Below are positions 1-64,000 of a stretch of DNA of 64,000 bases, one piece after another. Source of the DNA: Virgibacillus sp. NKC19-16 (GTDB lineage Bacteria > Bacillota > Bacilli > Bacillales > Amphibacillaceae); contig NZ_CP074373.1 of the NCBI RefSeq assembly GCF_021560035.1, positions 306,001-370,000 of the forward strand, given 5' to 3'. Positions within the stretch are counted from its first letter, which is position 1, and every line of letters starts with the position of its first letter. The translations under genes were made by a program, and so were the position numbers. Below the pieces are notes generated by a model, which saw only the letters and a program-made list of their open reading frames with translations, had not been told where the DNA came from and searched no databases.

Positions 1-376
1 CAACCTTTAGTTGCTCGGGAACTAATACCGCTCCTGCTTTTGACAAGCGATCAGCCATCAGATCCACTGCCCCACCATACGTATCATAAAACGAGTCAGC
101 AGAACCAAATACACCGAAGAGCTTTCCAGTAATAGCCACATCATCCAACTCTTCATAAAAATCCTCTACTTCATATGGCAGGTCGCCATCATCCCATGTG
201 TGTGTCCCGATTAATATTGCATCATATTCCAATAGTTCCGCAACATCGATCGGGTCAAAATCAAATGTTTTGGTAACTACTGCATGGTTTTTATTCTCAA
301 GGTATGCAACCATTGCTTCAGCCATCAATTCTGTGTTTCCAGTTCCGCTTGCATACAACATCAATAATTTAGCCAT
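1..376 (-). CDS. Flavodoxin, 3' end cut off by the window edge
   Basis: Small FMN-binding electron carrier. The visible 125 residues begin MAKLLMLYASGTGNTELMAE. The T/S-x-T-G-N-T phosphate-binding loop at residues 9-14 is the flavodoxin signature. Further on, GTHTWDDGDLP and FGSADSFYDTYGGA match the two FMN-contacting loops of short-chain flavodoxins. The start ATG at 376 follows GGAGGGT on the minus strand. The stop lies outside the window; short-chain flavodoxins are about 150 residues, so roughly 25 residues are missing. It is divergent from the Crp/Fnr regulator at 616, and the region between them holds a palindromic Crp/Fnr-type site well placed to activate this gene. It may supply electrons to radical SAM or other reductive enzymes, but the sequence does not say which. 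Confidence 0.9.
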   Translation of the reverse strand, partial: MAKLLMLYASGTGNTELMAEAMVAYLENKNHAVVTKTFDFDPIDVAELLEYDAILIGTHTWDDGDLPYEVEDFYEELDDVAITGKLFGVFGSADSFYDTYGGAVDLMADRLSKAGAVLVPEQLKV

Positions 377-462
377 GATTACCCTCCTTCTGTTAAGACT
401 CGTATTATAAACAAACAACATACTCTCTATGTTATCCTTCAATATATTGCTTTTACAGTTCC

Positions 463-511
463 CCATTCTATTATAAGACAAATGTATTCTATATGATTTG
501 ACGTAGGTCAA
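463..511 (-). promoter_or_regulatory. Predicted activator-dependent promoter of the flavodoxin gene with a Crp/Fnr-type box
   Basis: Read on the minus strand, a perfect -10 hexamer TATAAT lies at 475-470 and predicts a start near 463. There is no good -35 hexamer. Instead TTGAC-N4-GTCAA occupies 498-511 and its centre, 504.5, falls at -41.5 from the predicted start, the classic class II activator position of Fnr-type proteins. The half-site resembles the TTGAY-N4-RTCAA sites of the FNR/FLP group. The palindrome and spacing are seen directly; activation by the neighbouring regulator is inference. Confidence 0.5.
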
Positions 512-615
512 TTTTTAAGGAATTATGAATTCAGATACGTTAATAATTTAAGCATTTTTATCCATAACCTCTATCCAACTAAGTTATACTGTAGGAAATG
601 GAGAAGGAGGGGTTC

Positions 616-1314
616 GTGATCGAGAATAAAAAGGTAAATCCTTCGCAACTATGTGTTTCTAAAGTCCCTTTTTTTAATCACCTAGATGATGATGAGATGC
701 TTAAAATAGCTGAGAAGAGCAGGCACAAGGATTTTAAAAAAGGGGAAAGCATTTATCGTGAAGGTGACCCACTGGAATATTTGTATATTGTCCATAAAGG
801 GCGTGTGAAGATTTATCAGATATTTGAATCTGGTAAGGAGCAACTATTACGCATTTTAGACCCCGGAGAATTCATGGGTGAATTGGCACTGTTTACAGAA
901 AAAACATTAGACAGTTATGCGGAAGCAATGAAAGATACTAATATATGCACGATACATCGTGATGACATGCAGGATCTGATGAAAGATTATCCAACGATAG
1001 CGGTAAAAATTTTAGAACAGTTCAGCAATCGTCTGGATAACACGGAAAAGCTTGTGGGCCAATTAAGTTCTAAAGATGTTGAATCACGTACGGCTGGTTA
1101 TTTGCTTGACCTTGCTGATAAAAATAACACGGTCGAAATTGTGCTACCAATGAGTAAAAAAGATCTTGCATCGTACTTGGGCACTACACAGGAAACGATT
1201 AGTAGAAAGTTATCAAGCCTGCAAACAACTGGATTGATTGAACAGAAGGGGAATCGCAATATAAAAATTTTGAATAAAGATGCGCTATCTGATGTTGCTT
1301 TTGAAAGTCAATAA
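616..1314 (+). CDS. Crp/Fnr-family transcriptional regulator, FLP-like (two cysteines)
   Basis: 232-residue regulator with a cyclic-nucleotide-binding-type beta-roll (about residues 20-130), a long dimer helix and a C-terminal winged helix; the recognition helix is in DLASYLGTTQETISRKLSSL. It has no FeS-cluster cysteine set. It does have one Cys in the N-terminal segment (LCVSKVPFF, residue 13) and one at residue 111 (NICTIH). That arrangement recalls the Lactobacillus FLP protein, where two such cysteines form a redox-sensitive disulfide. The GTG at 616 is chosen because AAGGAGG at 604-610 sits 5 bases upstream of it; an in-frame ATG at 598 would place the ribosome site inside the gene. It is divergent from flavodoxin. 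Other Crp-family readings (ArcR-like) are possible. Confidence 0.85.
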   Translation: MIENKKVNPSQLCVSKVPFFNHLDDDEMLKIAEKSRHKDFKKGESIYREGDPLEYLYIVHKGRVKIYQIFESGKEQLLRILDPGEFMGELALFTEKTLDSYAEAMKDTNICTIHRDDMQDLMKDYPTIAVKILEQFSNRLDNTEKLVGQLSSKDVESRTAGYLLDLADKNNTVEIVLPMSKKDLASYLGTTQETISRKLSSLQTTGLIEQKGNRNIKILNKDALSDVAFESQ

Positions 1315-1377
1315 ACCTGACTTTTCTGTAACGATACTATAGATGGAACAATTGACACGACAGATAGGAATTATGAT

Positions 1378-1414
1378 AGGCATACACCAAGGATCGCTAT
1401 CTTGGTGTATGCCT
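1378..1414 (+). terminator. Perfect 14-bp hairpin after the Crp/Fnr gene
   Basis: AGGCATACACCAAG pairs perfectly with CTTGGTGTATGCCT around a 9-base loop. The T-run that follows is weak (TATATA), so it may be a factor-assisted terminator or an mRNA-stabilising stem. It lies 64 bases past the regulator stop. Confidence 0.6.
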
Positions 1415-1919
1415 TATATACGTGAGAATACCAATGATCGAAAAGTACAATTTAACTAATGTATCCGTTTACTTTTTAGACAATATTGTGATAAGATGAA
1501 GTAACATAGAATTATAAACAATTTTAACAATAGAACATAAACTTCTGCATATGAGAATAAAGGTAAGGTAAGTTCCTCCATCAATTAAAGGGGTTCCCAA
1601 TTTTCTTAGCAGATAGGAAACCACCATGACTCTCCTTGAACGAGCCACCAACTATCACGAAAAAAGGCAAATTGGAAATTCACCTGAATAAATTCACATT
1701 AGTTATAAATAAATTTTCATTAGTACTTAAAAATGCCTTTTTACATACAAAAGTATAAAATCTTCCTACTGCTCACTGGCTAACTTCCTTAAAAAATAAT
1801 TAAAAATATTTGAAGATAGTGAATAGAGAGTGTGAGACGTTGCAATAGGTACGTAGATTGCAAACAGGGAGACTGAATAAAAGGAGTATGACAATAAAAT
1901 TAAAGGAAGGGGTCACTTT
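1415..1919. other. AT-rich intergenic region upstream of fdhF
   Basis: About 500 bases with no convincing gene. Short open frames on the minus strand at 1469-1651 and 1800-2036 lack ribosome sites and recognisable products. It must hold the promoter of the formate dehydrogenase operon, but I found no symmetric Fnr box (TGTGA-N6-TCACA) and no clear -35/-10 pair. Confidence 0.4.
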
Positions 1920-4880
1920 TTGCAGAAGGATGTGGAAGTTACACTGAATGGAAAGCAAGTAACTGTAGGAGAAGCCCATACTGCTATGGATACGATGACT
2001 GCAAATAATGTGGAGGTACCGAGTTTGTGTTACCATCCAAGTCTTGGTGCGATTGAGACATGTGATACATGCATTGTCAGTGTGAATGGTGAGCTGGTAC
2101 GCTCGTGTTCAACCAAACTGGCTGATGGGGATGTCGTTAGTACGAACGGGGAAGAAGCGCATGAGGCGCAGCTTTACGCTTTGGACAAGGTTTTGGGTAA
2201 GCATGAATTATATTGTACAGTGTGCGATTATAATAATGGCAATTGCGAGATACATAACACCGTCAAGGAAATGAAGGTCAATCACCAGGAGACACCTTTT
2301 GAATCGAAGGGTTACGAGGTGAATCGCAATTCCTTTTACCGGTATGATCCGGATCAGTGTATTCTGTGTGGTCTATGTGTGGAGGCCTGTCAGGATGTTC
2401 AGGTGACCGAGACATTAACCATTGACTGGGAGCGGGAACGTCCGCGAGTGATTTGGGATAATGACACGTCGATTGATGAATCCTCCTGTGTCAATTGTGG
2501 GCATTGCTCAACGGTCTGTCCATGTAATGCCATGATGGAAGTGGGGATGGAAGGAGAAGCCGGTTTCTTGGCTGGAATGCTTCCGGAGTCTTCGATGCGC
2601 CCACTCATTAACATCACCAAAGAAGTGGAGACCGGATATGAGCAGTTGATGACTATCTCTGACGTCGAAGCTTCCATGCGGGAAGACCGTATTGAAAAAA
2701 CAAAAACCGTTTGTACGTACTGCGGGGTTGGGTGCTCCTTTGATGTATGGACAAAAGATCGACAAATATTGAAGGTAGAGCCACATCAGGATGCTCCAGC
2801 GAATGGAATTTCAACATGTGTGAAGGGGAAATTTGGCTGGGATTTTGTCAATAGCGAAGAACGCCTGACAAAACCGTTGATTCGTGAGGGAGACGGATTC
2901 CGCGAAGCAGAATGGGAAGAGGCGTATGGTTTAATTGAACAGAAATTTAAAGAACAGATAAAGAAAAAAGGACCAGATTCACTTGCGTTTGTTTCTTCTT
3001 CTAAATGTACAAATGAAGAATCCTATCTCATGCAAAAGCTGAGTCGTTCTGTAATTGGGACAAACAATATTGATAATTGCTCCCGTTACTGTCAGTCCCC
3101 GGCAACGATGGGATTGTGGCGGACAGTTGGATACGGGGGAGACTCTGGATCGATTGAGGATATTGGAAATGCAGAACTTATCATCATAACCGGATCCAAC
3201 ACGGCGGAAGCACATCCAGTACTTGCGACAAGAATTAAGCGCGCTCAGAAATTGCATGGCCAGAAAGTAATTGTCGCTGATCTTCGCAGGCACGAAATGG
3301 CGGATCGGGCAGATCAATTTGTTCAACCAGCAGCAGGCAGTGATCTTGTCTGGATTTCCGCTGTGACAAAATACATCGTGGACCAGGGATGGCAAGCTAA
3401 GGAATTTCTGAAAACACATGTCAATGGCATGGATGACTATATCAAGAGCCTGGAGCCATATACGCTTGATTATGCGGAAAAGGTAACGAATCTTACGAAA
3501 AAGGAAATGATTGAGATTGCTAGCTCGATCCATGAAGCGGATACTACTTGCTTCCTGTGGGCAATGGGGATTACGCAACATGGTGGTGGAAGCGATACAA
3601 GTACAGCGATTTCTAACCTGATGCTGATTACAGGCAATTACATGAAGCCTGGTGCAGGTACCTATCCATTGCGCGGACACAATAATGTCCAAGGTGCAAG
3701 TGACTTTGGCAGTATGCCGGACCGATTCCCAGGCTATGAACTCGTATCAGATGATGACGTCCGCACCCGTTATGAAAAAGGATGGCAGGTGGAGCTTTCA
3801 ACTGAGCCAGGGCTTAATAACCATCAAATGGTTGAGGCAATTCATGAAGGTAGCCTGAATGCTATGTATATCAAAGGCGAAGAGATGGCTGTGGTTGATT
3901 CAGATGCAAACTATGTGCAGGCAGCATTTGAGAAACTTGACTTTTTCGTAATTCAGGATGTATTTTTCTCCAAAACAGCCGAATTTGCAGATGTTGTTCT
4001 GCCAGCCAGTCCTAGCCTTGAAAAAGATGGAACATTTACTAATACGGAGCGTCGTTTCCAGCGGTTGTACCAAGTGCTCGAACCACTAGGAGGATCGAAG
4101 CCGGATTGGCAGATCATTCAAGACATCGCTAATCTTCTCGGGGCAGAATGGAACTATATGCATCCAAGTGAAATTATGGATGAAGCGGCCTCCCTTGCCC
4201 CAATGTTTGCCGGCGTTCGCTACGATCGTTTAGAAGGCTATGATAGCTTGCAGTGGCCAGTAGCGGCGGACGGAATGGATACACCGCTATTGTTCAAAGA
4301 GAAATTTCCATTCCCGGATGGGAAAGCAAAACTTTATCCGGTTGACTGGACAAAACCGATTGACTTCGGAGAAGAATACGATCTTCATGTCAATAATGGC
4401 CGTCTGCTTGAGCATTTTCATGAAGGAAATATGACCTATAAGTCTGAAGCAATTTCGAAAAAAACACCAAGCGTGTTCCTGGAAGTATCTCCTGAACTGG
4501 CGGATGAGCGTGGTTTGGAAGATGGATCGGTTGTCAGGCTGATATCTCCATACGGAAGGGTGAAGGTTTCCTGCATTGTAACAGATCGAGTAAAGGGCGA
4601 TGAGTTATATTTACCAATGAATTCTCAGGGAGAAGGTGCGATTAATTACCTGACGAGCTTTCATGCTGACAAGGATACTTCCACCCCTGCGTATAAGGAA
4701 GTTCAGGTGAAAATGGAAGTCCTTGAGGCCAAAGGGGAAAGTCCGCTGCCGAAAATCAATCATCGCTACGGCCATCCGCAGCCACAAATCGGTGTACAGG
4801 TTGAAAGAAAATGGGCACGTAAGGATTATATCTTCCCCGGTGATGTCGCGCGAGCAAGGAGGTCAAGAAGCAATGGCTAA
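1920..4880 (+). CDS. fdhF: Formate dehydrogenase alpha subunit, molybdenum-dependent, YjgC/YrhE type
   Basis: Oxidises formate to CO2 at a bis-MGD molybdenum centre. The 986-residue chain starts with a NuoG-like module: [2Fe-2S] ligands C37, C48, C51 and C63, then an H-x3-C-x2-C-x6-C cluster motif. Two ferredoxin clusters follow (CILCGLCVEAC and CVNCGHCSTVC). The molybdopterin oxidoreductase part begins near residue 264 with its own [4Fe-4S] motif CTYCGVGC. The metal-binding residue is Cys391 (RYCQSPA), so this is the cysteine, not the selenocysteine, form. The start is TTG at 1920, seven bases after AGGAAGGGG. Length and layout match B. subtilis YjgC and YrhE (about 980 residues). The stop overlaps the next gene by 8 bases. 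Predicted cytoplasmic: no signal peptide or Tat motif was seen. The electron acceptor is not encoded nearby. Confidence 0.95.
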   Translation: MQKDVEVTLNGKQVTVGEAHTAMDTMTANNVEVPSLCYHPSLGAIETCDTCIVSVNGELVRSCSTKLADGDVVSTNGEEAHEAQLYALDKVLGKHELYCTVCDYNNGNCEIHNTVKEMKVNHQETPFESKGYEVNRNSFYRYDPDQCILCGLCVEACQDVQVTETLTIDWERERPRVIWDNDTSIDESSCVNCGHCSTVCPCNAMMEVGMEGEAGFLAGMLPESSMRPLINITKEVETGYEQLMTISDVEASMREDRIEKTKTVCTYCGVGCSFDVWTKDRQILKVEPHQDAPANGISTCVKGKFGWDFVNSEERLTKPLIREGDGFREAEWEEAYGLIEQKFKEQIKKKGPDSLAFVSSSKCTNEESYLMQKLSRSVIGTNNIDNCSRYCQSPATMGLWRTVGYGGDSGSIEDIGNAELIIITGSNTAEAHPVLATRIKRAQKLHGQKVIVADLRRHEMADRADQFVQPAAGSDLVWISAVTKYIVDQGWQAKEFLKTHVNGMDDYIKSLEPYTLDYAEKVTNLTKKEMIEIASSIHEADTTCFLWAMGITQHGGGSDTSTAISNLMLITGNYMKPGAGTYPLRGHNNVQGASDFGSMPDRFPGYELVSDDDVRTRYEKGWQVELSTEPGLNNHQMVEAIHEGSLNAMYIKGEEMAVVDSDANYVQAAFEKLDFFVIQDVFFSKTAEFADVVLPASPSLEKDGTFTNTERRFQRLYQVLEPLGGSKPDWQIIQDIANLLGAEWNYMHPSEIMDEAASLAPMFAGVRYDRLEGYDSLQWPVAADGMDTPLLFKEKFPFPDGKAKLYPVDWTKPIDFGEEYDLHVNNGRLLEHFHEGNMTYKSEAISKKTPSVFLEVSPELADERGLEDGSVVRLISPYGRVKVSCIVTDRVKGDELYLPMNSQGEGAINYLTSFHADKDTSTPAYKEVQVKMEVLEAKGESPLPKINHRYGHPQPQIGVQVERKWARKDYIFPGDVARARRSRSNG

Positions 4881-5511
4881 AGCAACCAAAGTGATCCATC
4901 GAATCGAACCAACGGAAAAAGAAATACGGGAACAAGAGTTGAGGCAATTGGAGGGAAAATTGCTGGAAAATAAAGAAGCGGTTGCTGATGCACTGAAGCT
5001 GATGAATCATTTACGGGATAATGAAATTTTCAATATGCTCAATGCCCTCTTTGCCGAAAGCGATCAAGTGCTTGAGCGGGTCGTGACAGCCATCGATGAA
5101 TCAGATACAACCAAGTCGATGAAAAATTTACTTCTACTGGTGGATGTACTTGGAAAGTTCAACTTGGAAGAGCTTGAGCCACTGCTTTTAAAGATGAATA
5201 CGGCTGTTTCCAAGGTGGCGGCCTATGAGCATTATGGGAAAGAAAGAGTCGGGTACCCCGCCCTTCTGCGTTCCTTGAAGGATCCTGAAGTCATCGAAGG
5301 TATGAATGTCTTAATGGCCTTTCTAAAAGGTCTAGGCGTCAATCAGGAGGACAGAGAAAAGGCAAAATCGGAAACACAGAGACTGCAGCATGCACGTGAA
5401 AAACGAAATAAAGAAAGTGATGAACAGCAATCCGGATCCAGTAGTAAATGGTACGCTGTTGCAGCTGGAGTCTCATTGCTTGCGGCATTGCCTTTATTTT
5501 TCAAAAAGTAG
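4873..5511 (+). CDS. DUF1641 protein, formate dehydrogenase partner (YjgD/YrhD-like)
   Basis: 212-residue helical protein of the DUF1641 family, which in Bacillus regularly follows the YjgC/YrhE formate dehydrogenase and is thought to be a small partner subunit. The N-terminal part is charged (IEPTEKEIREQELRQLEGKL); the middle carries the family core with LLLLVDVLGKFNLEELEPLL; the tail is basic and Ser/Gln-rich and ends in one hydrophobic helix (WYAVAAGVSLLAALPLFF) that may anchor it to the membrane. The start ATG at 4873 overlaps the fdhF stop by 8 bases and has AAGGAGGT at 4856-4863, so the two are translationally coupled. An upstream in-frame ATG at 4843 has no such site. The exact role is unknown. 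Confidence 0.85.
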   Translation: MAKATKVIHRIEPTEKEIREQELRQLEGKLLENKEAVADALKLMNHLRDNEIFNMLNALFAESDQVLERVVTAIDESDTTKSMKNLLLLVDVLGKFNLEELEPLLLKMNTAVSKVAAYEHYGKERVGYPALLRSLKDPEVIEGMNVLMAFLKGLGVNQEDREKAKSETQRLQHAREKRNKESDEQQSGSSSKWYAVAAGVSLLAALPLFFKK

Positions 5512-5516
5512 GACCA

Positions 5517-5547
5517 GGGGGAGGAATCTCCAAGAGAGACCTCCTCC
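5517..5547 (+). other. G/C-rich hairpin between the DUF1641 gene and fdhD
   Basis: GGGGGAGG at 5517-5524 pairs with CCTCCTCC at 5540-5547 with one mismatch. It starts 6 bases past the stop and has no T-run. It could be an attenuator or processing stem separating fdhF-DUF1641 from fdhD. The left arm also looks like a ribosome site, so it may be chance. Confidence 0.3.
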
Positions 5548-5583
5548 ATCAGTTAAAATAGCCTCTTACAAAGGGTGTATAAA

Positions 5584-6381
5584 ATGCATAATATAGAGCT
5601 AAAAGGCTGGGAAATTGTCCGGTTCAAAGAAGGTACTGCTTCACGTTTGAATGAAGAAGTTGCAGAAGAATTCCCATTTACCGTGATGGTGAATGGCGAG
5701 GAGTTTGCAACAATGGTCTGTTCCCCCTCTCACCTTCACGATCTGTTAGTCGGATTTCTCGCATCAGAGGGCATCATCCGCTTTTATGATGAGATGAAAC
5801 AGATACAAATTGATGCAGACGTTGGATTTGCTTATATTGAACTAACGAAACCGATTAATGCAGACCAACACGACCATTCCAAGCGATTTATCGGATCCTG
5901 TTGTGGAAAAAGCCGCCAATTTTATTTTAAAAGTGATGTGAAAACAGCCAAAACGATTAACAGCAAGTTAATGATAACTGTCGATCAATGTTTCGCATTA
6001 ATGGAAAAGCTACAAATCCAATCGGAACAATTTATTCGAACAGGTGGTGTTCATAATGCCGCTCTTGCAAATCGTGATGAGCTTCTAGCTGTTCGAACAG
6101 ATATCGGCAGGCATAATACATTAGACAAAATATACGGGCATATTCTAAAAGAGCGAGTGCGCCTAACTGATAAATTGATCGTATTTAGTGGTCGCATTTC
6201 CTCTGAGGTATTATTAAAAATATCCAAAATTGGCGCAGGTGTTCTTATTTCCAAATCGGCACCAACAGATTTAGCGCTAAAGCTGGCAAGTGATTTAGGA
6301 ATTACGGTGATCGGCTTTGCCAGAGGGAACAAGATGAATGTCTATACACATCCACACCGAATTATAGAAGCCAATCGGTAA
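5584..6381 (+). CDS. fdhD: Formate dehydrogenase accessory sulfurtransferase FdhD
   Basis: Carries sulfur from a cysteine desulfurase to the molybdenum cofactor of formate dehydrogenase; without it FdhF is inactive. The 265-residue protein has the FdhD family hallmarks: PSHLHDLLVGFLASEGII near the N-terminus, the catalytic cysteine pair in GSCCGKSR, the cofactor-binding stretch RTGGVHNAALA, then VRTDIGRHNTLDKI and the SGRISSEVLLK segment. The cysteines are adjacent (CC), as I recall for Bacillus FdhD, rather than the C-x2-C of E. coli. ATG 5584 is preferred, 9 bases after AAAGGG; a GTG nine bases upstream is the alternative. It follows fdhF and the DUF1641 gene on the same strand. Confidence 0.93.
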   Translation: MHNIELKGWEIVRFKEGTASRLNEEVAEEFPFTVMVNGEEFATMVCSPSHLHDLLVGFLASEGIIRFYDEMKQIQIDADVGFAYIELTKPINADQHDHSKRFIGSCCGKSRQFYFKSDVKTAKTINSKLMITVDQCFALMEKLQIQSEQFIRTGGVHNAALANRDELLAVRTDIGRHNTLDKIYGHILKERVRLTDKLIVFSGRISSEVLLKISKIGAGVLISKSAPTDLALKLASDLGITVIGFARGNKMNVYTHPHRIIEANR

Positions 6382-6403
6382 CTGTAATTCGGTGTTTGTA
6401 TAG
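6342..6403 (+). terminator. Long inverted repeat at the end of fdhD
   Basis: ACACCGAATTA (6354-6364) pairs exactly with TAATTCGGTGT (6385-6395), and the flanks CTATACA and TGTATAG extend the stem. It straddles the fdhD stop codon and is not followed by a strong T-run. It probably ends or stabilises the fdh transcript before moaA; a TAGAAT -10-like box near 6454 suggests moaA has its own promoter. Confidence 0.45.
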
Positions 6404-6492
6404 ATGTAGGAATCTGTGACATTTTTAACAGTTTTTCATAAAAGGTTCTGCTAGAATGAAAGAAAGACATAATTAATAGGAGAGATTATTCC

Positions 6493-7503
6493 GTGTCTAT
6501 GTTAACTGATAAATTAGGTCGACCACTGCAGGATCTGCGGATTTCAGTGACAGACCGTTGTAATTTTAGATGTACGTACTGTATGCCAAAGGAGATATTT
6601 GGCAATGATTATGCATTTATGCCGAAAGACCATTTATTAAATTTTGAGGAAATCGAACGGTTGGGGAAAATATTTGTCCAACTTGGGGTCAAAAAGATCC
6701 GCTTAACAGGTGGTGAGCCCTTATTGCGGAAAGATCTACCGACATTGATCGAAAAATTAGCTGCTATTGATGGCCTGGAGGATATTGGACTGACAACAAA
6801 CGCATCGCTTCTGGCAAATATGGCACAGAAGTTAAAGGATGCCGGGCTGAAGCGGGTGAATGTCAGTTTGGATGCATTAGACAATACCCTTTTCCAATCT
6901 ATTAATGATAGTGGTGTAAAAACAGAACGTGTTTTAAAAGGAATGAAGAAAGCTCGTGATGTCGGACTGGAAGTAAAAGTGAATATGGTCGTAAAAAAAG
7001 GGATGAATGACCAGGAAATTGTTCCGATGGCTAAATATTTTAAAGAGCAGGGAATGACCCTACGATATATCGAATTTATGGATGTTGGCCAGACAAATGG
7101 CTGGGATTTCAGTAAAGTTATTACAAAAAAAGAACTGTTTCAGGAGCTTTCTAAGCACTTTGAATTAGAACCTGTTGACCCGGATTACCTAGGAGAAGTG
7201 GCAAAACGTTATCGGTATAAGGGTACGAATACGGAAGTAGGTTTTATTACATCAGTATCTGAATCGTTTTGTTCCACATGTACACGGGCAAGAATTGCAG
7301 CAGACGGAAAGCTTTATACCTGTTTGTTTGCCGGAGACGGCTTTGATTTGAAAGATATTCTCAGGTCTGGTGCCAGTGATGCGGACGTTAAGGCTGCCGT
7401 TGTACCAACATGGAAAAAGCGAAGTGACCGTTACTCCGATGAACGGACAGAAGAAACAGCGAAAAACAGGAAAAAGATAGAGATGTCCTATATTGGAGGC
7501 TAG
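6493..7503 (+). CDS. moaA: GTP 3',8-cyclase MoaA
   Basis: Radical SAM enzyme that, with MoaC, converts GTP to cyclic pyranopterin monophosphate, the first step of molybdenum cofactor synthesis. The N-terminal cluster motif C-x3-C-x2-C is in [13 protein letters not shown], the SAM-binding GGE motif in [11 protein letters not shown], and the C-terminal second [4Fe-4S] cluster in [19 protein letters not shown]. The chain ends in GG, as active MoaA does. Length 336 is normal. GTG at 6493 is chosen because AGGAGA lies 9 bases upstream; ATG 6499 is an alternative. It heads a tightly packed moaA-moeB-moeA-moaE-moaD-mobB run. Its partner moaC is about 17 kb away. Confidence 0.95.
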
Positions 7504-7538
7504 TCGCTATCATTTGTTTCGGGGAGGATAAAAAAACA

Positions 7539-8549
7539 ATGGAAGATCGATATTCCCGTCAGACGCTTTTCAAACCAATCGGTGAAGAGGGCCAGAATAA
7601 AATCAGGCAGAAGCATGTCCTCATTATCGGCTGTGGTGCTTTAGGGTCCCCAAATGCTGAAAATCTAGTGCGGGCTGGTATTGGGAAACTAACTATCATT
7701 GACCGTGATTATGTGGAGTTTAGCAATCTGCAAAGACAGCAACTGTTTACAGAAAAAGATGCGATCGATCAAATGCCAAAAGCAATCTCTGCAAAAGAGA
7801 GACTAATAGATATTAATTCAAGTGTAAAAGTTGAAGCACATGTCATGGACGCGACAAGTCAGTCATTAATACCGCTATTGAAAAATGTAGATCTTGTGAT
7901 TGATGCGACGGATAACTTTGATATCCGCTTTTTGATGAATGATCTGCTGCAAAAATTGGCTATACCTTGGATATTCGGTTCCTGTGTCAGCAGTACAGGG
8001 ATGAGTTACACGATTTTACCAAAGGAAACGCCTTGTCTGCAGTGCCTACTGGACAGGATCCCAGTGTCCGGTGCTACTTGTGATTCTGTGGGAATTATTT
8101 CTCCAGCAGTGCAAATGGTGGTGGCACATCAATCAACAGAAGCACTGAAACTATTGGTGGAAGATGAGGATGCTCTAAGAACAAGACTTGTCACGTTTGA
8201 TCTATGGAACAATCACTATCAAACGATTAATGTTGAGCGAGCGAAGAATACAGAGTGTCCAGCTTGTGGTGTAGATCCAAGCTATAGATATCTAACTTAC
8301 GCGGCGCAGACGAAGATGGAGATACTTTGTGGCAGAAACACGGTACAAATCCGTCCAAACCGGGAAATTTATTTGGAGGAACTGGCGAATCGCCTGGAAA
8401 AAATTGCTCCTGTAAAAACAAATGATTTTTTACTATCGATGGAGTATCAGTCCTGTCGAATCGTATTTTTCCATGATGGCAGGGCATTGATTCATGGAAC
8501 GAATTCTATTGAAAAGGCCAAGAGTGTCTATTATCAATTGGTAGGATAG
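7539..8549 (+). CDS. moeB: Molybdopterin-synthase adenylyltransferase MoeB/ThiF
   Basis: E1-like enzyme that adenylates the C-terminal glycine of MoaD so it can be thiocarboxylated. Nucleotide-binding loop GCGALGSPNAENLVRAGIG lies near residue 32; the family signature DRDYVEFSNLQRQ follows; zinc is held by two C-x2-C pairs, PCLQC and CPAC. After residue 250 there is an extra C-terminal region of about 85 residues, as in Bacillus MoeB/ThiF proteins (336 residues here). GGGGAGG precedes the ATG. As MoeB and ThiF are close relatives, the assignment rests on its place between moaA and moeA. Its substrate MoaD is encoded downstream and appears frameshifted. Confidence 0.9.
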   Translation: MEDRYSRQTLFKPIGEEGQNKIRQKHVLIIGCGALGSPNAENLVRAGIGKLTIIDRDYVEFSNLQRQQLFTEKDAIDQMPKAISAKERLIDINSSVKVEAHVMDATSQSLIPLLKNVDLVIDATDNFDIRFLMNDLLQKLAIPWIFGSCVSSTGMSYTILPKETPCLQCLLDRIPVSGATCDSVGIISPAVQMVVAHQSTEALKLLVEDEDALRTRLVTFDLWNNHYQTINVERAKNTECPACGVDPSYRYLTYAAQTKMEILCGRNTVQIRPNREIYLEELANRLEKIAPVKTNDFLLSMEYQSCRIVFFHDGRALIHGTNSIEKAKSVYYQLVG

Positions 8550-8561
8550 GAGGAAACAATT

Positions 8562-9863
8562 GTGGTTGAACGGCGAAAACCAATTAAAGTAGATGAAGCA
8601 ATCTCGCGACTGATGAAATATGCGGAAACAGGTAGTGTTGAGCATGTGCCTATCGAAGCAAGCTATGGACATTTTCTCGGAGAGGATTTAGTTGCAGATC
8701 ATCATGTACCTCCTTTTGACCGGTCGCCTTATGATGGATTTGCGATACGATCAGCAGATACAGAAACAGCTGCCAGTAACAATCCCGTGTTCGTTGAAGT
8801 GATTGGCGAAATTGGAGCAGGAAGTGTTTTTGAAGGGAACGTTGGCGAAATGCAGGCCGTACGAATTATGACAGGGGCTCAAATGCCGGAAACCTGCGAT
8901 GCGGTTGTTATGTTTGAATCTGTAAAAGAAATGGATATAGACGGAAAAAAGATGATTCAAGTCAAACGCAGATTTCAAGGAGGCGACAATGTTTCCTTTA
9001 CGGGTGAAGATACGAAGCAGGGGGAGGTCCTAGCATACAAGGGTACATACATTAATCCGGGAATTGTTGCATTACTGGCGACATTTGGCTATAAAAATGT
9101 TCCTGTCGGCAGGAAGCCAAAAGTCGGAATTATTGCTACAGGCAGTGAATTATTGGAAGTTGATGAGGCAATACAGCCAGGAAAAATTAGAAACAGCAAT
9201 GCATACATGGTTTATGCGCAAGTCGAACGTGCCGGTGGAGAGCCTGTTTACTTTGGACAATTCAGTGATGACTTTGAGACCTGCTTCAAACAGGTAATCG
9301 ATGCACTGCAAAAAGTTGACTTTTTAATCACGACAGGCGGGGTTTCCGTTGGGGATTACGATTATCTACCGGCCATTTATGAAAAATTGGATGCAAATGT
9401 GTTATTTAATAAAGTAGGTATGCGTCCGGGCAGTGTCACAACTGTTGCCGAGAAGGAAGGTAAGCTATTATTTGGTCTATCGGGAAACCCCTCCGCATGC
9501 TATGTCGGATTTGAGCTTTTCACAAGGCCAGTTATTCGTACATTCTTGCATGCATTTCATCCGGTTTCGAAAAAAGAAATCGCAATACTTGGTGCTGATT
9601 TTCCAAAGCCGAATCCCTTTAATCGTTTTGTGAGGGGGCATTTAACATACAGCGAAGGAAAGTTGGTTGCTACTTCTGTAGGGTTGGATAAATCAAATGT
9701 TGTTTCCGCTTTAGGGGAAGCGAATGTACTCATTGTCCTGCCTGGTGGAACAAGGGGATATGAAGCAGGCGATGAAGTTAATGTGATTTTGCTGGAGGAT
9801 CAAGAAGGAACAAAGTTGGCTGATTTTTTTGAAATAGAAAAAAGGAGCCTGAGCCATGGCTGA
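8562..9863 (+). CDS. moeA: Molybdopterin molybdenumtransferase MoeA
   Basis: Inserts molybdate into adenylylated molybdopterin. The 433-residue chain shows the N-terminal PPFDRSPYDGFAIRSAD motif, the MoCF-binding fold (IIATGSELLE, TTGGVSVGDYDY) with its GGVSVG glycine loop, and KVGMRPGSVTTV and LSGNPSACYVGFE, all diagnostic of MoeA. The beta-barrel C-terminal domain is complete. Start is GTG at 8562, 8 bases after AGGAGG (8548-8553), which overlaps the moeB stop. It overlaps moaE by 8 bases. Length is slightly above the usual 400-410 residues. Confidence 0.95.
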   Translation: MVERRKPIKVDEAISRLMKYAETGSVEHVPIEASYGHFLGEDLVADHHVPPFDRSPYDGFAIRSADTETAASNNPVFVEVIGEIGAGSVFEGNVGEMQAVRIMTGAQMPETCDAVVMFESVKEMDIDGKKMIQVKRRFQGGDNVSFTGEDTKQGEVLAYKGTYINPGIVALLATFGYKNVPVGRKPKVGIIATGSELLEVDEAIQPGKIRNSNAYMVYAQVERAGGEPVYFGQFSDDFETCFKQVIDALQKVDFLITTGGVSVGDYDYLPAIYEKLDANVLFNKVGMRPGSVTTVAEKEGKLLFGLSGNPSACYVGFELFTRPVIRTFLHAFHPVSKKEIAILGADFPKPNPFNRFVRGHLTYSEGKLVATSVGLDKSNVVSALGEANVLIVLPGGTRGYEAGDEVNVILLEDQEGTKLADFFEIEKRSLSHG

Positions 9864-10329
9864 TACACGCTTTGAAATCACGGAAGAATCGATTCAAATA
9901 GAAACCTTGATAAAAAAGGTAGAGCGAAGAGAAGCCGGTGCCATAACGACATTTATGGGAACAGTGAGAGAGTGGACAAAAGGGAAAAGAACCATTTATC
10001 TTGCGTATGAGGCTTACGTACCAATGGCAGTCAAAATGCTGGCGAAGATCGGGGAAGAAGTTCAGTCGAAATGGCCGGATACAGAAATTGCGATTACACA
10101 CCGTGTCGGTCAGTTAGATATTTCTGATGTTGCGGTTGCTATTGCGGTTTCTTCTCCCCATCGGAAGGCAGCATATGAAGCAAATGAGTACACGATTGAA
10201 CGAATTAAACAGATCGTGCCAATTTGGAAGAAGGAACACTGGGAAGACGGGGAAAAATGGGTTGGCGATCAGCTGGAGAATGTACCATATCTAGAAGGAA
10301 AACCGAATATGGAGGGTGTTGAAAAATGA
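9856..10329 (+). CDS. moaE: Molybdopterin synthase catalytic subunit MoaE
   Basis: Large subunit of molybdopterin synthase; transfers two sulfurs from MoaD thiocarboxylate to cPMP. 157 residues. Family motifs: GAITTFMGTVREWTKGK at the start, AYVPMAVKML, the HRVGQLDISDVAVAIAVSSPHR core, and the active-site lysines in IKQIVPIWKKEHWEDGEKWV. AAAAGGAG ahead of the ATG lies inside moeA, and the genes overlap by 8 bases. The stop overlaps the moaD start (ATGA), implying coupled production of the two subunits. Confidence 0.95.
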   Translation: MADTRFEITEESIQIETLIKKVERREAGAITTFMGTVREWTKGKRTIYLAYEAYVPMAVKMLAKIGEEVQSKWPDTEIAITHRVGQLDISDVAVAIAVSSPHRKAAYEANEYTIERIKQIVPIWKKEHWEDGEKWVGDQLENVPYLEGKPNMEGVEK

Positions 10330-10558
10330 TAACTATTTTATTATTTGCCCAGTTACAAGAAGATATTGGTCAAAATCGACTTGAATTGGAACTGGAACAA
10401 ACCACAGTTACCGATTTAAAAGTGAGCCTGCAGGAAAAATATAATCTCACACAGCTGAATTCTGTGATGACCGCAATAAATGAAGAGTATGCACTGAACG
10501 ATGATGTGATAAAATCTGGTGATACGGTCGCGTTTATCCCCCTGTAAGTGGTGGATAA
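10326..10558 (+). CDS. moaD: Molybdopterin synthase sulfur carrier subunit MoaD, broken by a single-base frameshift before the GG tail
   Basis: Ubiquitin-like sulfur carrier whose C-terminal Gly-Gly is adenylated by MoeB and thiocarboxylated. As read, the frame stops at 10545 after VAFIPL, 73 residues, with no Gly-Gly. Just past a run of five C (10538-10542) the -1 frame reads CCT GTA AGT GGT GGA TAA, giving PPVSGG and a stop at 10556-10558: exactly the canonical MoaD ending. One extra C (six instead of five) would restore a normal 77-residue protein. So the gene carries a real deletion, or a sequencing error in the C run, or needs -1 slippage. ATG overlaps the moaE stop. The rest of the protein looks intact and under selection. 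Confidence 0.9.
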
Positions 10559-10562
10559 GTAG

Positions 10563-11054
10563 ATGGAAATCATCCAAATTGTCGGGTATAAAAACAGCGG
10601 TAAAACAACGCTTGTAAAGGCCTTGATTGAAACGCTCGCCGATCAAGGCATTAGAGTAGCATCCTTGAAACATCATGGGCATGGTGGAGCTCCTTTAGGT
10701 ATAGAAGAAACCGATAGCGAACAGCACAGACGAGCCGGTGCTGTTCTATCAGGTGTGGAAGGTGATGGCCTATTTCAGGTTTCCAAAGAGCAGGCTTGGG
10801 ATATCGACCAAATGCTGGCAATCTTTAGGCTAATGGATATAGAAGTAGTGATCATGGAAGGCTTTAAGAAGCAAAGTTACAACAAGATCGTTTTAATAAG
10901 AAGCGAAGAAGATCTTCACTTATTAAATGAGGTAACAAATATAAAAGCGGTACTAACACCATTGGAATTAAAGCAGGAAAACTATGCTTATCTGGTTTTT
11001 AAAAAAACAGAGATGGATGCTTTAGTTGAATGGATCAGTCTTAGGATCCAATAA
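10563..11054 (+). CDS. mobB: Molybdopterin-guanine dinucleotide biosynthesis adaptor MobB
   Basis: GTP-binding protein that assists MobA in making the guanine dinucleotide form of the cofactor used by FdhF. 163 residues. The P-loop is GYKNSGKTT near the N-terminus, followed by SLKHHGHGG and ETDSEQHRRAGA, both characteristic of MobB; VIMEGFKKQSYNKIVLIR is the Walker B region. It starts 4 bases after the repaired moaD stop and is the last gene of the run. A terminator shared with the convergent fnr gene follows. Confidence 0.92.
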   Translation: MEIIQIVGYKNSGKTTLVKALIETLADQGIRVASLKHHGHGGAPLGIEETDSEQHRRAGAVLSGVEGDGLFQVSKEQAWDIDQMLAIFRLMDIEVVIMEGFKKQSYNKIVLIRSEEDLHLLNEVTNIKAVLTPLELKQENYAYLVFKKTEMDALVEWISLRIQ

Positions 11055-11078
11055 AAAAGAGACATTTTCCATGTCTCT
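11053..11078 (-). terminator. Intrinsic terminator of fnr
   Basis: AGAGACAT and ATGTCTCT form a perfect 8-bp stem around a 5-base loop (11058-11078). On the minus strand it is followed by a T-run, so it ends the fnr transcript. The mobB message running the other way would form the same stem, but without a T-run after it. Confidence 0.8.
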
Positions 11079-11085
11079 CATCAGT

Positions 11086-11805
11086 CTAGTCAATATTACA
11101 GATCTTAATCGGACATTGTTCACAACCAATTTCATCTCTCAGAAATTGCATATCTTTGATGAAAATTTTCCCGGATTTCCCCGTGGAAATAACATCTTGT
11201 TTCCTGAGGTCGACTAACATACGGTTAGCACTTTCGCGGGTGGCGGCACAAAATGCTGCCAGCTCCTGATTCGTTAAGGGCAAATCGATGAGAATACCAT
11301 TATCTTTTTCGATTCCGTAACTGTTTGATAGACGGATGAGTGTTGAATAGAGGGCGCCTTTTTTCCCGTTTAGAAGCAAGTCTCTAATCTTGTATTGAAA
11401 TTTTCGCATTTCATTGCTGACCCATTTCATAAATTCAAAGGTAAGTTCACTATTTTGCATTAAGTCTTTTTCTAATTTATCTTTATTAATAGCAAGGACT
11501 TCACCCGATGTTAATACTTTCGCATTGAGTAAGTATGTTGCGTTATCACTGAATAAGGTTAGTTCGCCGACAACGTCATCTTTTTTGCAAATTCTTAGTG
11601 TTAACTCTTTTCCGTCTTCACCAAGCTTGCCGATTTGTACCAGTCCTGATTTTACCAAATAAATGTCGTGAGCATCCATACCTTCTTGAAAAAGAAAGGT
11701 ATCCTTATGAATTTCCTTCGTTGTACCGATAGAGTCCAAAAGGGCACGCAGTTGATCAGATAGTAATTCTTCATGACGGTTTTTTGTTAGCAGACTTGCT
11801 TGCAT
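11086..11805 (-). CDS. fnr: Anaerobic regulator Fnr, B. subtilis type with C-terminal [4Fe-4S] cluster
   Basis: Oxygen-sensing activator of anaerobic genes. 239 residues against 238 in B. subtilis Fnr. The C-terminal C-x2-C-x4-C (C228, C231, C236, in GCEQCPIKIC) matches the B. subtilis ligands C227, C230 and C235, and Asp142 falls exactly where the unusual fourth ligand Asp141 lies. The beta-roll domain is followed by the helix-turn-helix TNQELAAFCAATRESANRML. The start at 11805 is chosen because AGGAAAGGGG lies 8 bases upstream; the open frame extends 23 codons further without a site. It is divergent from mobA. Its placement inside the Moco/formate cluster, not next to nar genes, is notable. 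Confidence 0.92.
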   Translation of the reverse strand: MQASLLTKNRHEELLSDQLRALLDSIGTTKEIHKDTFLFQEGMDAHDIYLVKSGLVQIGKLGEDGKELTLRICKKDDVVGELTLFSDNATYLLNAKVLTSGEVLAINKDKLEKDLMQNSELTFEFMKWVSNEMRKFQYKIRDLLLNGKKGALYSTLIRLSNSYGIEKDNGILIDLPLTNQELAAFCAATRESANRMLVDLRKQDVISTGKSGKIFIKDMQFLRDEIGCEQCPIKICNID

Positions 11806-11935
11806 TAAACTAACCCCTTTCCTATTAGGAGAATCATGATCGAACGTATACGTCAATTGTATCACCTGGGACATTTAATTGTAAGTTTGAAAATAACAAA
11901 ATTGTGACTTTTGTTGTATGGAAGGAGCATTCGAA

Positions 11936-12514
11936 ATGACAGGAAAATTAAAGGGAGTCATTCTCGCTGGTGGAATGTCAAGACGATTTGGTTCACCGAA
12001 AGCGTTCGCTGAAAAAGATGGTGTTCCATTTTATCAACATTCTATTGCATCATTGAAGCCTTTTGTTACTTCTACGCTTATTGTAACAAATCCTAAACTG
12101 CAACCATTGTTTAAACAAGAAGATGAAAGTATTCCAGTTGTAAATGACCTGGATAGTTACCTGGGCCAGGGACCGCTTGCCGGGATTTACACTGCAATGG
12201 AAACCAGCAGATCTGAGTGGTATATAGTCATTCCTATTGACGTACCCTTTATGGAAACTCGTGTAATAGAAGAGCTGGTCCGTGCCATCGATTCAGATGT
12301 GGATGCTATTATCCCTGTTGTCTCCGGAAAAATGCAGCCGCTCATTTCCATTTTTCATCATTCTTTAAAAGATAAAATCAAAAATCAGCTGGATAATGGG
12401 GAACGAGCTGTTGACCTATTGTTGAAAAGGCGTAATGTCAATTATATACAATTGGATCGTGAAAAAGCCTTTATTAATATAAATCACCAATCGGATTACC
12501 AAACGTTTTTATAA
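11936..12514 (+). CDS. mobA: Molybdenum cofactor guanylyltransferase MobA
   Basis: Links GMP to molybdopterin to give the MGD cofactor required by formate dehydrogenase. The 192-residue protein opens with the nucleotidyltransferase signature GVILAGGMSRRFGSPKA and carries VNDLDSYLGQGPLAGIYTAM and IPIDVPFM, the metal-binding Asp region. ATG 11936 is preferred because AAGGAGC at 11922-11928 precedes it; an in-frame ATG at 11918 would sit before that site. It begins a second run, mobA-moaB-modA-modB, divergent from fnr. Confidence 0.92.
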   Translation: MTGKLKGVILAGGMSRRFGSPKAFAEKDGVPFYQHSIASLKPFVTSTLIVTNPKLQPLFKQEDESIPVVNDLDSYLGQGPLAGIYTAMETSRSEWYIVIPIDVPFMETRVIEELVRAIDSDVDAIIPVVSGKMQPLISIFHHSLKDKIKNQLDNGERAVDLLLKRRNVNYIQLDREKAFININHQSDYQTFL

Positions 12515-12526
12515 GGAGGGGATCAT

Positions 12527-13054
12527 ATGGCACACGATCATCAGAAGAGCTCTCCCGTAAATTGTGCAGTGATAACGGTCAGTGACACTAGAAATGTAGA
12601 GACAGATAAAAGCGGCAGACTGATTATGGAGTTACTAACTATCGCGGAGCACAAGGTTAACATGTACGAGATTATCCGTGATGATAGTGAGATTATTAGA
12701 GGTACAGTTGAAAAAGCGATAAAGCATCCAGCGGTTGAAGCGGTGATTGTAAATGGGGGAACGGGAATTTCTTATCGGGATGTGACAATCGAGTCGATTC
12801 AGCCATTGTTTGATAAAGAATTACCGGGCTTTGGTGAATTGTTCCGCTATCTGAGCTATCAATTCGATATAGGAACGGCAGGCATGCTATCTAGGGCAAT
12901 CAGCGGTGTGGCCAATAACCGGGTTATTTTTTCCACTCCTGGTTCTTCAGGTGCAGTGAAACTGGCGATGGAGCGGCTTATTCTGCCAGAGCTTGGGCAT
13001 ACAGTTAGAGAGGTAAATAAAGATTTACCTGATCAAAGGGATGAAAGGCATTGA
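12527..13054 (+). CDS. moaB: Molybdenum cofactor biosynthesis protein MoaB (MogA family)
   Basis: Adenylates molybdopterin ahead of metal insertion by MoeA, or is equivalent to MogA. 175 residues with the MoCF-binding signature: VITVSDTRNVETDKSG, then NGGTGISYRDVTIESIQPLFDKELPGFGE and FRYLSYQFDIGTAGMLSRA, and STPGSSGAVKLAMERLILPEL. AAGGAGGGG lies 5 bases before the ATG. The end of the gene abuts or overlaps modA. Confidence 0.92.
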   Translation: MAHDHQKSSPVNCAVITVSDTRNVETDKSGRLIMELLTIAEHKVNMYEIIRDDSEIIRGTVEKAIKHPAVEAVIVNGGTGISYRDVTIESIQPLFDKELPGFGELFRYLSYQFDIGTAGMLSRAISGVANNRVIFSTPGSSGAVKLAMERLILPELGHTVREVNKDLPDQRDERH

Positions 13055-13059
13055 AACGG

Positions 13060-13830
13060 ATGAAAATTTTTAGCTTGTTGGTTTTTCTCATTATTGCAGG
13101 ATGCGGACAAGCTTCTGAAGCTAATAATAAAACGTCAAAGCTTACCATTTCAGCAGCCTCCAGTATGTCGGAAAGTCTTATGGAGTTAAAAGAAGCATTT
13201 GAAGCGGAGTATCCAACGATTGAGCTTACATATAACTTCGGCGGGTCAGGAACATTACGCAGGCAAATTGAGCAGGGTGCCCCAATCGATTTGTTCTTTT
13301 CAGCTTCTAAGAGAGATTATGAAGCGTTGAAAGAGGATGGCTTGATTGAAAAAGGAACTGCCATTCTTGAAAATAAATTGGTCGTAATTACATCTGATCA
13401 TGTGACGCTTAATTCGTTTGAGGAATTTTTGCAATCGGATAACGAAATGGCTATCGGCACGCCGGTTGCGGTACCAGCCGGTTCCTATTCCAAAGCGGTG
13501 TTACAGGAAATGGATGTATGGGAAAAATTGGAGGAAAGGCTTGTCTTTACAAAAGATGTCCAGCAAGTACTTACCTATGTAAATGATGGAGCCGTCGATG
13601 TGGGGATGGTTTATTTGAGTGACCTATATGGAGCGGAAAATGTAAACATCCTTGAAGAGGTTAATCCTAGTTACCATCCGCCGATTGAATATTTTTCAGC
13701 ATCCATTCAAAATGGGGGTAGCAAAAAGGATGAAGCGATAGAAATATTTTATAACTATGTGCAAAGTGAAAAAAGTATGGAGCTTTTCGAACGGTATGGA
13801 TTTCAAACAAAGCCTAAGGAGAATGAATAA
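13060..13830 (+). CDS. modA: Molybdate ABC transporter substrate-binding lipoprotein ModA
   Basis: Captures molybdate outside the cell. The N-terminus is a lipoprotein signal with lipobox IAGC. The mature protein shows the family motifs ISAASSMSESLMELKEAFE, LTYNFGGSGTLRRQIEQGAP and DLFFSASKRDYEALKEDG, then GTPVAVPAGSYSKAVL. About 256 residues. Start is uncertain between TTG 13051 and ATG 13060; the ATG gives a normal signal peptide with GAAAGG 11 bases upstream. Its stop overlaps the modB start (ATAATGG). Close to B. subtilis YvgL. Confidence 0.9.
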   Translation: MKIFSLLVFLIIAGCGQASEANNKTSKLTISAASSMSESLMELKEAFEAEYPTIELTYNFGGSGTLRRQIEQGAPIDLFFSASKRDYEALKEDGLIEKGTAILENKLVVITSDHVTLNSFEEFLQSDNEMAIGTPVAVPAGSYSKAVLQEMDVWEKLEERLVFTKDVQQVLTYVNDGAVDVGMVYLSDLYGAENVNILEEVNPSYHPPIEYFSASIQNGGSKKDEAIEIFYNYVQSEKSMELFERYGFQTKPKENE

Positions 13831-14489
13831 TGGAATGGTCTTGGTTTCCGGTGCAGCTTTCTTTTCTTGTGGCTACCGCAGCAACAGTTATTACCTTTTT
13901 CTTAGGAATACTTGCGGCTTATTGGATGGTAGCGAAGAAGGTTAAAGGAAGAGCGATTATTGAAACCATCTTCTTTCTGCCGCTCGTGTTGCCGCCGACA
14001 GTGATAGGTTTTATGTTAATCATCATTTTCGGTAATAACAGTTTTGTGGGGCGAGCGATTGAAGCATTTACCGGGAGGAGTGTATTATTTACAGTTACGG
14101 CTGCCGTTATAGCTGCAGCTGTTGTATCTTTCCCTTTAATGTACCAATCTCTAAAAACAGGGTTTCTATCTGTTGATAGCAACATCCTGGGAGCTGCAAA
14201 AGTAGATGGGGCGACGGATTGGAAATTATTAATATTAATCGCTATTCCTTTAGCTTTTCGGTCGATTGTGACAGGAGTCATATTAAGCTTTACAAGAGCA
14301 TTTGGTGAATTTGGTGCTACGCTGATGTTTGCGGGGAATATTCCAGGCAAGACACAGACCATTCCTACTGCGATTTATTTTGCTATAGAATCCGGACAGA
14401 CAAATGTAGCTTGGTATTATGTGTTGATTAGTATTAGTTTTTCGTTTGTTCTTTTGTTAATTATTAATCAGACTAGGGTGAAGAGGTAG
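13830..14489 (+). CDS. modB: Molybdate ABC transporter permease ModB
   Basis: Membrane channel of the molybdate importer. 219 residues with about five membrane helices. The EAA loop that docks the ATPase is GAAKVDGATDWKLLILIAIP, followed by FTRAFGEFGATLMFAGNIPGKTQTIPTAIY, typical of ModB. No modC (ATPase) gene follows; the next gene is an LD-carboxypeptidase. B. subtilis also has modA-modB (yvgL-yvgM) without an adjacent ATPase, so the energising subunit is probably elsewhere. Confidence 0.92.
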   Translation: MEWSWFPVQLSFLVATAATVITFFLGILAAYWMVAKKVKGRAIIETIFFLPLVLPPTVIGFMLIIIFGNNSFVGRAIEAFTGRSVLFTVTAAVIAAAVVSFPLMYQSLKTGFLSVDSNILGAAKVDGATDWKLLILIAIPLAFRSIVTGVILSFTRAFGEFGATLMFAGNIPGKTQTIPTAIYFAIESGQTNVAWYYVLISISFSFVLLLIINQTRVKR

Positions 14490-14521
14490 TAGTGGTGCTA
14501 TGCTAAACCCATTGTAATGTG

Positions 14522-14668
14522 GACGAGCGCGGGACGAATTCGTGCGAACGCTGGATGAGCATGTGTGAGCACGGGACAAAAGCTCACGAACGCGGAACGA
14601 ACGGATGTGTGCGCGGAACCAATGCTTATGAGCGCGGAAGGAGTTCCCACGAGCGCGGGACAACCGAT
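14522..14668. repeat. Seven tandem copies of a degenerate 21-bp repeat
   Basis: Seven units of exactly 21 bases, each built on GAGCGCGGGACGAA with a variable last third. The period is a multiple of three and both strands stay open: the plus strand would read as heptads of the type HERGTNx (14519-14740), the minus strand as SFRAHxx-like heptads. No ribosome site precedes either. The core is far more G/C-rich than its surroundings, which points to a spreading repeat and not a gene. It separates modB from the next operon. Confidence 0.8.
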
Positions 14669-14767
14669 TTTGATACGGTGACCTACTTTTCGCACCATAA
14701 AATAAGCACAATATCACCACCCATGAATACTATAAATTGATCTTTATTTTTATGGGAGGTGTACGTG

Positions 14768-15688
14768 ATGGCGATAAAGCCACCTATTCTGCAGCCTGGC
14801 GATACGATAGGTGTTGTAACACTGGGCAGTCCGCAATCTGCAGCTGTTATCAATGATCGAATCCAAACACTGCAGGACCTGGGATTTCAGGTTGTGCTTG
14901 GTGAACACGTCTATGCGGCGGATGGCTTTCTTGCCGGAACAGATGAGGAACGTGCCTCTGATTTGATGAATATGTTTGCCGATGATAGCGTGAAGTTGAT
15001 TTTGCCAACTAGAGGTGGCGTCGGTGTCGCTGGTATTCTTCCCTATCTTGATTATTCTTTTATACAAGAAAATCCCAAATTAATAACCGGATATAGTGAC
15101 ATTACCGTGTTATTGAATGTATTGGCCCAATACGCAAACCTCATCACCTTTCATAGCCTTATGCTGATTAATTTTTCCCTAAGTACTCCTAGCTATAATT
15201 ATGATCAATTCTTTGCAGCAACTTCCGTTATGACTTCCCAAAGACAAATTGAAAATCCCCCAGAGATGCCCCAAATTAGCAGGGTTAGCGGGAATGTAAC
15301 TGGACCTATTGTTGGCGGGAATCTCACATCATTTGTGGATACGCTTGGTACACCTTATGAGATCGATACGAGCGGGAGAATTCTGTTACTGGAAGATACA
15401 CATGAGCCGGTTAACACAGTTTATAGATATATGAATGCCCTCAAATTGGCTGGAAAATTTGAGGATTGTATTGGTATTGTGATGGGAGAATGCCCAGAAT
15501 GTCCAGTTTCATACGGAGTGACGTATGAAGATTTAATCAATAACTTTCTTGTTCCACTAGGGAAGCCATTGATGACGAATGTTGCAACAGCACATGGGGC
15601 TTATAAAGCAACAATTCCAATTGGTGCAACGGTCAACCTTAATACGATAAATAATACGCTGACTGTAATGGAATCAACGGTTAGCTAA
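14768..15688 (+). CDS. LD-carboxypeptidase, peptidase family S66 (LdcA/MccF-like)
   Basis: Serine peptidase that trims the terminal D-amino acid from murein tetrapeptides, or in the MccF branch inactivates microcin-like peptide-nucleotides. 306 residues. Typical opening PPILQPGDTIGVVTLGSP; nucleophile Ser110 in ITGYSDITVLL; catalytic Glu in LLLEDTHEP and catalytic His in TAHGAYKATIPIGA. No signal peptide, so cytoplasmic. ATG 14768 lies 6 bases after GGGAGGTG; the GTGs at 14759 and 14765 are too close. Single gene between the 21-bp repeats and the Wadjet operon. Confidence 0.88.
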   Translation: MAIKPPILQPGDTIGVVTLGSPQSAAVINDRIQTLQDLGFQVVLGEHVYAADGFLAGTDEERASDLMNMFADDSVKLILPTRGGVGVAGILPYLDYSFIQENPKLITGYSDITVLLNVLAQYANLITFHSLMLINFSLSTPSYNYDQFFAATSVMTSQRQIENPPEMPQISRVSGNVTGPIVGGNLTSFVDTLGTPYEIDTSGRILLLEDTHEPVNTVYRYMNALKLAGKFEDCIGIVMGECPECPVSYGVTYEDLINNFLVPLGKPLMTNVATAHGAYKATIPIGATVNLNTINNTLTVMESTVS

Positions 15689-15822
15689 CCATAGGTAAAG
15701 CTTATTTTAGGCACAATTCCGAATGAATTAAGAAAGATGATAATTCGACAACTTACACCACTCATGCCCTAGACATCCCCCACCCAATACAGTATAATTT
15801 TTCAACAAGAGAGGTGCTTAAA

Positions 15823-17331
15823 ATGAAGTTGGAGCAGCGGATGTTAACTCCCTTTGTAAAAGCAAAATACTTATCAGAACCCAATTTTAGAAGATATACA
15901 AGTATCATTCATTACTTATACCAGCAGCATGAGTACTATTATGGTCCTCCTGCTTTGCCGAGTGATATTTATAATCATATAGTAGAAAATGACTCCTTGC
16001 AATTGTTCGAGAATTACACAGAGAAACAACTGGATGAAGATTTAAAACAGCTTGAGGAATGGGGAAATGTCGTTTCACATGCGGATAATGCCAGAGTCAG
16101 CAAAATCCAGGACTACAATCGAAGTAGATTGCGCTATCAGTGTTCCGATGAAACAATTGAGATAGAACGTATGTTAGAAAAGCTCGATGGTCAAATCCAT
16201 CGCATAAAAGGTTCCCTGGATTCGAAAATGGTCAGTTCGTTGGCAGCGCTTGTATTGCAATTTCAAAAAATGGAGTTTCAGGCCCCACTAACGAAAGAAG
16301 AACGCGCGGAGTTTCATGAACTTTGGACAGAGATTATCAATCGGTTTAAGACTTTAAGAGAAGAAGCATCGGATTACTTAGGTATCATTCAGAGCAGAAA
16401 CATTGAAGAAGCGATGGAAAACAAAGATATTAGTGCATTCAGGGTGAAATTCACGAACTATTTGACAGATTTCATTATAGCCTTGCAAAATAACACACTT
16501 GTTATTGAATATGCATTGAAAGATATCCAGGATAAAGGCCTGGTTGATCGGGCTACTCAAGAACTGATTATCTACCAGAAGGACAAGCCCAATCTTGAAG
16601 AAGAAATCAAAGATGAAGAGATGGCAGAAATCTATCAAATGCAATGGAGAGGGATTCAAAAATGGTTTGTTGAAGATGAATACGGAGAGCGGTATGTTGA
16701 CTATCTATTAACCCAAACTAATGAAACGATTAGTAAATTCATGAAATTTCTGGAACAACTCACCGAACGCGAACAACAAATGAAAAGTAAAAAGCATGAA
16801 TTTCTACATTTGGCAAAATTGTTTGAGGAAGAAGCGAACTTCGATCATTGCTTGAAAATGTTCGGAGCGATCACCAACATTGAAAGGCCACCACATTTCT
16901 TTTCCGAGCGAAATCAAGAAATTTATGCTGATGAAACAATTATCGAACAAGGTTCAGAAATCAAGCCACTACAAAACGTCAAAACAGTTGGCATCAGAAA
17001 GAAAAAGCAAATAGCCGTCATTGAACCGAGCGCGGAAGATAAACAGTTATTGGAAAACTTGAGACGACAGAAGGCCTATGAGGAGCAACAACTGGAGGAA
17101 TTCACACAAAGAGGCAGGGTTGCGTTGGGCGAAGTAGAAGAAATAGAAAACTTTATTTTATATGCCATTCTGGATTGGATCAGCAAAGCAAATTCCACAA
17201 CGGAAAAACGCGGCAAGACGGATAACGGCGTTAATTACCATATTGCAAAAAATAGTGATCAAATGGTAAGCGTTCATACAACAGAAGGAACACTAACAGT
17301 CGATGATTATGTCATTCATTTCGAGGTGTGA
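15823..17331 (+). CDS. jetA: Wadjet subunit JetA (TIGR02677/DUF2397-like, MukF-like kleisin)
   Basis: Kleisin subunit of the Wadjet SMC complex, which recognises and linearises incoming circular plasmids. 502 residues. The N-terminal part has the winged-helix look of the TIGR02677 family (FRRYTSIIHYLY, then LDEDLKQLEEWGNVVSHAD and a YNRSRLRYQCSDETIEIERML segment). The middle is helical and charged. The C-terminal EPSAEDKQLLENLRRQKAYEEQQ followed by a small domain fits the kleisin end. ATG 15823 follows GAGAGG by 8 bases; GTG 15814 overlaps that site. First of four genes with gaps of 3 bases or overlaps. The type label (type III by recollection of family names) is less certain than the Wadjet call. 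Confidence 0.85.
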   Translation: MKLEQRMLTPFVKAKYLSEPNFRRYTSIIHYLYQQHEYYYGPPALPSDIYNHIVENDSLQLFENYTEKQLDEDLKQLEEWGNVVSHADNARVSKIQDYNRSRLRYQCSDETIEIERMLEKLDGQIHRIKGSLDSKMVSSLAALVLQFQKMEFQAPLTKEERAEFHELWTEIINRFKTLREEASDYLGIIQSRNIEEAMENKDISAFRVKFTNYLTDFIIALQNNTLVIEYALKDIQDKGLVDRATQELIIYQKDKPNLEEEIKDEEMAEIYQMQWRGIQKWFVEDEYGERYVDYLLTQTNETISKFMKFLEQLTEREQQMKSKKHEFLHLAKLFEEEANFDHCLKMFGAITNIERPPHFFSERNQEIYADETIIEQGSEIKPLQNVKTVGIRKKKQIAVIEPSAEDKQLLENLRRQKAYEEQQLEEFTQRGRVALGEVEEIENFILYAILDWISKANSTTEKRGKTDNGVNYHIAKNSDQMVSVHTTEGTLTVDDYVIHFEV

Positions 17332-17334
17332 AAA

Positions 17335-18558
17335 GTGATAGATGTAGTAGAGGGAAACAAAAAACAAATTAGTGAAGAAGTGCAGCGTTGCATTAGGCTA
17401 TTAATCGAACGCTTTTGGATTACAAGAGATGATAATGAGGAATTATATTATCTCATCAAAGATAATGAAGCAGAAATTAAAGCATTTTTTCGGGACACGT
17501 TTCGCTACCGCTTGATCATTACCCATGATTTAGTAAAACTCGAGAAAGTTCCTGTCAAAACATACAACTGGATGGGAAATAAAGAGGTAAAGAGTCAGAC
17601 CACCTTCAAAAAACAACGTGACTTTGTCTTTTTGTTTTGTATACTAGCATTTATTGAGGGCAAAGGAAGAGACGACCAGTTTTCGCTGCAAAATATATGT
17701 GAGGCAATTCAGGCATATTACCCACAAGCAGACGACAGGGAGCATGTAACGATTACCTGGAAAGAAGGTTCCGGTTATCAAAACCGACTCTCCTTAATCC
17801 GTGTCTTAAAATACGCGTTGAAAATGAAGTTGATTGTTGAAGTGGATCAACATCTGGAAGACTTTGCCGCGGACGATGAACACGACGTATTATTTGAGCG
17901 AACACCATATGTTACTTATTTTATTCGTAATTTCAAAGATTTATTTGCATGGAAAACCTATAATGATTTCAAGGCGCACCTGGATAATGAAAATGACGAA
18001 TATATCGATGGGAAACACCGATTTTATCGGCGCCTGTTTTTAGAGCCAATTGTTTATCATCATGAAATAACGGAAGATGAACAAGATTATGTGAAGCGGT
18101 TCTATCATAAGATCGAAAGCAATGTTCACAAATATACAGGCTATGAATACGAGCGCTATAAGCATAACTCGGTATTAACGAAAACAACGATGGCTTCCGG
18201 TGAAGTAGTCCACCCTGCCGAAAATATGCTGTCAAACCTTATCTTGAGATTCGCCGGGTGTATACTGGAAAATCAGACAGACTATGAATTTTCATTTACG
18301 AATGAAGTCGACATGTCCAATAATGAAATACAGCAGATTCTAACAAAACTAAAGATGAGCGACTCCCGTTTCTGGTCGAAAAGTTTTAAGCAAATGACCT
18401 CCGAAAACCTACGAAATGTTGTTACAAATTATCTGGTGAACTGGAATTTTGCAGATGTGAAAGATGATAAAACACTGACATTAAAAGAAGGGCTTTTCCG
18501 TATTGTTGGGAACTATTCCAATGAACATACAAAGGATAAGGAGGGAAATCAAACATGA
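17335..18558 (+). CDS. jetB: Wadjet subunit JetB (TIGR02678/DUF2398-like, MukE-like)
   Basis: KITE/MukE-like subunit that bridges kleisin and SMC in the Jet complex. 407 residues. Recognisable TIGR02678 features: an opening helical segment CIRLLIERFWITRDDNEELY, then FFRDTFRYRLIITHDLVKLEKVP, the KKQRDFVFLFCILAFIEGKG helix, a winged-helix part with ALKMKLIVEVDQ, and FERTPYVTYFIRNF. GTG start 7 bases after GAGGTG, which lies over the jetA stop. Its stop overlaps jetC by ATGA, so jetB and jetC are translationally coupled. Confidence 0.85.
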   Translation: MIDVVEGNKKQISEEVQRCIRLLIERFWITRDDNEELYYLIKDNEAEIKAFFRDTFRYRLIITHDLVKLEKVPVKTYNWMGNKEVKSQTTFKKQRDFVFLFCILAFIEGKGRDDQFSLQNICEAIQAYYPQADDREHVTITWKEGSGYQNRLSLIRVLKYALKMKLIVEVDQHLEDFAADDEHDVLFERTPYVTYFIRNFKDLFAWKTYNDFKAHLDNENDEYIDGKHRFYRRLFLEPIVYHHEITEDEQDYVKRFYHKIESNVHKYTGYEYERYKHNSVLTKTTMASGEVVHPAENMLSNLILRFAGCILENQTDYEFSFTNEVDMSNNEIQQILTKLKMSDSRFWSKSFKQMTSENLRNVVTNYLVNWNFADVKDDKTLTLKEGLFRIVGNYSNEHTKDKEGNQT

Positions 18559-21500
18559 GCGAAACAGTAGACAAATGGCAAATGCATCGTGCGAAATTAT
18601 TTAGCTTCTGGTATTATCCGGATCAGGAATTTTATTTTACAGATGGCTGTGCGGTACTCCGTGGACATAATGGCAGTGGTAAATCGGTAACGACCCAAAG
18701 CTTAATTACTGTATTACTGGATGGAGATGTACGGAGTCACAAACTGGACCCTTTCGGTGGAAGAGAACGTAATATCACGGACACTGTATTGGGTGAAGAA
18801 GGTTTACTCGGGATTAATGAACGCATCGGCTACATTTTACTGGAATTTAAAAAGGAGAATTCACAAACTTACAAAACAATCGGGATGGGAATCGAAGCAC
18901 GGAGAGGGAAAGCGCAAAACAAGGTCTGGTATTTCATTGTTGATGGCAAACGCTTTGGTAACGGTGAAGGATTTCTCAAGCTTTATAAAGAAGAAATCAT
19001 CGAGGGATCACTTAAAAAGCTACCTTTAAATGAAAACCAGCTTCGTAATCTGATCGAAACAGAAAATCGCTGTGGAAGAATTTTCACCGACAGGAAAGAC
19101 TATGCCGACAAAGTAAACAAGCATCTATTTGGGTTTGATACACTGGAAAACTTCATGGGACTGATTGATTTATTAATTCAAATCAGAAGTCCAAAGCTAA
19201 GTGATAAAAATAGACCAGAAGGCGTGGCAGAAGTGATTAATGACTCACTCCCCCAACTGACAGAAGGCGAATTACGCCCGTTAACAGATTCGATTGAGTC
19301 CATTGATCGTATCGAAAAGGATTTGCAGGATACAAGAAAAGACTTGAAATCCATGGAAAAACTAAATGATGTTTTTGTGAAATACAACCAGATCGCATTG
19401 GTTGAAAAGGCGACGGAATATAGGAAAGCAGAGAAGTCTTTAAACAAACTGAAAACCGAAATCTCCCAAAGAGAAAAAGAAGTAAAGAAACAGAACGAGC
19501 GATTAGAAGAAATCGAGTCAAGTCGAACAAAGCTGTCTAACCAGCTGGAGGTAAAAAGGGAAGAGCTAAATTCACTTGGTGTGAAAGATATTGAGGAAAT
19601 CGAGGGACGTAAGCAGGAAGCAGAAAGAGACTTTAACGTCTTAAGTCAAACACTACAATCTTTAAACGAAAAATTAGATAACACAGTCAAGCGGAAGCAA
19701 GAGGCGCAAAAGAAAAAAGAAGCAATGGAAGCAGATCTTTATACATTTGAAAAGGAATTTAAGGGTTTTATCCAGGAACTTGATAGTATCACGGAAGAAA
19801 TGGATTTTTCCAAGCATCATCAATACATGACACATCTGGTCGCAAATCAAAATGAACCCGCTTATTCCTTCCTGGCATGGAAAGAAGAGGTGAAAAAATA
19901 TGGCCAATTCCTAACAACGATTAAATCCGATCTGGAAAAATATGAGAAACTAAGAGACCAACTTGGCCGGATTGATAATGATTTAGGCGACATTCAAATG
20001 AAAATTGACGCGTCACAAACCGTTATTAGTGACTGCAAAGATAAAATAGATGAAGAAATTATAAATGTAGTAGAGGCAGTGCAGCAATGGGCCGATAATA
20101 CGACATCACTAAAAGTCGACCAAGAAACGAAAGATAGTCTGATTGAAGCGGTAGAAGATGTATTTGATCAACTATCAAAAGAAGCTTATCTTAACCCGTT
20201 AGAAATGTTATATCAACAGCGAAAGGAAGAAAACCAATCAAGAAAAGTATCCATTTCCCATCAAATTAGTCTCCTAGAAACGGAAAAAGCAAACATAGAA
20301 AGTGAGATAACCGAATGGGAAAATAAAGAAGAGATAGAACCAACCTTTGTTGAAAAGAAAAGAAAGGCTTGGAAAGCACTCACAGAAGCCGGAATTGACT
20401 ACGTGCCTTTTTATGAAGCTTTTGAATTTGATGAAGCTATTAACCCCCACGAGGCGCTAAATTATCAACATGCGCTAATGGAATCCGGAATTCTTCAGGC
20501 AGTAATCGTAAAACCGGAAGATGTCGACAAAGCGAAACAGTATACAACTGTCTTGGAATATGGAGACAGGCAAAAAAGTAATTTAGCAACCGTGCTAAAA
20601 TCAAGTCATGGCAGTCATTTGGAAAAGGTGCTCACCTCCATTTCAGTTGAGGAAAAGAACGGGACGTATATTTTAGCTAGTGGTGCTTTTAAAAGTGGCC
20701 TCGTAAAAGGGAAGGCATCCCAGCAGGAAGATGCTCTATTTATTGGAAAAGCAGCCAGAGAGATGTACCGACAGGAAAAAGTCCGCAGTCTGAAAGAAGC
20801 TCGGGATCTAACAGATGAACAAATAGCGGAACAACAAAGCAGGCTTACACAAACAAAAGAAGCACAGGCTAACATGGAAGCAGAATATGAATCTTTCCCA
20901 TCTTTAGCTAACTTATCCGAATTATACACCAAAATAAATACCGAACAGCAAACTATCACACAAATCTATGAACCTTCACGAAAAAAATTGAGTGACGAAT
21001 ATAGCGACATAGATGAGGAAAGCAAGAAACTATTGGTACAAATTAAAGCAAAACTGGATTTCACGGAACTTGATTTAACCATCGAGGCGTTCGAGACAGA
21101 GCTGAGGAATCAACAGGACTACATGCAATGTTTGCAGGATATGGAAACTTCCTTCACGAAGAAAATGAATGCGAAGGCAAGTTTTGCTGACTATAGTGAT
21201 CGCTGCACAGAATATGAAACACAAGTTGATGAAAACCGTTCCGATGTCCTGGACAATGAATCGAAACAGGACAAGGCCAAAGAGAGAATTTCCACCTATG
21301 AAAACCGGTTAAGGGAAATGGGCTCCGAAGACATTCGCAATAGAATTACGGAACTTACCCAGGAAATCAATACATCCATTCCGGAACAATTAAATGAAAT
21401 AGTGACAGAACATGCGAATGTCGTACGTGATATTGAGACAGGAGAACAATTTATTACTGAGAAAAAGGAAAATGAAGTCCCTTTTAAAACAGTGGTTCAT

Positions 21501-22700
21501 GAAGCGTGGGAGAAAGAATTCCAGGCACATTATAAACTGGGTTATCTGGTCGGTGAAAATGACGCATCCGATTACTTGGAGATCGCCGAAGAAATTGAAA
21601 AGCAATATGGCTCGATGATTGATAAGAAAAGGGAGGAAATCGAGAAAGTAAAAAATAGATTGACGAATACCTTCAATACCCAAAATATTGAATTATTCCA
21701 TTATGAACTGGAAATGCAAACAGCAAAATCCGATTACCTTCCATCTTTTGATACGGATGATGATAGTAAAAATGCAACATTAAATTTGATGAGTGATCAA
21801 TTGTCACGCATTATTGTCACCATGAATGTCGATGGAGAACGCGTTCCACCGACATACGCGGTAAAACATTTGACAGAGCGTATCGAGCGGTTGGATAGAG
21901 ACATCAATGAGAAGGATCGCGACTTATATGAACGTATCCTGGTCAACACATTGGGCGATACGATCCGTAGAAAAATTACCTATGTACAGCGCTGGGAAAA
22001 AGAAATGAATAAATTTATGGAACACGAAAATTTAATCAAGTTTCGCTTGTCATGGAAACCGAAGAAAAAGGAAAATGAGGAACAGCTTGATACATTGAAA
22101 TTGGTGGAAGCATTGAAAAGGGATAGTCAATGGATTGATGTTGACGAGATAAGCAGCCATTTCCGTTCCAAAATCAAGATAGCCAGACGCAGGCACGAAA
22201 GCCAAACCCATAAGGAATATAATTTAAAAGAAATCATGCGTGAAGAATTGGATTACCGTAAATGGTTTGAGTTTGAAATCTACTTTACGAAGAAAAATGA
22301 CAAAGAAAAGAAATTAACGAGAAACACGTACGGGGAATTAAGTGGCGGACAACGCGTGCTGGCAATGATCACACCGGTGCTGGCAGCATTATATGCAAAA
22401 TACTCGGAAGCAAGTGAGACCTGCCCACGAATTTTTACATTGGATGAAGCATTTTCACGTGTGGATGATGATAATATTAATATCATGTTTGAATACATCC
22501 GCAAATTGAATTTCAATTATATACTCAATTCCCAATCGTTATGGGGATGCTACGCGTCTGTTCCGTCCCTCAATATATATGAATTGAGTCGTCCGGAAAA
22601 CAGGCCACATGTATTGATTGATTCGTATTACTGGAACGGAAAGAAAAAAGTCAGAACAGAACAATTGGAAAGTGGGGAAGAGCGGCTTGTCACCTCTTGA
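18555..22700 (+). CDS. jetC: Wadjet SMC-like ATPase JetC (TIGR02680-like, MukB-like)
   Basis: Motor of the Jet complex: an SMC ATPase that extrudes DNA loops. 1381 residues. Walker A is GHNGSGKS (residues 37-44). A very long coiled coil follows (about 270-500 and 720-1100) around a globular hinge region near 600-700. The C-terminal head has the ABC signature LSGGQ near 1262 and Walker B IFTLDEAFSRVDDD near 1294. N-terminal ATPase half, coils and C-terminal half are all intact, so it should be functional. AAGGAGGG precedes the ATG. The jetD start lies inside its last codons. Confidence 0.92.
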   Translation: MSETVDKWQMHRAKLFSFWYYPDQEFYFTDGCAVLRGHNGSGKSVTTQSLITVLLDGDVRSHKLDPFGGRERNITDTVLGEEGLLGINERIGYILLEFKKENSQTYKTIGMGIEARRGKAQNKVWYFIVDGKRFGNGEGFLKLYKEEIIEGSLKKLPLNENQLRNLIETENRCGRIFTDRKDYADKVNKHLFGFDTLENFMGLIDLLIQIRSPKLSDKNRPEGVAEVINDSLPQLTEGELRPLTDSIESIDRIEKDLQDTRKDLKSMEKLNDVFVKYNQIALVEKATEYRKAEKSLNKLKTEISQREKEVKKQNERLEEIESSRTKLSNQLEVKREELNSLGVKDIEEIEGRKQEAERDFNVLSQTLQSLNEKLDNTVKRKQEAQKKKEAMEADLYTFEKEFKGFIQELDSITEEMDFSKHHQYMTHLVANQNEPAYSFLAWKEEVKKYGQFLTTIKSDLEKYEKLRDQLGRIDNDLGDIQMKIDASQTVISDCKDKIDEEIINVVEAVQQWADNTTSLKVDQETKDSLIEAVEDVFDQLSKEAYLNPLEMLYQQRKEENQSRKVSISHQISLLETEKANIESEITEWENKEEIEPTFVEKKRKAWKALTEAGIDYVPFYEAFEFDEAINPHEALNYQHALMESGILQAVIVKPEDVDKAKQYTTVLEYGDRQKSNLATVLKSSHGSHLEKVLTSISVEEKNGTYILASGAFKSGLVKGKASQQEDALFIGKAAREMYRQEKVRSLKEARDLTDEQIAEQQSRLTQTKEAQANMEAEYESFPSLANLSELYTKINTEQQTITQIYEPSRKKLSDEYSDIDEESKKLLVQIKAKLDFTELDLTIEAFETELRNQQDYMQCLQDMETSFTKKMNAKASFADYSDRCTEYETQVDENRSDVLDNESKQDKAKERISTYENRLREMGSEDIRNRITELTQEINTSIPEQLNEIVTEHANVVRDIETGEQFITEKKENEVPFKTVVHEAWEKEFQAHYKLGYLVGENDASDYLEIAEEIEKQYGSMIDKKREEIEKVKNRLTNTFNTQNIELFHYELEMQTAKSDYLPSFDTDDDSKNATLNLMSDQLSRIIVTMNVDGERVPPTYAVKHLTERIERLDRDINEKDRDLYERILVNTLGDTIRRKITYVQRWEKEMNKFMEHENLIKFRLSWKPKKKENEEQLDTLKLVEALKRDSQWIDVDEISSHFRSKIKIARRRHESQTHKEYNLKEIMREELDYRKWFEFEIYFTKKNDKEKKLTRNTYGELSGGQRVLAMITPVLAALYAKYSEASETCPRIFTLDEAFSRVDDDNINIMFEYIRKLNFNYILNSQSLWGCYASVPSLNIYELSRPENRPHVLIDSYYWNGKKKVRTEQLESGEERLVTS

Positions 22701-24003
22701 TGAGATTACAACTATTTTCAGACGCGAAAAGGGGTTCTACCGCCTTTTCTCCCTTTTTATAAAAAAATATAAAAGCTATGAACGTGTCGAAAAAGGTATA
22801 TCCGTCGTGTTGAATAATCCAACGCCTGATGAAAAACGTGCCATATCCGGTTTTATCGGTAAGGATTATTCGAAAAATAGCACAATAAAATTAACAGCAG
22901 CAACAATGGAAAAAGCTATTTTAAAAACGAAATATGGTAAACAGCTGGATTCCGTCTCGTTTCAAGAAATCGTAGAAGCCTATTTAGGCGTGCCACTAGT
23001 TAGTAATCGGGAAGAAGAAGAGCTTTTCCTGACAGATAGAAAAGCCTATTTCGATAACTTGGAAAGCACCTGCAGTTCCAGTCTTTTTGTGGCACTAATT
23101 GATTGGATCAGAAGAACAAAGAACAATCGATTTTATCAAATGTACAATAATGACACGGTATCTTTAACCAAGGTGATGCATTATTTGGATAACGCATTTG
23201 CATTATTACCGTTAGAAAACTATGAATACCTAGCTGTTTTCGCTTCTAATGCAACCGGAAATCCACATGCTTTTGACGTAAATGAGAACGAAGGAAAGCT
23301 GTTTATTTATGCATTGCAAATTATCCATTCCTTAGAGAGTGATTGGGAAATCAGGGAATTGAGTGCAGAAGAAAGAGCAGAACTATTATATGAATTTCAC
23401 ATCCTGACAGATGACTTATTAAATTTTGTTTCCGTATTTCAAGCAACAGGTAAAAACAAAAACGGCATCGATAATATGCTCCTATATGGTGCGAGTCAGG
23501 AAAAATCCTTTTTTCATTTACCATTAAAAGAAGTGGTTAAATTGAGCAGTGTCACGTCAGCTTCAGGCAAAAAACGTCTGTTTATGATCGAAAATTCCAG
23601 TGTAGCTTCGCATGTTGTAAGTGAACTATTGAAGCATGATATTGATGAAACCATCGTATCAGGAAACGGACAGTTCAAAATCGCAACCCTGAAATTCCTT
23701 GATGCGTTTGTCGAAAATGGCGGGACTGTTTATTATAGCGGTGACTTTGACCCAGAGGGAATACTGATGGCATTTAAACTGAAAAAGCGATATGGTGATA
23801 GGTTGAACTATTGGAACTATGATGTAAAAAATTACCATGCGGCACTATCTCATGAGCCGATTTCGGAAAGAAGATTAAAGCAATTGAACAATATAAATGA
23901 TCCAGCATTACAGCCATTGATTCAAGAAATAGCGGAAATAAAGCAGAGCGGTTATCAGGAAAAGATGTTGGTAAAGATTGTGGAGAATTTGAAAGGATTG
24001 TAG
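22687..24003 (+). CDS. jetD: Wadjet nuclease JetD (TIGR02679/DUF2399-like, Toprim)
   Basis: Topoisomerase VI-A-like nuclease that cuts the plasmid trapped by JetABC. About 438 residues. The C-terminal Toprim domain has its acidic residue in FMIENSSV (Glu302), then SGNGQFKIATLKFLDAF and the DxD motif in YYSGDFDPEG (Asp353, Asp355), the pattern of TIGR02679 proteins. The frame is open from 22618, inside jetC. TTG 22687, with GGGGA 8 bases before it, gives a 14-base overlap with jetC and a sensible N-terminus (SPLDEITTIFRREKGFYRL); GTG 22672 is an alternative. Two terminators follow. Confidence 0.85.
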   Translation: MSPLDEITTIFRREKGFYRLFSLFIKKYKSYERVEKGISVVLNNPTPDEKRAISGFIGKDYSKNSTIKLTAATMEKAILKTKYGKQLDSVSFQEIVEAYLGVPLVSNREEEELFLTDRKAYFDNLESTCSSSLFVALIDWIRRTKNNRFYQMYNNDTVSLTKVMHYLDNAFALLPLENYEYLAVFASNATGNPHAFDVNENEGKLFIYALQIIHSLESDWEIRELSAEERAELLYEFHILTDDLLNFVSVFQATGKNKNGIDNMLLYGASQEKSFFHLPLKEVVKLSSVTSASGKKRLFMIENSSVASHVVSELLKHDIDETIVSGNGQFKIATLKFLDAFVENGGTVYYSGDFDPEGILMAFKLKKRYGDRLNYWNYDVKNYHAALSHEPISERRLKQLNNINDPALQPLIQEIAEIKQSGYQEKMLVKIVENLKGL

Positions 24004-24039
24004 TGGGACGAGGGGAGTAGGCTGCTCGTCCCACTTTTT
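24002..24039 (+). terminator. Intrinsic terminator of the jet operon
   Basis: AGTGGGACGAG pairs over 11 bp with CTCGTCCCACT and is followed by TTTTT. It begins within the jetD stop codon. The GGGACGAG/CTCGTCCC arms and the loop closely resemble the hairpin inside moaC at 24371-24397, so this looks like a member of a repeat family used as a terminator. Confidence 0.85.
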
Positions 24040-24047
24040 GATAAGCG

Positions 24048-24085
24048 GTACGAGCAGGACATGCGTCCCTGCTCGTACGATTTAT
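24048..24085 (+). terminator. Second hairpin terminator after the jet operon
   Basis: GTACGAGCAGG (24048-24058) pairs with CCTGCTCGTAC (24068-24078), followed by GATTTATTTTTTT. With the preceding hairpin it forms a double terminator between jetD and the convergent moaC. The stem sequence is related to the GACGAG hairpins nearby. Confidence 0.75.
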
Positions 24086-24239
24086 TTTTTTAGATAAGCG
24101 ACGATAAGGTTTTAATCAGGCATTGGCAGGTATTTAACGGAGGTATTGTATGCCTGGAACTAATTAAGATTAAGCCAAAGTGAAAGTTGTGTAAATATAT
24201 TGTAGAAATGAGTACATTTGTATCCAACATTATCTCTCG

Positions 24240-24884
24240 TTATTTGTCACGCTTCTTTCCCTCCTCATGCATTTCCCGTCTAATTTCTTTCACAAGGTCT
24301 ACAACATCTTCTTCTGTCTCAAGCCCTAGCCTTTCAGCTTCACCGTCAAATGAATCCTGTACCTGCTGCAGGGACGAGGAACCTGCCCCCTCGTCCCGCT
24401 TAAAATCGCCACTCTTCCCGCCGCTTTTTTCCTGCAGGTACGTTTGTCCAATGATCATTGCCTTGTCGATTGCTTTACACATATCATATACAGTTAATGC
24501 GGTAGCGGATGCAGCGGTTAATGCCTCCATTTCCACGCCCGTATTGCCAATTGTTTTTACTTCTGCGGCAATGTCTAATTCATACATATTGTTTTCCAGG
24601 GATAGCCATTCAAACGAAAGATCGACGCCGCTGATTGGGATAGGGTGGCACATTGGTATTAACGAAGATGTTTGTTTTGCCCCCATGATGCCGGCAACCT
24701 GGGCAACAGCTAATACATCTCCTTTTTTATTCTTCTGCTCTACGATATTTTCATATACATCCTGATTCATTTGTACACTGGAATGGGCAATTGCTTTTCG
24801 GGAACTTTCCTTTTTATCTGTAATATCAACCATTTTTGCTCTAGCCTGTTCGTTAAAATGTGTGAAATCTGTCAATCTATTCAC
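24240..24884 (-). CDS. moaC: Cyclic pyranopterin monophosphate synthase MoaC with an unusual C-terminal extension
   Basis: Completes cPMP formation after MoaA. Residues 1-165 are standard Moa[72 protein letters not shown] and the closing [12 protein letters not shown], where MoaC normally ends. Here the frame continues for about 50 residues: a stretch encoded by a REP-like hairpin ([14 protein letters not shown]) and then a charged helical tail ([20 protein letters not shown]). I do not recognise the tail. Start GTG 24884 or TTG 24875; GAGGAG lies 3 or 12 bases upstream. It stands alone, 10 kb from the other Moco genes, with the Wadjet operon between. Confidence 0.9.
24371..24397. repeat. REP-like hairpin inside the moaC 3' region
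   Basis: GGGACGAG and CTCGTCCC form an 8-bp stem with an 11-base loop. Arms and loop resemble the terminator hairpin at 24005-24033 (GGGACGAGGGG...AGG...CTCGTCCC), only 350 bases away. It lies exactly where MoaC homologues stop, so it looks like an insertion that removed the stop codon and extended the protein. Confidence 0.65.
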
Positions 24885-25103
24885 CTGCTCCTCAAGTAAT
24901 GTGATTCCAAGAACTCTATTACTAGTTTAATTCAGGCGGGAATGGAATTCAATAAGCCTGTGAATATCAGCGGGGATTGTGTTTTATTAGCGCTTGGACT
25001 CTGGTTATCAGCGATTACCTTCATTTTATCAGCGTATTAGCCAAAATATTTCGCTTTTTCTCTTGCATATCGTATAGTAATTACAAAAATGGAGGTGAAA
25101 TTC

Positions 25104-25433
25104 ATGGCAACAATAGAGGATTTTTCAAAGTTAGAAATTCGAATTGGTACTGTAGTAGATGCAGAACCCTTTCCAGAAGCGCGGAAGCCAGCCATAAAAT
25201 TGGAGATCGATTTTGGTGAGGCGGGGATGAAACAGTCTTCTGCCCAAATTACCAAGAGATATGAGCCAGAACACCTTATTGGTCGTCAAGTAGCCGCAGT
25301 AGTAAACTTTCCAGACAGGCGCATCGCGGGTTTTAAATCAGAGGTATTAGTAATCGGAGGAGTTCCTGAAGAAGACGATGTGGTACTGCTAAAGCCGGAC
25401 GCACCGGTTAAAAACGGCACGCCAATTTCGTAA
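25104..25433 (+). CDS. csaA: CsaA-like tRNA-binding-domain protein
   Basis: Small OB-fold protein of the CsaA family, described in B. subtilis as a chaperone with SecA and preprotein affinity; the fold is that of the tRNA-binding domain of methionyl-tRNA synthetase. 109 residues: [41 protein letters not shown], then the conserved [25 protein letters not shown] 25104 has GGAGGTG 6 bases upstream; the frame opens 5 codons earlier without a site. Single gene with its own terminator. Confidence 0.9.
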
Positions 25434-25443
25434 TATGTAAAAA

Positions 25444-25484
25444 GGCCGAAAATACATATATGCGGTATTCTCGGCCATTTTATT
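25444..25484 (+). terminator. Intrinsic terminator of csaA
   Basis: GGCCGA and TCGGCC, with inner AATAC/GTATT, form a stem at 25444-25476 followed by ATTTTATTTT. It lies between csaA and the convergent patatin gene and can serve both. Confidence 0.8.
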
Positions 25485-25502
25485 TTAAAAAATATAAGTG
25501 CA

Positions 25503-26396
25503 TTAAGAAGAAATATTTTTCTCTAAATAAATTGATTTTTTGGTACCCTTAAGAAAATTATCGAGTGCGCTGCTTTTCTTTTCTGCCTCTCTATATCCTT
25601 GAATATATAAATCATCAAGTTTCGATTTATTACGTTCTATACGACTGGCTACCAATGGCTCATTCGGTTGTATGATGAACACCTCTCCCCGTTTTTCCAT
25701 TTCCAGCAGCATCTTCATCTTCTTGTTATACGTAATATGGCGTTCTTTTAATGCTTTTGCAAATGCGGGGTGGTCTTTAAACGCCCGTTTGAAAAGCCAA
25801 TTTAATTTTGTTGCTTTTTTTACATATCCTCTGTTTCTGGTGAGAACCACGATATGCTTTTTATTCGCGTTATCTATTGAAGGTGTGATGGGGATAGGGT
25901 CAGAGATGCCACCATCCATTAAGTTATTCCCTTTAAATGAAACACTTGGTGCTAGCAAGGGTAAAGAACTGGAAGCCCGAATGATTTTAAGCAGCTCATC
26001 CTTCGTTTGATAGGTATCGTAATGGATTGGTTTTCCTGTATTTATATTTGTAGTCCCAATTACAAATTTACTGTTTGCTTGAGAAAAAGCATCGAAATTA
26101 AATGGAATTAACTCATTGGGAATTTTATCAAAAATAAAATCCATTCCGAATAGGTCCTTTTGACGAAGCACCCGCCTGTAAGAAATGGACTCCGGGTTTT
26201 TCCCTAATGTAGTAAGTATTTCATAATTCCTTTCCCGTTGTTTAGCTATGAATGAACTCCCAATCAACGCCCCTGCTGATGCTGTTGAAACAAGTGGGAA
26301 TTCTATTTCTTTATCAAGAAAGAAATCAAGTACGCCTGCAGTATAAGCGCTTCTCATGCCACCGCCTTCTAATACAAGGCCTACATCGTCTAACAC
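25503..26396 (-). CDS. Patatin-like phospholipase family protein
   Basis: Predicted lipid acyl hydrolase with a Ser-Asp dyad, cytoplasmic. 297 residues. The oxyanion loop GLVLEGGGMRSAYTAGVL opens the protein, the nucleophile is Ser40 in STASAGA, and the catalytic Asp161 is in LMDGGISDPIPI. The first glycine of the usual G-x-S-x-G is replaced by Thr, a variation seen in some patatins, so activity is likely but not sure. The basic C-terminal third is unassigned. Start is GTG at 26396, about 10 bases after AAGGAAG. The substrate is unknown. Confidence 0.85.
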   Translation of the reverse strand: MLDDVGLVLEGGGMRSAYTAGVLDFFLDKEIEFPLVSTASAGALIGSSFIAKQRERNYEILTTLGKNPESISYRRVLRQKDLFGMDFIFDKIPNELIPFNFDAFSQANSKFVIGTTNINTGKPIHYDTYQTKDELLKIIRASSSLPLLAPSVSFKGNNLMDGGISDPIPITPSIDNANKKHIVVLTRNRGYVKKATKLNWLFKRAFKDHPAFAKALKERHITYNKKMKMLLEMEKRGEVFIIQPNEPLVASRIERNKSKLDDLYIQGYREAEKKSSALDNFLKGTKKSIYLEKNISS

Positions 26397-26598
26397 ATTA
26401 ATACACTTCCTTTATTAAATATACTAAAAGTATAGCAGTTTTATGAGAAAGTAACCAATATGCCGTTTCTGGAATGTTTTTCTATAGCTCGGATTGTCAA
26501 TTGGCTTTATTATACAATGTATGTGATGGTTTCTAATATATTATAAGTGAAGGGAAAATGGGGAGTTTATATAAAAATCAAAAGTGTGGTGAAAAACC

Positions 26599-27291
26599 TT
26601 GTTTAAAATTATGTTAATTGAAGATGACGCCAATCTTTTTCAAGAAACGAAGGAAAGGCTGTCCCAATGGTCTTATGATATCTTTGGGGTTACTGATTTT
26701 GATGCAGTCATCCAGGAATTCACAGCCATTCAGCCAGATTTGGTCATTATTGATATTCAGCTTCCTAAATTTGACGGATTCCATTGGTGCCGGATGATTC
26801 GTTCCCATTCCAATGTTCCGATTATCTTTTTATCGGTACGAGATCACCCTACGGATATGGTGATGTCCATGCAATTAGGGGCAGATGACTATATTCAGAA
26901 ACCATTTCATTTTGATGTAATGATTGCAAAGATCCAGGCTATCCTACGCCGTGTCTATAATTACAACACGGAAAGTCAGTTCAAATTACATACATGGTGT
27001 GGTGCAACCGTAGATTATATGAAAAATACAGTCTCCAATGAAGTGGGTTCGATTGAACTTACGAAAAATGAAATGTATATATTGAAAGTCCTAATTGAAA
27101 ACAAAAGCCAAATCGTCACCCGGGAAAAACTAATTGAGAGCTTGTGGAAGGATGAACGTTTTATTAGCGATAATACTTTGACAGTCAATGTAAACCGCTT
27201 GCGGAAAAGACTGGGTGAGCTAGGTTTAAGTCATTTTATCGAAACAAAGGTTGGACAGGGTTACATCGCTTTGGAAGAGGGACAAGTATGA
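26599..27291 (+). CDS. Response regulator, OmpR family, BceR-like
   Basis: Two-component regulator controlling the adjacent ABC transporter. Receiver domain residues 1-115 with acidic pocket ED(D) at 8-10, phospho-acceptor Asp52 in VIIDIQLPKFDG and the conserved Lys in YIQKPFHFD; C-terminal winged helix (EIELTKNEMYILK to HFIETKVGQGYIAL) typical of OmpR/BceR. 230 residues. The start is TTG 26599 with a weak GGTGA site 8 bases upstream. The stop overlaps the kinase start at 27288 (ATGA). Expected to sense drug flux through the BceAB-type transporter downstream. Confidence 0.87.
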   Translation: MFKIMLIEDDANLFQETKERLSQWSYDIFGVTDFDAVIQEFTAIQPDLVIIDIQLPKFDGFHWCRMIRSHSNVPIIFLSVRDHPTDMVMSMQLGADDYIQKPFHFDVMIAKIQAILRRVYNYNTESQFKLHTWCGATVDYMKNTVSNEVGSIELTKNEMYILKVLIENKSQIVTREKLIESLWKDERFISDNTLTVNVNRLRKRLGELGLSHFIETKVGQGYIALEEGQV

Positions 27292-28291
27292 TGATAACAT
27301 ATATCATCGAAAGAAAAAGCTGGATCCTTCTCTTCTTGTTCACACAACTTGTTGTCATCCTTATCTCTTATATAGACGCTTCCATCCCGTTCGAATCCAG
27401 TTTCTATATCATTTTTTAAATATGCTTATTTTTATGATCTTTTTCATCATTCGTTACAACAAAGAGGCGAAATTCTATAAAAGCATGGATGAATGGGATA
27501 AAACCTCGGACTTAACAAGTATAATCGAGGCAGAGAGTCCTTTTGAAAAGATCGTCGAGGATAGTGTCACAATCCAAACAGAGCAGTATAGTAAAGGAGC
27601 AGCTGAATATTTGCAAAATATCGAAGAGGAACAGGATGACCTGACGTCCTGGATTCATGAGGTCAAAACACCTATCACAACAATGCAATTGATGATTGAG
27701 CGGATTGATGATCACACCTTAAAATCACAGCTAATGAATGAGTGGCTTCGTGTCCACCTCTTGCTTGATCAGCAGTTGCATCATAAGCGCATTCCTTTTA
27801 TAAAAAATGATCTTTACATTGAAAAAATAGCATTGGAAGAGCTGATCTATACAGAAATTAAAGTACTCCGGTCATGGTGTATACAAAAAGGAATCGGCTT
27901 TGACGTTTCACTTGGAGCTGCAGAAGTACAGACAGATGCCAAATGGCTTTCATTTATGATCAGGCAGCTATTTACAAACGCGGTGAAATACAGCGAGGAA
28001 TCAGATATTATTGTTAAAAGTTATGTCGCAAATGGACAGATAAAAATCCAGATCACCGATTCTGGGCGAGGCATTGATCCAAAGGATATCTCAAGTATCT
28101 TTGAGAAGGGGTTTACATCCACGATCAAACATCAGGACAGTTCAGCAACCGGAATGGGGCTTTATTTAACTAGAAAAGTAGCAGGTTCCTTAATGATTGA
28201 TATTGAGGTAGACTCGAAATTAGGGGAAGGCACTACGTTCACTCTTACCTTCCCAAAAAAGAATGATTTCGTGCATCTTACAAGCATGTGA
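27288..28291 (+). CDS. BceS-like sensor histidine kinase, broken by a single-base frameshift between its two membrane helices
   Basis: Intramembrane-sensing kinase of the Bce module. The true start is ATG 27288, overlapping the regulator stop; it encodes MMITYIIERKSWILLFLF and the first membrane helix but stops at 27417-27419. In the -1 frame the protein continues at once: LNMLIFMIFFIIRY (second helix), then NKEAKFYKSMDEWD, the H-box SWIHEVKTP (His124 if repaired), N-box and G-boxes (DSGRGIDP, ATGMGLYL). The break is in a run of six T (27412-27417); seven would give one 334-residue kinase, the family length. The open frame running back to 27251 is an out-of-frame reading of the regulator end. 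It is either a deletion or a sequencing error. Confidence 0.88.
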
Positions 28292-28316
28292 CAAAAACGT
28301 CACATGCTTCTCTTAT
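28282..28316 (+). terminator. Hairpin at the end of the kinase gene
   Basis: AAGCATGTGAC and GTCACATGCTT form a perfect 11-bp stem around AAAAAC, followed by CTCTTATTT. The left arm includes the kinase stop codon. It separates the regulator-kinase transcript from the transporter genes. Confidence 0.75.
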
Positions 28317-28394
28317 TTGTTCGGCGAATCGAAGGAAATAAGATGTTGATTCTTATATGATAAAACTATCAGGAAAAAGGAGTGATTCATCGAC

Positions 28395-29153
28395 ATGATA
28401 CTTGAAGCAAAAAAAATTCATAAAAGCTACGGGAATAAATTTAATAAACAGGAAGTATTAAAGGGTATAGACGTTAACGTACAAAAAGGAGAATTCTTAA
28501 GCATCATGGGGGCGTCCGGGTCCGGTAAAACGACCTTGCTTAATGTCCTCTCTTCTATTGATAGGGTCAGTCAGGGAACGATAAAAATTGAAGGAAAAGA
28601 ATTCACGGGAATGAAAGAGAAACAGCTGGCCGAATTCCGAAAGCATCATTTAGGCTTTCTTTTTCAGGAATATAATCTTCTGGATACACTGACAGTCAAA
28701 GAAAATATTTTACTGCCATTATCCATCACCAAAGTATCCAAAAAAGAAGTGGATCACACATTTCAGTCTATTGCCACAGAGCTTGGCATTTATGAGGTGA
28801 AGGATAAGTATCCGAACGAAATATCCGGCGGACAAAAACAACGAACATCCGCAGCACGGGCGTTTATTCATGATCCGAGTATTATTTTTGCCGACGAGCC
28901 AACTGGTGCATTGGATTCCAAATCCGCTTCTGATCTATTAAATAAGCTGAGCGAATTAAATCAGAAACGGAATGCAACTATTATTATGGTTACACACGAC
29001 CCCGCTGCGGCAAGCTATTCCTCAAGAGTCATATTTATTAAGGATGGCGAGATGTATACGCAATTAAACAAGGGCGAGGAAACGAGACAAGAATTCTTTA
29101 AGGACATCATAAAAACACAGGGTGTACTGGGTGGGGTGCAAAATGAGCATTAA
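28395..29153 (+). CDS. ABC transporter ATP-binding protein, BceA-like
   Basis: ATPase of a peptide-antibiotic detoxification transporter of the MacB/BceA class. 252 residues: Walker [18 protein letters not shown]-loop [18 protein letters not shown], signature [14 protein letters not shown], Walker [17 protein letters not shown] and the H-loop [20 protein letters not shown] precedes the ATG. It overlaps the permease gene by 11 bases. By analogy with BceAB it should confer resistance to bacitracin, lantibiotics or similar cell-wall peptides; the actual drug cannot be read from sequence. Confidence 0.92.
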
Positions 29154-31092
29154 TCATCTCATCTATCGAAACCTGAAAAAGAATATAAAGAATTATTACC
29201 TTTACGTTTTTGCACTGGTTTTCAGTGTCGCACTGTATTTTGCCTTTGTCACGCTGCAATATGATCCGTCTATGGACAAAGTAGAGGGCTCCATTAAAGG
29301 GGCTGCAGCAATACAGGCAGGATCTGTTTTGCTTGTCGCTATTGTCGCCGTGTTTATTTTCTATGCCAACAATATTTTTATTAAGCGCCGCAGCAAAGAA
29401 ATCGGCTTATTTCAATTAATTGGCATGACTAAGGGAAAGATTTTTCGGATTCTCAGTGTGGAAAATGCCTGTCTGTACTTTGGCTCCCTTGTTATCGGCA
29501 TCTTTATTGGATTTTCCGTTTCAAAGCTGATCGTGATGATATTGTTTAGAATCACTGGCGTAGAGGCAGTTACAACGTTACGTTTTTCAACCGAAGCACT
29601 GGTGCAGACACTACTTGTTTTTGCGGGAATCTATCTCTTCATTATGCTATTGAATTATATTTTCATTAAGAAACAAAGCATTCTAGTCTTATTTCAGGTT
29701 AAGTCTTCAACGGAAACAAAGGTGAAGAAAATGTCACTGTGGCAGATGATCATTGGCATCTTGGGAATCGGATTAATTATTTTTGGTTACTGTGTGTCTA
29801 CCAAATTATTCAGCGGCGAATTTTCTATGATGACTGAATTATCTGCGGCCATACTCTTTATATTAGGTTCTGTCATTATCGGGACGTATCTTTTCTATAA
29901 AGGATCTGTCAGTTTCATCTTTTATCTCATTCGGAAAAGGAAAGATGGATACTTAAATCTTAATGATGTGCTTTCACTTTCCTCTCTTATGTTCCGGATG
30001 AAATCAAACGCCTTATTGCTCACGGTCATTACCACCATATCAGCACTAGCGATTGGACTCTTATCACTGACCTATATTACCTATTACTCAGCAGAAAAAT
30101 CTGCAGAACAATACGTTCCAAGTCACTTTTCCATGATAAACACGGAAGATGCGGAACAGTTTACAAGTGCTTTGGAGGAAAATCAAATCCCACATAGTGA
30201 AACGCGTATAGATGTGATCCAGGTGGAAACGGATATATCACAAATCATGGAATCAAATGTTGATGATCCCGCATTACAGTATGATCCGAGCATCATGCAG
30301 TTATCTGTTGTCAGTGAGGAAGCAGTTGGGGCGTTCGATGTATCTCCTAAAGAAACCTATTTTGCTGGTTATAGTCAGGTGATGCAGCAAATGATGTCCT
30401 TGAATGAGTCAGGCCAAATCGTGATGGAAGGAGAAAATGAGTCCATTCCGCAAAATTATTTAGGATTAAGAGATGATTCCATCCTGCCTATCTATTTTAC
30501 TGCTGGCGGGCTTCCGGTAGCAGTTGTAGACAACACAATCTTTCAACGGCTCGCACAGGATATTGACCCTGATATTCAAAGAGAATCATCTATTTACATC
30601 GGACTTGATATGAAAGATCGATCAGATATGGAACAAGCAAATGAAATTTTTCAGGACATGACGTTTAATGCGAATGCAAATTCTTCTCAACTCGGAACCA
30701 GCAACAGTCAAAAAATGAATATGGGTCTGATTATGTTTATCGTCGGCTTTTTAGGATTAGCCTTTCTGATTACATCGGGATGTATTCTTTATTTTAAACA
30801 AATGGATGAGGGGGAAGAAGAGAAGGGGAGTTATACTATCCTGAGAAAGCTCGGCTTTACACGAGGAGACATATTACGGGGGATTCAAATGAAACAACTC
30901 TTCAACTTCGGGATCCCATTGGTGATTGGATTATTGCATAGCTATTTTGCAGTGAAGTCTGGATGGTTCTTGTTCGGCACGGAACTGTGGACACCGATGA
31001 TTCTTGTTATGTTGGTGTATACGGGCTTGTACTCTATTTTTGGGATACTCTCGGTAATCTATTATAAACGGTTGATTAAAGAAGCACTTTAA
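29143..31092 (+). CDS. ABC transporter permease, FtsX-like, BceB-like
   Basis: Membrane partner of the preceding ATPase. 649 residues with the BceB plan: one N-terminal helix near [19 protein letters not shown], FtsX helices ([22 protein letters not shown] is the conserved cytoplasmic loop), and a large extracellular domain of about 200 residues (roughly 320-520) that binds peptide drugs and signals to the kinase. Three more helices close it. ATG 29143 has GGTGGGG upstream and overlaps the ATPase stop; an earlier in-frame ATG at 29122 is unlikely. Intact, so resistance could work even if the kinase is broken. Confidence 0.9.
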
Positions 31093-31285
31093 TAGGTAAT
31101 GCTTTGCCTCTGAAAATGCAGAAATTTATCACCAATGTCGAAAGTGCCCCTACCTCTTAGCGCAATCGTACGTGGCGAGGTGAATCGACAAAAATAGAAG
31201 TATATGATAGCCAAACGTTTGTTTTTAAATTGTAAAAATTATATAATATGATTAATAATTAAAATGAAGGAAAGGGGGTTAGGAT

Positions 31286-32728
31286 TTGGGAGAAAAAGCA
31301 ATTTATAACACGCAGCAAATCTGGATTAAACCGGGTCATCGGATGTTCGCTTATTTTCAAGATATGTGTGAAAACAGCAAGAATTTGTATAACACCACTA
31401 ATTTTTACATTCGGCAAGTATACACAGGATTGACCACAAATAAACCATTACAATCATTGCAAGAAGAAGTATTAGATACGATTCATGCTAATGTCGAAAA
31501 GATAAATGTGAAACAATTAATAACATACGAAAAACGTCTGGCTAAAGAAAAGAAAAAACCAAAAGAAAAACAAAGCAAAGTTACTTGTAATCTCTTTGGG
31601 GTGCCTGATAAAAACAACCCGTATGTAAGTTATAACTTTTTAGATGCACTCTTTAAGCAAATCGAACAATCAGATTACCGATCACTTCCTGCACAAAACA
31701 GCCAATTTGTTATGCGTAATGTGTTTGATAACTGGAAGTCTTTCTTTGCGAGTTTAAAAGATTATAAAGAAAATCCATCTAAATATTTAGGAAGACCGAG
31801 AATACCAGGCTATATTAAGAGCGCAATGCGAATAGCTACATTTTCAAACCAAGATTGCATTATTAAAAATAAATGTTTGAGGTTTCCCAAAATAAAAGAA
31901 AAGCTTAACCTGGGAAAACTGGGTTACACAAATGAAAAACTAAAATCGGTTCGTGTGATTCCGAAGTACGGTCAATTTGTTGTGGAAATTGTTTTTGAAG
32001 GAAATATTGCCAAACCTATTTCCGAAATTCCGAAGCGTGTGATGGCGATTGATTTAGGAATTGATAACCTTGCAACCATTACAACAAACACAGGAAAGGC
32101 GCCTGTTTTGTTGAAGGGCAAAAATATCAAATCAATAAATCAGTTTTATAATAAAATACGTGCGTATTACAACCGTATTCTACGCCAAGGAAAGTCATCG
32201 AAAGAAGCATTGTTTTCATCTCATCGGCTTCAAAATCTCGATGCGCTTAAACATCGTAAATTAAAGGATTTGTTTCACAAAGCAAGCTTTTTTATTATGA
32301 GTATAGCTGAATTAGAAGATATAGATACCATTATAATTGGGCAAAATAAGGGATGGAAGCAAAACGCTAACATGGGGACAAAGAATAACCAGAGGTTTGT
32401 TGGTATTCCTTTCAGCCTGCTCATTAATATGATCAAATACAAAGCGGAGCGTGATGGTATTCATATCATTGTGACCGAAGAATCCTATACTTCTAAAGCT
32501 AGTTTTCTTGATGGGGACGATATACCAACTTATGGGGAAGAGATTGTTTCTAACTTTTCAGGGAAGAGAATCTCAAGCGGTTTATACCGGACAAAGGAAA
32601 ACCAAATGGTTAATGCAGATGTAAACGGTTCTGCTAATATTATGAGAAAGTATTTAGTTAAAAAAGCGATCCCTTTATGCATCAAAGATGTTGAAATAAA
32701 TCAGGTTTTAAGTTATCAAATCGCCTAA
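31286..32728 (+). CDS. tnpB: RNA-guided endonuclease TnpB family protein, clade lacking the zinc finger
   Basis: 480-residue TnpB. The RuvC-I Asp is D256 in MAIDLGIDNLAT; the final RuvC-III Asp is D445 in NADVNGSANI. The usual RuvC-II Glu site reads IIIGQNKGWKQN (Gln353), with no acid. An acidic pair (E398, E399) lies 45 residues later in VTEESYTSKASF, where other TnpBs have VxxxYTSQxC. The CxxC zinc finger is missing and replaced by FLDGDDIPTYGEE. The N-terminal wedge/REC region is long. Start TTG 31286, 8 bases after AAGGGGG. It probably uses a guide RNA from its own 3' end. It looks intact. Confidence 0.9.
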   Translation: MGEKAIYNTQQIWIKPGHRMFAYFQDMCENSKNLYNTTNFYIRQVYTGLTTNKPLQSLQEEVLDTIHANVEKINVKQLITYEKRLAKEKKKPKEKQSKVTCNLFGVPDKNNPYVSYNFLDALFKQIEQSDYRSLPAQNSQFVMRNVFDNWKSFFASLKDYKENPSKYLGRPRIPGYIKSAMRIATFSNQDCIIKNKCLRFPKIKEKLNLGKLGYTNEKLKSVRVIPKYGQFVVEIVFEGNIAKPISEIPKRVMAIDLGIDNLATITTNTGKAPVLLKGKNIKSINQFYNKIRAYYNRILRQGKSSKEALFSSHRLQNLDALKHRKLKDLFHKASFFIMSIAELEDIDTIIIGQNKGWKQNANMGTKNNQRFVGIPFSLLINMIKYKAERDGIHIIVTEESYTSKASFLDGDDIPTYGEEIVSNFSGKRISSGLYRTKENQMVNADVNGSANIMRKYLVKKAIPLCIKDVEINQVLSYQIA

Positions 32729-32890
32729 ATGCAGTTCCGAAGGCTAGACCAACGGAATAGCGGGTCTGAGTGTGAATAGTCCACTGATGTCGCAGGTCCG
32801 GTAACGTTAATCGTTCGCTTTATAAGATCGATACGTTGCAAACTCCCATCTTCAAAACGTATCAGCGTTTAAGTGGGAGAAGTTGATTAT
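32700..32890 (+). ncRNA. Probable omega RNA (reRNA) at the 3' end of the tnpB element
   Basis: In TnpB elements the guide scaffold spans the end of tnpB and the right end. Here about 160 non-coding bases follow the stop and contain stable stems: AGACC/GGTCT near 32743-32766 and the two-tier CTCCCA/TGGGAG hairpin at 32843-32879. The guide would be the sequence just past the right end, around 32890-32910. Placement is by family rule plus visible hairpins; extents are approximate. Confidence 0.5.
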
Positions 32891-32950
32891 CATGTTTAAT
32901 AGCTAGGCTGACGGGAAAAGTCTAATTAGAGACAAAAGGAGTGAGACAAT

Positions 32951-33598
32951 ATGAATGTATTAGTTATCGGAGCGAATGGTAAGGTAGGTAAGAAGATTGT
33001 GCAGAAGCTTGCCGACTCCAAACACGAAGCGATAGCGATGGTTCGAAAAGAAGAACAGATGGATAAATTAAAAGAAATTGGTGCATCCAACGTAGTTCTC
33101 GCCGACCTTGAGAAAGATTTCAGTCATGCATTCGATGGTGTTGACGCAGTTATTTTTGCAGCAGGTTCCGGTGGATCAACAGGGGCAGATAAGACCTTGA
33201 TCGTTGACCTATGGGGTTCCATAAAAGCAATGGACATGGCCAAGGAAAAAGGAATTAAACGTTTTGTACAATTAAGCTCTATTGGTGCCGGCAATCCGGA
33301 TGAACAAGGTGATAAGATTAAGCATTATATGGTTGCCAAAGGAGTTGCCGACCGCAGCTTGCAAGCAACAGACCTTGACTACACAATCGTTCGCCCGGGT
33401 GTTCTTACCGATGAAGACCCGATAGGAAAAATCAAGACTGCAGACGTCTTTTCGAGCAATATTGATGATAAGTCTATAACAAGGGCGGATGTGGCACATG
33501 TACTTGTGAACGTGCTCGAACGTCCAAACACTTCGAAAAAAGCGTTTGAGGTCTTGCAAGGTGAGAAATCCATTGGCGAAGCGATGAATGCTCTATAA
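32951..33598 (+). CDS. NAD(P)-binding SDR-like protein (YhfK-like)
   Basis: Atypical short-chain dehydrogenase/NAD(P)H-binding protein close to B. subtilis YhfK. 215 residues: nucleotide-binding loop VLVIGANGKVGKKIVQKL, then VIFAAGSGGSTGADKTLIVD, RFVQLSSIGAGNPDE and DYTIVRPGVLTDE. The catalytic Tyr of classical SDRs is not in its usual YxxxK form (HYMVAKGVADR is the nearest). AAAGGAGTGA precedes the ATG. Single gene with its own terminator. Substrate unknown. Confidence 0.85.
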   Translation: MNVLVIGANGKVGKKIVQKLADSKHEAIAMVRKEEQMDKLKEIGASNVVLADLEKDFSHAFDGVDAVIFAAGSGGSTGADKTLIVDLWGSIKAMDMAKEKGIKRFVQLSSIGAGNPDEQGDKIKHYMVAKGVADRSLQATDLDYTIVRPGVLTDEDPIGKIKTADVFSSNIDDKSITRADVAHVLVNVLERPNTSKKAFEVLQGEKSIGEAMNAL

Positions 33599-33606
33599 GA
33601 TAGCGT

Positions 33607-33646
33607 AAGACGGTTTGGCCAGTATATGGCTGAGTCGTCTTTTTTC
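33607..33646 (+). terminator. Intrinsic terminator of the yhfK-like gene
   Basis: AAGACG/CGTCTT outer stem with inner GGCCA/TGGC, followed by a T-run (TTTTTT) and C. Nine bases after the stop codon. Confidence 0.8.
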
Positions 33647-33670
33647 TTGCTGCACAAGTGCAACTAAGGG

Positions 33671-33704
33671 TGTCACCGAAAAGCTTGGTGACAACCAAGT
33701 TTTC
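33671..33704 (+). other. Two mutually exclusive hairpins upstream of the MATE gene
   Basis: TGTCACC (33671-33677) can pair with GGTGACA (33687-33693); alternatively CTTGGT (33684-33689) pairs with ACCAAG (33694-33699), which is followed by TTTTCT. The arms share bases, so only one can form. This is the geometry of an attenuator, but a backup terminator of the preceding gene is an equal possibility. Confidence 0.3.
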
Positions 33705-33777
33705 TAGTATTTTTGATCTTTTTTTGCTAAGCTGTATCCTATAAGACTGCATTCAAAAAAGAATAGAGGAACAAATC

Positions 33778-35130
33778 ATGGACTCCGAACAAAATAAATC
33801 AGATATGTTAGACACAGCGCCTGTTGGCAAAGTATTTTTCAAATATTTGATTCCTTCCTTAACCGGCATGATGCTGATGGCATTGAATATCGTGGTAGAT
33901 GGGATTATGGTAGGAAATCGATTAGGTCCGGTTGCGCTTGCCGGAGTCGGTATTGCCTCACCTGTATTCACCATTTTCATAGCGATGTCGCTTTGGATCG
34001 GTATTGGTGGAGCTACGTTGTTCTCCCAGGAAATGGGCGCGAAAAAACCGAGACGTGCGCAGTTTATTTTTACCCATTCTATGGTGTTAATTGCTGTGTT
34101 TACCATTGTCATTGGACTATCTGCTTTTGTTTTTCAGGAGCAGCTTGCTTATATGCTTGGGGCAAACGAGGATACATTTCCTTTCACTATTGATTATTTA
34201 CATATTATGTTGCTATTCGGCTTTGTTTTTACAGTAGAAAATGCATTGAGCACCTTTGTACGGAATGATCAAAACCCGAACCTGGCAATGATTGCACTAA
34301 TTCTTACTGCTGTATCCAATATTGGGATAAACTATTACTTTTTATATGTATTAGAATTGGGAGTAGCTGCTGTAGCTGCAGGGACCATCATAGCGTCTTT
34401 TCTTGGGGTGCTTGTGTTGGCTATGCATTTCTTTAGAGAAGGAAATAATTTACGCTTTGTTCCAATTAAATTTCAGCGGTCTTTATTTCGAAATACAATG
34501 ACCGTGGGATTTCCCAGCTTTTTATCGGAAGTCGGAATTTCAGTGTTTACAGTGGCTTTTAACGTCACGTTGGCTCGAATTGCAGGAACAGCTGGGGTTG
34601 CCGCGTTCTCTGTCCTGAATTATGTCCATGGTGTGATGCTGATGATGTTTCTAGGAATGGCCTCGGCCGTCCAACCACTAGTCAGTTATTATCACGGTGC
34701 TAAAATGGCGGAAAGAACAAGGCAGACATTGAAGATAGCACTACGAGTGGCCGTAATGGTAGGAGTTGCAGCATTTGCGATTGGTCAGCTAGCCACAAGA
34801 GAGATCGTATCGATTTTCGGGCAGTTTCCGGAAGAAGTCATGGAAATTGCTGTTACGGGAATTCGATTATTTTTCATAGCCTATCTGTTTATGGGGATCA
34901 ATTTTGTCATGATGACTTATTTTCAATCTGTTGCACAAATACGCATGGCAACTTGGATTACCGCATCGAGAGAAATTATTTTTATGATGATCTTTATACT
35001 AGTGCTGCCGCTGTTTTTAGGCATAAATGGTGTATGGCTCTCAGTTCCATTGGCCGAGTTGGTAGTGATGACTACGATATTTATTTATGTGAAGCGGAAT
35101 AGGGAATTTAGGAGGGCTTTTTCAAGTTGA
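33778..35130 (+). CDS. MATE-family multidrug efflux transporter
   Basis: Sodium- or proton-coupled exporter with 12 predicted membrane helices; 450 residues. The two repeated halves each start with a MATE-type segment: IPSLTGMMLMALNIVVDGIMVGNRLGPVALAGVGIA and, at about residue 240, VGFPSFLSEVGISVFTVAFNVTLARIAG. Typical motifs include GGATLFSQEMGAKKPRRAQ and YHGAKMAERTRQT. It resembles the MepA-like branch. GAGGAAC lies a few bases before the ATG. Single gene, followed by a tandem repeat array. Confidence 0.88.
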   Translation: MDSEQNKSDMLDTAPVGKVFFKYLIPSLTGMMLMALNIVVDGIMVGNRLGPVALAGVGIASPVFTIFIAMSLWIGIGGATLFSQEMGAKKPRRAQFIFTHSMVLIAVFTIVIGLSAFVFQEQLAYMLGANEDTFPFTIDYLHIMLLFGFVFTVENALSTFVRNDQNPNLAMIALILTAVSNIGINYYFLYVLELGVAAVAAGTIIASFLGVLVLAMHFFREGNNLRFVPIKFQRSLFRNTMTVGFPSFLSEVGISVFTVAFNVTLARIAGTAGVAAFSVLNYVHGVMLMMFLGMASAVQPLVSYYHGAKMAERTRQTLKIALRVAVMVGVAAFAIGQLATREIVSIFGQFPEEVMEIAVTGIRLFFIAYLFMGINFVMMTYFQSVAQIRMATWITASREIIFMMIFILVLPLFLGINGVWLSVPLAELVVMTTIFIYVKRNREFRRAFSS

Positions 35131-35136
35131 GAAGTG

Positions 35137-35324
35137 AGTGGTCATGAGGGAATCATGGCGCCCGAAAACATTGGAAGGAGTCCAAAACGGTCGTCATGGA
35201 AACTTCATGACGACCAAAGACATGAAAAATTAGTCAAAACGGTAGTCATGAGAGCTTCATGACGCCCGAAAACGCGAGAAAGCTGTCAAGACAGTAGTCA
35301 TGAGAGCCATCATGGTACCTACTC
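35137..35324. repeat. 52-bp tandem repeat, about 3.6 copies, each with a GTCATGA palindrome
   Basis: Units start at 35137, 35189, 35241 and 35293 (last partial), each exactly 52 bases apart. Each carries an inverted pair of the type GTCATGA...TCATGAC followed by CGCCCGAAAA, then a more variable half ending GTCAAAAC. The partial last unit runs into the final codons of the convergent flavin enzyme. It is not coding. It could act as a multi-hairpin terminator, a protein-binding array or a spreading repeat. Confidence 0.8.
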
Positions 35325-36320
35325 TAACTCAAAAGCCTTTGCCAGCAACTCTATCCCCCTCATCCGATTATGAATTCCTGCTACGTTCGGTATTATTGTT
35401 ATTTCATCTGCTAGGTAAAGTTCGGCTATTCTCTCAATTTCTGCTTTTACTTGCTGTGGGTCCCCGATGATCATTCGCTTACGGTTCTCGTTTACTTTTC
35501 CTTCTTCAGCAACACTTATACCCCGTTTTTTGGCTGTTTGGATAGATGGATAGTAGGGTGACGGATTAGATGATTCGACAAATAGCAGCCATAAGTCAAA
35601 GGCCGTGGCAATTTCCTCCGCTTCTTCTTCTGTTTCCGCGACAATGGCGAAAACAGCTATCATTACTTTTGGTTTTTCCAGTAATGGAGATGGTTGAAAC
35701 TGTTTTCGGTAATCGGCAACAACCTCGATGCCTGTTTCAGATGGCTTGGTAAAATGAGCGAAGGCATAAGCGGATCCATTTGCTGCTGCAATTTTTGCGC
35801 TCCCGCCACCTGTTCCAAGCATCCATAATTCCGGGACTGTTTGTACTTTTGGGGTTGCGATCAGATTACGGAAACGATGATCTTCTGATGTATCATCTGT
35901 TAGGAATTTGTATATATCTTCTATTTGCTGTTCATAAGATAGTCGTTCTCCTTTTTCTTCGTTCATCGCTTTATTAACAAGTCGGTAGCTAGGAGACCGA
36001 CCGATTCCTAAGTCAATTCTGTCTGAGTGAAGGGCTTCCAGCATGCGAAAATTTTCTGCAACTTTGTAAGCACTGTAATGTGGAAGCATAATACCGCCTG
36101 ATCCAATACGAATACGGTTAGTGGAAGTGGCTAAGTGCATCATAAGCATTTCGGGCGTACTTCCAGCAACAGATAACACGTGATGATGCTCTGCAACCCA
36201 AAAGCGCCTGTATCCGAGCTCTTCAGCATGTTTGGCTAGTTCTGTTGTTTGGAGCAATGCTTCTCTGGGGTCAGAGCCCTCATCTACAGGTGAATAATCG
36301 AGTATATTTAAGGCAATCAT
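35319..36320 (-). CDS. LLM-class flavin-dependent oxidoreductase (luciferase-like, YwcH type)
   Basis: FMN-dependent oxidoreductase of the bacterial luciferase-like family. 333 residues: LNILDYSPVDEGSDPREAL at the start, RFWVAEHHHVLSVAGSTPEML, IRIGSGGIMLPHYSAYKVAENF, HSDRIDLGIGRSPS and LWMLGTGGGSAKIAAANG, all diagnostic of the MsnO8/YwcH branch. An AAGGAGGGC site precedes the ATG at 36320. The last codons overlap the 52-bp repeat array. The substrate is not predictable; members are annotated as alkanal monooxygenase-like. Confidence 0.9.
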   Translation of the reverse strand: MIALNILDYSPVDEGSDPREALLQTTELAKHAEELGYRRFWVAEHHHVLSVAGSTPEMLMMHLATSTNRIRIGSGGIMLPHYSAYKVAENFRMLEALHSDRIDLGIGRSPSYRLVNKAMNEEKGERLSYEQQIEDIYKFLTDDTSEDHRFRNLIATPKVQTVPELWMLGTGGGSAKIAAANGSAYAFAHFTKPSETGIEVVADYRKQFQPSPLLEKPKVMIAVFAIVAETEEEAEEIATAFDLWLLFVESSNPSPYYPSIQTAKKRGISVAEEGKVNENRKRMIIGDPQQVKAEIERIAELYLADEITIIPNVAGIHNRMRGIELLAKAFELE

Positions 36321-36817
36321 TTTAGAGCCCTCCTTATATCACGTACTGATTAACTTCAATTTTCTTACTTTTAGTTAAAGAAGGCAACTAATTGGTTTTT
36401 TAGCCCCCTTTCTACAACTATAATCGTTCGTATCCACTTGTGGGTGGTGTTCATCAGGAAATTTGATTTGTTTGCCACCAATTCCACCTCTCAAACGATT
36501 ATACATATGAAGGAAAGGCCCTGTCCTCACTACAATAAAGTGATAAAGCGGCTAGGGGCAAACCAGGATAGACCCCCGAGGTATGATATATGGCTAAATG
36601 GTTTAAAATATAAATCACTGGAAACTGGTGGAATGTCATGTAATTGTCAATACTATTGTCTTTATATCATGTCAAAATGGGTTTATACTAGCTGTATAGT
36701 GAAAATTGAACTTCGGTCGCCTTTTTCCGAAATAATTACGATGTGAATTAATTTCGCACTAAATATAACTACACTTGTTCAATGGTGAACACGATTATTA
36801 GGGAGGTTTAAATCACG
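36321..36817. other. 497-base intergenic region upstream of cydA with a REP relic
   Basis: No supported gene: a 102-codon frame at 36438-36746 lacks a ribosome site and has an unlikely composition. At about 36516-36564 a segment starting AAAGGCCCTGTCCTCACT and containing TAAAGTGATAAAGCGG, then AGGGGCA, resembles the REP family found after 50 kb, but the arms are decayed. The last 50 bases hold the cyd operator and ribosome site. Confidence 0.5.
36776..36791. promoter_or_regulatory. Perfect inverted repeat upstream of cydA, possible Rex-type operator
   Basis: TGTTCA-N4-TGAACA, 26 bases before the cydA ATG. Geometry (two arms, 4-base spacer, outer TTGT and ACA) matches Rex sites (TTGTGAA-N4-TTCACAA), but the inner bases differ. 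Rex represses cydABCD in B. subtilis, so a variant Rex site is plausible; another repressor cannot be excluded. Confidence 0.45.
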
Positions 36818-38179
36818 ATGGAATTAGATACGGTCTTGATGAGCAGATTGCTTACTGCTATGACACTAGGCTTCCATATCATATTTGCAACCCTTGGTGT
36901 TGGGGTTCCTTTGATGATTTCAATAGCAGAGTTTCTTGGGATTAAAAAGAAGGATCCGCATTATACCATGTTAGCTAGACGATGGGCGCGCGGATTTGTT
37001 ATTACGGTTGCAGTTGGTGTCGTAACCGGTACCGCTATTGGCCTGCAATTATCTTTAGTATGGCCTAACTTTATGCAGGTTGCAGGTAATGTTATTGCCC
37101 TGCCATTATTTATGGAAGTCTTCGCATTTTTCTTTGAAGCGATTTTCATAGGTATTTATTTATATACATGGGATCGATTTAAAAAGCCAATAACACATTG
37201 GTTTCTATCCATCCCGATTATCATTGGTGGTGGAATGTCAGCTGTATTTATAACAACAGTTAACGCTTTTATGAACACGCCGGATGGTTTTGAAATGGAG
37301 AATGGGGTTTTTGCGGCTGTTAATCCATTTGAAGCAATGTTGAACCCTGCTGCACCATCAAAAATATTTCATGTGTTAAGTTCGGCCTATTTAGCATGTG
37401 CGGTTCTTCTTGCTGCCTTTGCAGCTTTTATGCTGTTAAAGAAAAAGCTTTCTAAACAGGCATCTGCCTATCATAAAAAAGCACTAAAATTCACATTAAC
37501 GGTTACGTTTGTATTCGCAGCTATTAACTTTTTGGCAGGAGATGTTTCGGCTAAGTTTCTTGCTGATGAACAACCGGAAAAATTGGCTGCAGCTGAATGG
37601 CATTTCGAGACAGAAGAAGGTGCAGATCTGATATTATTTGGCTGGCTGAATGATAATAATGAACCAGTAGGTGAGATCCGCTTCCCTAATGTACTTAGCT
37701 TTTTGGCACATGGTGACTTTAACAGTGAAGTAACTGGATTAGAAGAAACTCCTGAAGACTTGCGACCGCCACTTTGGATCCATTATATGTTTGATTTAAT
37801 GGTAGTAATAGGAGGATTTCTCCTGGGTATATCACTGCTTTATCTTATTGTTAGTAAGGTGAAAAAATGGAATGAGCATAATAAATGGCTACTTTGGGGC
37901 ATCGTTTTAAGCGGACCCTTAGCATTTCTTGCGATTGAGTTTGGCTGGATTTATGCAGAAGAGGGCCGGCAGCCATGGATTATACGCGGCTATATGACAG
38001 TGAGTGAGGCAGCAACGTCTTCACCTTACATTGGCTTAATGTTCTTATTGTTCCTAGGCTTGTATATCGTATTAGGAACATTATGTGTAGTAGTATTACG
38101 TAAGCTATTTCGTAATAATCCTGTCGAGGAAGAACTGGAAAAACAGTACCCAACCATAGAAAAGGGTGATGAATCATGA
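36818..38179 (+). CDS. cydA: Cytochrome bd ubiquinol/menaquinol oxidase subunit I
   Basis: Heme-bearing subunit of the high-affinity terminal oxidase. 453 residues, nine predicted membrane helices. The N-terminal heme ligand region is LGFHIIFATLGVGVPL (His20). GRQPWIIRGYMTVSEA is the conserved segment near the C-terminus. The Q-loop is short, as in Firmicute enzymes. GGGAGG precedes the ATG. It overlaps cydB by ATGA. First gene of a four-gene operon for enzyme plus assembly transporter. Confidence 0.95.
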   Translation: MELDTVLMSRLLTAMTLGFHIIFATLGVGVPLMISIAEFLGIKKKDPHYTMLARRWARGFVITVAVGVVTGTAIGLQLSLVWPNFMQVAGNVIALPLFMEVFAFFFEAIFIGIYLYTWDRFKKPITHWFLSIPIIIGGGMSAVFITTVNAFMNTPDGFEMENGVFAAVNPFEAMLNPAAPSKIFHVLSSAYLACAVLLAAFAAFMLLKKKLSKQASAYHKKALKFTLTVTFVFAAINFLAGDVSAKFLADEQPEKLAAAEWHFETEEGADLILFGWLNDNNEPVGEIRFPNVLSFLAHGDFNSEVTGLEETPEDLRPPLWIHYMFDLMVVIGGFLLGISLLYLIVSKVKKWNEHNKWLLWGIVLSGPLAFLAIEFGWIYAEEGRQPWIIRGYMTVSEAATSSPYIGLMFLLFLGLYIVLGTLCVVVLRKLFRNNPVEEELEKQYPTIEKGDES

Positions 38180-39189
38180 GTTATGAAATAGTTGGTCTTG
38201 CAGTGTTATGGATCTTTCTATATGGATACCTGATCGTAGCTTCTGTTGACTTTGGCGCGGGATTCTTTGCCTATTATGCAAAAGTCACGAAAAAAGATCA
38301 CATTATTAATCAGTTGATATCCAGGTATTTATCGCCGGTGTGGGAAGTGACCAACGTATTCTTCGTGTTCTTCTTCGTTGGTGTGGTAGGATTTTTCCCG
38401 GACACAGCTTATTATTATGGTAGTGCATTGTTGGTTCCTGCCAGTATTGCAATCATATTGCTGGCGATACGAGGATCGTTCTACGCATTTGAAAATTATG
38501 GCTCAAAGAAAAGTAATGTGTATATGTTCTTGTATGGTGCAACCGGGTTATTAATACCTGCATCATTATCCGTCGCTTTAACATTATCAGAAGGCGGGTT
38601 TATTGTTGAAGAAAATGGGGTCGTTTCATTGCAGTATATGGAACTATTTACAAGCCCACTGGCATGGAGTATTGTCGGCTTAGCTATTGTATCGGTACTG
38701 TTTATCAGTAGTACATTTCTGACATTCTATGCTTCCTATGCAAATGATAAACCTGCATTGAAGCTTGTTCGGAATTATGCATTGTTCTGGAGTACGCCAA
38801 CGATAATTGCTGGGCTGACAACATTTATTTTCTTAAGTCAGCATAATGAAAGGCATTTTCAAAACATGATGGATCTATGGTGGATGTTGGGCTTATCTGT
38901 AGGGTTCTTCATGATTGCCATGTGGCTGCTTTATCAAGGGAAACGTTATGGGCTGGCATTTATTAGTGTAATGCTACAATTCTTCTTTGCCTTCTTTGCA
39001 TACGGAATAGGTCATTATCCGTATATCTTGGACCCGTATATCACCATTGCAGATGGTGCAACACATCCATCCATGGGAATTGCCTTGATTGTAGCGTTTA
39101 TTGGTGGCCTTCTTTTATTAATACCTTCTCTAATTTTATTAATGCGGTTATTTTTATTCGACGCGGATTATGTGAAGGGGAAAAAATAA
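38176..39189 (+). CDS. cydB: Cytochrome bd oxidase subunit II
   Basis: Second membrane subunit of the bd oxidase. 337 residues, eight predicted helices. Opening SYEIVGLAVLWIFLYGYLIVASVDFGAGFFAYY contains the conserved Asp/Gly region of CydB; SRYLSPVWEVTNVFFVFFFVGVVGFFPDTA and GHYPYILDPYITI are family markers. Translation is coupled to cydA. A gap of 46 bases leads to cydD. Confidence 0.95.
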   Translation: MSYEIVGLAVLWIFLYGYLIVASVDFGAGFFAYYAKVTKKDHIINQLISRYLSPVWEVTNVFFVFFFVGVVGFFPDTAYYYGSALLVPASIAIILLAIRGSFYAFENYGSKKSNVYMFLYGATGLLIPASLSVALTLSEGGFIVEENGVVSLQYMELFTSPLAWSIVGLAIVSVLFISSTFLTFYASYANDKPALKLVRNYALFWSTPTIIAGLTTFIFLSQHNERHFQNMMDLWWMLGLSVGFFMIAMWLLYQGKRYGLAFISVMLQFFFAFFAYGIGHYPYILDPYITIADGATHPSMGIALIVAFIGGLLLLIPSLILLMRLFLFDADYVKGKK

Positions 39190-39235
39190 TGACATATGAG
39201 CTAAACAAATCTGACGTTGGGGGGATTTGCATATA

Positions 39236-40969
39236 ATGTCTAGTTTAAAAGAAATAGCATTCACACAGAAAAAAAGCATGTTATTTCTGCTTATGTCAAC
39301 TGTAGTAACAGGTGCAGCGATTATCGCTCAAGCTTATCTTATCGTTATGATCGTTGATGGTGTCTTTTTGCAAGGGGCATCTTTTCAAGAAATCCTCCCA
39401 GCCTTGGGGGGATTATTGCTCGTTCTTCTAGCAAGGACGGCGTTCAGCTATATGAACGGTCGTAAGGGTATTCAAATGGCAGCAAAAGTGAAGGCTGATT
39501 TTCGCAAACGTATCTTAGCTAAATATTCGAGAAATCCTATGCAGGCCTCTTTGCGTGGGCAGTCAGGACAGAAGGTAAGTGTGATGATGGATGCTGTCGA
39601 CGAAATTGATAACTATTTCAGTCAGTATATTCCTCAAATGATTCAAACATCTTTCATCCCGCTTTTGGTTCTCGTTGTTGTTTTCACACAACATGTGAAC
39701 ACAGGCCTTATTATGATCATCACCGCACCGTTCATTCCTATTTTTATGGTCATCATTGGCATGAAAACCAAACAGAAATCAGAAGAACAGATGGATGAGC
39801 TTGCGGCGTTTTCCGGACGCTTTCTGGATACATTGCAGGGACTTACTACACTTAAATTATTCGGGCGTGCAAAACAGCAAAAAGAAGCGATTGAAAAGAG
39901 CAGTCTAGGCTTTAGGGATGCGACGATGGAGATATTAAAAGTTGCCTTTACTTCTTCTTTTATGCTTGAGCTGATTTCGATGCTTAGCATTGGGCTGGTG
40001 GCTCTTGAATTGGCGATCCAGCTTATCATTTATGAAAGTATTTCCTTCTTCACTGCTTTCTTTGTGCTCGTACTGGTACCTGAATTTTATACGTCATTGA
40101 AAGAACTTGGCAGCACCTTCCATAATGGCAGAAGCAGTATGGGTGCAGCCAAAAAGGTGGCAGATGAATTAGAAGCGACTAGTCAGGCAGTTAGTTGGGG
40201 GAGTGAGAGCTTAAACAAAGAAGCAACTCCGCCGAGCATTGATTTACGTGAGACTGGCTATAGTTACGGGGAGGATCAGTTTGCATTAACAAATATTGAT
40301 GCACAAATTCGACCATACGATGCGATTGCCATTGTAGGCAGGACCGGATCAGGGAAAACAACACTGCTGCATTTGATTGCAGGCTTAATCGGACCTTCAG
40401 CAGGCGATATCGTTATTAATGGCAGGTCGCGAGCAGATTATAAAGAAAGAGAATGGTTTGATCAATTAAGTTATATTTCGCAGCACCCGTATATTTTCTC
40501 CGGGACCATTGCTGAAAACATCGCAATCGGTGGAAATGCTGATGTCTCCAGGAGCGACGTGGAGCAGGCTGCTGAGAAGGCGGGAATTGCTGCTATGATT
40601 CAATCCCTGGAAGACGGCTATGACACTCCAGTCGGTGAAGCAGGCAGAGGCCTTTCAGGTGGAGAACAACAACGACTTGCTATCGCAAGGGCGTTTCTGA
40701 AAAATCCATCGGTGATTCTTTTTGATGAGCCGACAACCGGGCTTGATTTGCAAACAGAGCGTATCCTGCAGACATCGATCAATGAATTGTCCGAGAACGC
40801 CACAGTCATTACTGTCGCACATCGCCTTCATACGATTAAGAATGCGGATCAAATTCTATTCCTGGAAAACGGAGAGCTGATTGCAACAGGAACTCACGTT
40901 GCGCTTATCAATTCGGTAGCTGAATATCGAGCTATGGTAACTGTTCAGCAAGGAGGCTTGGCAGAATGA
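39236..40969 (+). CDS. cydD: ABC transporter CydD (cytochrome bd assembly)
   Basis: One half of the heterodimeric ABC exporter CydDC, which is needed for cytochrome bd maturation. 577 residues: six-helix membrane domain (residues 1-310), then ATPase with Walker [14 protein letters not shown], signature LSGGEQQRLAIARA and Walker B VILFDEPTTGLDLQTE. The order cydA-cydB-this-next matches B. subtilis, where this gene is called cydC; by sequence class it is the CydD type. ATG 39236 is chosen with GGGGGG 12 bases upstream; TTG 39227 is the alternative. Confidence 0.88.
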   Translation: MSSLKEIAFTQKKSMLFLLMSTVVTGAAIIAQAYLIVMIVDGVFLQGASFQEILPALGGLLLVLLARTAFSYMNGRKGIQMAAKVKADFRKRILAKYSRNPMQASLRGQSGQKVSVMMDAVDEIDNYFSQYIPQMIQTSFIPLLVLVVVFTQHVNTGLIMIITAPFIPIFMVIIGMKTKQKSEEQMDELAAFSGRFLDTLQGLTTLKLFGRAKQQKEAIEKSSLGFRDATMEILKVAFTSSFMLELISMLSIGLVALELAIQLIIYESISFFTAFFVLVLVPEFYTSLKELGSTFHNGRSSMGAAKKVADELEATSQAVSWGSESLNKEATPPSIDLRETGYSYGEDQFALTNIDAQIRPYDAIAIVGRTGSGKTTLLHLIAGLIGPSAGDIVINGRSRADYKEREWFDQLSYISQHPYIFSGTIAENIAIGGNADVSRSDVEQAAEKAGIAAMIQSLEDGYDTPVGEAGRGLSGGEQQRLAIARAFLKNPSVILFDEPTTGLDLQTERILQTSINELSENATVITVAHRLHTIKNADQILFLENGELIATGTHVALINSVAEYRAMVTVQQGGLAE

Positions 40970-42678
40970 AAGATTTAGCGATTGTCATCAAGTTAATGAT
41001 GGTAGAGAAGAAGGATATTCTTTATTCGATTATCTTTGGCTTTATTGCCGGTATTGCCGCTGTTGGCCTCTTTTCCGCGAGTGGGTACTTAATTTCAAAA
41101 GCTGCTTTTGCCCCGCCGTTATATACACTGATCATACTAACGTCATCAGTAAAGCTGCTCGGTTTAACAAAAGCAATAGCTCGTTATGCAGAAAGATATT
41201 TTTCCCATCGGGCGACATTTACGATTTTAAGTAACCTGCGCGTTTCCTTTTTCGAAAGGTTAGAACCATTAGCTCCCGGCATTTTTCAAAAATATCGAAG
41301 CGGGGATCTCCTTTCGAGAATTGTTGGGGATGTTGAAAGTCTGCAGAATTTCTTCTTGCGCGTGTTTTATCCACCGATTGTATTAGTTATGGTGTTCTTA
41401 AGCACTATTTTATTCACAGCATTCTTTTCCTTTTCTATAGCTGTTGTGTTGCTTGTTGGTCTGATTCTCACAGCTTTTGTCGTTCCGGCATTATTTGCTA
41501 TTAGACAAGCAAAAATAGATAGTGATGTAAGAGAAGGAAGAGGGGTACTTTCGACAGAGGTTACTGAATTCCTCCATGGGTTCAGGGATTTAAAAATATA
41601 CCAGAAGCTTGATGGAAAAGAGCAACAATTACTCAAGTCATCTGATACGTATATTAATGAGCAGGAAAGAGAAGGCGTTAATACATTGTATAATCAATCC
41701 GTGAATTCCTTTGTAACGCTTGTTGTATCCTGGTTTGTATTGGCGCTCGGGGCATATTTAATCGTAAATGGTCAATTAGAAGGAATTTTCCTGGCAATGC
41801 TTTTGATGATTTCCTTAACGGTGTTTGAAGATGCTGGTCCTATGGCTGTTTTCCCAATCCATATGCAGGACAGCAGTCGAGCGGCAACACGCCTTTTCTC
41901 TGTTGTTCGTGAGGAAGATGAAGCGGAAGAAGGAGCTTTGGAAGAGATTCAGTCAAATATGGCACCATCTATCGAAATGGAGCATGTTACGTTTGCCTTT
42001 CCAGATGAATGGCGGACAGCTGTGAAAAATGTTGACGTGAAGCTTCCTGCGGGTTCTAAGACGGCAATTGTTGGACCAAGTGGTTCTGGGAAATCAACGT
42101 TACTGCAGCTGTTATTGAAAATTAGTCCAGCAGATCAAGGTGACATTCGTTTTAATGGCGTTTCTATTGATCGATTAAATGAAGAAAGCATTTGGAAAGA
42201 AGCGAATGTCGTTCTGCAGGAAAATCATTTTTTCTATGGAACAGTAAGGGAAAATCTGCTTTTGGCCGGTGATGAGTTGACTGATGAGGAATTGAATACG
42301 GCGTTAGCAAACGTACAGCTGGAACATTTTGACCTAGCAGACCCTGTCTTTGAAAAAGGAGAGAACCTTTCCGGTGGAGAAAAACAACGGATTGCGACTG
42401 CTCGGGCGATGCTAAAGGGAGGTCGTCTTTGGTTATTGGATGAGCCAACATCTTCAGTCGATGCACTGACGGAGCACTCCATTTATGGGCATCTTCACGA
42501 AAAAGCAGCGAATGACACGCTCATGTTAGTCAGTCACCGCTTAAGGGGTCTTGAAAAAATGGATCAGATTATTGTGATGGAGCAGGGCGCAATTATTGAA
42601 TCCGGTACGTTTGAGGAATTGATGGATGCGAAGGGTTATTTTTATGAAATGAAGGAGATTGAGAAGAGTTTGTTGTAG
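40966..42678 (+). CDS. cydC: ABC transporter CydC (cytochrome bd assembly)
   Basis: Partner half of CydDC. 570 residues: N-terminal membrane domain beginning IKLMMVEKKDILYSIIFGFIAG, the segment LSNLRVSFFERLEPLAPG and SGDLLSRIVGDVESLQNFFLR typical of CydC; ATPase with Walker A GPSGSGKSTLLQL, signature LSGGEKQRIATARA and Walker B LWLLDEPTSSVDALTE. Its start overlaps the cydD stop (ATGA). In B. subtilis nomenclature this position is cydD. Last gene of the operon. Confidence 0.88.
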   Translation: MKDLAIVIKLMMVEKKDILYSIIFGFIAGIAAVGLFSASGYLISKAAFAPPLYTLIILTSSVKLLGLTKAIARYAERYFSHRATFTILSNLRVSFFERLEPLAPGIFQKYRSGDLLSRIVGDVESLQNFFLRVFYPPIVLVMVFLSTILFTAFFSFSIAVVLLVGLILTAFVVPALFAIRQAKIDSDVREGRGVLSTEVTEFLHGFRDLKIYQKLDGKEQQLLKSSDTYINEQEREGVNTLYNQSVNSFVTLVVSWFVLALGAYLIVNGQLEGIFLAMLLMISLTVFEDAGPMAVFPIHMQDSSRAATRLFSVVREEDEAEEGALEEIQSNMAPSIEMEHVTFAFPDEWRTAVKNVDVKLPAGSKTAIVGPSGSGKSTLLQLLLKISPADQGDIRFNGVSIDRLNEESIWKEANVVLQENHFFYGTVRENLLLAGDELTDEELNTALANVQLEHFDLADPVFEKGENLSGGEKQRIATARAMLKGGRLWLLDEPTSSVDALTEHSIYGHLHEKAANDTLMLVSHRLRGLEKMDQIIVMEQGAIIESGTFEELMDAKGYFYEMKEIEKSLL

Positions 42679-42780
42679 GGGATAGCGTTCAGTTATTCCC
42701 ATTTTTTTATTTAGAGATATTGAAATTTTCCCTCATTGTCTCTATGCTTAAAGAGACTATATGAAGATGGGAGCAGGGCA

Positions 42781-44205
42781 ATGTTTAAAAGGGGTTTACG
42801 CATTAGTTTAATTATGTTGGTATTATTTTTGGTTGCTTGCAATGATGAACAAGATGCTGCGTCCGGTGATGAGCAAACCACGAATGATGAACAGAACGAA
42901 GCGGTAGAGGAAGCTGAAGAGGAAAGCATTTTAGATGAGCTTGAGTCCGTAACGGAAATCGAGTCCAGAGAAGATATGAAAGCACAACAAGCGGGAACAT
43001 TGGTATCGGATATTACATTGGAGCAAGAGCTGGAAGACCCAACCGATAAAGAGCTAGCCCCGTCAGTTGTTACAAATTTAGAAGAAGAATCGGAAAAGAT
43101 CGCACAGGCCACGCAAGACCCGGATGAAATTAATAAAGCATTTATTCATTTGCTTGGAACACCTCATTATCAAGAATTGATTGAAAAAGCAGAGGAGTTT
43201 GAGCCTGATTTTGAAGATCCGTTTCTTCCGGATCCAGGCAAGTCTGAAGAAGAAATCGAGAATGAACCTGCTAATGGAAAAGCAATTATTTTACTTGATG
43301 CAAGTTCAAGTATGTTATTAAGTGTGGATAATGAAGTGAAAATGGATATAGCGAAGGATGCTGTAGAGCGCTTCGGGGAAACTATCGGGCAGGACAATGA
43401 TGTTTCATTAGTTGTATATGGCCATAAAGGCTCTGAATCAGAAGCGGATAAGGAATTGTCATGTAATGGAATTGAGGAGATTTATCCAATGAGTTCCTAT
43501 GATGAAGCGGAATTTGCCGATGCATTATCTAGTTTTGAGAGTAAAGGGTACACTCCATTGGCAGGGGCCATCCAAAAAGCGGCAGATATGAGCAGCGACT
43601 TCACGGAGCCGACCACTGTGTATGTCGTTAGCGATGGCGTTGAAACATGTGATGGGGACCCTGTCGAAGAAGCTGAAATTTTTGTAGAGGATAGTGAAGA
43701 CAAATCGGTAAATATCATTGGTTTCAATGTGGATCAGGATGCGGAAGAGCAGCTCAAAGCAGTTTCGGATGCCGGCGAAGGGGAGTATTTTTCAGCAGAT
43801 AATGCAGATGAATTGAAAACAACCATTGAACAAAAGTGGCTCCCATCCAGAATCGATTTGGCATGGGCTTTCACAAAGGCACCTGATTCATGGGAGATTC
43901 TCGCAGAGTATGACCGTTTTGATGAAGATGTAAACCCAATAAAAGCCGTTATTGACAGTGAAGCTTCCAGGTATTCAGAAGCTCTTCAGATCTTAAATGA
44001 TAGGGATCTAGTAGAACCTGAAGTAAGTGAAGAAGTTCGGGAGCTTATGCAGGAAAGATCCAGTAAAATGCAGGATCTAATAAGCGATTTCAGTACTGAA
44101 AAGAAAGATGAAGTCGAAGCAATTGCAGATGAAATACGTGAAGAAGTAGATGAATGGACGGAAGAAATGAGGAAGCAAAAGGATGAAAGAGGGGATTTGT
44201 TTTAG
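42781..44205 (+). CDS. VWA-domain lipoprotein (YwmC/YwmD-like, larger)
   Basis: Surface lipoprotein with a von Willebrand A domain. 474 residues. Signal peptide FKRGLRISLIMLVLFLVAC with lipobox LVAC; a very acidic linker (about residues 20-60); the VWA domain from about 170 to 370 with the MIDAS motif LLDASSSM, a Thr in GYTPLAGAI and VVSDGVETCDGD; a helical acidic C-terminus. ATG 42781 follows a GGGAG site; an upstream in-frame ATG (42736) would bury the signal peptide. B. subtilis YwmC and YwmD are about half the length. Probably binds a metal-dependent protein partner outside the membrane; function unknown. Confidence 0.85.
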   Translation: MFKRGLRISLIMLVLFLVACNDEQDAASGDEQTTNDEQNEAVEEAEEESILDELESVTEIESREDMKAQQAGTLVSDITLEQELEDPTDKELAPSVVTNLEEESEKIAQATQDPDEINKAFIHLLGTPHYQELIEKAEEFEPDFEDPFLPDPGKSEEEIENEPANGKAIILLDASSSMLLSVDNEVKMDIAKDAVERFGETIGQDNDVSLVVYGHKGSESEADKELSCNGIEEIYPMSSYDEAEFADALSSFESKGYTPLAGAIQKAADMSSDFTEPTTVYVVSDGVETCDGDPVEEAEIFVEDSEDKSVNIIGFNVDQDAEEQLKAVSDAGEGEYFSADNADELKTTIEQKWLPSRIDLAWAFTKAPDSWEILAEYDRFDEDVNPIKAVIDSEASRYSEALQILNDRDLVEPEVSEEVRELMQERSSKMQDLISDFSTEKKDEVEAIADEIREEVDEWTEEMRKQKDERGDLF

Positions 44206-44507
44206 CTAAATGAAAGTAGGAATGCTGTGTAGTTTATTTACCGTGGAGAAAATATAAATTCATATAACATTTAGTACACTATTATTTATTGGTATGGCAA
44301 CGTTTTAATGAAAATCTTATATTTTAACATTGTCTTAAAGGCATTGTTGATAGTTAATAATTGATTTTCTAAAACACCTTTTAATTTAAATGCTATGTTA
44401 GCCTATATTAGGAAAATGTATTTTTGAAAAGTATTAGCCAGATATTGTAGTTAAACTAATGCAACAGCAAGTTGAACAAGTTATACATCGAATAGTTTAA
44501 AGTTAAG

Positions 44508-44537
44508 GCATTTCTTTGAAATAAGAAATGCTTTTTT
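44508..44537 (+). terminator. Intrinsic terminator 300 bases after the VWA gene
   Basis: GCATTTCTT/AAGAAATGC, 9-bp perfect stem, 6-base loop, then TTTTTT. Too far from the lipoprotein stop to be an obvious end for it, so it hints at an extra transcript. Confidence 0.8.
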
Positions 44538-44601
44538 ATATTTTTATCTGAAATATAAAGTCCATAACAATAAATAAGTTGTCATTATCAATAAAAATAT
44601 A

Positions 44602-44630
44602 TTGTTAATCAATAAATAACGTGTTAATAT
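44602..44630 (+). promoter_or_regulatory. Predicted promoter of the DUF2975/XRE pair
   Basis: TTGTTA at 44602-44607 and TAATAT at 44625-44630 are 17 bases apart, 32 bases before the start codon. Imperfect dyads (GTTA...TAAC) overlap it and could be sites for the XRE regulator encoded downstream; the dyads are weak. Confidence 0.5.
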
Positions 44631-44661
44631 AAATATAAAATAAATAAGAGAGGTGCTTTTT

Positions 44662-45144
44662 ATGAAACGAGGTTCAACGTTATTTTTAAAGTTAGCTATT
44701 TTTGTTATTGGGGCTCCAGTTCTTGCTTTTTGCATATTTATGGTGCCTACTATAACTAAGAATGTAGTAGAAGGACTTTCGGGATGGGATTATGTGATGC
44801 TTGGCATTTTAACCATTATGTATCTATCGGCAATTCCATTTTACTTTGCGTTGTATCAGGCATTTAAACTTTTAGACTATATAGATACAAATAATGCGTT
44901 CTCGAAATTGTCTGTAGGATCTTTAAGGAAAATAAAAAAATGTGCAATCACAATAAGCAGTTTATATGTGCTCGGATTGCCGCTTTTCTATATCTTTGCT
45001 GAGCTAGACGACGCCCCAGGTGTTGTAATTGTCGGGATGATGTTTGTTTTTTCCCCGTTAGTGATTGCAGTCTTTGCAGCTGTTCTCCAAAGGCTTTTAC
45101 AAGAAGCGATTAATATGAAATCAGAAAACGATTTAACGGTCTGA
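44662..45144 (+). CDS. DUF2975 membrane protein (YoaS-like)
   Basis: 160-residue integral membrane protein with four predicted helices (around 8-30, 45-70, 92-112 and 122-145). The segment YQAFKLLDYIDTNNAFSKLSVGSLRKIKKCA is the DUF2975 signature. ATG 44662 follows GAGAGGTG; GTG 44653 overlaps that site. The gene is followed 10 bases later by a small XRE regulator, the same pair as yoaS-yozG in B. subtilis. The function of the family is unknown; it often pairs with this regulator, suggesting a membrane sensor or an immunity-like role. Confidence 0.85.
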   Translation: MKRGSTLFLKLAIFVIGAPVLAFCIFMVPTITKNVVEGLSGWDYVMLGILTIMYLSAIPFYFALYQAFKLLDYIDTNNAFSKLSVGSLRKIKKCAITISSLYVLGLPLFYIFAELDDAPGVVIVGMMFVFSPLVIAVFAAVLQRLLQEAINMKSENDLTV

Positions 45145-45154
45145 GGTGAAAACA

Positions 45155-45373
45155 ATGGCAATTGTAATCAATATTGATGTGATGTTGGCGAAAAGAAAAA
45201 TGAGTGTAACAGAACTTTCGGGAAGGGTTGGAATCACAATGGCTAATCTTTCTATATTGAAAAATGGAAAGGCAAAAGCGATTCGATTATCAACTTTAGA
45301 TTCGATCTGTAAGGCTTTAGAATGTCAGCCTGGAGATATCTTAGAATACCAAAGCGACGATACCCATGATTAA
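45155..45373 (+). CDS. XRE-family helix-turn-helix regulator (YozG-like)
   Basis: 72-residue single-domain Cro/C1-type DNA-binding protein. Helix-turn-helix in MSVTELSGRVGITMANLSILKNGKAKAIR, followed by LSTLDSICKALECQPGDILEY, the typical end of the short HTH_26 family. ATG 45155 is preceded by GAGGTG; GTG 45146 is an alternative. Almost certainly regulates its own operon with the DUF2975 gene. Confidence 0.9.
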   Translation: MAIVINIDVMLAKRKMSVTELSGRVGITMANLSILKNGKAKAIRLSTLDSICKALECQPGDILEYQSDDTHD

Positions 45374-45684
45374 TAATAAGCCTTTGGAAGCAACAAATAT
45401 GAGGGCACTAAACAGCTTGTTTGTTTTTGGTTGGGAGGATGCCCTAGCTTGTTTGATTCCTATTGCTATATTTCCTCTTTGACTTTTACACAAATTATCC
45501 CACTTCCCTTCCTTCCAGGGTATGACTGGGTTCATGGCCCGCTATTAATGAACCTGTCAATAATGGTCTAAGAAACGTTGCTATTTATAATCATATTATA
45601 TTTTAACGGTAAGTGAACTTCTTAGTAAGAATGCGTAGGGTTCTTACTTACATTTTTAATTTATCCGGACGCACCTCATATCAT
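45374..45684. other. 311-base intergenic region between convergent genes
   Basis: A 64-codon minus-strand frame (45341-45535) has no ribosome site and overlaps the XRE gene; I do not accept it. An intrinsic terminator lies at 45624-45656. Nothing else was recognised. Confidence 0.4.
45624..45656 (+). terminator. Intrinsic terminator between the XRE gene and the LysE gene
   Basis: AGTAAGAA/TTCTTACT, 8-bp stem with a 9-base loop, then TACATTTTTAATTT on the plus strand. It is 250 bases past the XRE stop. Confidence 0.6.
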
Positions 45685-46317
45685 CTAAATATACGCCCAT
45701 AACTGATTTATAAATTCATACCCAAAGTAGACACTAAATCCAAACAAAATCAATGCGGCAATGATAGAAACCCATTTTAAAATAGCTTGATTTAATAACT
45801 TTCTTGTGTAATGAATAATACTCATTAAACCTAAATCGTGGATTAATATGCCAATTAAAATTCCGGCTGCAACGATAATAAAATGCACTTGACTCTCACC
45901 AGTAAGAGAAGACGCTAGTAACGGCCCGAAAATACCAATCCAAAACACAATATTTGCTGGAGAAATAGCCATTAAAAAGCCAGAAGTATAAGCCTTTGCT
46001 AATGACTTCCTTGGCGCAGAACCACTGAAATCGACAGGTGTTCGTGATTCTTTTAAACTATCGGCACCAATGACTAACAAGAATATAAATCCTAGCAACC
46101 ACATGAAGATTTCTACCATCGGATGTGTTAATAGAGGCGATAGCCCAAAATAAATCAATGTAATTAATGTTAAATCGATCGTCATTCCACCTAAACCTAC
46201 GAACCAACCACTTAAAAATCCATTCCGCAAAGCCTGCTTAACCATCTGTACGGTCATTGCTCCAGGTGCCATGGATAGTGCCAGACCTAATAAAATATAG
46301 GAGAGTAGTGCAGTCAT
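45685..46317 (-). CDS. LysE-family amino acid/metabolite exporter
   Basis: Small exporter of the LysE/RhtB superfamily. 210 residues, six predicted helices. Family motifs: SYILLGLALSMAPGAMTVQMVKQALRNGF at the N-terminus, GLGGMTIDLTLI, and SGFLMAISPANIVFWIGIFGPLL in the second half. ATG 46317 is preferred because GGAG lies 9 bases upstream; an earlier in-frame ATG at 46332 precedes that site. Substrate unknown; relatives export basic or neutral amino acids. Confidence 0.87.
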   Translation of the reverse strand: MTALLSYILLGLALSMAPGAMTVQMVKQALRNGFLSGWFVGLGGMTIDLTLITLIYFGLSPLLTHPMVEIFMWLLGFIFLLVIGADSLKESRTPVDFSGSAPRKSLAKAYTSGFLMAISPANIVFWIGIFGPLLASSLTGESQVHFIIVAAGILIGILIHDLGLMSIIHYTRKLLNQAILKWVSIIAALILFGFSVYFGYEFINQLWAYI

Positions 46318-46497
46318 GATGAGATGCTCCATTCTTAAGTTGAAGTAATTCGTATATTTTATAGTAAAAGTGTTTCAATTTCAATTAACTGTGTGGATCG
46401 CTGTTAAATAGACGGTTAGTGCTGATAAATTGGGCAACCGCTGATAAATGAGCTTTCCGCCGAATTTTAGCTGAAATAGTCGTCAGCGTATTGATTT

Positions 46498-47664
46498 TCA
46501 AGAAAATATACCCAACGATTCTATCCGTCTAACAGCCACTCTCAATCGTTCTTCATCTACTAAAAGCCCAACGCGTATATAGCCCTCTCCGTGTTCCCCG
46601 AAGCCATTGCCTGCTGCAACTGCTACATCTGCCTTTTCAAACAGAAGATCAGAGAAACCCTCACTGGTATATCCTTCAGGAACCGGCAGCCATGCGAAAA
46701 ATGACCCTGTTGGAGCTTTAATATTCCAACCAATGCGCTCGCATTCGGTAACGAGTACATTTCGGCGGGATTCATAAAGTGCTACTTGTTTATCTACACA
46801 GGACTGGCTACTCGTTAGTGCTGTGACGGCAGCTTCTTGCACGGCAGGGAATATACTAACAAATAAGTGATCTTGCAAGAGATTGATAGCTTCAATCATT
46901 TTTGCGTTTCCGACAGCAAATCCGACCCGCCAGCCTGCCATGTTGTATGTTTTCGACAATGTATACAACTCTATTCCGACTTCTTTAGCACCGTCTGCTT
47001 GCAAAAAGCTTACCGGTTTTTCATCATCAAAACCAATGGCTCCATAGGCAAAGTCATGAACAATTCCTATATTCGATGTTTTAGCAAGACTCACCGTTTC
47101 TTTGAAAAATTCAATGGACGCAGTTGCGCCTGTCGGGTTATTGGGATAATTTAAATACATTAGTTTTGCTCGGGTCTTTTGCTCATCAGTGAGCAGGCCA
47201 TATTCAGGTAAAAATAGGTTTTCTTCCGATAAAGGCATGGTTTCATAGGTTACATCTGCAAGACTCACGCCGGATAAATAGTCCGGATAACCCGGATCTG
47301 GAAGCAACATCACATCTCCTTCGTTCATCAACGCAAGAGGAAGCTCAACCAATCCTATCTTTGCTCCAAATAAAATCGCTACTTCCGTGTGGGGATCAAT
47401 ATCGACGTCGTATTCCCGTTTATAGAAATCGGCAGCAGCCTGTTTTAATTCAGGAGTCGCTTTGAAAGGGGAATATTTATGTGTTTTCGGGTCCTCAGCA
47501 GCCTCTTGTAGTGCTTTTACAATGTGGGGCGGTGTCGGCTGATCAGGATTTCCCTGGCCAAGGTTAATAATATCTCGCCCTTGCCGAGTGGCATCAGACA
47601 CTTTCTGGGCAAGTGCTGCAAAGAACTGGTTAGGTAAATTTTTTAGGCGATTTGAAAAATCCAT
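46498..47664 (-). CDS. mtnE: PLP-dependent aminotransferase, MtnE-like
   Basis: Fold-type I aminotransferase closely similar to B. subtilis MtnE (YkrV), which transaminates ketomethylthiobutyrate to methionine in the salvage pathway. 388 residues. Markers: LPNQFFAALAQKVSDATRQG, INLGQGNPDQPTPPHIVKAL, MYLNYPNNPTGA, the PLP lysine in YTLSKTYNMAGWRVGFAVGN and the C-terminal FFAWLPVPEGYTSE and RVGLLVDEERL. AAAGGGG lies about 8 bases before the ATG. No other mtn gene and no SAM riboswitch were seen here, so a different amino donor/acceptor pair is possible. Divergent from brnQ. Confidence 0.85.
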   Translation of the reverse strand: MDFSNRLKNLPNQFFAALAQKVSDATRQGRDIINLGQGNPDQPTPPHIVKALQEAAEDPKTHKYSPFKATPELKQAAADFYKREYDVDIDPHTEVAILFGAKIGLVELPLALMNEGDVMLLPDPGYPDYLSGVSLADVTYETMPLSEENLFLPEYGLLTDEQKTRAKLMYLNYPNNPTGATASIEFFKETVSLAKTSNIGIVHDFAYGAIGFDDEKPVSFLQADGAKEVGIELYTLSKTYNMAGWRVGFAVGNAKMIEAINLLQDHLFVSIFPAVQEAAVTALTSSQSCVDKQVALYESRRNVLVTECERIGWNIKAPTGSFFAWLPVPEGYTSEGFSDLLFEKADVAVAAGNGFGEHGEGYIRVGLLVDEERLRVAVRRIESLGIFS

Positions 47665-47785
47665 TGTAGCAACCCCTTTTTAAATAAGTTTTATGCTTTT
47701 AGTGAAGTATAATCTTTTCGTGGGTGAACTACAATGGCTTTTCATGAAAAACATTATTAGTTAAAATCATCGAAAAACTTACGCG

Positions 47786-47840
47786 TAATATATTGCATTT
47801 TTCGCAGGATAATAGTATGATAGTTTTTATCAATATATTG
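47786..47840. promoter_or_regulatory. Two copies of an AATATATTG operator-like motif upstream of brnQ
   Basis: TAATATATTG-CAT at 47786-47795 and CAATATATTG-CAT at 47831-47840 (the second a perfect 10-bp palindrome), 45 bases apart. A third copy (TAATATATTG-C) lies at 50028-50037 in front of the GntR gene. The pattern suggests the GntR/FCD protein controls brnQ and itself. Confidence 0.5.
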
Positions 47841-47899
47841 CATATAGTTCAAAAGTATTATGATCTTTTAGCATAATCAACATCGTAGGGGGAGCATTT

Positions 47900-49255
47900 A
47901 TGAAGGAAAAACTACCATTTTCGTCTGCTGTCGCAATAGGAGTCATGTTGTTTGCACTATTTTTTGGAGCTGGAAATCTGATTTTTCCGGCAGAACTTGG
48001 TCAAAATGCCGGAACGAATCTTTTGCCGGCTGTTATAGGGTTTCTGATTACCGGGGTTGGATTGCCTTTAGTAGGAATTTTAGCGTTAAGTTATTCCGGA
48101 AGTAATGATTTACAGGAGCTTTCAAGCAGGGTTCATCCCATTTACGGCATACTGTTCACCTCACTTGTCTATCTGACGATTGGGCCATTTTTCGCAGCAC
48201 CACGTACAGGTACGGTTGCGTATGAGGTTGGTATCATGCCGTTTGTAAGTGAAGAAAACTCACAGTTAGTATTGCTTGTTTTTACATTATTGTTTTTCGC
48301 AGCCACACTTTTATTTTCCCTAAAACCTGCAAAGCTTGTGGATAATGTGGGGAAAATATTAGCACCAGGTATTGTTGTTCTTCTGGGTATCTTATTAGTC
48401 GCGGTCGTCGTCCAGCCAATGGGATCCATTCAGGCGCCACAAGAAGCTTATAGTAGTGGGGCATTTATACAAGGTTTCTTAGAAGGGTATAATACGATGG
48501 ATGCAATAGCTTCACTTGTGTTCGGGATTATCGTTATTAATGCAATTCGTTCCATGGGTGTAACTTCAAAAAGTGGAATACTAAAGACAACTGCTAAAGC
48601 GGGCAGTATTTCAACAGTATTACTTGCAGTTATCTATATGGGTATTGCTTATTTGGGGGCAACAAGCACTTCAACTTTTGGAATATTTGAAACAGGTGGA
48701 CCGGTCCTTAGTAGCGGTGCGTCCTATTATTTTGGAGCATTGGGATCCATAATGCTGGGGATTGTTATTATCCTTGCTTGTTTAACAACGAGTATCGGTT
48801 TGACAACGGCCAATGCTGAGTACTTCCATAAATTGATTCCGAAAATCAGTTATAGAGCGTTTGTTATATTCTTTGCGACGATAACATTTGTGATTGCGAA
48901 TTTCGGATTGGCGAATATTATTACCTACTCACTCCCGGTTTTAATGTTCGTGTATCCACTGGCAATTGTGTTAATGCTGTTGGCATTCCTATCACCACTG
49001 TTTAATCACGCGCGGATGGTGTATGTTTCAGCAATTGCGGTTACATTTTTGATCAGTATCTTTGATGGGTTGAAATCCTTATGTGAGTCACTGGGGATCG
49101 ATTACTTTGCATGGATGCAACCATTTATCTCCTTTTACGAACAGATCCTTCCTTTATATAATGAGGGTCTTGGATGGCTGTTACCTGCCGTCATCGTTAT
49201 TGTGGTAACGGGGGTCATTGCTCGTATTCAAAATGTAGCCACAGCCAACGCATAA
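47900..49255 (+). CDS. brnQ: Branched-chain amino acid carrier BrnQ (LIVCS family)
   Basis: Sodium-coupled uptake of leucine, isoleucine and valine. 451 residues, twelve predicted helices. Family motifs: FSSAVAIGVMLFALFFGAGNLIFPAELGQNAG at the start, YLTIGPFFAAPRTGTVAYEVG, ILACLTTSIGLTTANAEYFHKL. GGGGGAG precedes the ATG. Upstream are two copies of a palindromic motif shared with the nearby GntR gene. It ends at a terminator shared with that convergent gene. Confidence 0.93.
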   Translation: MKEKLPFSSAVAIGVMLFALFFGAGNLIFPAELGQNAGTNLLPAVIGFLITGVGLPLVGILALSYSGSNDLQELSSRVHPIYGILFTSLVYLTIGPFFAAPRTGTVAYEVGIMPFVSEENSQLVLLVFTLLFFAATLLFSLKPAKLVDNVGKILAPGIVVLLGILLVAVVVQPMGSIQAPQEAYSSGAFIQGFLEGYNTMDAIASLVFGIIVINAIRSMGVTSKSGILKTTAKAGSISTVLLAVIYMGIAYLGATSTSTFGIFETGGPVLSSGASYYFGALGSIMLGIVIILACLTTSIGLTTANAEYFHKLIPKISYRAFVIFFATITFVIANFGLANIITYSLPVLMFVYPLAIVLMLLAFLSPLFNHARMVYVSAIAVTFLISIFDGLKSLCESLGIDYFAWMQPFISFYEQILPLYNEGLGWLLPAVIVIVVTGVIARIQNVATANA

Positions 49256-49259
49256 TATA

Positions 49260-49294
49260 AAGTCGGTTTCCTCATTTGAAGAGGAAGCCGGCTT
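49260..49294. terminator. Terminator between brnQ and the GntR gene
   Basis: AAGTCGGTTTCCTC and GAGGAAGCCGGCTT form a 14-bp stem with G-T pairs, loop of 7, then TTTACTTTTG on the plus strand. Confidence 0.8.
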
Positions 49295-49962
49295 TTACTT
49301 TTGTTCCAAATTACGTGCATAATATTCCTCAATTGAACGGAGCCAGTTTTCCTTCATAACGGATGAGGCTTCCTCCTTGTTGTGTTGTTGTATTAATTCG
49401 ATGATTGTTTTATGCTCTTCTATTGATTTTTCTGTTAGAACAATCGAGTTATGGTAAAACAGTCTTCTAACATGTGCCTGCAAGGAGCTTATTAGACCAG
49501 AGATATATTTATTTTTCGCGGTATCCACAATAATTTGGTGAAATTCTTCATCAATTTTCAAAGCAGCATAAAAATTTTCCGAACGGATCGCCTCTGCAAA
49601 CCGCATGTTTGTATGTGTAAGTAAATCAATGATATCATCCGTTAGATGGTCAATCGAAAGTTCGGCGGATAATGCCTGCAATGCCGCTAGAGGGGGAGGA
49701 GTTCATTAATGGATTCTTTTTCAACTTCTGTTACTTGTGTTGCTTTCCCTGGATACATTTTTACAAATCCATGTACTTCAAGCAGCTGAAGTGATTCCCG
49801 GACTGGGGTTCTGCTTACATTTAATGCGTTGGCAAGTTCCATATCCTGCAACTTCTCACCGGGCAACAATGTCCCATCGATGATCCATTGCTGAATTTGG
49901 TTGAATGCACTTTCCTTCGCAGACTGACGAATTGGTTTTAAATGATCATTTGGTATTGGCAT
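49295..49962 (-). CDS. GntR-family (FCD) regulator, split by a single-base frameshift
   Basis: Ligand-responsive repressor with an N-terminal GntR winged helix (residues 1-75: LLPGEKLQDMELANALNVSRTPVRESLQLLEVHGFV) and a C-terminal FCD domain (FAEAIRSENFYAALKIDEEFHQII; HNSIVLTEKSIEEHKTII). As read, the frame ends at 49687 after INELLPL; the other frame resumes with LQALSAELSIDHLTDDI. On the minus strand the break is in a run of five C (49696-49692); six would give NELLPPLAALQA and one 222-residue protein of normal FCD length. ATG 49962 follows AAGGGGGAA. It is either a deletion or a sequencing error. Probable target: brnQ. Confidence 0.9.
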
Positions 49963-50027
49963 TATTGTTCCCCCTTGTATAGAATTCCTTTTATATAGTA
50001 TACATGAAAATGACATACATTGATATA

Positions 50028-50037
50028 TAATATATTG
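50028..50037. promoter_or_regulatory. AATATATTG operator-like motif in front of the GntR gene
   Basis: TAATATATTG followed by C, 66 bases upstream of the GntR start; same motif as the two sites before brnQ. Fits autoregulation. Confidence 0.45.
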
Positions 50038-50135
50038 CGTGGGATGTTTGCTTCATTTGGAAAACAACGTACAATGTAAGGAGCGGGCTGACCTGAGTCC
50101 GTGGCAATTATTTTTTAAAGGGAGTATTGGTACAC

Positions 50136-50825
50136 GTGGAAATTCCTATTTTATATGAAGATAATCATTTGCTTATTGTTGAAAAGCCGATAAATATACC
50201 TGTACAAGCAGATAACACAGGGGATAAAGATTTACTTACATACCTTAAGCAGGACATTAAAGTTCGCTACCGGAAACCGGGCAATGTTTTCTTAGGACTT
50301 GTTCACAGATTAGATCGCCCCGTCGGAGGTGTGATTGTTTTTGCTAAAACGTCCAAAGCAGCATCCCGCATGTCTGATGTGATCCGTAGACAAGCAATGG
50401 AAAGAAGTTATTTAGCTGTTGTAAGAGGGGTTCCTGATAAAAGGCAAGGAAAATTAGAGCATTACCTGAGCAAAATTCATCAGGAAAACAAAGTGTATGC
50501 AGTTCCGGATCATCATAAAAAAGCCAAGAAAGCGTTGCTTGAATACAAGACGATAGCCCAAACGCAAGCATTAAGTCTGTTATCGGTTCAACTTCAAACA
50601 GGAAGACCTCATCAAATACGTGTTCAGCTAGCAGAAATAGGAATCCCAATCTATGGGGATCAGAAATATGGAAGTCATGTAAATAAGCCTGGACAGCAAA
50701 TTGCCTTATGGGCTCATTCTTTATCCTTTGAACATCCAACGAAAAAGGAAATAATTACAGTAGATTCGCATCCACCAAGAGAACATCCGTGGAATCTTTT
50801 TGGGGCCTGTCCCTCGCCACATTAA
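50136..50825 (+). CDS. RluA-family pseudouridine synthase
   Basis: Isomerises uridine in rRNA or tRNA. 229 residues, a catalytic domain without S4 domain. Motifs: YEDNHLLIVEKPINIPVQAD, the catalytic Asp in GLVHRLDRPVGGVIVFAK, RSYLAVVRGVP, LLSVQLQTGRPHQIRVQLAEIGIPIYGD. GTG 50136 is preferred, 11 bases after AAAGGGAG; TTG 50127 is too close. The last codons (GACPSPH) lie inside a REP hairpin, so the C-terminus was rewritten by the repeat. Confidence 0.88.
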   Translation: MEIPILYEDNHLLIVEKPINIPVQADNTGDKDLLTYLKQDIKVRYRKPGNVFLGLVHRLDRPVGGVIVFAKTSKAASRMSDVIRRQAMERSYLAVVRGVPDKRQGKLEHYLSKIHQENKVYAVPDHHKKAKKALLEYKTIAQTQALSLLSVQLQTGRPHQIRVQLAEIGIPIYGDQKYGSHVNKPGQQIALWAHSLSFEHPTKKEIITVDSHPPREHPWNLFGACPSPH

Positions 50826-50855
50826 CGCGTTAAAGTAATGGGGGACAGGTCCCTG
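50802..50855. repeat. REP element copy a, overlapping the RluA-like gene end
   Basis: Outer arms GGGGCCTGTCCC and GGGACAGGTCCC pair with one G-T; the inner part contains the perfect palindrome TTAACGCGTTAA. Followed by TGTTTTATTTT, so it also works as a terminator. Member of a family with similar copies at 52307, 53047, 58913 and 60896 and relics at 36516, 51524 and 56416. Confidence 0.8.
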
Positions 50856-50857
50856 TT

Positions 50858-51460
50858 TTATTTTAATCTAGGAATATTGCTCATTATTTCAGTCATGGTG
50901 AAAGATATACAAGGGGTGTGGGGAGAAGTTACTTGTTCGTCTTTTTGGAATATATTCACAAGGTCATATTGTTCCGCATGTAGAGAATATTGCTCTAAGA
51001 TGCCTGTCTTAGGTTCTACTATCCAATATTCGGGAATGTGGAAATTTGCATACGTATTCAGTTTATCGATTTTATCCCGTTTTAATGTAGACGGGGAAAG
51101 GATCTCTACAACAAGGTCTGGCGGCCCTGTTATACCGCGGTTACTTATAATATTCATTCGTTCCCTGTGGATGAGTACAAGATCAGGCTGCCTTACTTCA
51201 TTATTAGCCAATATGACATCAATAGGGGCATTTAAAATAATATAATCTGATTCACAGCTTTTAGCAATATCTTTTTGCATCTGAAAACTTATCATCTGAT
51301 GGGTCACGGTGGGCGCTGGGCTCATTAATTCTAATTGGCCATTAACTAGTTCATAGCGGTTTCCATCATCAATTGAAGCATAGTCATCATAGGTAAGGTT
51401 GCTTTCTTTTATTAGATCAGTACCGCGGTTCTTACTGTTACCATTATATTCATCGCTCAT
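50858..51460 (-). CDS. Uma2-family (DUF820) predicted endonuclease
   Basis: PD-(D/E)xK-fold protein of the Uma2 family, common in Bacillaceae and cyanobacteria and of unknown role. 200 residues. The conserved opening LTYDDYASIDDGNRYELVNGQLELMSPAP, the Asp in VRQPDLVLI and the Glu in DLVVEILSPSTLKRD form the nuclease-like site; the closing AEYWIVEP-type strand appears as IPEYWIVEPKTG. Three ATGs in a row; the third (51460) has the best spacing (7 bases) from GGAGG. Flanked by REP copies. Confidence 0.85.
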   Translation of the reverse strand: MSDEYNGNSKNRGTDLIKESNLTYDDYASIDDGNRYELVNGQLELMSPAPTVTHQMISFQMQKDIAKSCESDYIILNAPIDVILANNEVRQPDLVLIHRERMNIISNRGITGPPDLVVEILSPSTLKRDKIDKLNTYANFHIPEYWIVEPKTGILEQYSLHAEQYDLVNIFQKDEQVTSPHTPCISFTMTEIMSNIPRLK

Positions 51461-51523
51461 CATCATACCTCCAATCTATTTGTTTATAATAGTATACCAT
51501 AGAGCAATGTACGTCGCTATGAA

Positions 51524-51580
51524 AGGCCTGTCTCCCGCCGATTTAATGCGTTACAGTGCTATTGTGGACTGTCTCATTTC
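51524..51580. repeat. Degenerate REP copy b at the 3' end of the RAYT gene
   Basis: AAGGCCTGTCTCCCGCC, then TTTAATGCGTTA, then GTGGACTGTCTCA: recognisable left arm and core, with a decayed right arm. It overlaps the last codons of the transposase gene. Confidence 0.55.
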
Positions 51581-52115
51581 CTGTACTTTCTACATAGGAA
51601 CAGTATTTTTTCCTTTGTGGTTCTTGAAAATAAGATAATACGCGTTTGGTTTCGAGTAATGCGTCATCTTTGCCCTCAGTCATATAGCTAGGATAGCTAC
51701 TCCAGACATAATTTTCAGGTTTGTTTACGATCTCCGCTTCAACCGGATTCAAGTGGATATATCTGCTTGCTTTAAGAAAGTAATCGCTCGTATCAATTAA
51801 TTTTGCATAAAAACGACCTTGGAACACATGGCCTGATAATTCATAACGCTTATTAAAATATATAGCGTACCGGGAATGGATGAATTTGATGATCGCTCCG
51901 GGCGGATCTTCTTTTGTTTCTAGAAGCAGATGAATATGATTCGGCATAAGACCATATGCATGGAGGACAAAAGGGAAGTCTTCCTTGCAAGAACTGATAA
52001 GATCCATGTAGTACTGATAATCATCTAAATCATAAAATATGCTATCACGTCGATTTCCGCGAGCGGTAATATGGTAAGTAGCTCCTGGAAACCATATTCG
52101 AGGTTTTCGGCTCAT
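51543..52115 (-). CDS. REP-associated tyrosine transposase (RAYT, Y1 HUH family)
   Basis: Single-strand DNA transposase-like enzyme related to IS200 TnpA, thought to spread REP elements. 190 residues. The HUH pair is H60 and H62 in MPNHIHLLLE; the probable nucleophile is Tyr119 in KASRYIHLNPVEA; the N-terminal WFPGATYHITARGNRRDSIF is the typical RAYT opening. AAAAGGAG precedes the ATG. REP hairpins flank it on both sides (51524 and 52307), the arrangement expected of an active RAYT-REP pair. It looks complete. Confidence 0.9.
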   Translation of the reverse strand: MSRKPRIWFPGATYHITARGNRRDSIFYDLDDYQYYMDLISSCKEDFPFVLHAYGLMPNHIHLLLETKEDPPGAIIKFIHSRYAIYFNKRYELSGHVFQGRFYAKLIDTSDYFLKASRYIHLNPVEAEIVNKPENYVWSSYPSYMTEGKDDALLETKRVLSYFQEPQRKKYCSYVESTGNETVHNSTVTH

Positions 52116-52306
52116 TAATGATTCTCCTTTTCCAGTAATAATATGACTCTACCCTGCTTAGATGAACAAATCAACTATACAAAAGCCGATTTTGGCATGC
52201 TTTTACCTACCTAAAATGTAATTTTCTCCTTATGAAAATTGAAAAACTACTATCGAATTATAGTGTAAATCATAAATTTACAATTTTTTTAAAAGGGGGT
52301 CTGAAA

Positions 52307-52359
52307 GGGGGTCTGTCCTTCACCGAATTAAAGCTTTAGCGTAGTGGGGGACAGACCCC
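52307..52359. repeat. REP element copy c, upstream flank of the RAYT gene
   Basis: GGGGTCTGTCC pairs perfectly with GGACAGACCCC over 11 bp; core contains AAAGCTTTAGCG. A short direct repeat of GGGGGTCTG lies just before it. The rest of 52116-52444 holds only the divergent starts of RAYT and the acyltransferase. Confidence 0.8.
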
Positions 52360-52444
52360 AAAATTCAAAATTAGTACCAGGTATTATTACTTTGTGATAA
52401 AATGAATGTACTAAGAATTGAGTTACATAAAGGAGATCAATCAA

Positions 52445-53038
52445 ATGTATACTTTTGCAGCTAATTTTTTAAGGGTCATATTAGGATTATTCGGTAGGTT
52501 ACGTGTCTATCAAAAGGAAAACATGCCACAATCAGGTGGATTTGTTATTGCGTGTACACATACAGGATGGGTTGATATATTGTGGCTTGGGGTTTCAGTT
52601 CTGCCTACCAAAATACATTATATGGCCAAAAAAGAACTATTCGAGACACGTTTTCTAAAATGGTTAATGCAAAAATTAAATGCATTTCCTGTCGATCGTG
52701 AGAATCCTGGTCCTAGTACGATCAAAACTCCGCGAAGATTACTGGCAGAAAATAAAGTAGTAGGTATATTTCCAAGTGGTACAAGGACAAGTGAAGAGAC
52801 TCCATTAAAGAGAGGTGCGGTTACGATCGCTGGCCATTCCAAGGTTCCCATTGTTCCTGTGGCTTATGCTGGGCCGAACAATTTCAAAGATTTATTCAAG
52901 CGAATTAAACCACGAATAATCTATGGCGAACCAATTTATTTACCTAATCATTTATCAAGAAAAGAAGGACTAGAAGTAATGATGGATGAGCTTAACAGAG
53001 AACTAAAAAATCTACAGAAAGAGTTAAATAATAAGTAG
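52445..53038 (+). CDS. 1-acylglycerol-3-phosphate O-acyltransferase-like (YhdO type)
   Basis: Adds a fatty acyl chain to lysophosphatidic acid in phospholipid synthesis. 197 residues, very like B. subtilis YhdO. Block I is the catalytic HTGWVD (H-x4-D); block III is FPSGTRTSEETPLKRGA, where Ser replaces the Glu of the usual EGTR as I recall for YhdO; VPIVPVAYAGP closes the acceptor site. One N-terminal hydrophobic helix. ATG 52445 follows AAGGAGATC; the frame opens 9 codons earlier without a site. A REP copy just after its stop acts as terminator. Confidence 0.88.
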   Translation: MYTFAANFLRVILGLFGRLRVYQKENMPQSGGFVIACTHTGWVDILWLGVSVLPTKIHYMAKKELFETRFLKWLMQKLNAFPVDRENPGPSTIKTPRRLLAENKVVGIFPSGTRTSEETPLKRGAVTIAGHSKVPIVPVAYAGPNNFKDLFKRIKPRIIYGEPIYLPNHLSRKEGLEVMMDELNRELKNLQKELNNK

Positions 53039-53046
53039 TTATACTT

Positions 53047-53105
53047 AAAGGGGACTGTCTCTCATCACGTTAAAGCATTAACGCGGTGAGGGATAGTCCC
53101 CTTTT
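53047..53105. repeat. REP element copy d, after the acyltransferase gene
   Basis: AAAGGGGACT and AGTCCCCTTTT form the outer stem; TCTCA...TGAG and GTTAA...TTAAC pairs continue inward, so nearly the whole 58 bases fold. Ends in TTTT. Confidence 0.8.
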
Positions 53106-53122
53106 GAAGATGTTCTCCTCTA

Positions 53123-53170
53123 TTGACCAACGTGGTCTAAAATGTTACACTCAAATCGACCGATATGGTC
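53123..53170 (+). promoter_or_regulatory. Promoter with two TetR-type operators
   Basis: TTGACC (53123-53128) and TACACT (53146-53151) are exactly 17 bases apart. Two palindromes of the same type sit on and after it: GACCAACGTGGTC (53125-53137) and GACCGATATGGTC (53158-53170), centres 33 bases apart. Both overlap where polymerase binds or starts, so repression by the TetR protein encoded next is likely. Confidence 0.7.
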
Positions 53171-53214
53171 TATTTATAAATCACACTGAATATAAACCTA
53201 TAAAGGGGGAGTGA

Positions 53215-53862
53215 GTGGCTATTACAAAGACATTTAATAACCTCGATGAAAATAAACAACAGCGTATTTTAAATGCAGCACTTAAGGAATTTGCAGAGAA
53301 CGGTTATGAGCAAGCTTCAACAAACCGGATTGTGAAAAATGCTGGAATAGGCAAGGGAATGCTTTTTTACTATTTTAATAACAAAAAAGAGCTTTATCAT
53401 TATCTAATCGATTATGCGATTAACGTGATGATTGATGAATATTTCAGTCTTATTGATACAAAGGAATCTGACTTTGTAGAGCGGTTGAAGCAGATTGCTC
53501 AAGTTAAATCGAACTATTACTATAATCATCCGGATGTCAGTAATTTTATTGGGAATATCTACTTGGATGATCAAGCGCAACTACCAGAAGGGTTGGAAAA
53601 GAGATTGCATGACTTACAAATAAAAGGATATTCTCTTTTATATGATAATGTAGATACAAGTTTATTCAGGGGAGATGTCAATGTAGAAAAAGTATATAAG
53701 CTTATCCGCTGGTCGATAGAGGGATACCAAAGTGAATTAATGGACTTCTTTAAAGGTCAGAATATATCATTTATCGACTTAGAACCCTATTGGGAAGAAT
53801 TCGACGAATATCTGGAAATTTTAAAAACAAGTTTCTATAAACAAGAGGGGGAGTTCAAATGA
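53215..53862 (+). CDS. TetR/AcrR-family repressor of the adjacent ABC exporter
   Basis: 215-residue repressor. N-terminal helix-turn-helix: NKQQRILNAALKEFAENGYEQASTNRIVKNAGIGKGMLFYYFNNKKELY, the textbook TetR layout. The C-terminal ligand domain is all-helical and unrelated to well-known drug sensors. GTG start with GGGGGAG a few bases upstream. Its stop overlaps the ATPase start (ATGA), so repressor, ATPase and permease form one autoregulated operon with two operators in the promoter. Confidence 0.9.
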   Translation: MAITKTFNNLDENKQQRILNAALKEFAENGYEQASTNRIVKNAGIGKGMLFYYFNNKKELYHYLIDYAINVMIDEYFSLIDTKESDFVERLKQIAQVKSNYYYNHPDVSNFIGNIYLDDQAQLPEGLEKRLHDLQIKGYSLLYDNVDTSLFRGDVNVEKVYKLIRWSIEGYQSELMDFFKGQNISFIDLEPYWEEFDEYLEILKTSFYKQEGEFK

Positions 53863-54773
53863 GCGTACTGCAAATAAATAACCTGACAAAGAAATTCGGG
53901 AAATTTACAGCATTAGATGGAGTGAACATTGAAGTAAACGAAGGGGAGATTTATGGTTTCATTGGCCCGAATGGTGCAGGGAAATCAACGACCATTCGGG
54001 TGCTGCTCGGTATTTTAAAGGCAACAGCAGGGGGAGCAAAGATTTTTGGTAAGGATGTTTGGGCAGATGCGGTTGAGATTCATAAGCATATTGCCTATGT
54101 TCCAGGTGATGTAAATCTATGGCCAAACTTAACAGGTGGAGAAGTTATTGATTTATTTGTGAAACTGCGTGGTGGGAATAATAATAATCGGCGCGAGGAA
54201 CTCATTGAGAAATTCAAATTAGATCCAACAAAAAAATGTAGGACCTATTCCAAAGGGAACCGGCAAAAGGTCGCTTTAATTGCGGCTTTTTCGTCTGATG
54301 CGGACCTTTATATATTAGATGAACCGACTTCAGGATTAGATCCATTGATGGAACAAGTTTTTCAGGATTGTGTCATGGAAGAAAAAAGGAAAGGGAAAAG
54401 TGTTCTGCTTTCTAGCCATATTTTATCAGAAGTTGAAAAGTTATGTGATCGAGTCGCTATTATTCGTGAAGGAGAAATTATTGAAAGCGGCTCTTTAGAT
54501 GAGCTACGTCATTTAACGCGCAACAATCTGCTAGTTGAAACAAAACAACCCATTACGGCTTTACATGAGTTAAATGGTGTTCATGCCATTGAAGAACAGC
54601 AACAAGGCCTTGCGTTTCAGGTAGATTCAGAAGAAATGGACACAGTTATTAAGCATATAAGTCAATTTGGTATTGTGAAATTAGAAAGCGCACCACCGAC
54701 ATTGGAAGATTTATTTATGCGTCATTATGAAGGCGGGGAGCAAGCAGAGACAGGGGCAGGAGGTGCATCCTAA
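53859..54773 (+). CDS. ABC transporter ATP-binding protein (drug exporter, ABC-2 type)
   Basis: ATPase of a two-gene exporter. 304 residues: Walker A GPNGAGKSTTIRVLLG, the signature degenerate as YSKGNRQKVALIAA, Walker B LYILDEPTSGLDPLME and H-loop LLSSHILSE, the DrrA/CcmA-like class. The C-terminal 80 residues form the usual regulatory extension. The sequence GGGGGAG inside the tetR end is its ribosome site. One base overlaps the permease gene. Confidence 0.92.
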   Translation: MSVLQINNLTKKFGKFTALDGVNIEVNEGEIYGFIGPNGAGKSTTIRVLLGILKATAGGAKIFGKDVWADAVEIHKHIAYVPGDVNLWPNLTGGEVIDLFVKLRGGNNNNRREELIEKFKLDPTKKCRTYSKGNRQKVALIAAFSSDADLYILDEPTSGLDPLMEQVFQDCVMEEKRKGKSVLLSSHILSEVEKLCDRVAIIREGEIIESGSLDELRHLTRNNLLVETKQPITALHELNGVHAIEEQQQGLAFQVDSEEMDTVIKHISQFGIVKLESAPPTLEDLFMRHYEGGEQAETGAGGAS

Positions 54774-56371
54774 TGGCAGATAATATGAAAAAAACTGGTG
54801 CGCTGTCTCGTTTTATTATAAGGCGGGATCGCATTCGTATTCCATTATGGTTAATCGGGATTACCTTTTTTACATTAATTGTGCCGATTGCTTTTGCAGA
54901 TTTATATCCATCAGAACAAGACAGAGAAGGTATTGCTGAAACAATGGAAAATCCGGCGATGACAGCAATGGTGGGTCCGGGTGATTTAAGTAATTATACC
55001 ATTGGCGCCATGACAGCACATCAAATGTTGCTTCTTACAGCAGTTGTTGTCGGGATAATGAGTATTCTGCTTGTGACTCGACATACACGGGCAGATGAAG
55101 AAGATGGACGTATCGAGATGGTTCGTTCCTTACCGGTAGGACGGTTGTCTAACCTAAATGCAACCTTATTTGTTTTAGTGATAACGAATGTGATTTTAGC
55201 GCTAATCACTGGTTTTGGATTATATGCATTAGGAATAAAAAGTATGGATCTGGAAGGATCTCTTCTATATGGCGTAGTATTAGGTGCAACTGGTATCTTC
55301 TTTGCTGGAGTGACTGCCCTATTTGCACAGCTTTCAGAGAGCTCCCGCGGTACGACTGGTTTTTCCATAGCGGTACTCATTATTGCCTATCTTGTTCGTG
55401 CAGTTGGAGATGTAGGTAACGAAACGTTATCATGGATCTCCCCTCTAGGCTGGGTGACACAGACAGAGGCTTATGCCACGAATAATTGGTGGCCGATTGT
55501 ATTGATGCTCGGTGTATCTATCATTCTATTTATCCTTGCCAATTATTTGAATGCTGTTCGTGATTTGGAAGCAGGATTTTTCCCGGCTAGACCAGGTAGA
55601 AAACATGCTTCCTCATTTTTACAAGGCCCTACAGGTCTTGCGTTAAGACTTCAGCGGACTGGAATGATTGCTTGGGCGATTGGTATGTTTGTGATGGGTA
55701 TTTCTTATGGATCCGTTATGGGTGATTTGGAATCCTTTTTTGAAGGCAACGAGGTCATGGAACAAATGCTAATGGAAGAGGAAGGATACACACTAACAGA
55801 GCAATTTATTCCGATGTTGATGATTGTAATGGCATTGCTCTCAACAGTACCTCCCATCATGGCAATGAATAAACTATATGGGGAAGAGAAAAAGAATCGG
55901 ATTGAACATTTGCTTGGAAGAGCTGTTTCCCGTACTAAGCTGATGGGGAGTTATGTTGCAATTTCTGTTGTTAATGGATTTATTATGATTTCTCTTGCTG
56001 CCATTGGTCTATGGGCTGCGGGAGCCGCTGTTATGGAAGATGGGTTTGATTTTGGAACGATATATGGGTCGGCCCTAGTATACTACCCGGCAATGCTTGT
56101 TATGATTGGATTAGCTGTATTGATTATTGGTTTTCTTCCAAGGCTGACTAGTATCATTTGGCTCTATGTATTTTACTCCTTCATTGTTCTTTATTTAGGA
56201 GGATTATTCCAATTCCCAGATTGGGTTGGACAGCTCTCGCCGTATGGCTATATTCCTCAGCTTCCAGTTGAAGATATGGAATGGGCGCCGGTTATTATGC
56301 TGACAGTTATTGCAATTGTGCTGATGATTGTTGGATTTATTGGGTATAGGAAGCGGGATATTGAAGGGTAA
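54773..56371 (+). CDS. ABC-2 family permease, antibiotic exporter type (COG3559-like)
   Basis: Twelve-helix permease, 532 residues, two similar halves, of the family first linked to tetronasin-type polyether export. Recognisable segments: FIIRRDRIRIPLWLIGI at the start, TRHTRADEEDGRIEMVRSLPVGRL, EEKKNRIEHLLGRAVSRTKLM in the second half, and SPYGYIPQLPVEDMEW near the end. TAATG overlap with the ATPase gene. The drug is unknown. Confidence 0.88.
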   Translation: MADNMKKTGALSRFIIRRDRIRIPLWLIGITFFTLIVPIAFADLYPSEQDREGIAETMENPAMTAMVGPGDLSNYTIGAMTAHQMLLLTAVVVGIMSILLVTRHTRADEEDGRIEMVRSLPVGRLSNLNATLFVLVITNVILALITGFGLYALGIKSMDLEGSLLYGVVLGATGIFFAGVTALFAQLSESSRGTTGFSIAVLIIAYLVRAVGDVGNETLSWISPLGWVTQTEAYATNNWWPIVLMLGVSIILFILANYLNAVRDLEAGFFPARPGRKHASSFLQGPTGLALRLQRTGMIAWAIGMFVMGISYGSVMGDLESFFEGNEVMEQMLMEEEGYTLTEQFIPMLMIVMALLSTVPPIMAMNKLYGEEKKNRIEHLLGRAVSRTKLMGSYVAISVVNGFIMISLAAIGLWAAGAAVMEDGFDFGTIYGSALVYYPAMLVMIGLAVLIIGFLPRLTSIIWLYVFYSFIVLYLGGLFQFPDWVGQLSPYGYIPQLPVEDMEWAPVIMLTVIAIVLMIVGFIGYRKRDIEG

Positions 56372-56392
56372 GAGACGTGAGGAAGGCTCCGT

Positions 56393-56414
56393 GTTAATCA
56401 AACGTTTGATTAAC
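56393..56414. promoter_or_regulatory. Perfect 22-bp palindrome after the permease gene
   Basis: The arms GTTAATCAAAC and GTTTGATTAAC are exact complements with no loop; the core is TCAAACGTTTGA. A loopless perfect palindrome points to protein binding more than an RNA hairpin. It lies 22 bases past the permease stop and 240 bases before the deaminase gene. No matching regulator was identified. Confidence 0.5.
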
Positions 56415-56415
56415 T

Positions 56416-56460
56416 GGGGTCTGTCCTGCCTCCTGTTAACGCAATAATGTAATGAGAGCG
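56416..56460. repeat. Degenerate REP copy e
   Basis: GGGGTCTGTCCTGCC followed by GTTAACGCAATAATGTAATGAGAG: left arm and core as in the other copies, but the right arm is lost. It adjoins the 22-bp palindrome. The remaining 200 bases to the deaminase gene contain no gene. Confidence 0.6.
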
Positions 56461-56656
56461 ATGTTCCGGTAGGTTCGGGCGAAGTTTTTGCGAATTCGAT
56501 CGATTCCACCATATAAATTATGATTTTATTACTTTATTCCTGAACTGCCGCCATTTGCCCATATAGATCACTCTGTAGTAAAATACGTATAACAATAAGC
56601 TCGTCTGGTTCAATATGCGATGTAATTTTTTCACAATGAATGGAGGGTAATGAAAA

Positions 56657-57121
56657 ATGGATAAATTCATGGAAAGAGCAGTAGAACTTGCTGTAGAAAA
56701 TGTAAAAGATGGTGGCCAACCGTTTGGTGCAGTACTTGTAAAAGATAATAATGCTATAGCTGAAGGTGTTAACGAACTACATGAAACATATGACGTTAGT
56801 GGACATGCAGAACTGCTGGCTATTCGGCGAGCTCAGAACGAATTGCAAACGAATGATCTATCAGGTTACATAATGTATGCAAGCGGGGAGCCTTGCCCGA
56901 TGTGTTTAACGGCAATGTACTTAGCAGGGATTGAAAAGGTTCTTTACTCTTCATCGCTTGAGGAGGCGGTTGAAGTGGGATTAGGGAAGGCAAAAGAAAT
57001 ATATGAAGACTTGCAAAAGCCGAAATCAGAACGCGAACTTTCAATGATACAGATGCCTTTGAATGAAGGGCAAGAAAATCCAATGAATTTATGGGAAGAG
57101 CGAAAGAAGTTTGTTGAGTAG
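56657..57121 (+). CDS. Cytidine/deoxycytidylate-type nucleoside deaminase (guanine deaminase-like)
   Basis: Zinc hydrolase of the CDA superfamily, 154 residues. Zinc ligands: His and the proton-shuttling Glu in SGHAELLAI, and the Cys pair in SGEPCPMCLTAMYLAG. The C-terminal extension with WEERKKF resembles B. subtilis guanine deaminase GuaD (156 residues), but the substrate could be another base. GGAGGG precedes the ATG. The bmrA-like gene starts 32 bases later and may share its transcript. Confidence 0.85.
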   Translation: MDKFMERAVELAVENVKDGGQPFGAVLVKDNNAIAEGVNELHETYDVSGHAELLAIRRAQNELQTNDLSGYIMYASGEPCPMCLTAMYLAGIEKVLYSSSLEEAVEVGLGKAKEIYEDLQKPKSERELSMIQMPLNEGQENPMNLWEERKKFVE

Positions 57122-57153
57122 GGAAAGACACCAATCAAGTTAGGAGCTATGTG

Positions 57154-58893
57154 ATGAAAGATAAACAAAATAACAAAGGTCTAAAAGCCTTCATTTCCCT
57201 CTTGCTATCAACTAATATCCCAAAGTTAGCTCTAACATTAGGTCTAATCGGAAGTGTTATCACAACACTTGTAGGACTCACCATCCCATTGCTGACAAGA
57301 GAAATAGTGGATGGCTTTTCGGTGGAATCAATAAGCGCCACGATCATCATTGCTATTGGGGCAGCATTTATCTTACAAGCAGTTATTGATGGCTTTTCTA
57401 CCTATCTACTAGCTTCAGTTGGACAACAAATCGTTGCACGACTAAGGGAGTTTATGTGGTTGAAACTGATTCGACTGCCAGTAAGTTATTTTGATAAAAA
57501 GACAAGCGGTGAATCGGTGAGTCGTGTTGTTAATGATACAGGGATTGTGAGAGATTTAATTTCAACGCACTTCCCGCAATTCATCACGGGCATCATCTCC
57601 ATTATTGGGGCAGTGACGATCCTACTGATTATGGACTGGAAAATGACATTAATTATGTTGATTTCCGTTCCGTTTACAATTGTTCTGATGATTCCGCTTG
57701 GCAGCAAAATGGCGAAAATCTCACGTGGTCTGCAGGACGAAACAGCAACTTTTACAGGGAATATTCAACAAACACTTGCTGAGATTCGCCTTATGAAGTC
57801 TTCAACTGCTGAATCTGTTGAAGAGAAAAATGGAATAAAAGACATTGGAAAATTGCTTACATTTGGATTAAAGGAAGCACGTATCTTTGCCCTGATCGGT
57901 CCCCTTATGTATCTGATTATCATGATAGTTGTCGTCGTTATCATTGGATATGGCGGTATACGAGTTGCTGAAGGGTCGATGTCGACAGGCTCCCTTGTTG
58001 CATTTTTACTTTATCTTTTCCAAATCATTATGCCGATTACGACTTTTGCCATGTTTTTTACCCAATTACAGAAAGCAAAAGGAGCGACAGAACGAATTAT
58101 TGATATCATGGATTTACCGCAAGAGGTGGGCCAATCCGGTATGGAGAAGGATATATCGAATGAAGCAATTTATGTTTCAAATGTATCTTTTGCCTATAAT
58201 GCGGATGAACCTGTACTAGAAAATGTTTCCTTTGAAGCGCAACCTGGTGAAAAGATCGCTTTTGCAGGACCAAGTGGTGGCGGTAAAACAACATTATTTG
58301 GGCTGATCGAGCGATTTTATGAGCCAACTGCAGGAGATATACGGGTCGGTGGCACATCTATAACAGAACTGTCGATAAAATCCTGGCGCGATCAAATTGG
58401 GTATGTTTCGCAGGAAAGTGCGATGATGGCAGGAACTATCCGTGAAAATTTAACATATGGATTAGCGGAATCCGAAAGCATACCAAATGAACGGTTATGG
58501 AGAGTTGCTGAAATGGCTTATGCGGATCAATTTATTAAGACATTTTCAGAAGGCCTCGATACCAAAGTCGGGGAGCGTGGTGTGAAGCTTTCAGGAGGAC
58601 AGAAACAGCGGATTAACATTGCACGAGCCTTTCTAAGGGACCCTGAAATTCTCATGATGGATGAGGCAACCGCAAGCCTGGATAGCCAATCGGAAAAGAT
58701 CGTCCAGCAGGCGTTGACTCGGTTGATGGAGGGGCGTACAACCTTTGTTATTGCACATCGATTATCAACCATTACAGATGCTGATAAAATAATTTTTATA
58801 GAAAAAGGGAAGGTGACTGGGAGCGGGACGCATGAGGAATTGACGCAAACCCATGCACTGTATCGCGAGTTTGCCAAGCAGCAGCTATCGTGA
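57154..58893 (+). CDS. bmrA: Multidrug ABC transporter, BmrA-like half transporter
   Basis: Homodimeric drug exporter with fused membrane and ATPase domains, close to B. subtilis BmrA (YvcC). 579 residues: six helices in residues 20-310, then Walker A GPSGGGKTTLFGL, Q-loop YVSQESAMMAGTIRENL, signature LSGGQKQRINIARA, Walker B ILMMDEATASLDSQSE, and H-loop IAHRLSTI. ATG 57154 is 7 bases after AGGAG; the preceding GTG is too near. In B. subtilis BmrA exports cervimycin and other drugs; the substrate here is unproven. Confidence 0.85.
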   Translation: MKDKQNNKGLKAFISLLLSTNIPKLALTLGLIGSVITTLVGLTIPLLTREIVDGFSVESISATIIIAIGAAFILQAVIDGFSTYLLASVGQQIVARLREFMWLKLIRLPVSYFDKKTSGESVSRVVNDTGIVRDLISTHFPQFITGIISIIGAVTILLIMDWKMTLIMLISVPFTIVLMIPLGSKMAKISRGLQDETATFTGNIQQTLAEIRLMKSSTAESVEEKNGIKDIGKLLTFGLKEARIFALIGPLMYLIIMIVVVVIIGYGGIRVAEGSMSTGSLVAFLLYLFQIIMPITTFAMFFTQLQKAKGATERIIDIMDLPQEVGQSGMEKDISNEAIYVSNVSFAYNADEPVLENVSFEAQPGEKIAFAGPSGGGKTTLFGLIERFYEPTAGDIRVGGTSITELSIKSWRDQIGYVSQESAMMAGTIRENLTYGLAESESIPNERLWRVAEMAYADQFIKTFSEGLDTKVGERGVKLSGGQKQRINIARAFLRDPEILMMDEATASLDSQSEKIVQQALTRLMEGRTTFVIAHRLSTITDADKIIFIEKGKVTGSGTHEELTQTHALYREFAKQQLS

Positions 58894-58912
58894 TGCGAAG
58901 ATGCCTAACGCA

Positions 58913-58967
58913 AAGGGTCTGTCCCTCACTACTTTAGCACATTAGCGTAGCGAGGGGCAGGCCCCTT
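58913..58967. repeat. REP element copy f, after bmrA
   Basis: AAGGGTCTGTCCCTC and GAGGGGCAGGCCCCTT are the arms, core TTTAGCACATTAGCG. It lies between bmrA and the convergent oxidoreductase gene and can terminate both. Confidence 0.8.
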
Positions 58968-58975
58968 CATAAACT

Positions 58976-59962
58976 CTACAGCTTAACAATCGTCCGTCCA
59001 CGGACTTTTCCTTCTAAAATTTCCTCTAGCATGTTTGGAACTTCCTCCAACGATACTTCGTTGACAACGTCTCCTGTAAGAAATGTAGGCTTTAAGTCGT
59101 CAGCTAAACGGTTCCAGACTTTCGTGCGTAACTCCATCGGACATTGAACAGAATCAATGCCGAGCCAGTTCACCCCTCTGGAGATAAATGGAAGGACGGT
59201 TGTAGAGACTTCGACGCCGCCCACTAGCCCGCTGGTAGCAACAGATCCATCGTATTTCAGGCTGCTCAGCATATATTGTAGGGTTTGCCCGCCGACTGGA
59301 TCAACGGCTGCTGCCCACTTTTTCTTTCTTGTTGGCGTTCCGTCTGTATCGGCCACTTCCTCCCGATCTATGATTTCTTTTGCGCCTAATTTTTTCAGGT
59401 ATTCTGCTTCACTGGACTTTCCAGTGCTCGCTGTAACGTCGTATCCTTTTTTAGCTAGCATATCTACAGAGAGGCTGCCGACACCACCTGTAGCTCCTGC
59501 AACGAGTACGGAGCCTTTACTTGGGTTTAGGCCATTGTCCTCAAGTCTTTGGATCGATAACCCAGCCGTTAATCCAGCTGTGCCAAGGGCCATTGATTCT
59601 TTGAGGGATAAGCCTTCTGGTAGCGGTACGACCCAATCCTTGGGTACTCTTGCAACCTCGCTAAACCCGCCAGAATGCTCTGTTCCAAGAGCATAACTTG
59701 TTACAATGACTTCCTCTCCCTTTTTAAAACTTCCATCTGCAGAATCGATTACAGTTCCGGCTAAGTCAATCCCTGGGACGTGAGGGTAAGATTCAACCAT
59801 TTGATTTTTAATACCAACCATCCCATCTTTATAATTAATGCTGGAATAGGCAACCTGTATGGTTACTTCTCCTTCGGGTAAATCCTCCATCGTTAAACTT
59901 TTAACTTCTAAACGGCTTTGTTCATTTTCTTTATCTAACACAAGTGCTTGAAAAGTGTCCAT
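58976..59962 (-). CDS. Quinone oxidoreductase/acrylyl-CoA reductase family protein (YhfP/AcuI-like)
   Basis: NADPH-dependent medium-chain reductase without catalytic zinc. 328 residues. Family markers: FQALVLDKENEQSRLEVKSL, VAYSSINYKDGMVGIKNQM, PHVPGIDLAGTVIDSADG, the nucleotide loop VLVAGATGGVGSLSVDMLAKKGYDVTASTG and PFISRGVNWLGIDSVQCP. Close to B. subtilis YhfP. AcuI relatives reduce acryloyl-CoA; the true substrate here is not certain. It has an AAAGGA-type site before the ATG. Confidence 0.88.
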   Translation of the reverse strand: MDTFQALVLDKENEQSRLEVKSLTMEDLPEGEVTIQVAYSSINYKDGMVGIKNQMVESYPHVPGIDLAGTVIDSADGSFKKGEEVIVTSYALGTEHSGGFSEVARVPKDWVVPLPEGLSLKESMALGTAGLTAGLSIQRLEDNGLNPSKGSVLVAGATGGVGSLSVDMLAKKGYDVTASTGKSSEAEYLKKLGAKEIIDREEVADTDGTPTRKKKWAAAVDPVGGQTLQYMLSSLKYDGSVATSGLVGGVEVSTTVLPFISRGVNWLGIDSVQCPMELRTKVWNRLADDLKPTFLTGDVVNEVSLEEVPNMLEEILEGKVRGRTIVKL

Positions 59963-60182
59963 TTTATTGATCCCGTCCTTTTCTATTAGAATAGCTATAC
60001 CTTATCATATATCCTTTTTATATCGGAGCAAAACATACTGGTATTCTTTTTTAGCTTATGCCGTAATATGTAGCATATATTCCTATCACAAGCCGGAACA
60101 TCATATTCCACTCAAAAAAGCAAAACGGCATCTTTTTCCATAGAATAACGTATACTGTACGGGGAAAAAGAGGATGATTTGA

Positions 60183-60893
60183 ATGACAGAATATGAACTG
60201 AGAGTACATGAGGATATAAAGGTGTGGAGGAAAAAAGTTCTGAAGCGGTCCAGTCTATTCAATCAGTTATCGAAGAAAGCACAAACAAAAGTGAATGGCC
60301 TGATTCCCGAGAGAGCCCATAAAATTATTACAGAGAGTATAAAAAGTATGGTAAAGGCGACCTTGGTCGGATCGAATATTACAAAGGCAAAGCAACAACC
60401 AGCTGGCGTAAATTTGTATGACAGGGATGAGCTCATGAAGGAAAAGCTGACATCTTACCGGAAAACAGCAGTTATTGAAGGGGCGGGCACAGGTGCAGGA
60501 GGTATCTTCCTCGGACTTGCTGATTTTCCGTTGCTTTTATCGATAAAGATGAAATTTTTGTTCGAAGCAGCGGCCGTCTATGGATATGATACAAAGGAAT
60601 ATGAGGAGCGTCTGTTCATTTTACATGTGTTCCAGCTTGCATTTTCAAGTGACGAAAGGCGGAGGAAAACCTTTCGTATCATAGCGAATTGGGAATCTGA
60701 AAAGGGAAAGCTATTGGATATGGATTGGCGTGTCTTTCAACAGGAGTACCGAGATTATATTGATCTAATTAAAATGCTGCAATTAATTCCGGGATTTGGC
60801 GCAATTGTAGGAGCGTATGCCAATCATAATCTCCTTGATACACTGGGGGAAACAGCGATGAATGCTTACCGATTGCGGTTTTTGCAACTGTAA
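60183..60893 (+). CDS. EcsC-family protein
   Basis: 236-residue protein of the EcsC family. The glycine-rich hydrophobic stretch VIEGAGTGAGGIFLGLADFPLLLSIKMKFLFEAA and the LIPGFGAIVGAYANHNLLDTLGETAMNAYRLR C-terminus are the family signature. In B. subtilis ecsC follows the EcsAB transporter, but here it stands alone, like yhaH-type paralogues elsewhere. AAAGAGGATGA precedes the ATG. Its biochemical role is unknown; membrane association is likely. Confidence 0.88.
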   Translation: MTEYELRVHEDIKVWRKKVLKRSSLFNQLSKKAQTKVNGLIPERAHKIITESIKSMVKATLVGSNITKAKQQPAGVNLYDRDELMKEKLTSYRKTAVIEGAGTGAGGIFLGLADFPLLLSIKMKFLFEAAAVYGYDTKEYEERLFILHVFQLAFSSDERRRKTFRIIANWESEKGKLLDMDWRVFQQEYRDYIDLIKMLQLIPGFGAIVGAYANHNLLDTLGETAMNAYRLRFLQL

Positions 60894-60895
60894 AA

Positions 60896-60946
60896 GAGGC
60901 CTGTCCCTCCCCGCTTTATCACTTTAGCACGGGAGGGACAGGCCCC
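60896..60946. repeat. REP element copy g, after the ecsC-like gene
   Basis: The most perfect copy: GGCCTGTCCCTCCC pairs with GGGAGGGACAGGCC over 14 bp without mismatch; core CTTTATCACTTTAGC. It starts 2 bases past the EcsC stop and ends 10 bases before the convergent reductase stop. Confidence 0.85.
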
Positions 60947-60955
60947 ATTAAATCA

Positions 60956-61798
60956 TTAAAATTCTTCATAAGTAGCTGGATCTTGATCTTTATTTCTGCC
61001 ATCAGGGCGAGTTAATGTTGCGATCGTACTCATTTCTGTATCATCAAGCGAAAAATCGAAAATCGATATATTTTCTAACTGTCGCACGTAAGTTGCAGAT
61101 TTAGGTATTGGAATTGCCCCTAGTTGATAATGCCAGCGTAAAATAACTTGTGAAATTGTTTTGTTGTGCTGGTCGGCAATCCTTTGAATCTGTTCATTTT
61201 GTAAGACTGCATTTGCCCGACCCAAAGGACTCCAGGATTGTGTCTGAACATTATTTTCTTCATGCCATTTTCTTTGGTCTTCCTGGTTGAAAAATGGATG
61301 TAATTCTATTTGATTAATGCTTGGCTTAACACCTGTTTCCTTATCTAAACGATCGATATGTTCAGGCAAGAAGTTACACACACCGATAGAACGAATTAAT
61401 CCCCATTTTTTAGCATCAATTAGCGCCTGCCAAGCTTCCACATATGTATCTTGTATTGGGTTGGGCCAATGAATGAGATATAAATCATAATAGTCCAAAT
61501 TCGCGCGGTATAAAGATTCCTGAATGGTAGTAACCGCTTTATCATATGTTTGATAACGCCCTGGTAATTTGGATGTAATTCTTAAGTCTTCTCTCGGAAT
61601 AGAACTGCGCCTCAGCGCTTCACCTACAGTACCTTCGTTTTCATAATTATAAGCAGTATCAATGAGTCGATAGCCTACATCCATTGCATTAGTTATAGCG
61701 TTAGCGCCTTCATTTCCATTAAGGTTAAATGTTCCAAAACCTATGACCGGCACAGTCAAGCCATCATTGAGTGTAATCTTAGGAATTGAGTTACTCAT
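60956..61798 (-). CDS. Aldo/keto reductase
   Basis: NADPH-dependent carbonyl reductase with TIM-barrel fold, 280 residues. Catalytic tetrad visible: Asp and Tyr in YRLIDTAYNYENEGTVGEAL, Lys in RITSKLPGRY and His in YLIHWPNP. Cofactor-binding IPIPKSATYVRQLENI near the C-terminus. ATG 61798 is 9 bases after AAGGAG; TTG 61804 is too close. Similar to B. subtilis YvgN/YtbE-like methylglyoxal reductases, though it is diverged. Confidence 0.9.
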   Translation of the reverse strand: MSNSIPKITLNDGLTVPVIGFGTFNLNGNEGANAITNAMDVGYRLIDTAYNYENEGTVGEALRRSSIPREDLRITSKLPGRYQTYDKAVTTIQESLYRANLDYYDLYLIHWPNPIQDTYVEAWQALIDAKKWGLIRSIGVCNFLPEHIDRLDKETGVKPSINQIELHPFFNQEDQRKWHEENNVQTQSWSPLGRANAVLQNEQIQRIADQHNKTISQVILRWHYQLGAIPIPKSATYVRQLENISIFDFSLDDTEMSTIATLTRPDGRNKDQDPATYEEF

Positions 61799-61868
61799 AG
61801 CCAATCACTCCTTTCATTATTATTTCAAGATTACCACTCATTTAAGTAGAAGTTCAAATTTATGAACT

Positions 61869-61919
61869 GAAAAAAGAGAAAACACCTAATGCCAATATGC
61901 TAAAGCATTAGATGTTTTC
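61869..61919 (-). terminator. Intrinsic terminator of the YtrA-type ABC operon
   Basis: AAAACACCTAATGC and GCATTAGATGTTTT form a 14-bp stem with one G-T pair; on the minus strand CTCTTTTTTC follows. It lies between the permease gene and the aldo/keto reductase gene. Confidence 0.85.
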
Positions 61920-61936
61920 CAAAAAGTAATCAGATC

Positions 61937-62734
61937 TCACATCTTAATCGTTATATTTTTTGTTAGTAATCGGATCAACCATAATATAATAGCGATTAAA
62001 AGGATGGTTCCTGCTGTAGCTCCATATACCGGCAAATTAATGGAGTCGAATGGGAGCCAGTTTGACAGAGGTTCTCCTAGTTCGGTCCCCCAAAGCAAAT
62101 CGGCAATGACCATAAACACAAGGGCACTTGTGATAAATCCCAAACCAATGAGCCATCCAAATCGATAGTATCCTGCACCGATAAACCAGCCAATGATATA
62201 ATAGATGAGTATATTTAAGGTATACATCAGCAGTGATACTAGCCAGCTACTACTGTGAATCAGGATTGACGAACCAAGAATTGCCTTTGGCAGAAAAATA
62301 CTAATACTATTATCAGAGGTCTCGATAACGTTACCTGCCATGGACCGATCAAATGTAACAGGTAAATTGGTCATTTCCATGACGACATATTCTAGACCAG
62401 TTAACACGCTCGCAATGACAGCAATGGCAATAGCAATTCCAGCTGCAGCCAACGCTGACCCTGTGAAGTAATCTTTTCGGGTCACGCCATGATTGAGATA
62501 AAAAGTCAGGAATGCATAGGCTGAGAGAATGCCGATTACAAGCATATAAATTTTGCTGGAACCATGAGAAAAGTATAAAAAGTCTCCGATCCCGCCATCA
62601 ATACCTATGGATACTTCCATTATAATCATCACAATATGGGCTAACAAGATAAATGAAAGGAACCATAAAGACCATTTCAATTGTGCTAAAAACATATCCT
62701 GAGCAACTTTAGTGAAGAAAGATTGTTGGTTCAT
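61937..62734 (-). CDS. ABC transporter membrane protein of a YtrA-controlled operon
   Basis: 265-residue membrane protein with six predicted helices (around 25-45, 65-85, 95-120, 170-195, 200-220, 240-262). No enzyme motif. It starts 1 base past the ATPase stop, with GAGGAGG lying over that stop, so it is the permease partner. ATG 62734 is chosen for this spacing; the frame opens 5 codons earlier. The sequence is not strongly like any named permease, but the GntR-ATPase-permease order is that of ytrAB-type operons, which respond to cell-wall antibiotics. Confidence 0.75.
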   Translation of the reverse strand: MNQQSFFTKVAQDMFLAQLKWSLWFLSFILLAHIVMIIMEVSIGIDGGIGDFLYFSHGSSKIYMLVIGILSAYAFLTFYLNHGVTRKDYFTGSALAAAGIAIAIAVIASVLTGLEYVVMEMTNLPVTFDRSMAGNVIETSDNSISIFLPKAILGSSILIHSSSWLVSLLMYTLNILIYYIIGWFIGAGYYRFGWLIGLGFITSALVFMVIADLLWGTELGEPLSNWLPFDSINLPVYGATAGTILLIAIILWLIRLLTKNITIKM

Positions 62735-62735
62735 A

Positions 62736-63608
62736 CTAAACCTCCTCACTTGTTAAATAAATGAATAAGTCCTGAAGGGAAATAGGTCTTAATTCAAGCC
62801 CTTTTTGCCGTGCATTTAGCCTGTATTCTTCATTTAGACGGCCATATACCATAACGGATTTTGTATCTCCTAATTGTTGTTCACGCAATTGGGGCATACT
62901 ACTGACAAATTCGTCTACTTCCCCTGAAGAGCCAGTAATAGAAGCCCCTTTGGACACCAGTTTTTCATATTCTTCATGCAGAACAAGTTCACCTTTATCA
63001 ATAATAATCACCTCATCAAATAAATAATCCATTTCAGAAACAAGATGTGTTGATAAAATAATGGTGCGCGGATGATTGTTTTGGTCTTCCAGTAATTCTT
63101 GATAAAAAATCTCTCTCGTGGGTGCGTCCATGCCGAGATATACCTCATCAAAAATGGTTATTGGTGCACGGCAAGCTAATCCCATTGTTGCACCAAGTGT
63201 AGATTGCATCCCTTTTGACAGTTTATTGACCGGTTTATCCAGTGGAAGCTTAAAACGATCAGCTAGGTGCATCGCATATTCCGCATCAAAATAAGGTCGG
63301 TACCTTTCAACAATGTCAAGCATGGACTTACTCTTGTCATGTTCATCGCTTAAGTCTGACTCATAGAGAAAAGCTACATGCTGCATAATATTTGCATTTT
63401 CGAAAGCCGTTTCACCACCGACCTTTATTGTGCCCTCTGTTGCTACCTGAAGAGAGGACAGTAGAGAAAGGAGAGAGGTCTTTCCAGCACCATTTCTACC
63501 AAGAAGTCCGTAGATTTTTCCTGCTTCAAGCTGCAATGAAATATCTTTTAGTGCCTCGAAATCCTTATATTTTAGGAATACATTTTTCAATTCTATATCA
63601 AACATCAT
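62736..63608 (-). CDS. ABC transporter ATP-binding protein (YtrB-like)
   Basis: 290-residue ATPase. Walker A GRNGAGKTSLLSL, a diverged signature LSKGMQSTLGATMGLA, Walker B ITIFDEVYLGMDAPTR (Val in place of the usual Pro) and H-loop ILSTHLVSEMD. The Walker B and signature differences are shared by YtrB-type proteins. Two ATGs in tandem (63608, 63605) follow GGTGA. It overlaps the GntR gene by 4 bases and the permease follows directly. Confidence 0.88.
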   Translation of the reverse strand: MMFDIELKNVFLKYKDFEALKDISLQLEAGKIYGLLGRNGAGKTSLLSLLSSLQVATEGTIKVGGETAFENANIMQHVAFLYESDLSDEHDKSKSMLDIVERYRPYFDAEYAMHLADRFKLPLDKPVNKLSKGMQSTLGATMGLACRAPITIFDEVYLGMDAPTREIFYQELLEDQNNHPRTIILSTHLVSEMDYLFDEVIIIDKGELVLHEEYEKLVSKGASITGSSGEVDEFVSSMPQLREQQLGDTKSVMVYGRLNEEYRLNARQKGLELRPISLQDLFIYLTSEEV

Positions 63609-63979
63609 ATGTCACCGCCTTTTACCTTTTTAATTAAAGCAAATATTTCATCCTCAGATATGTCTAATTTATCCGCTTCTTGTACTAGATGCATGACATA
63701 GTCACTGACAAATGCTTCTTTTCGTTTTTGAATAAGTTTATCTTTGACGCCTTCCGCTACAAACATACCAACACCTCGTTTTTTATAAATAATTCCCTCA
63801 TCAACCAGCTGTGTTACTCCTTTTGACACGGTAGCATGATTGATTTTGTAAAAATGAACTAGCTGATTCGTGGAAGGCGCCTGATCTCCTTCTTTCAGTT
63901 GGTCATTTACAATTTGATCTTCAATTCGCTCTCGTACTTGCATGAAAATAGGTTTGTTCGTATCAAATGCCATACTCAA
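63605..63979 (-). CDS. GntR-family regulator, YtrA subfamily
   Basis: 124-residue short GntR regulator of the YtrA type, with a winged helix (KPIFMQVRERIEDQIVNDQLKEGDQAPSTNQLVHFYKINHATVSKGVTQLVDEGII) and a short dimer tail (about 45 residues) instead of a ligand domain. It heads the operon regulator-ATPase-permease and probably represses it. TTG 63979 with GGTGA 7 bases upstream, or ATG 63973. Its promoter lies at or beyond the window end. Confidence 0.88.
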   Translation of the reverse strand: MSMAFDTNKPIFMQVRERIEDQIVNDQLKEGDQAPSTNQLVHFYKINHATVSKGVTQLVDEGIIYKKRGVGMFVAEGVKDKLIQKRKEAFVSDYVMHLVQEADKLDISEDEIFALIKKVKGGDI

Positions 63980-64000
63980 CTGGTAATCACCACTTTGTTT

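What the first reader, a model, noticed from the sequence alone, without database searches (positions are those of the whole stretch)
15823..24003. Complete Wadjet (JetABCD) anti-plasmid system
Four coupled genes encode a MukF-like kleisin, a MukE-like subunit, a 1381-residue SMC ATPase with intact Walker A, LSGGQ and Walker B, and a Toprim nuclease with Glu302 and Asp353/Asp355. The families look like TIGR02677, TIGR02678, TIGR02680 and TIGR02679, which I recall as the type III Wadjet set, a less studied branch than the structurally solved types. All key motifs are present and the operon ends in two terminators.
Basis: partly seen in the sequence, partly recalled or inferred. Interest (0 to 1): 0.85.

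Follow-up and report, generated by a model that had tools for sequence, protein, structure and literature searches.

The report
Type II Wadjet anti-plasmid operon
This stretch of a Bacillus-family chromosome carries a complete four-gene machine that most likely reels in and cuts small circular plasmids; it is a new, rather divergent copy of a known defence system (type II Wadjet, not type III as first guessed).

Summary
In detail: four intact, tightly coupled genes (window 15823-24003) encode JetA, JetB, JetC and JetD with the expected catalytic motifs. The type label is wrong. TIGR02677-02680 / DUF2397-DUF2398 is the type II Wadjet set: every subunit's best PADLOC profile is type II, and type I and III JetDs from the same bacterial family, used as controls, go to their own profiles. 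Type II is not structurally unsolved: JetA, JetB and JetC match PDB entries 9qe0/9qe1 nearly end to end; only type II JetD has no credible solved relative by sequence. The operon belongs to a rare divergent branch: two close relatives (80-88% protein identity; Lederbergia sp. NSJ-179 and one unnamed genus), other full-length matches 24-35%. The three copies share just the operon, from the -10 box to the end of jetD, between unrelated flanks; it is absent from the same chromosomal slot in two congeners. dN/dS of 0.04-0.11 indicates that it is kept functional. Verdict: new member of a known kind, horizontally moved, expected to cut small circular DNA after loop extrusion.

The parts
15770..15798 (+). 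probable promoter of the operon: TAGACA, 17 nt, TATAAT (11 of 12)
   Evidence: best-scoring site of the scan, but the number of sites in the region (32) equals chance (30.3); a TATAAT stands at about the same place in 3 of 3 copies of the operon while the sequence upstream of it differs
15823..17331 (+). jetA, kleisin (DUF2397 / TIGR02677), 502 aa; RBS-like AGAGAGGTG upstream of the ATG
   Evidence: PDB 9qe0 JetA E 1.7e-55
17335..18558 (+). jetB, KITE/MukE-like subunit (DUF2398 / TIGR02678), GTG start, 407 aa
   Evidence: PDB 9qe0 JetB E 2.8e-46
18555..22700 (+). jetC, SMC ATPase (TIGR02680, SbcC_Walker_B), 1381 aa; Walker A GHNGSGKS, C-loop LSGGQ, Walker B TLDEAF
   Evidence: PDB 9qe0 JetC E 5.1e-166 over residues 4-1373
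22687..24003 (+). jetD, nuclease subunit (DUF3323 + DUF2399, Toprim-type C-terminal half), TTG start, 438 aa; E302, D353, D355
   Evidence: start chosen by alignment with the copy in L022
24002..24035 (+). intrinsic terminator 1 (hairpin followed by T-run)
   Evidence: z -4.67; not listed by the consensus scan
24045..24090 (+). intrinsic terminator 2 (hairpin followed by T-run)
   Evidence: z -5.44; not listed by the consensus scan
15793..23993 (+). mobile block: the stretch shared with two other genomes between unrelated flanks
   Evidence: 83.5% DNA identity over 8.2 kb with L060 (Lederbergia sp. NSJ-179), 79.6% with L022 (unnamed genus; there the match ends at 23931); boundaries

Best explanation
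A complete, functional type II Wadjet system. JetC (SMC ATPase), JetA (kleisin) and JetB (KITE) form a dimeric loop-extruding motor that loads on DNA and reels it in; on a small circle the two motors complete extrusion and meet, which activates the Toprim nuclease JetD to cut without sequence preference. Large or linear DNA, including the chromosome, escapes. Shown here: gene content, intact motifs, type assignment, strong purifying selection, horizontal placement. Inferred from characterised Wadjet I and II complexes: loop extrusion, size sensing, cutting, protection against plasmids.
For: Best profiles all type II with large margins: JetA 376 bits and JetB 350 bits (only type II profiles listed), JetC 1106 bits against 69 for the best type I, JetD 395 bits against 29 (type III) and 27 (type I). 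NCBIfam TIGR02677/02678/02680 above cut-off. Nearly end-to-end matches to solved JetA, JetB, JetC. E302, D353 and D355 of JetD invariant in 27 of 27 aligned type II JetDs; of eleven further loci that I had left out, nine keep every one of the three that the match covers (one of the nine, L002, covers only E302), while L028 and the decayed L024 lose the last Asp where one match ends or breaks. The same residues align with E201, D253 and D255 of nine JetDs of the type III kind (two of them typed by PADLOC) in a profile-profile comparison (E 2.6e-6). dN/dS 0.04-0.11 in ten pairwise comparisons. One TIGR02680 gene in the genome. Mechanism of Wadjet: PMC10586767 (passages), PMC12647877 (passages and section 7); deletion of a native Wadjet improved plasmid uptake in Clostridium cellulovorans (PMC12287153, passages and section 15).
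Against: JetD is under the TIGR02679 curated cut-off (156.7 against 196 bits), as is the JetD of its sister L022 (183), whereas the five other family JetDs tested pass. The Toprim fold could not be confirmed by structure: both models had low confidence (mean pLDDT 40.6 and 52.3) and the fold search gave no match with E <= 0.001. No activity was measured.
Confidence: 0.92

Rival explanations
1. Type III Wadjet.
Against: All four best profiles are type II; type III JetDs from the same family are about 350 aa and score 391 and 465 bits on JetD3 profiles, a type I JetD scores 364 bits on JetD1.
Confidence: 0.02
2. A Wadjet-derived complex that has lost plasmid defence and now serves chromosome organisation (as proposed for MksBEF without the nuclease, PMC10586767, passages).
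For: The branch is divergent, JetD is the least conserved subunit (80% against 85-88% for JetA), and the jetD of the Lederbergia copy is frame-shifted near its 5' end.
Against: JetD active-site residues kept in 3 of 3 copies, JetD dN/dS 0.11 (one pair); patchy distribution and movement as one unit fit an accessory defence gene set, not a housekeeping one.
Confidence: 0.05
3. A decaying, non-functional relic.
For: Fragments of type II Wadjet genes exist in the same family, for example in G029 (same genus) and G050.
Against: All four frames and motifs intact, strong purifying selection.
Confidence: 0.03

Closest known systems
Wadjet type II of Neobacillus vireti LMG 21834 (nvJET); PDB 9qe0/9qe1 (that these entries are this complex is my inference from the subunit names and from reference 30 of PMC12647877; '9qe0' does not occur in that paper's text)
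   Same: JetA, JetB and JetC align nearly end to end; same four-gene content.
   Different: Distant in sequence: phmmer gives 557.8 (JetC), 192.1 (JetA) and 161.3 bits (JetB). The 9qe0 JetC has LRGTNGSGKSVTMQS as in the common branch, while the window's branch has LRGHNGSGKSVTTQS. The printed part of that alignment does not reach the C-loop.
Operons of Lederbergia sp. NSJ-179 (L060) and of G054 (L022)
   Same: Same operon, 80-88% protein identity, nearly the same boundaries.
   Different: Unrelated flanks; jetD of L060 is frame-shifted near its 5' end.
Wadjet type I (E. coli GF4-3, P. aeruginosa PA14; PMC10586767, passages)
   Same: Expected same principle: SMC motor plus Toprim nuclease.
   Different: JetA and JetB match no type I profile, JetC matches them weakly (69 bits). 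The N. vireti type II hinge lacks the channel and cannot bypass obstacles (PMC12647877, section 7); whether this JetC shares that is untested.
Wadjet type III
   Same: Homologous Toprim half of JetD.
   Different: Shorter JetD (348 and 357 aa in the two typed), other profiles.

Membership tests
Wadjet type II | JetA = DUF2397/TIGR02677 | tested here: met
   PF09660 287.8 bits, TIGR02677 213.4 bits over cut-off, PDLC00540 376.1 bits
Wadjet type II | JetB = DUF2398/TIGR02678 | tested here: met
   PF09661 241.1 bits, TIGR02678 153.6 over cut-off, PDLC00542 350.4 bits
Wadjet type II | JetC = TIGR02680 SMC ATPase with Walker A, C-loop, Walker B | tested here: met
   TIGR02680 626.9 bits over cut-off, PDLC00551 1106 bits; motifs intact
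Wadjet type II | JetD matches the type II JetD family | tested here: met
   PF11796 and PF09664 over cut-off; PDLC00556 394.7 bits over 28-459 of the 461-aa ORF
NCBIfam TIGR02679 (hypothetical-equivalog model of type II JetD) | score at or above the curated cut-off of 196 bits | tested here: not met
   156.7 bits, E 8.6e-46; sister L022 183 bits, also below; the other 5 of 7 tested are above
Wadjet type II | JetD active-site acids (Glu and Asp-x-Asp) | tested here: met
   E302, D353, D355 invariant in 27 of 27
Wadjet type II | JetD has a Toprim fold | tested here: inconclusive
   profile-profile match of the C-terminal half to type III-kind JetD supports it; structure models too weak
Wadjet type II | gene order jetA-jetB-jetC-jetD in one operon | tested here: met
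   3-bp gap, overlaps of 4 and 14 bp; co-transcription itself not tested
Wadjet type II | restricts small circular plasmids, cleaves circular DNA | not testable with these tools
   needs a bench test
Wadjet type III | subunits match type III (JetX3) profiles best | tested here: not met
   JetD 29.3 bits for type III against 394.7 for type II; type III controls score 391 and 465 bits on JetD3
Wadjet type I | subunits match type I (JetX1) profiles best | tested here: not met
   JetC 69 bits for type I against 1106 for type II; JetD 27.1; type I control 364 bits on JetD1

The most novel reading that the evidence does not exclude
The window, L060 and L022 form a distinct sub-branch of type II Wadjet whose SMC ATPase has re-tuned active-site loops (C-loop LSGGQRVL in 3 of 3 against FSGGEKA in 29 of 29 others; SRVD against AGVD or AGID after Walker B) and whose JetD departs from the family model. 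It may differ in motor properties or target range from the solved N. vireti complex.
Probability: 0.15. Interest if true: 0.4.

Novelty: new member of a known kind. Interest (0 to 1): 0.22.

Why it matters
It corrects the type label, and so points to the right reference structure and biochemistry (type II, 9qe0/9qe1). It adds a divergent branch of type II with a natural change in the ATPase signature motif, useful for comparing motor behaviour. If active, it would be an obstacle to transforming this host with small plasmids. It does not change the picture of what Wadjet is.

Tried and rejected
Type III label: rejected by profile scores with type I and type III positive controls. Chance ORFs: rejected (family matches over the whole length). 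A wider defence island: Pfam on ten proteins on both sides shows molybdopterin-cofactor genes, probable molybdate transport, LD-carboxypeptidase, MoaC, a tRNA_bind (CsaA-like) and a patatin-like protein. PADLOC was run on ten proteins downstream only (24240-36317): hits were an ABC-transporter ATPase on mad3 (E 4.6e-29), a TnpB-like protein on Cas12f (E 4.6e-19), and weaker ones; I read them as generic, since the rest of such systems is not beside them, but the upstream genes and the rest of the window were not scanned with PADLOC. A viral carrier: two scans of viral contigs with JetD and JetC alignments gave 29 and 51 pattern matches, none of them a relative. A plasmid carrying the same operon: none by megablast; the protein search finds only relatives under 60% identity. 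Site-specific insertion: no exact direct or inverted repeat longer than 8 bp is shared by 15691-15830 and 23931-24245, no tRNA in the window, no Rfam match at gathering score.

Structure route: AlphaFold2 on JetD with a two-row alignment gave mean pLDDT 40.6, on its C-terminal 159 residues 52.3. Foldseek gave no match with E <= 0.001; the second look gave Z of at most 6.9 to proteins that look unrelated by title, and no title among the 50 rows shown names a Toprim protein. This is uninformative because the models are weak. The predicted order of elements around E302 and D353 is strand/helix/strand/helix/strand/helix, compatible with Toprim but not a test. Searching the PDB by sequence with the single JetD and with the 27-row profile found no credible relative.

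Rows dropped before counts. JetD alignment: L023 (my coordinates were wrong), L060 (frame change at the 5' end), L054, L011 (a stop in the gapped frame), L025, L056, L028, L024, and second loci of genomes already used (L002, L009, L026, L027, L029, L030 and copies of the window). Eleven of these loci were checked afterwards: the three residues are kept wherever the match covers them, except that D355 falls in a gap in L028 and in a mismatch at the end of one match in L024, whose second match has it. JetC tree: seven second loci of genes already present and L010 (a stop in the frame) were left out of the 39 listed, leaving 31 plus the window. The tree warns that the long branches of L023 and of the window's clade meet, so the exact place of the clade within type II is unsure. 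In the order and phylum searches only the two best candidates per genome were scored, in the family search three.

Full report
What is there. Four + strand genes lie head to tail at 15823-24003 with a 3-bp gap and overlaps of 4 and 14 bp. JetA (502 aa), JetB (407 aa), JetC (1381 aa) and JetD (438 aa from the TTG at 22687) are all intact. JetC carries GHNGSGKS (Walker A), LSGGQ and TLDEAF. A TAGACA-17-TATAAT site lies at 15770-15798 (the scan as a whole finds no more sites than chance, but the TATAAT is present in all three copies of the operon). Two strong hairpins with T-runs follow jetD, though the consensus terminator scan listed neither.

Type. NCBIfam gives TIGR02677, TIGR02678 and TIGR02680 over cut-off and TIGR02679 under its cut-off (156.7 against 196 bits). 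Pfam gives DUF2397, DUF2398, SbcC_Walker_B, and for JetD DUF3323, DUF2399 and DUF7281. PADLOC names all four subunits type II: JetA 376 bits, JetB 350, JetC 1106, JetD 395; the best type I score is 69 (JetC), the best type III score 29 (JetD).

Known structures. By sequence, JetC, JetA and JetB match PDB 9qe0/9qe1 chains named JetC (E 5.1e-166), JetA (1.7e-55) and JetB (2.8e-46) nearly end to end. A type II complex of Neobacillus vireti is reported to cleave circular DNA and to have a channel-less hinge that cannot bypass obstacles (PMC12647877, passages and section 7; its reference 30, a Structure 2025 paper, is not held). I infer that 9qe0 is that complex. No credible solved relative of type II JetD is found by sequence.

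JetD as a nuclease. In 27 of 27 aligned type II JetDs E302, D353 and D355 are invariant. I then checked eleven loci left out of that alignment: all three residues are kept in eight, the one covered residue in L002; in L028 D355 falls in a gap where the match breaks, and in the decayed L024 one of two matches has a mismatch at D355. hhalign of the 27-row alignment against nine JetDs of the type III kind (two typed by PADLOC; the others 24-64% identical to the first) gives E 2.6e-6 over the C-terminal half, with the glutamate and the D-x-D aligned. Type III and type I JetDs also hit type II profiles weakly and vice versa. Structure prediction failed to give a usable model, so the Toprim fold itself stays inferred. 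PMC10586767 (passages) describes the Toprim domain and the conserved acids of type I JetD.

A rare branch that moves. Among the 159 genomes held for the family, 31 have a JetC match; the close ones are the window itself, G054 (82%) and a 70-residue fragment in G050 (87%, with a stop in its frame); every other full-length match is 31% identical or less. In samples of 397 genomes of the order and 398 of the phylum, no other full-length match exceeds 32% (fragments reach 48%). A scan of named genomes for close relatives gave one, Lederbergia sp. NSJ-179 (86%; 16 pattern matches, 1 relative). The JetC tree groups the three with SH-aLRT 100 on a long stem (2.0 changes per column), with a warning about long branches that meet. 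The DNA shared by the three is the operon alone: window 15793-23993 matches L060 at 83.5%, and 15793-23931 matches L022 at 79.6%, while flanks on both sides differ; the left border falls on the -10 box. Of two genes beside the Lederbergia operon that I looked for in the window genome (named by eye, no family search), a penicillin-binding-protein-like one is 61% identical there and a TerC-like one has no match there, against 80-88% for the Jet proteins. Against G054 the contrast is weak: LD-carboxypeptidase is 79% and MoaC 60% identical, the Jet proteins 80-85%. In the two congeners found, the LD-carboxypeptidase and moaC genes that flank the operon here are 3-5 kb apart with other ORFs between them; in G054 the LD-carboxypeptidase has other neighbours (L048) and the operon lies elsewhere on the chromosome. 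This is good evidence for movement between genera; since only one shared core gene could be compared with Lederbergia, donor and direction are open.

Selection and motif change. Ten pairwise dN/dS values among the three copies are 0.04-0.11; for JetD only the window-L022 pair was computed, and synonymous sites are near saturation for L022, so the values are approximate. The three share a C-loop LSGGQRVL where 29 of 29 other aligned JetCs have FSGGEKA, and SRVD where the others have AGVD or AGID after Walker B. LSGGQ is the textbook ABC signature (recalled), so this is a variation within known ATPases.

Mechanism. From characterised Wadjets: two JetABC motors extrude a DNA loop; when a small circle is fully extruded the motors meet and JetD cuts; plasmids over about 100 kb or linear ones escape (PMC10586767, passages; PMC12647877, passages). 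Deleting a native Wadjet raised conjugative plasmid uptake in Clostridium cellulovorans (PMC12287153, passages and section 15; its type is not stated in what I saw). All parts needed are present here; extrusion, size sensing and cutting are inferred, not shown. The host assembly is a single 3.83-Mb contig with one TIGR02680 gene and no JetD_C (PF09983) match at the threshold used, so no plasmid is seen in it; that is compatible with, but not evidence for, activity.

Literature searched for this type: 'Wadjet' with 'type II' (59 papers, 30 listed), two of 'Wadjet'/'JetABCD'/'vireti' (12), 'Wadjet' with 'TIGR02680' (0), 'Wadjet-II' and variants (3), 'Wadjet' with 'DUF2397' (0). I saw no description of this sub-branch in these listings; they cover open-licence papers only, and the 2018 paper that defined Wadjet types is not held. 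Of PMC8565338 (PADLOC) I saw one passage.

Verdict. Ordinary in kind, solid in evidence: a complete type II Wadjet operon, correctly spotted, wrongly typed, from a rare and divergent branch.

Noticed in passing
window 24005-24032 and 24371-24397: Two copies of a palindrome GGGACGAG...CTCGTCCC about 340 bases apart (0 expected in shuffles): one forms the jetD terminator, the other lies inside the 3' part of moaC, whose ORF is 214 aa here against 170 and 172 aa in two congeners. In five genomes searched, exact copies occur only in G000 (these two) and G066 (two); the reversed control pattern also matched once in G000.
   Followed up: partly
window 31286-32728: 480-aa TnpB-like protein (OrfB_IS605 and Cas12f1-like_TNB domains; PADLOC Cas12f profiles); no Rfam family reached its gathering score in the window.
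   Followed up: no
window 26599-31092: Response regulator, histidine kinase, ABC ATPase and FtsX-type permease in a row, like a Bce-type antimicrobial-peptide sensing and export module (domains; the Bce name is recalled).
   Followed up: no
L024 (G029, same genus): Fragments of jetA, jetC and jetD of type II kind, 31-53% identical to the window's: a decayed Wadjet elsewhere on the chromosome of a congener.
   Followed up: partly
L046 3672-3743 and 6742-7327 (G029): In the slot that holds the operon here, G029 has a second, 72-bp copy of part of the moaC region just after LD-carboxypeptidase, with about 3 kb of other ORFs between the two copies.
   Followed up: no
plasmid collection: 20 plasmid records hold a JetC relative; 19 are 148,985 bp or longer, the one of 72,694 bp matches only 10% of the query. 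This fits the reported escape of large plasmids from Wadjet, but I made no control for plasmid size.
   Followed up: partly
L060 about 14090-14260: The jetD of Lederbergia sp. NSJ-179 changes frame near its 5' end: broken gene or sequencing error.
   Followed up: no
G050:C1:1075187-1075396: A 70-residue stretch 87% identical to the end of the window's JetC, with a stop in its frame: probably a remnant of the same rare branch in a third genus of the family.
   Followed up: no
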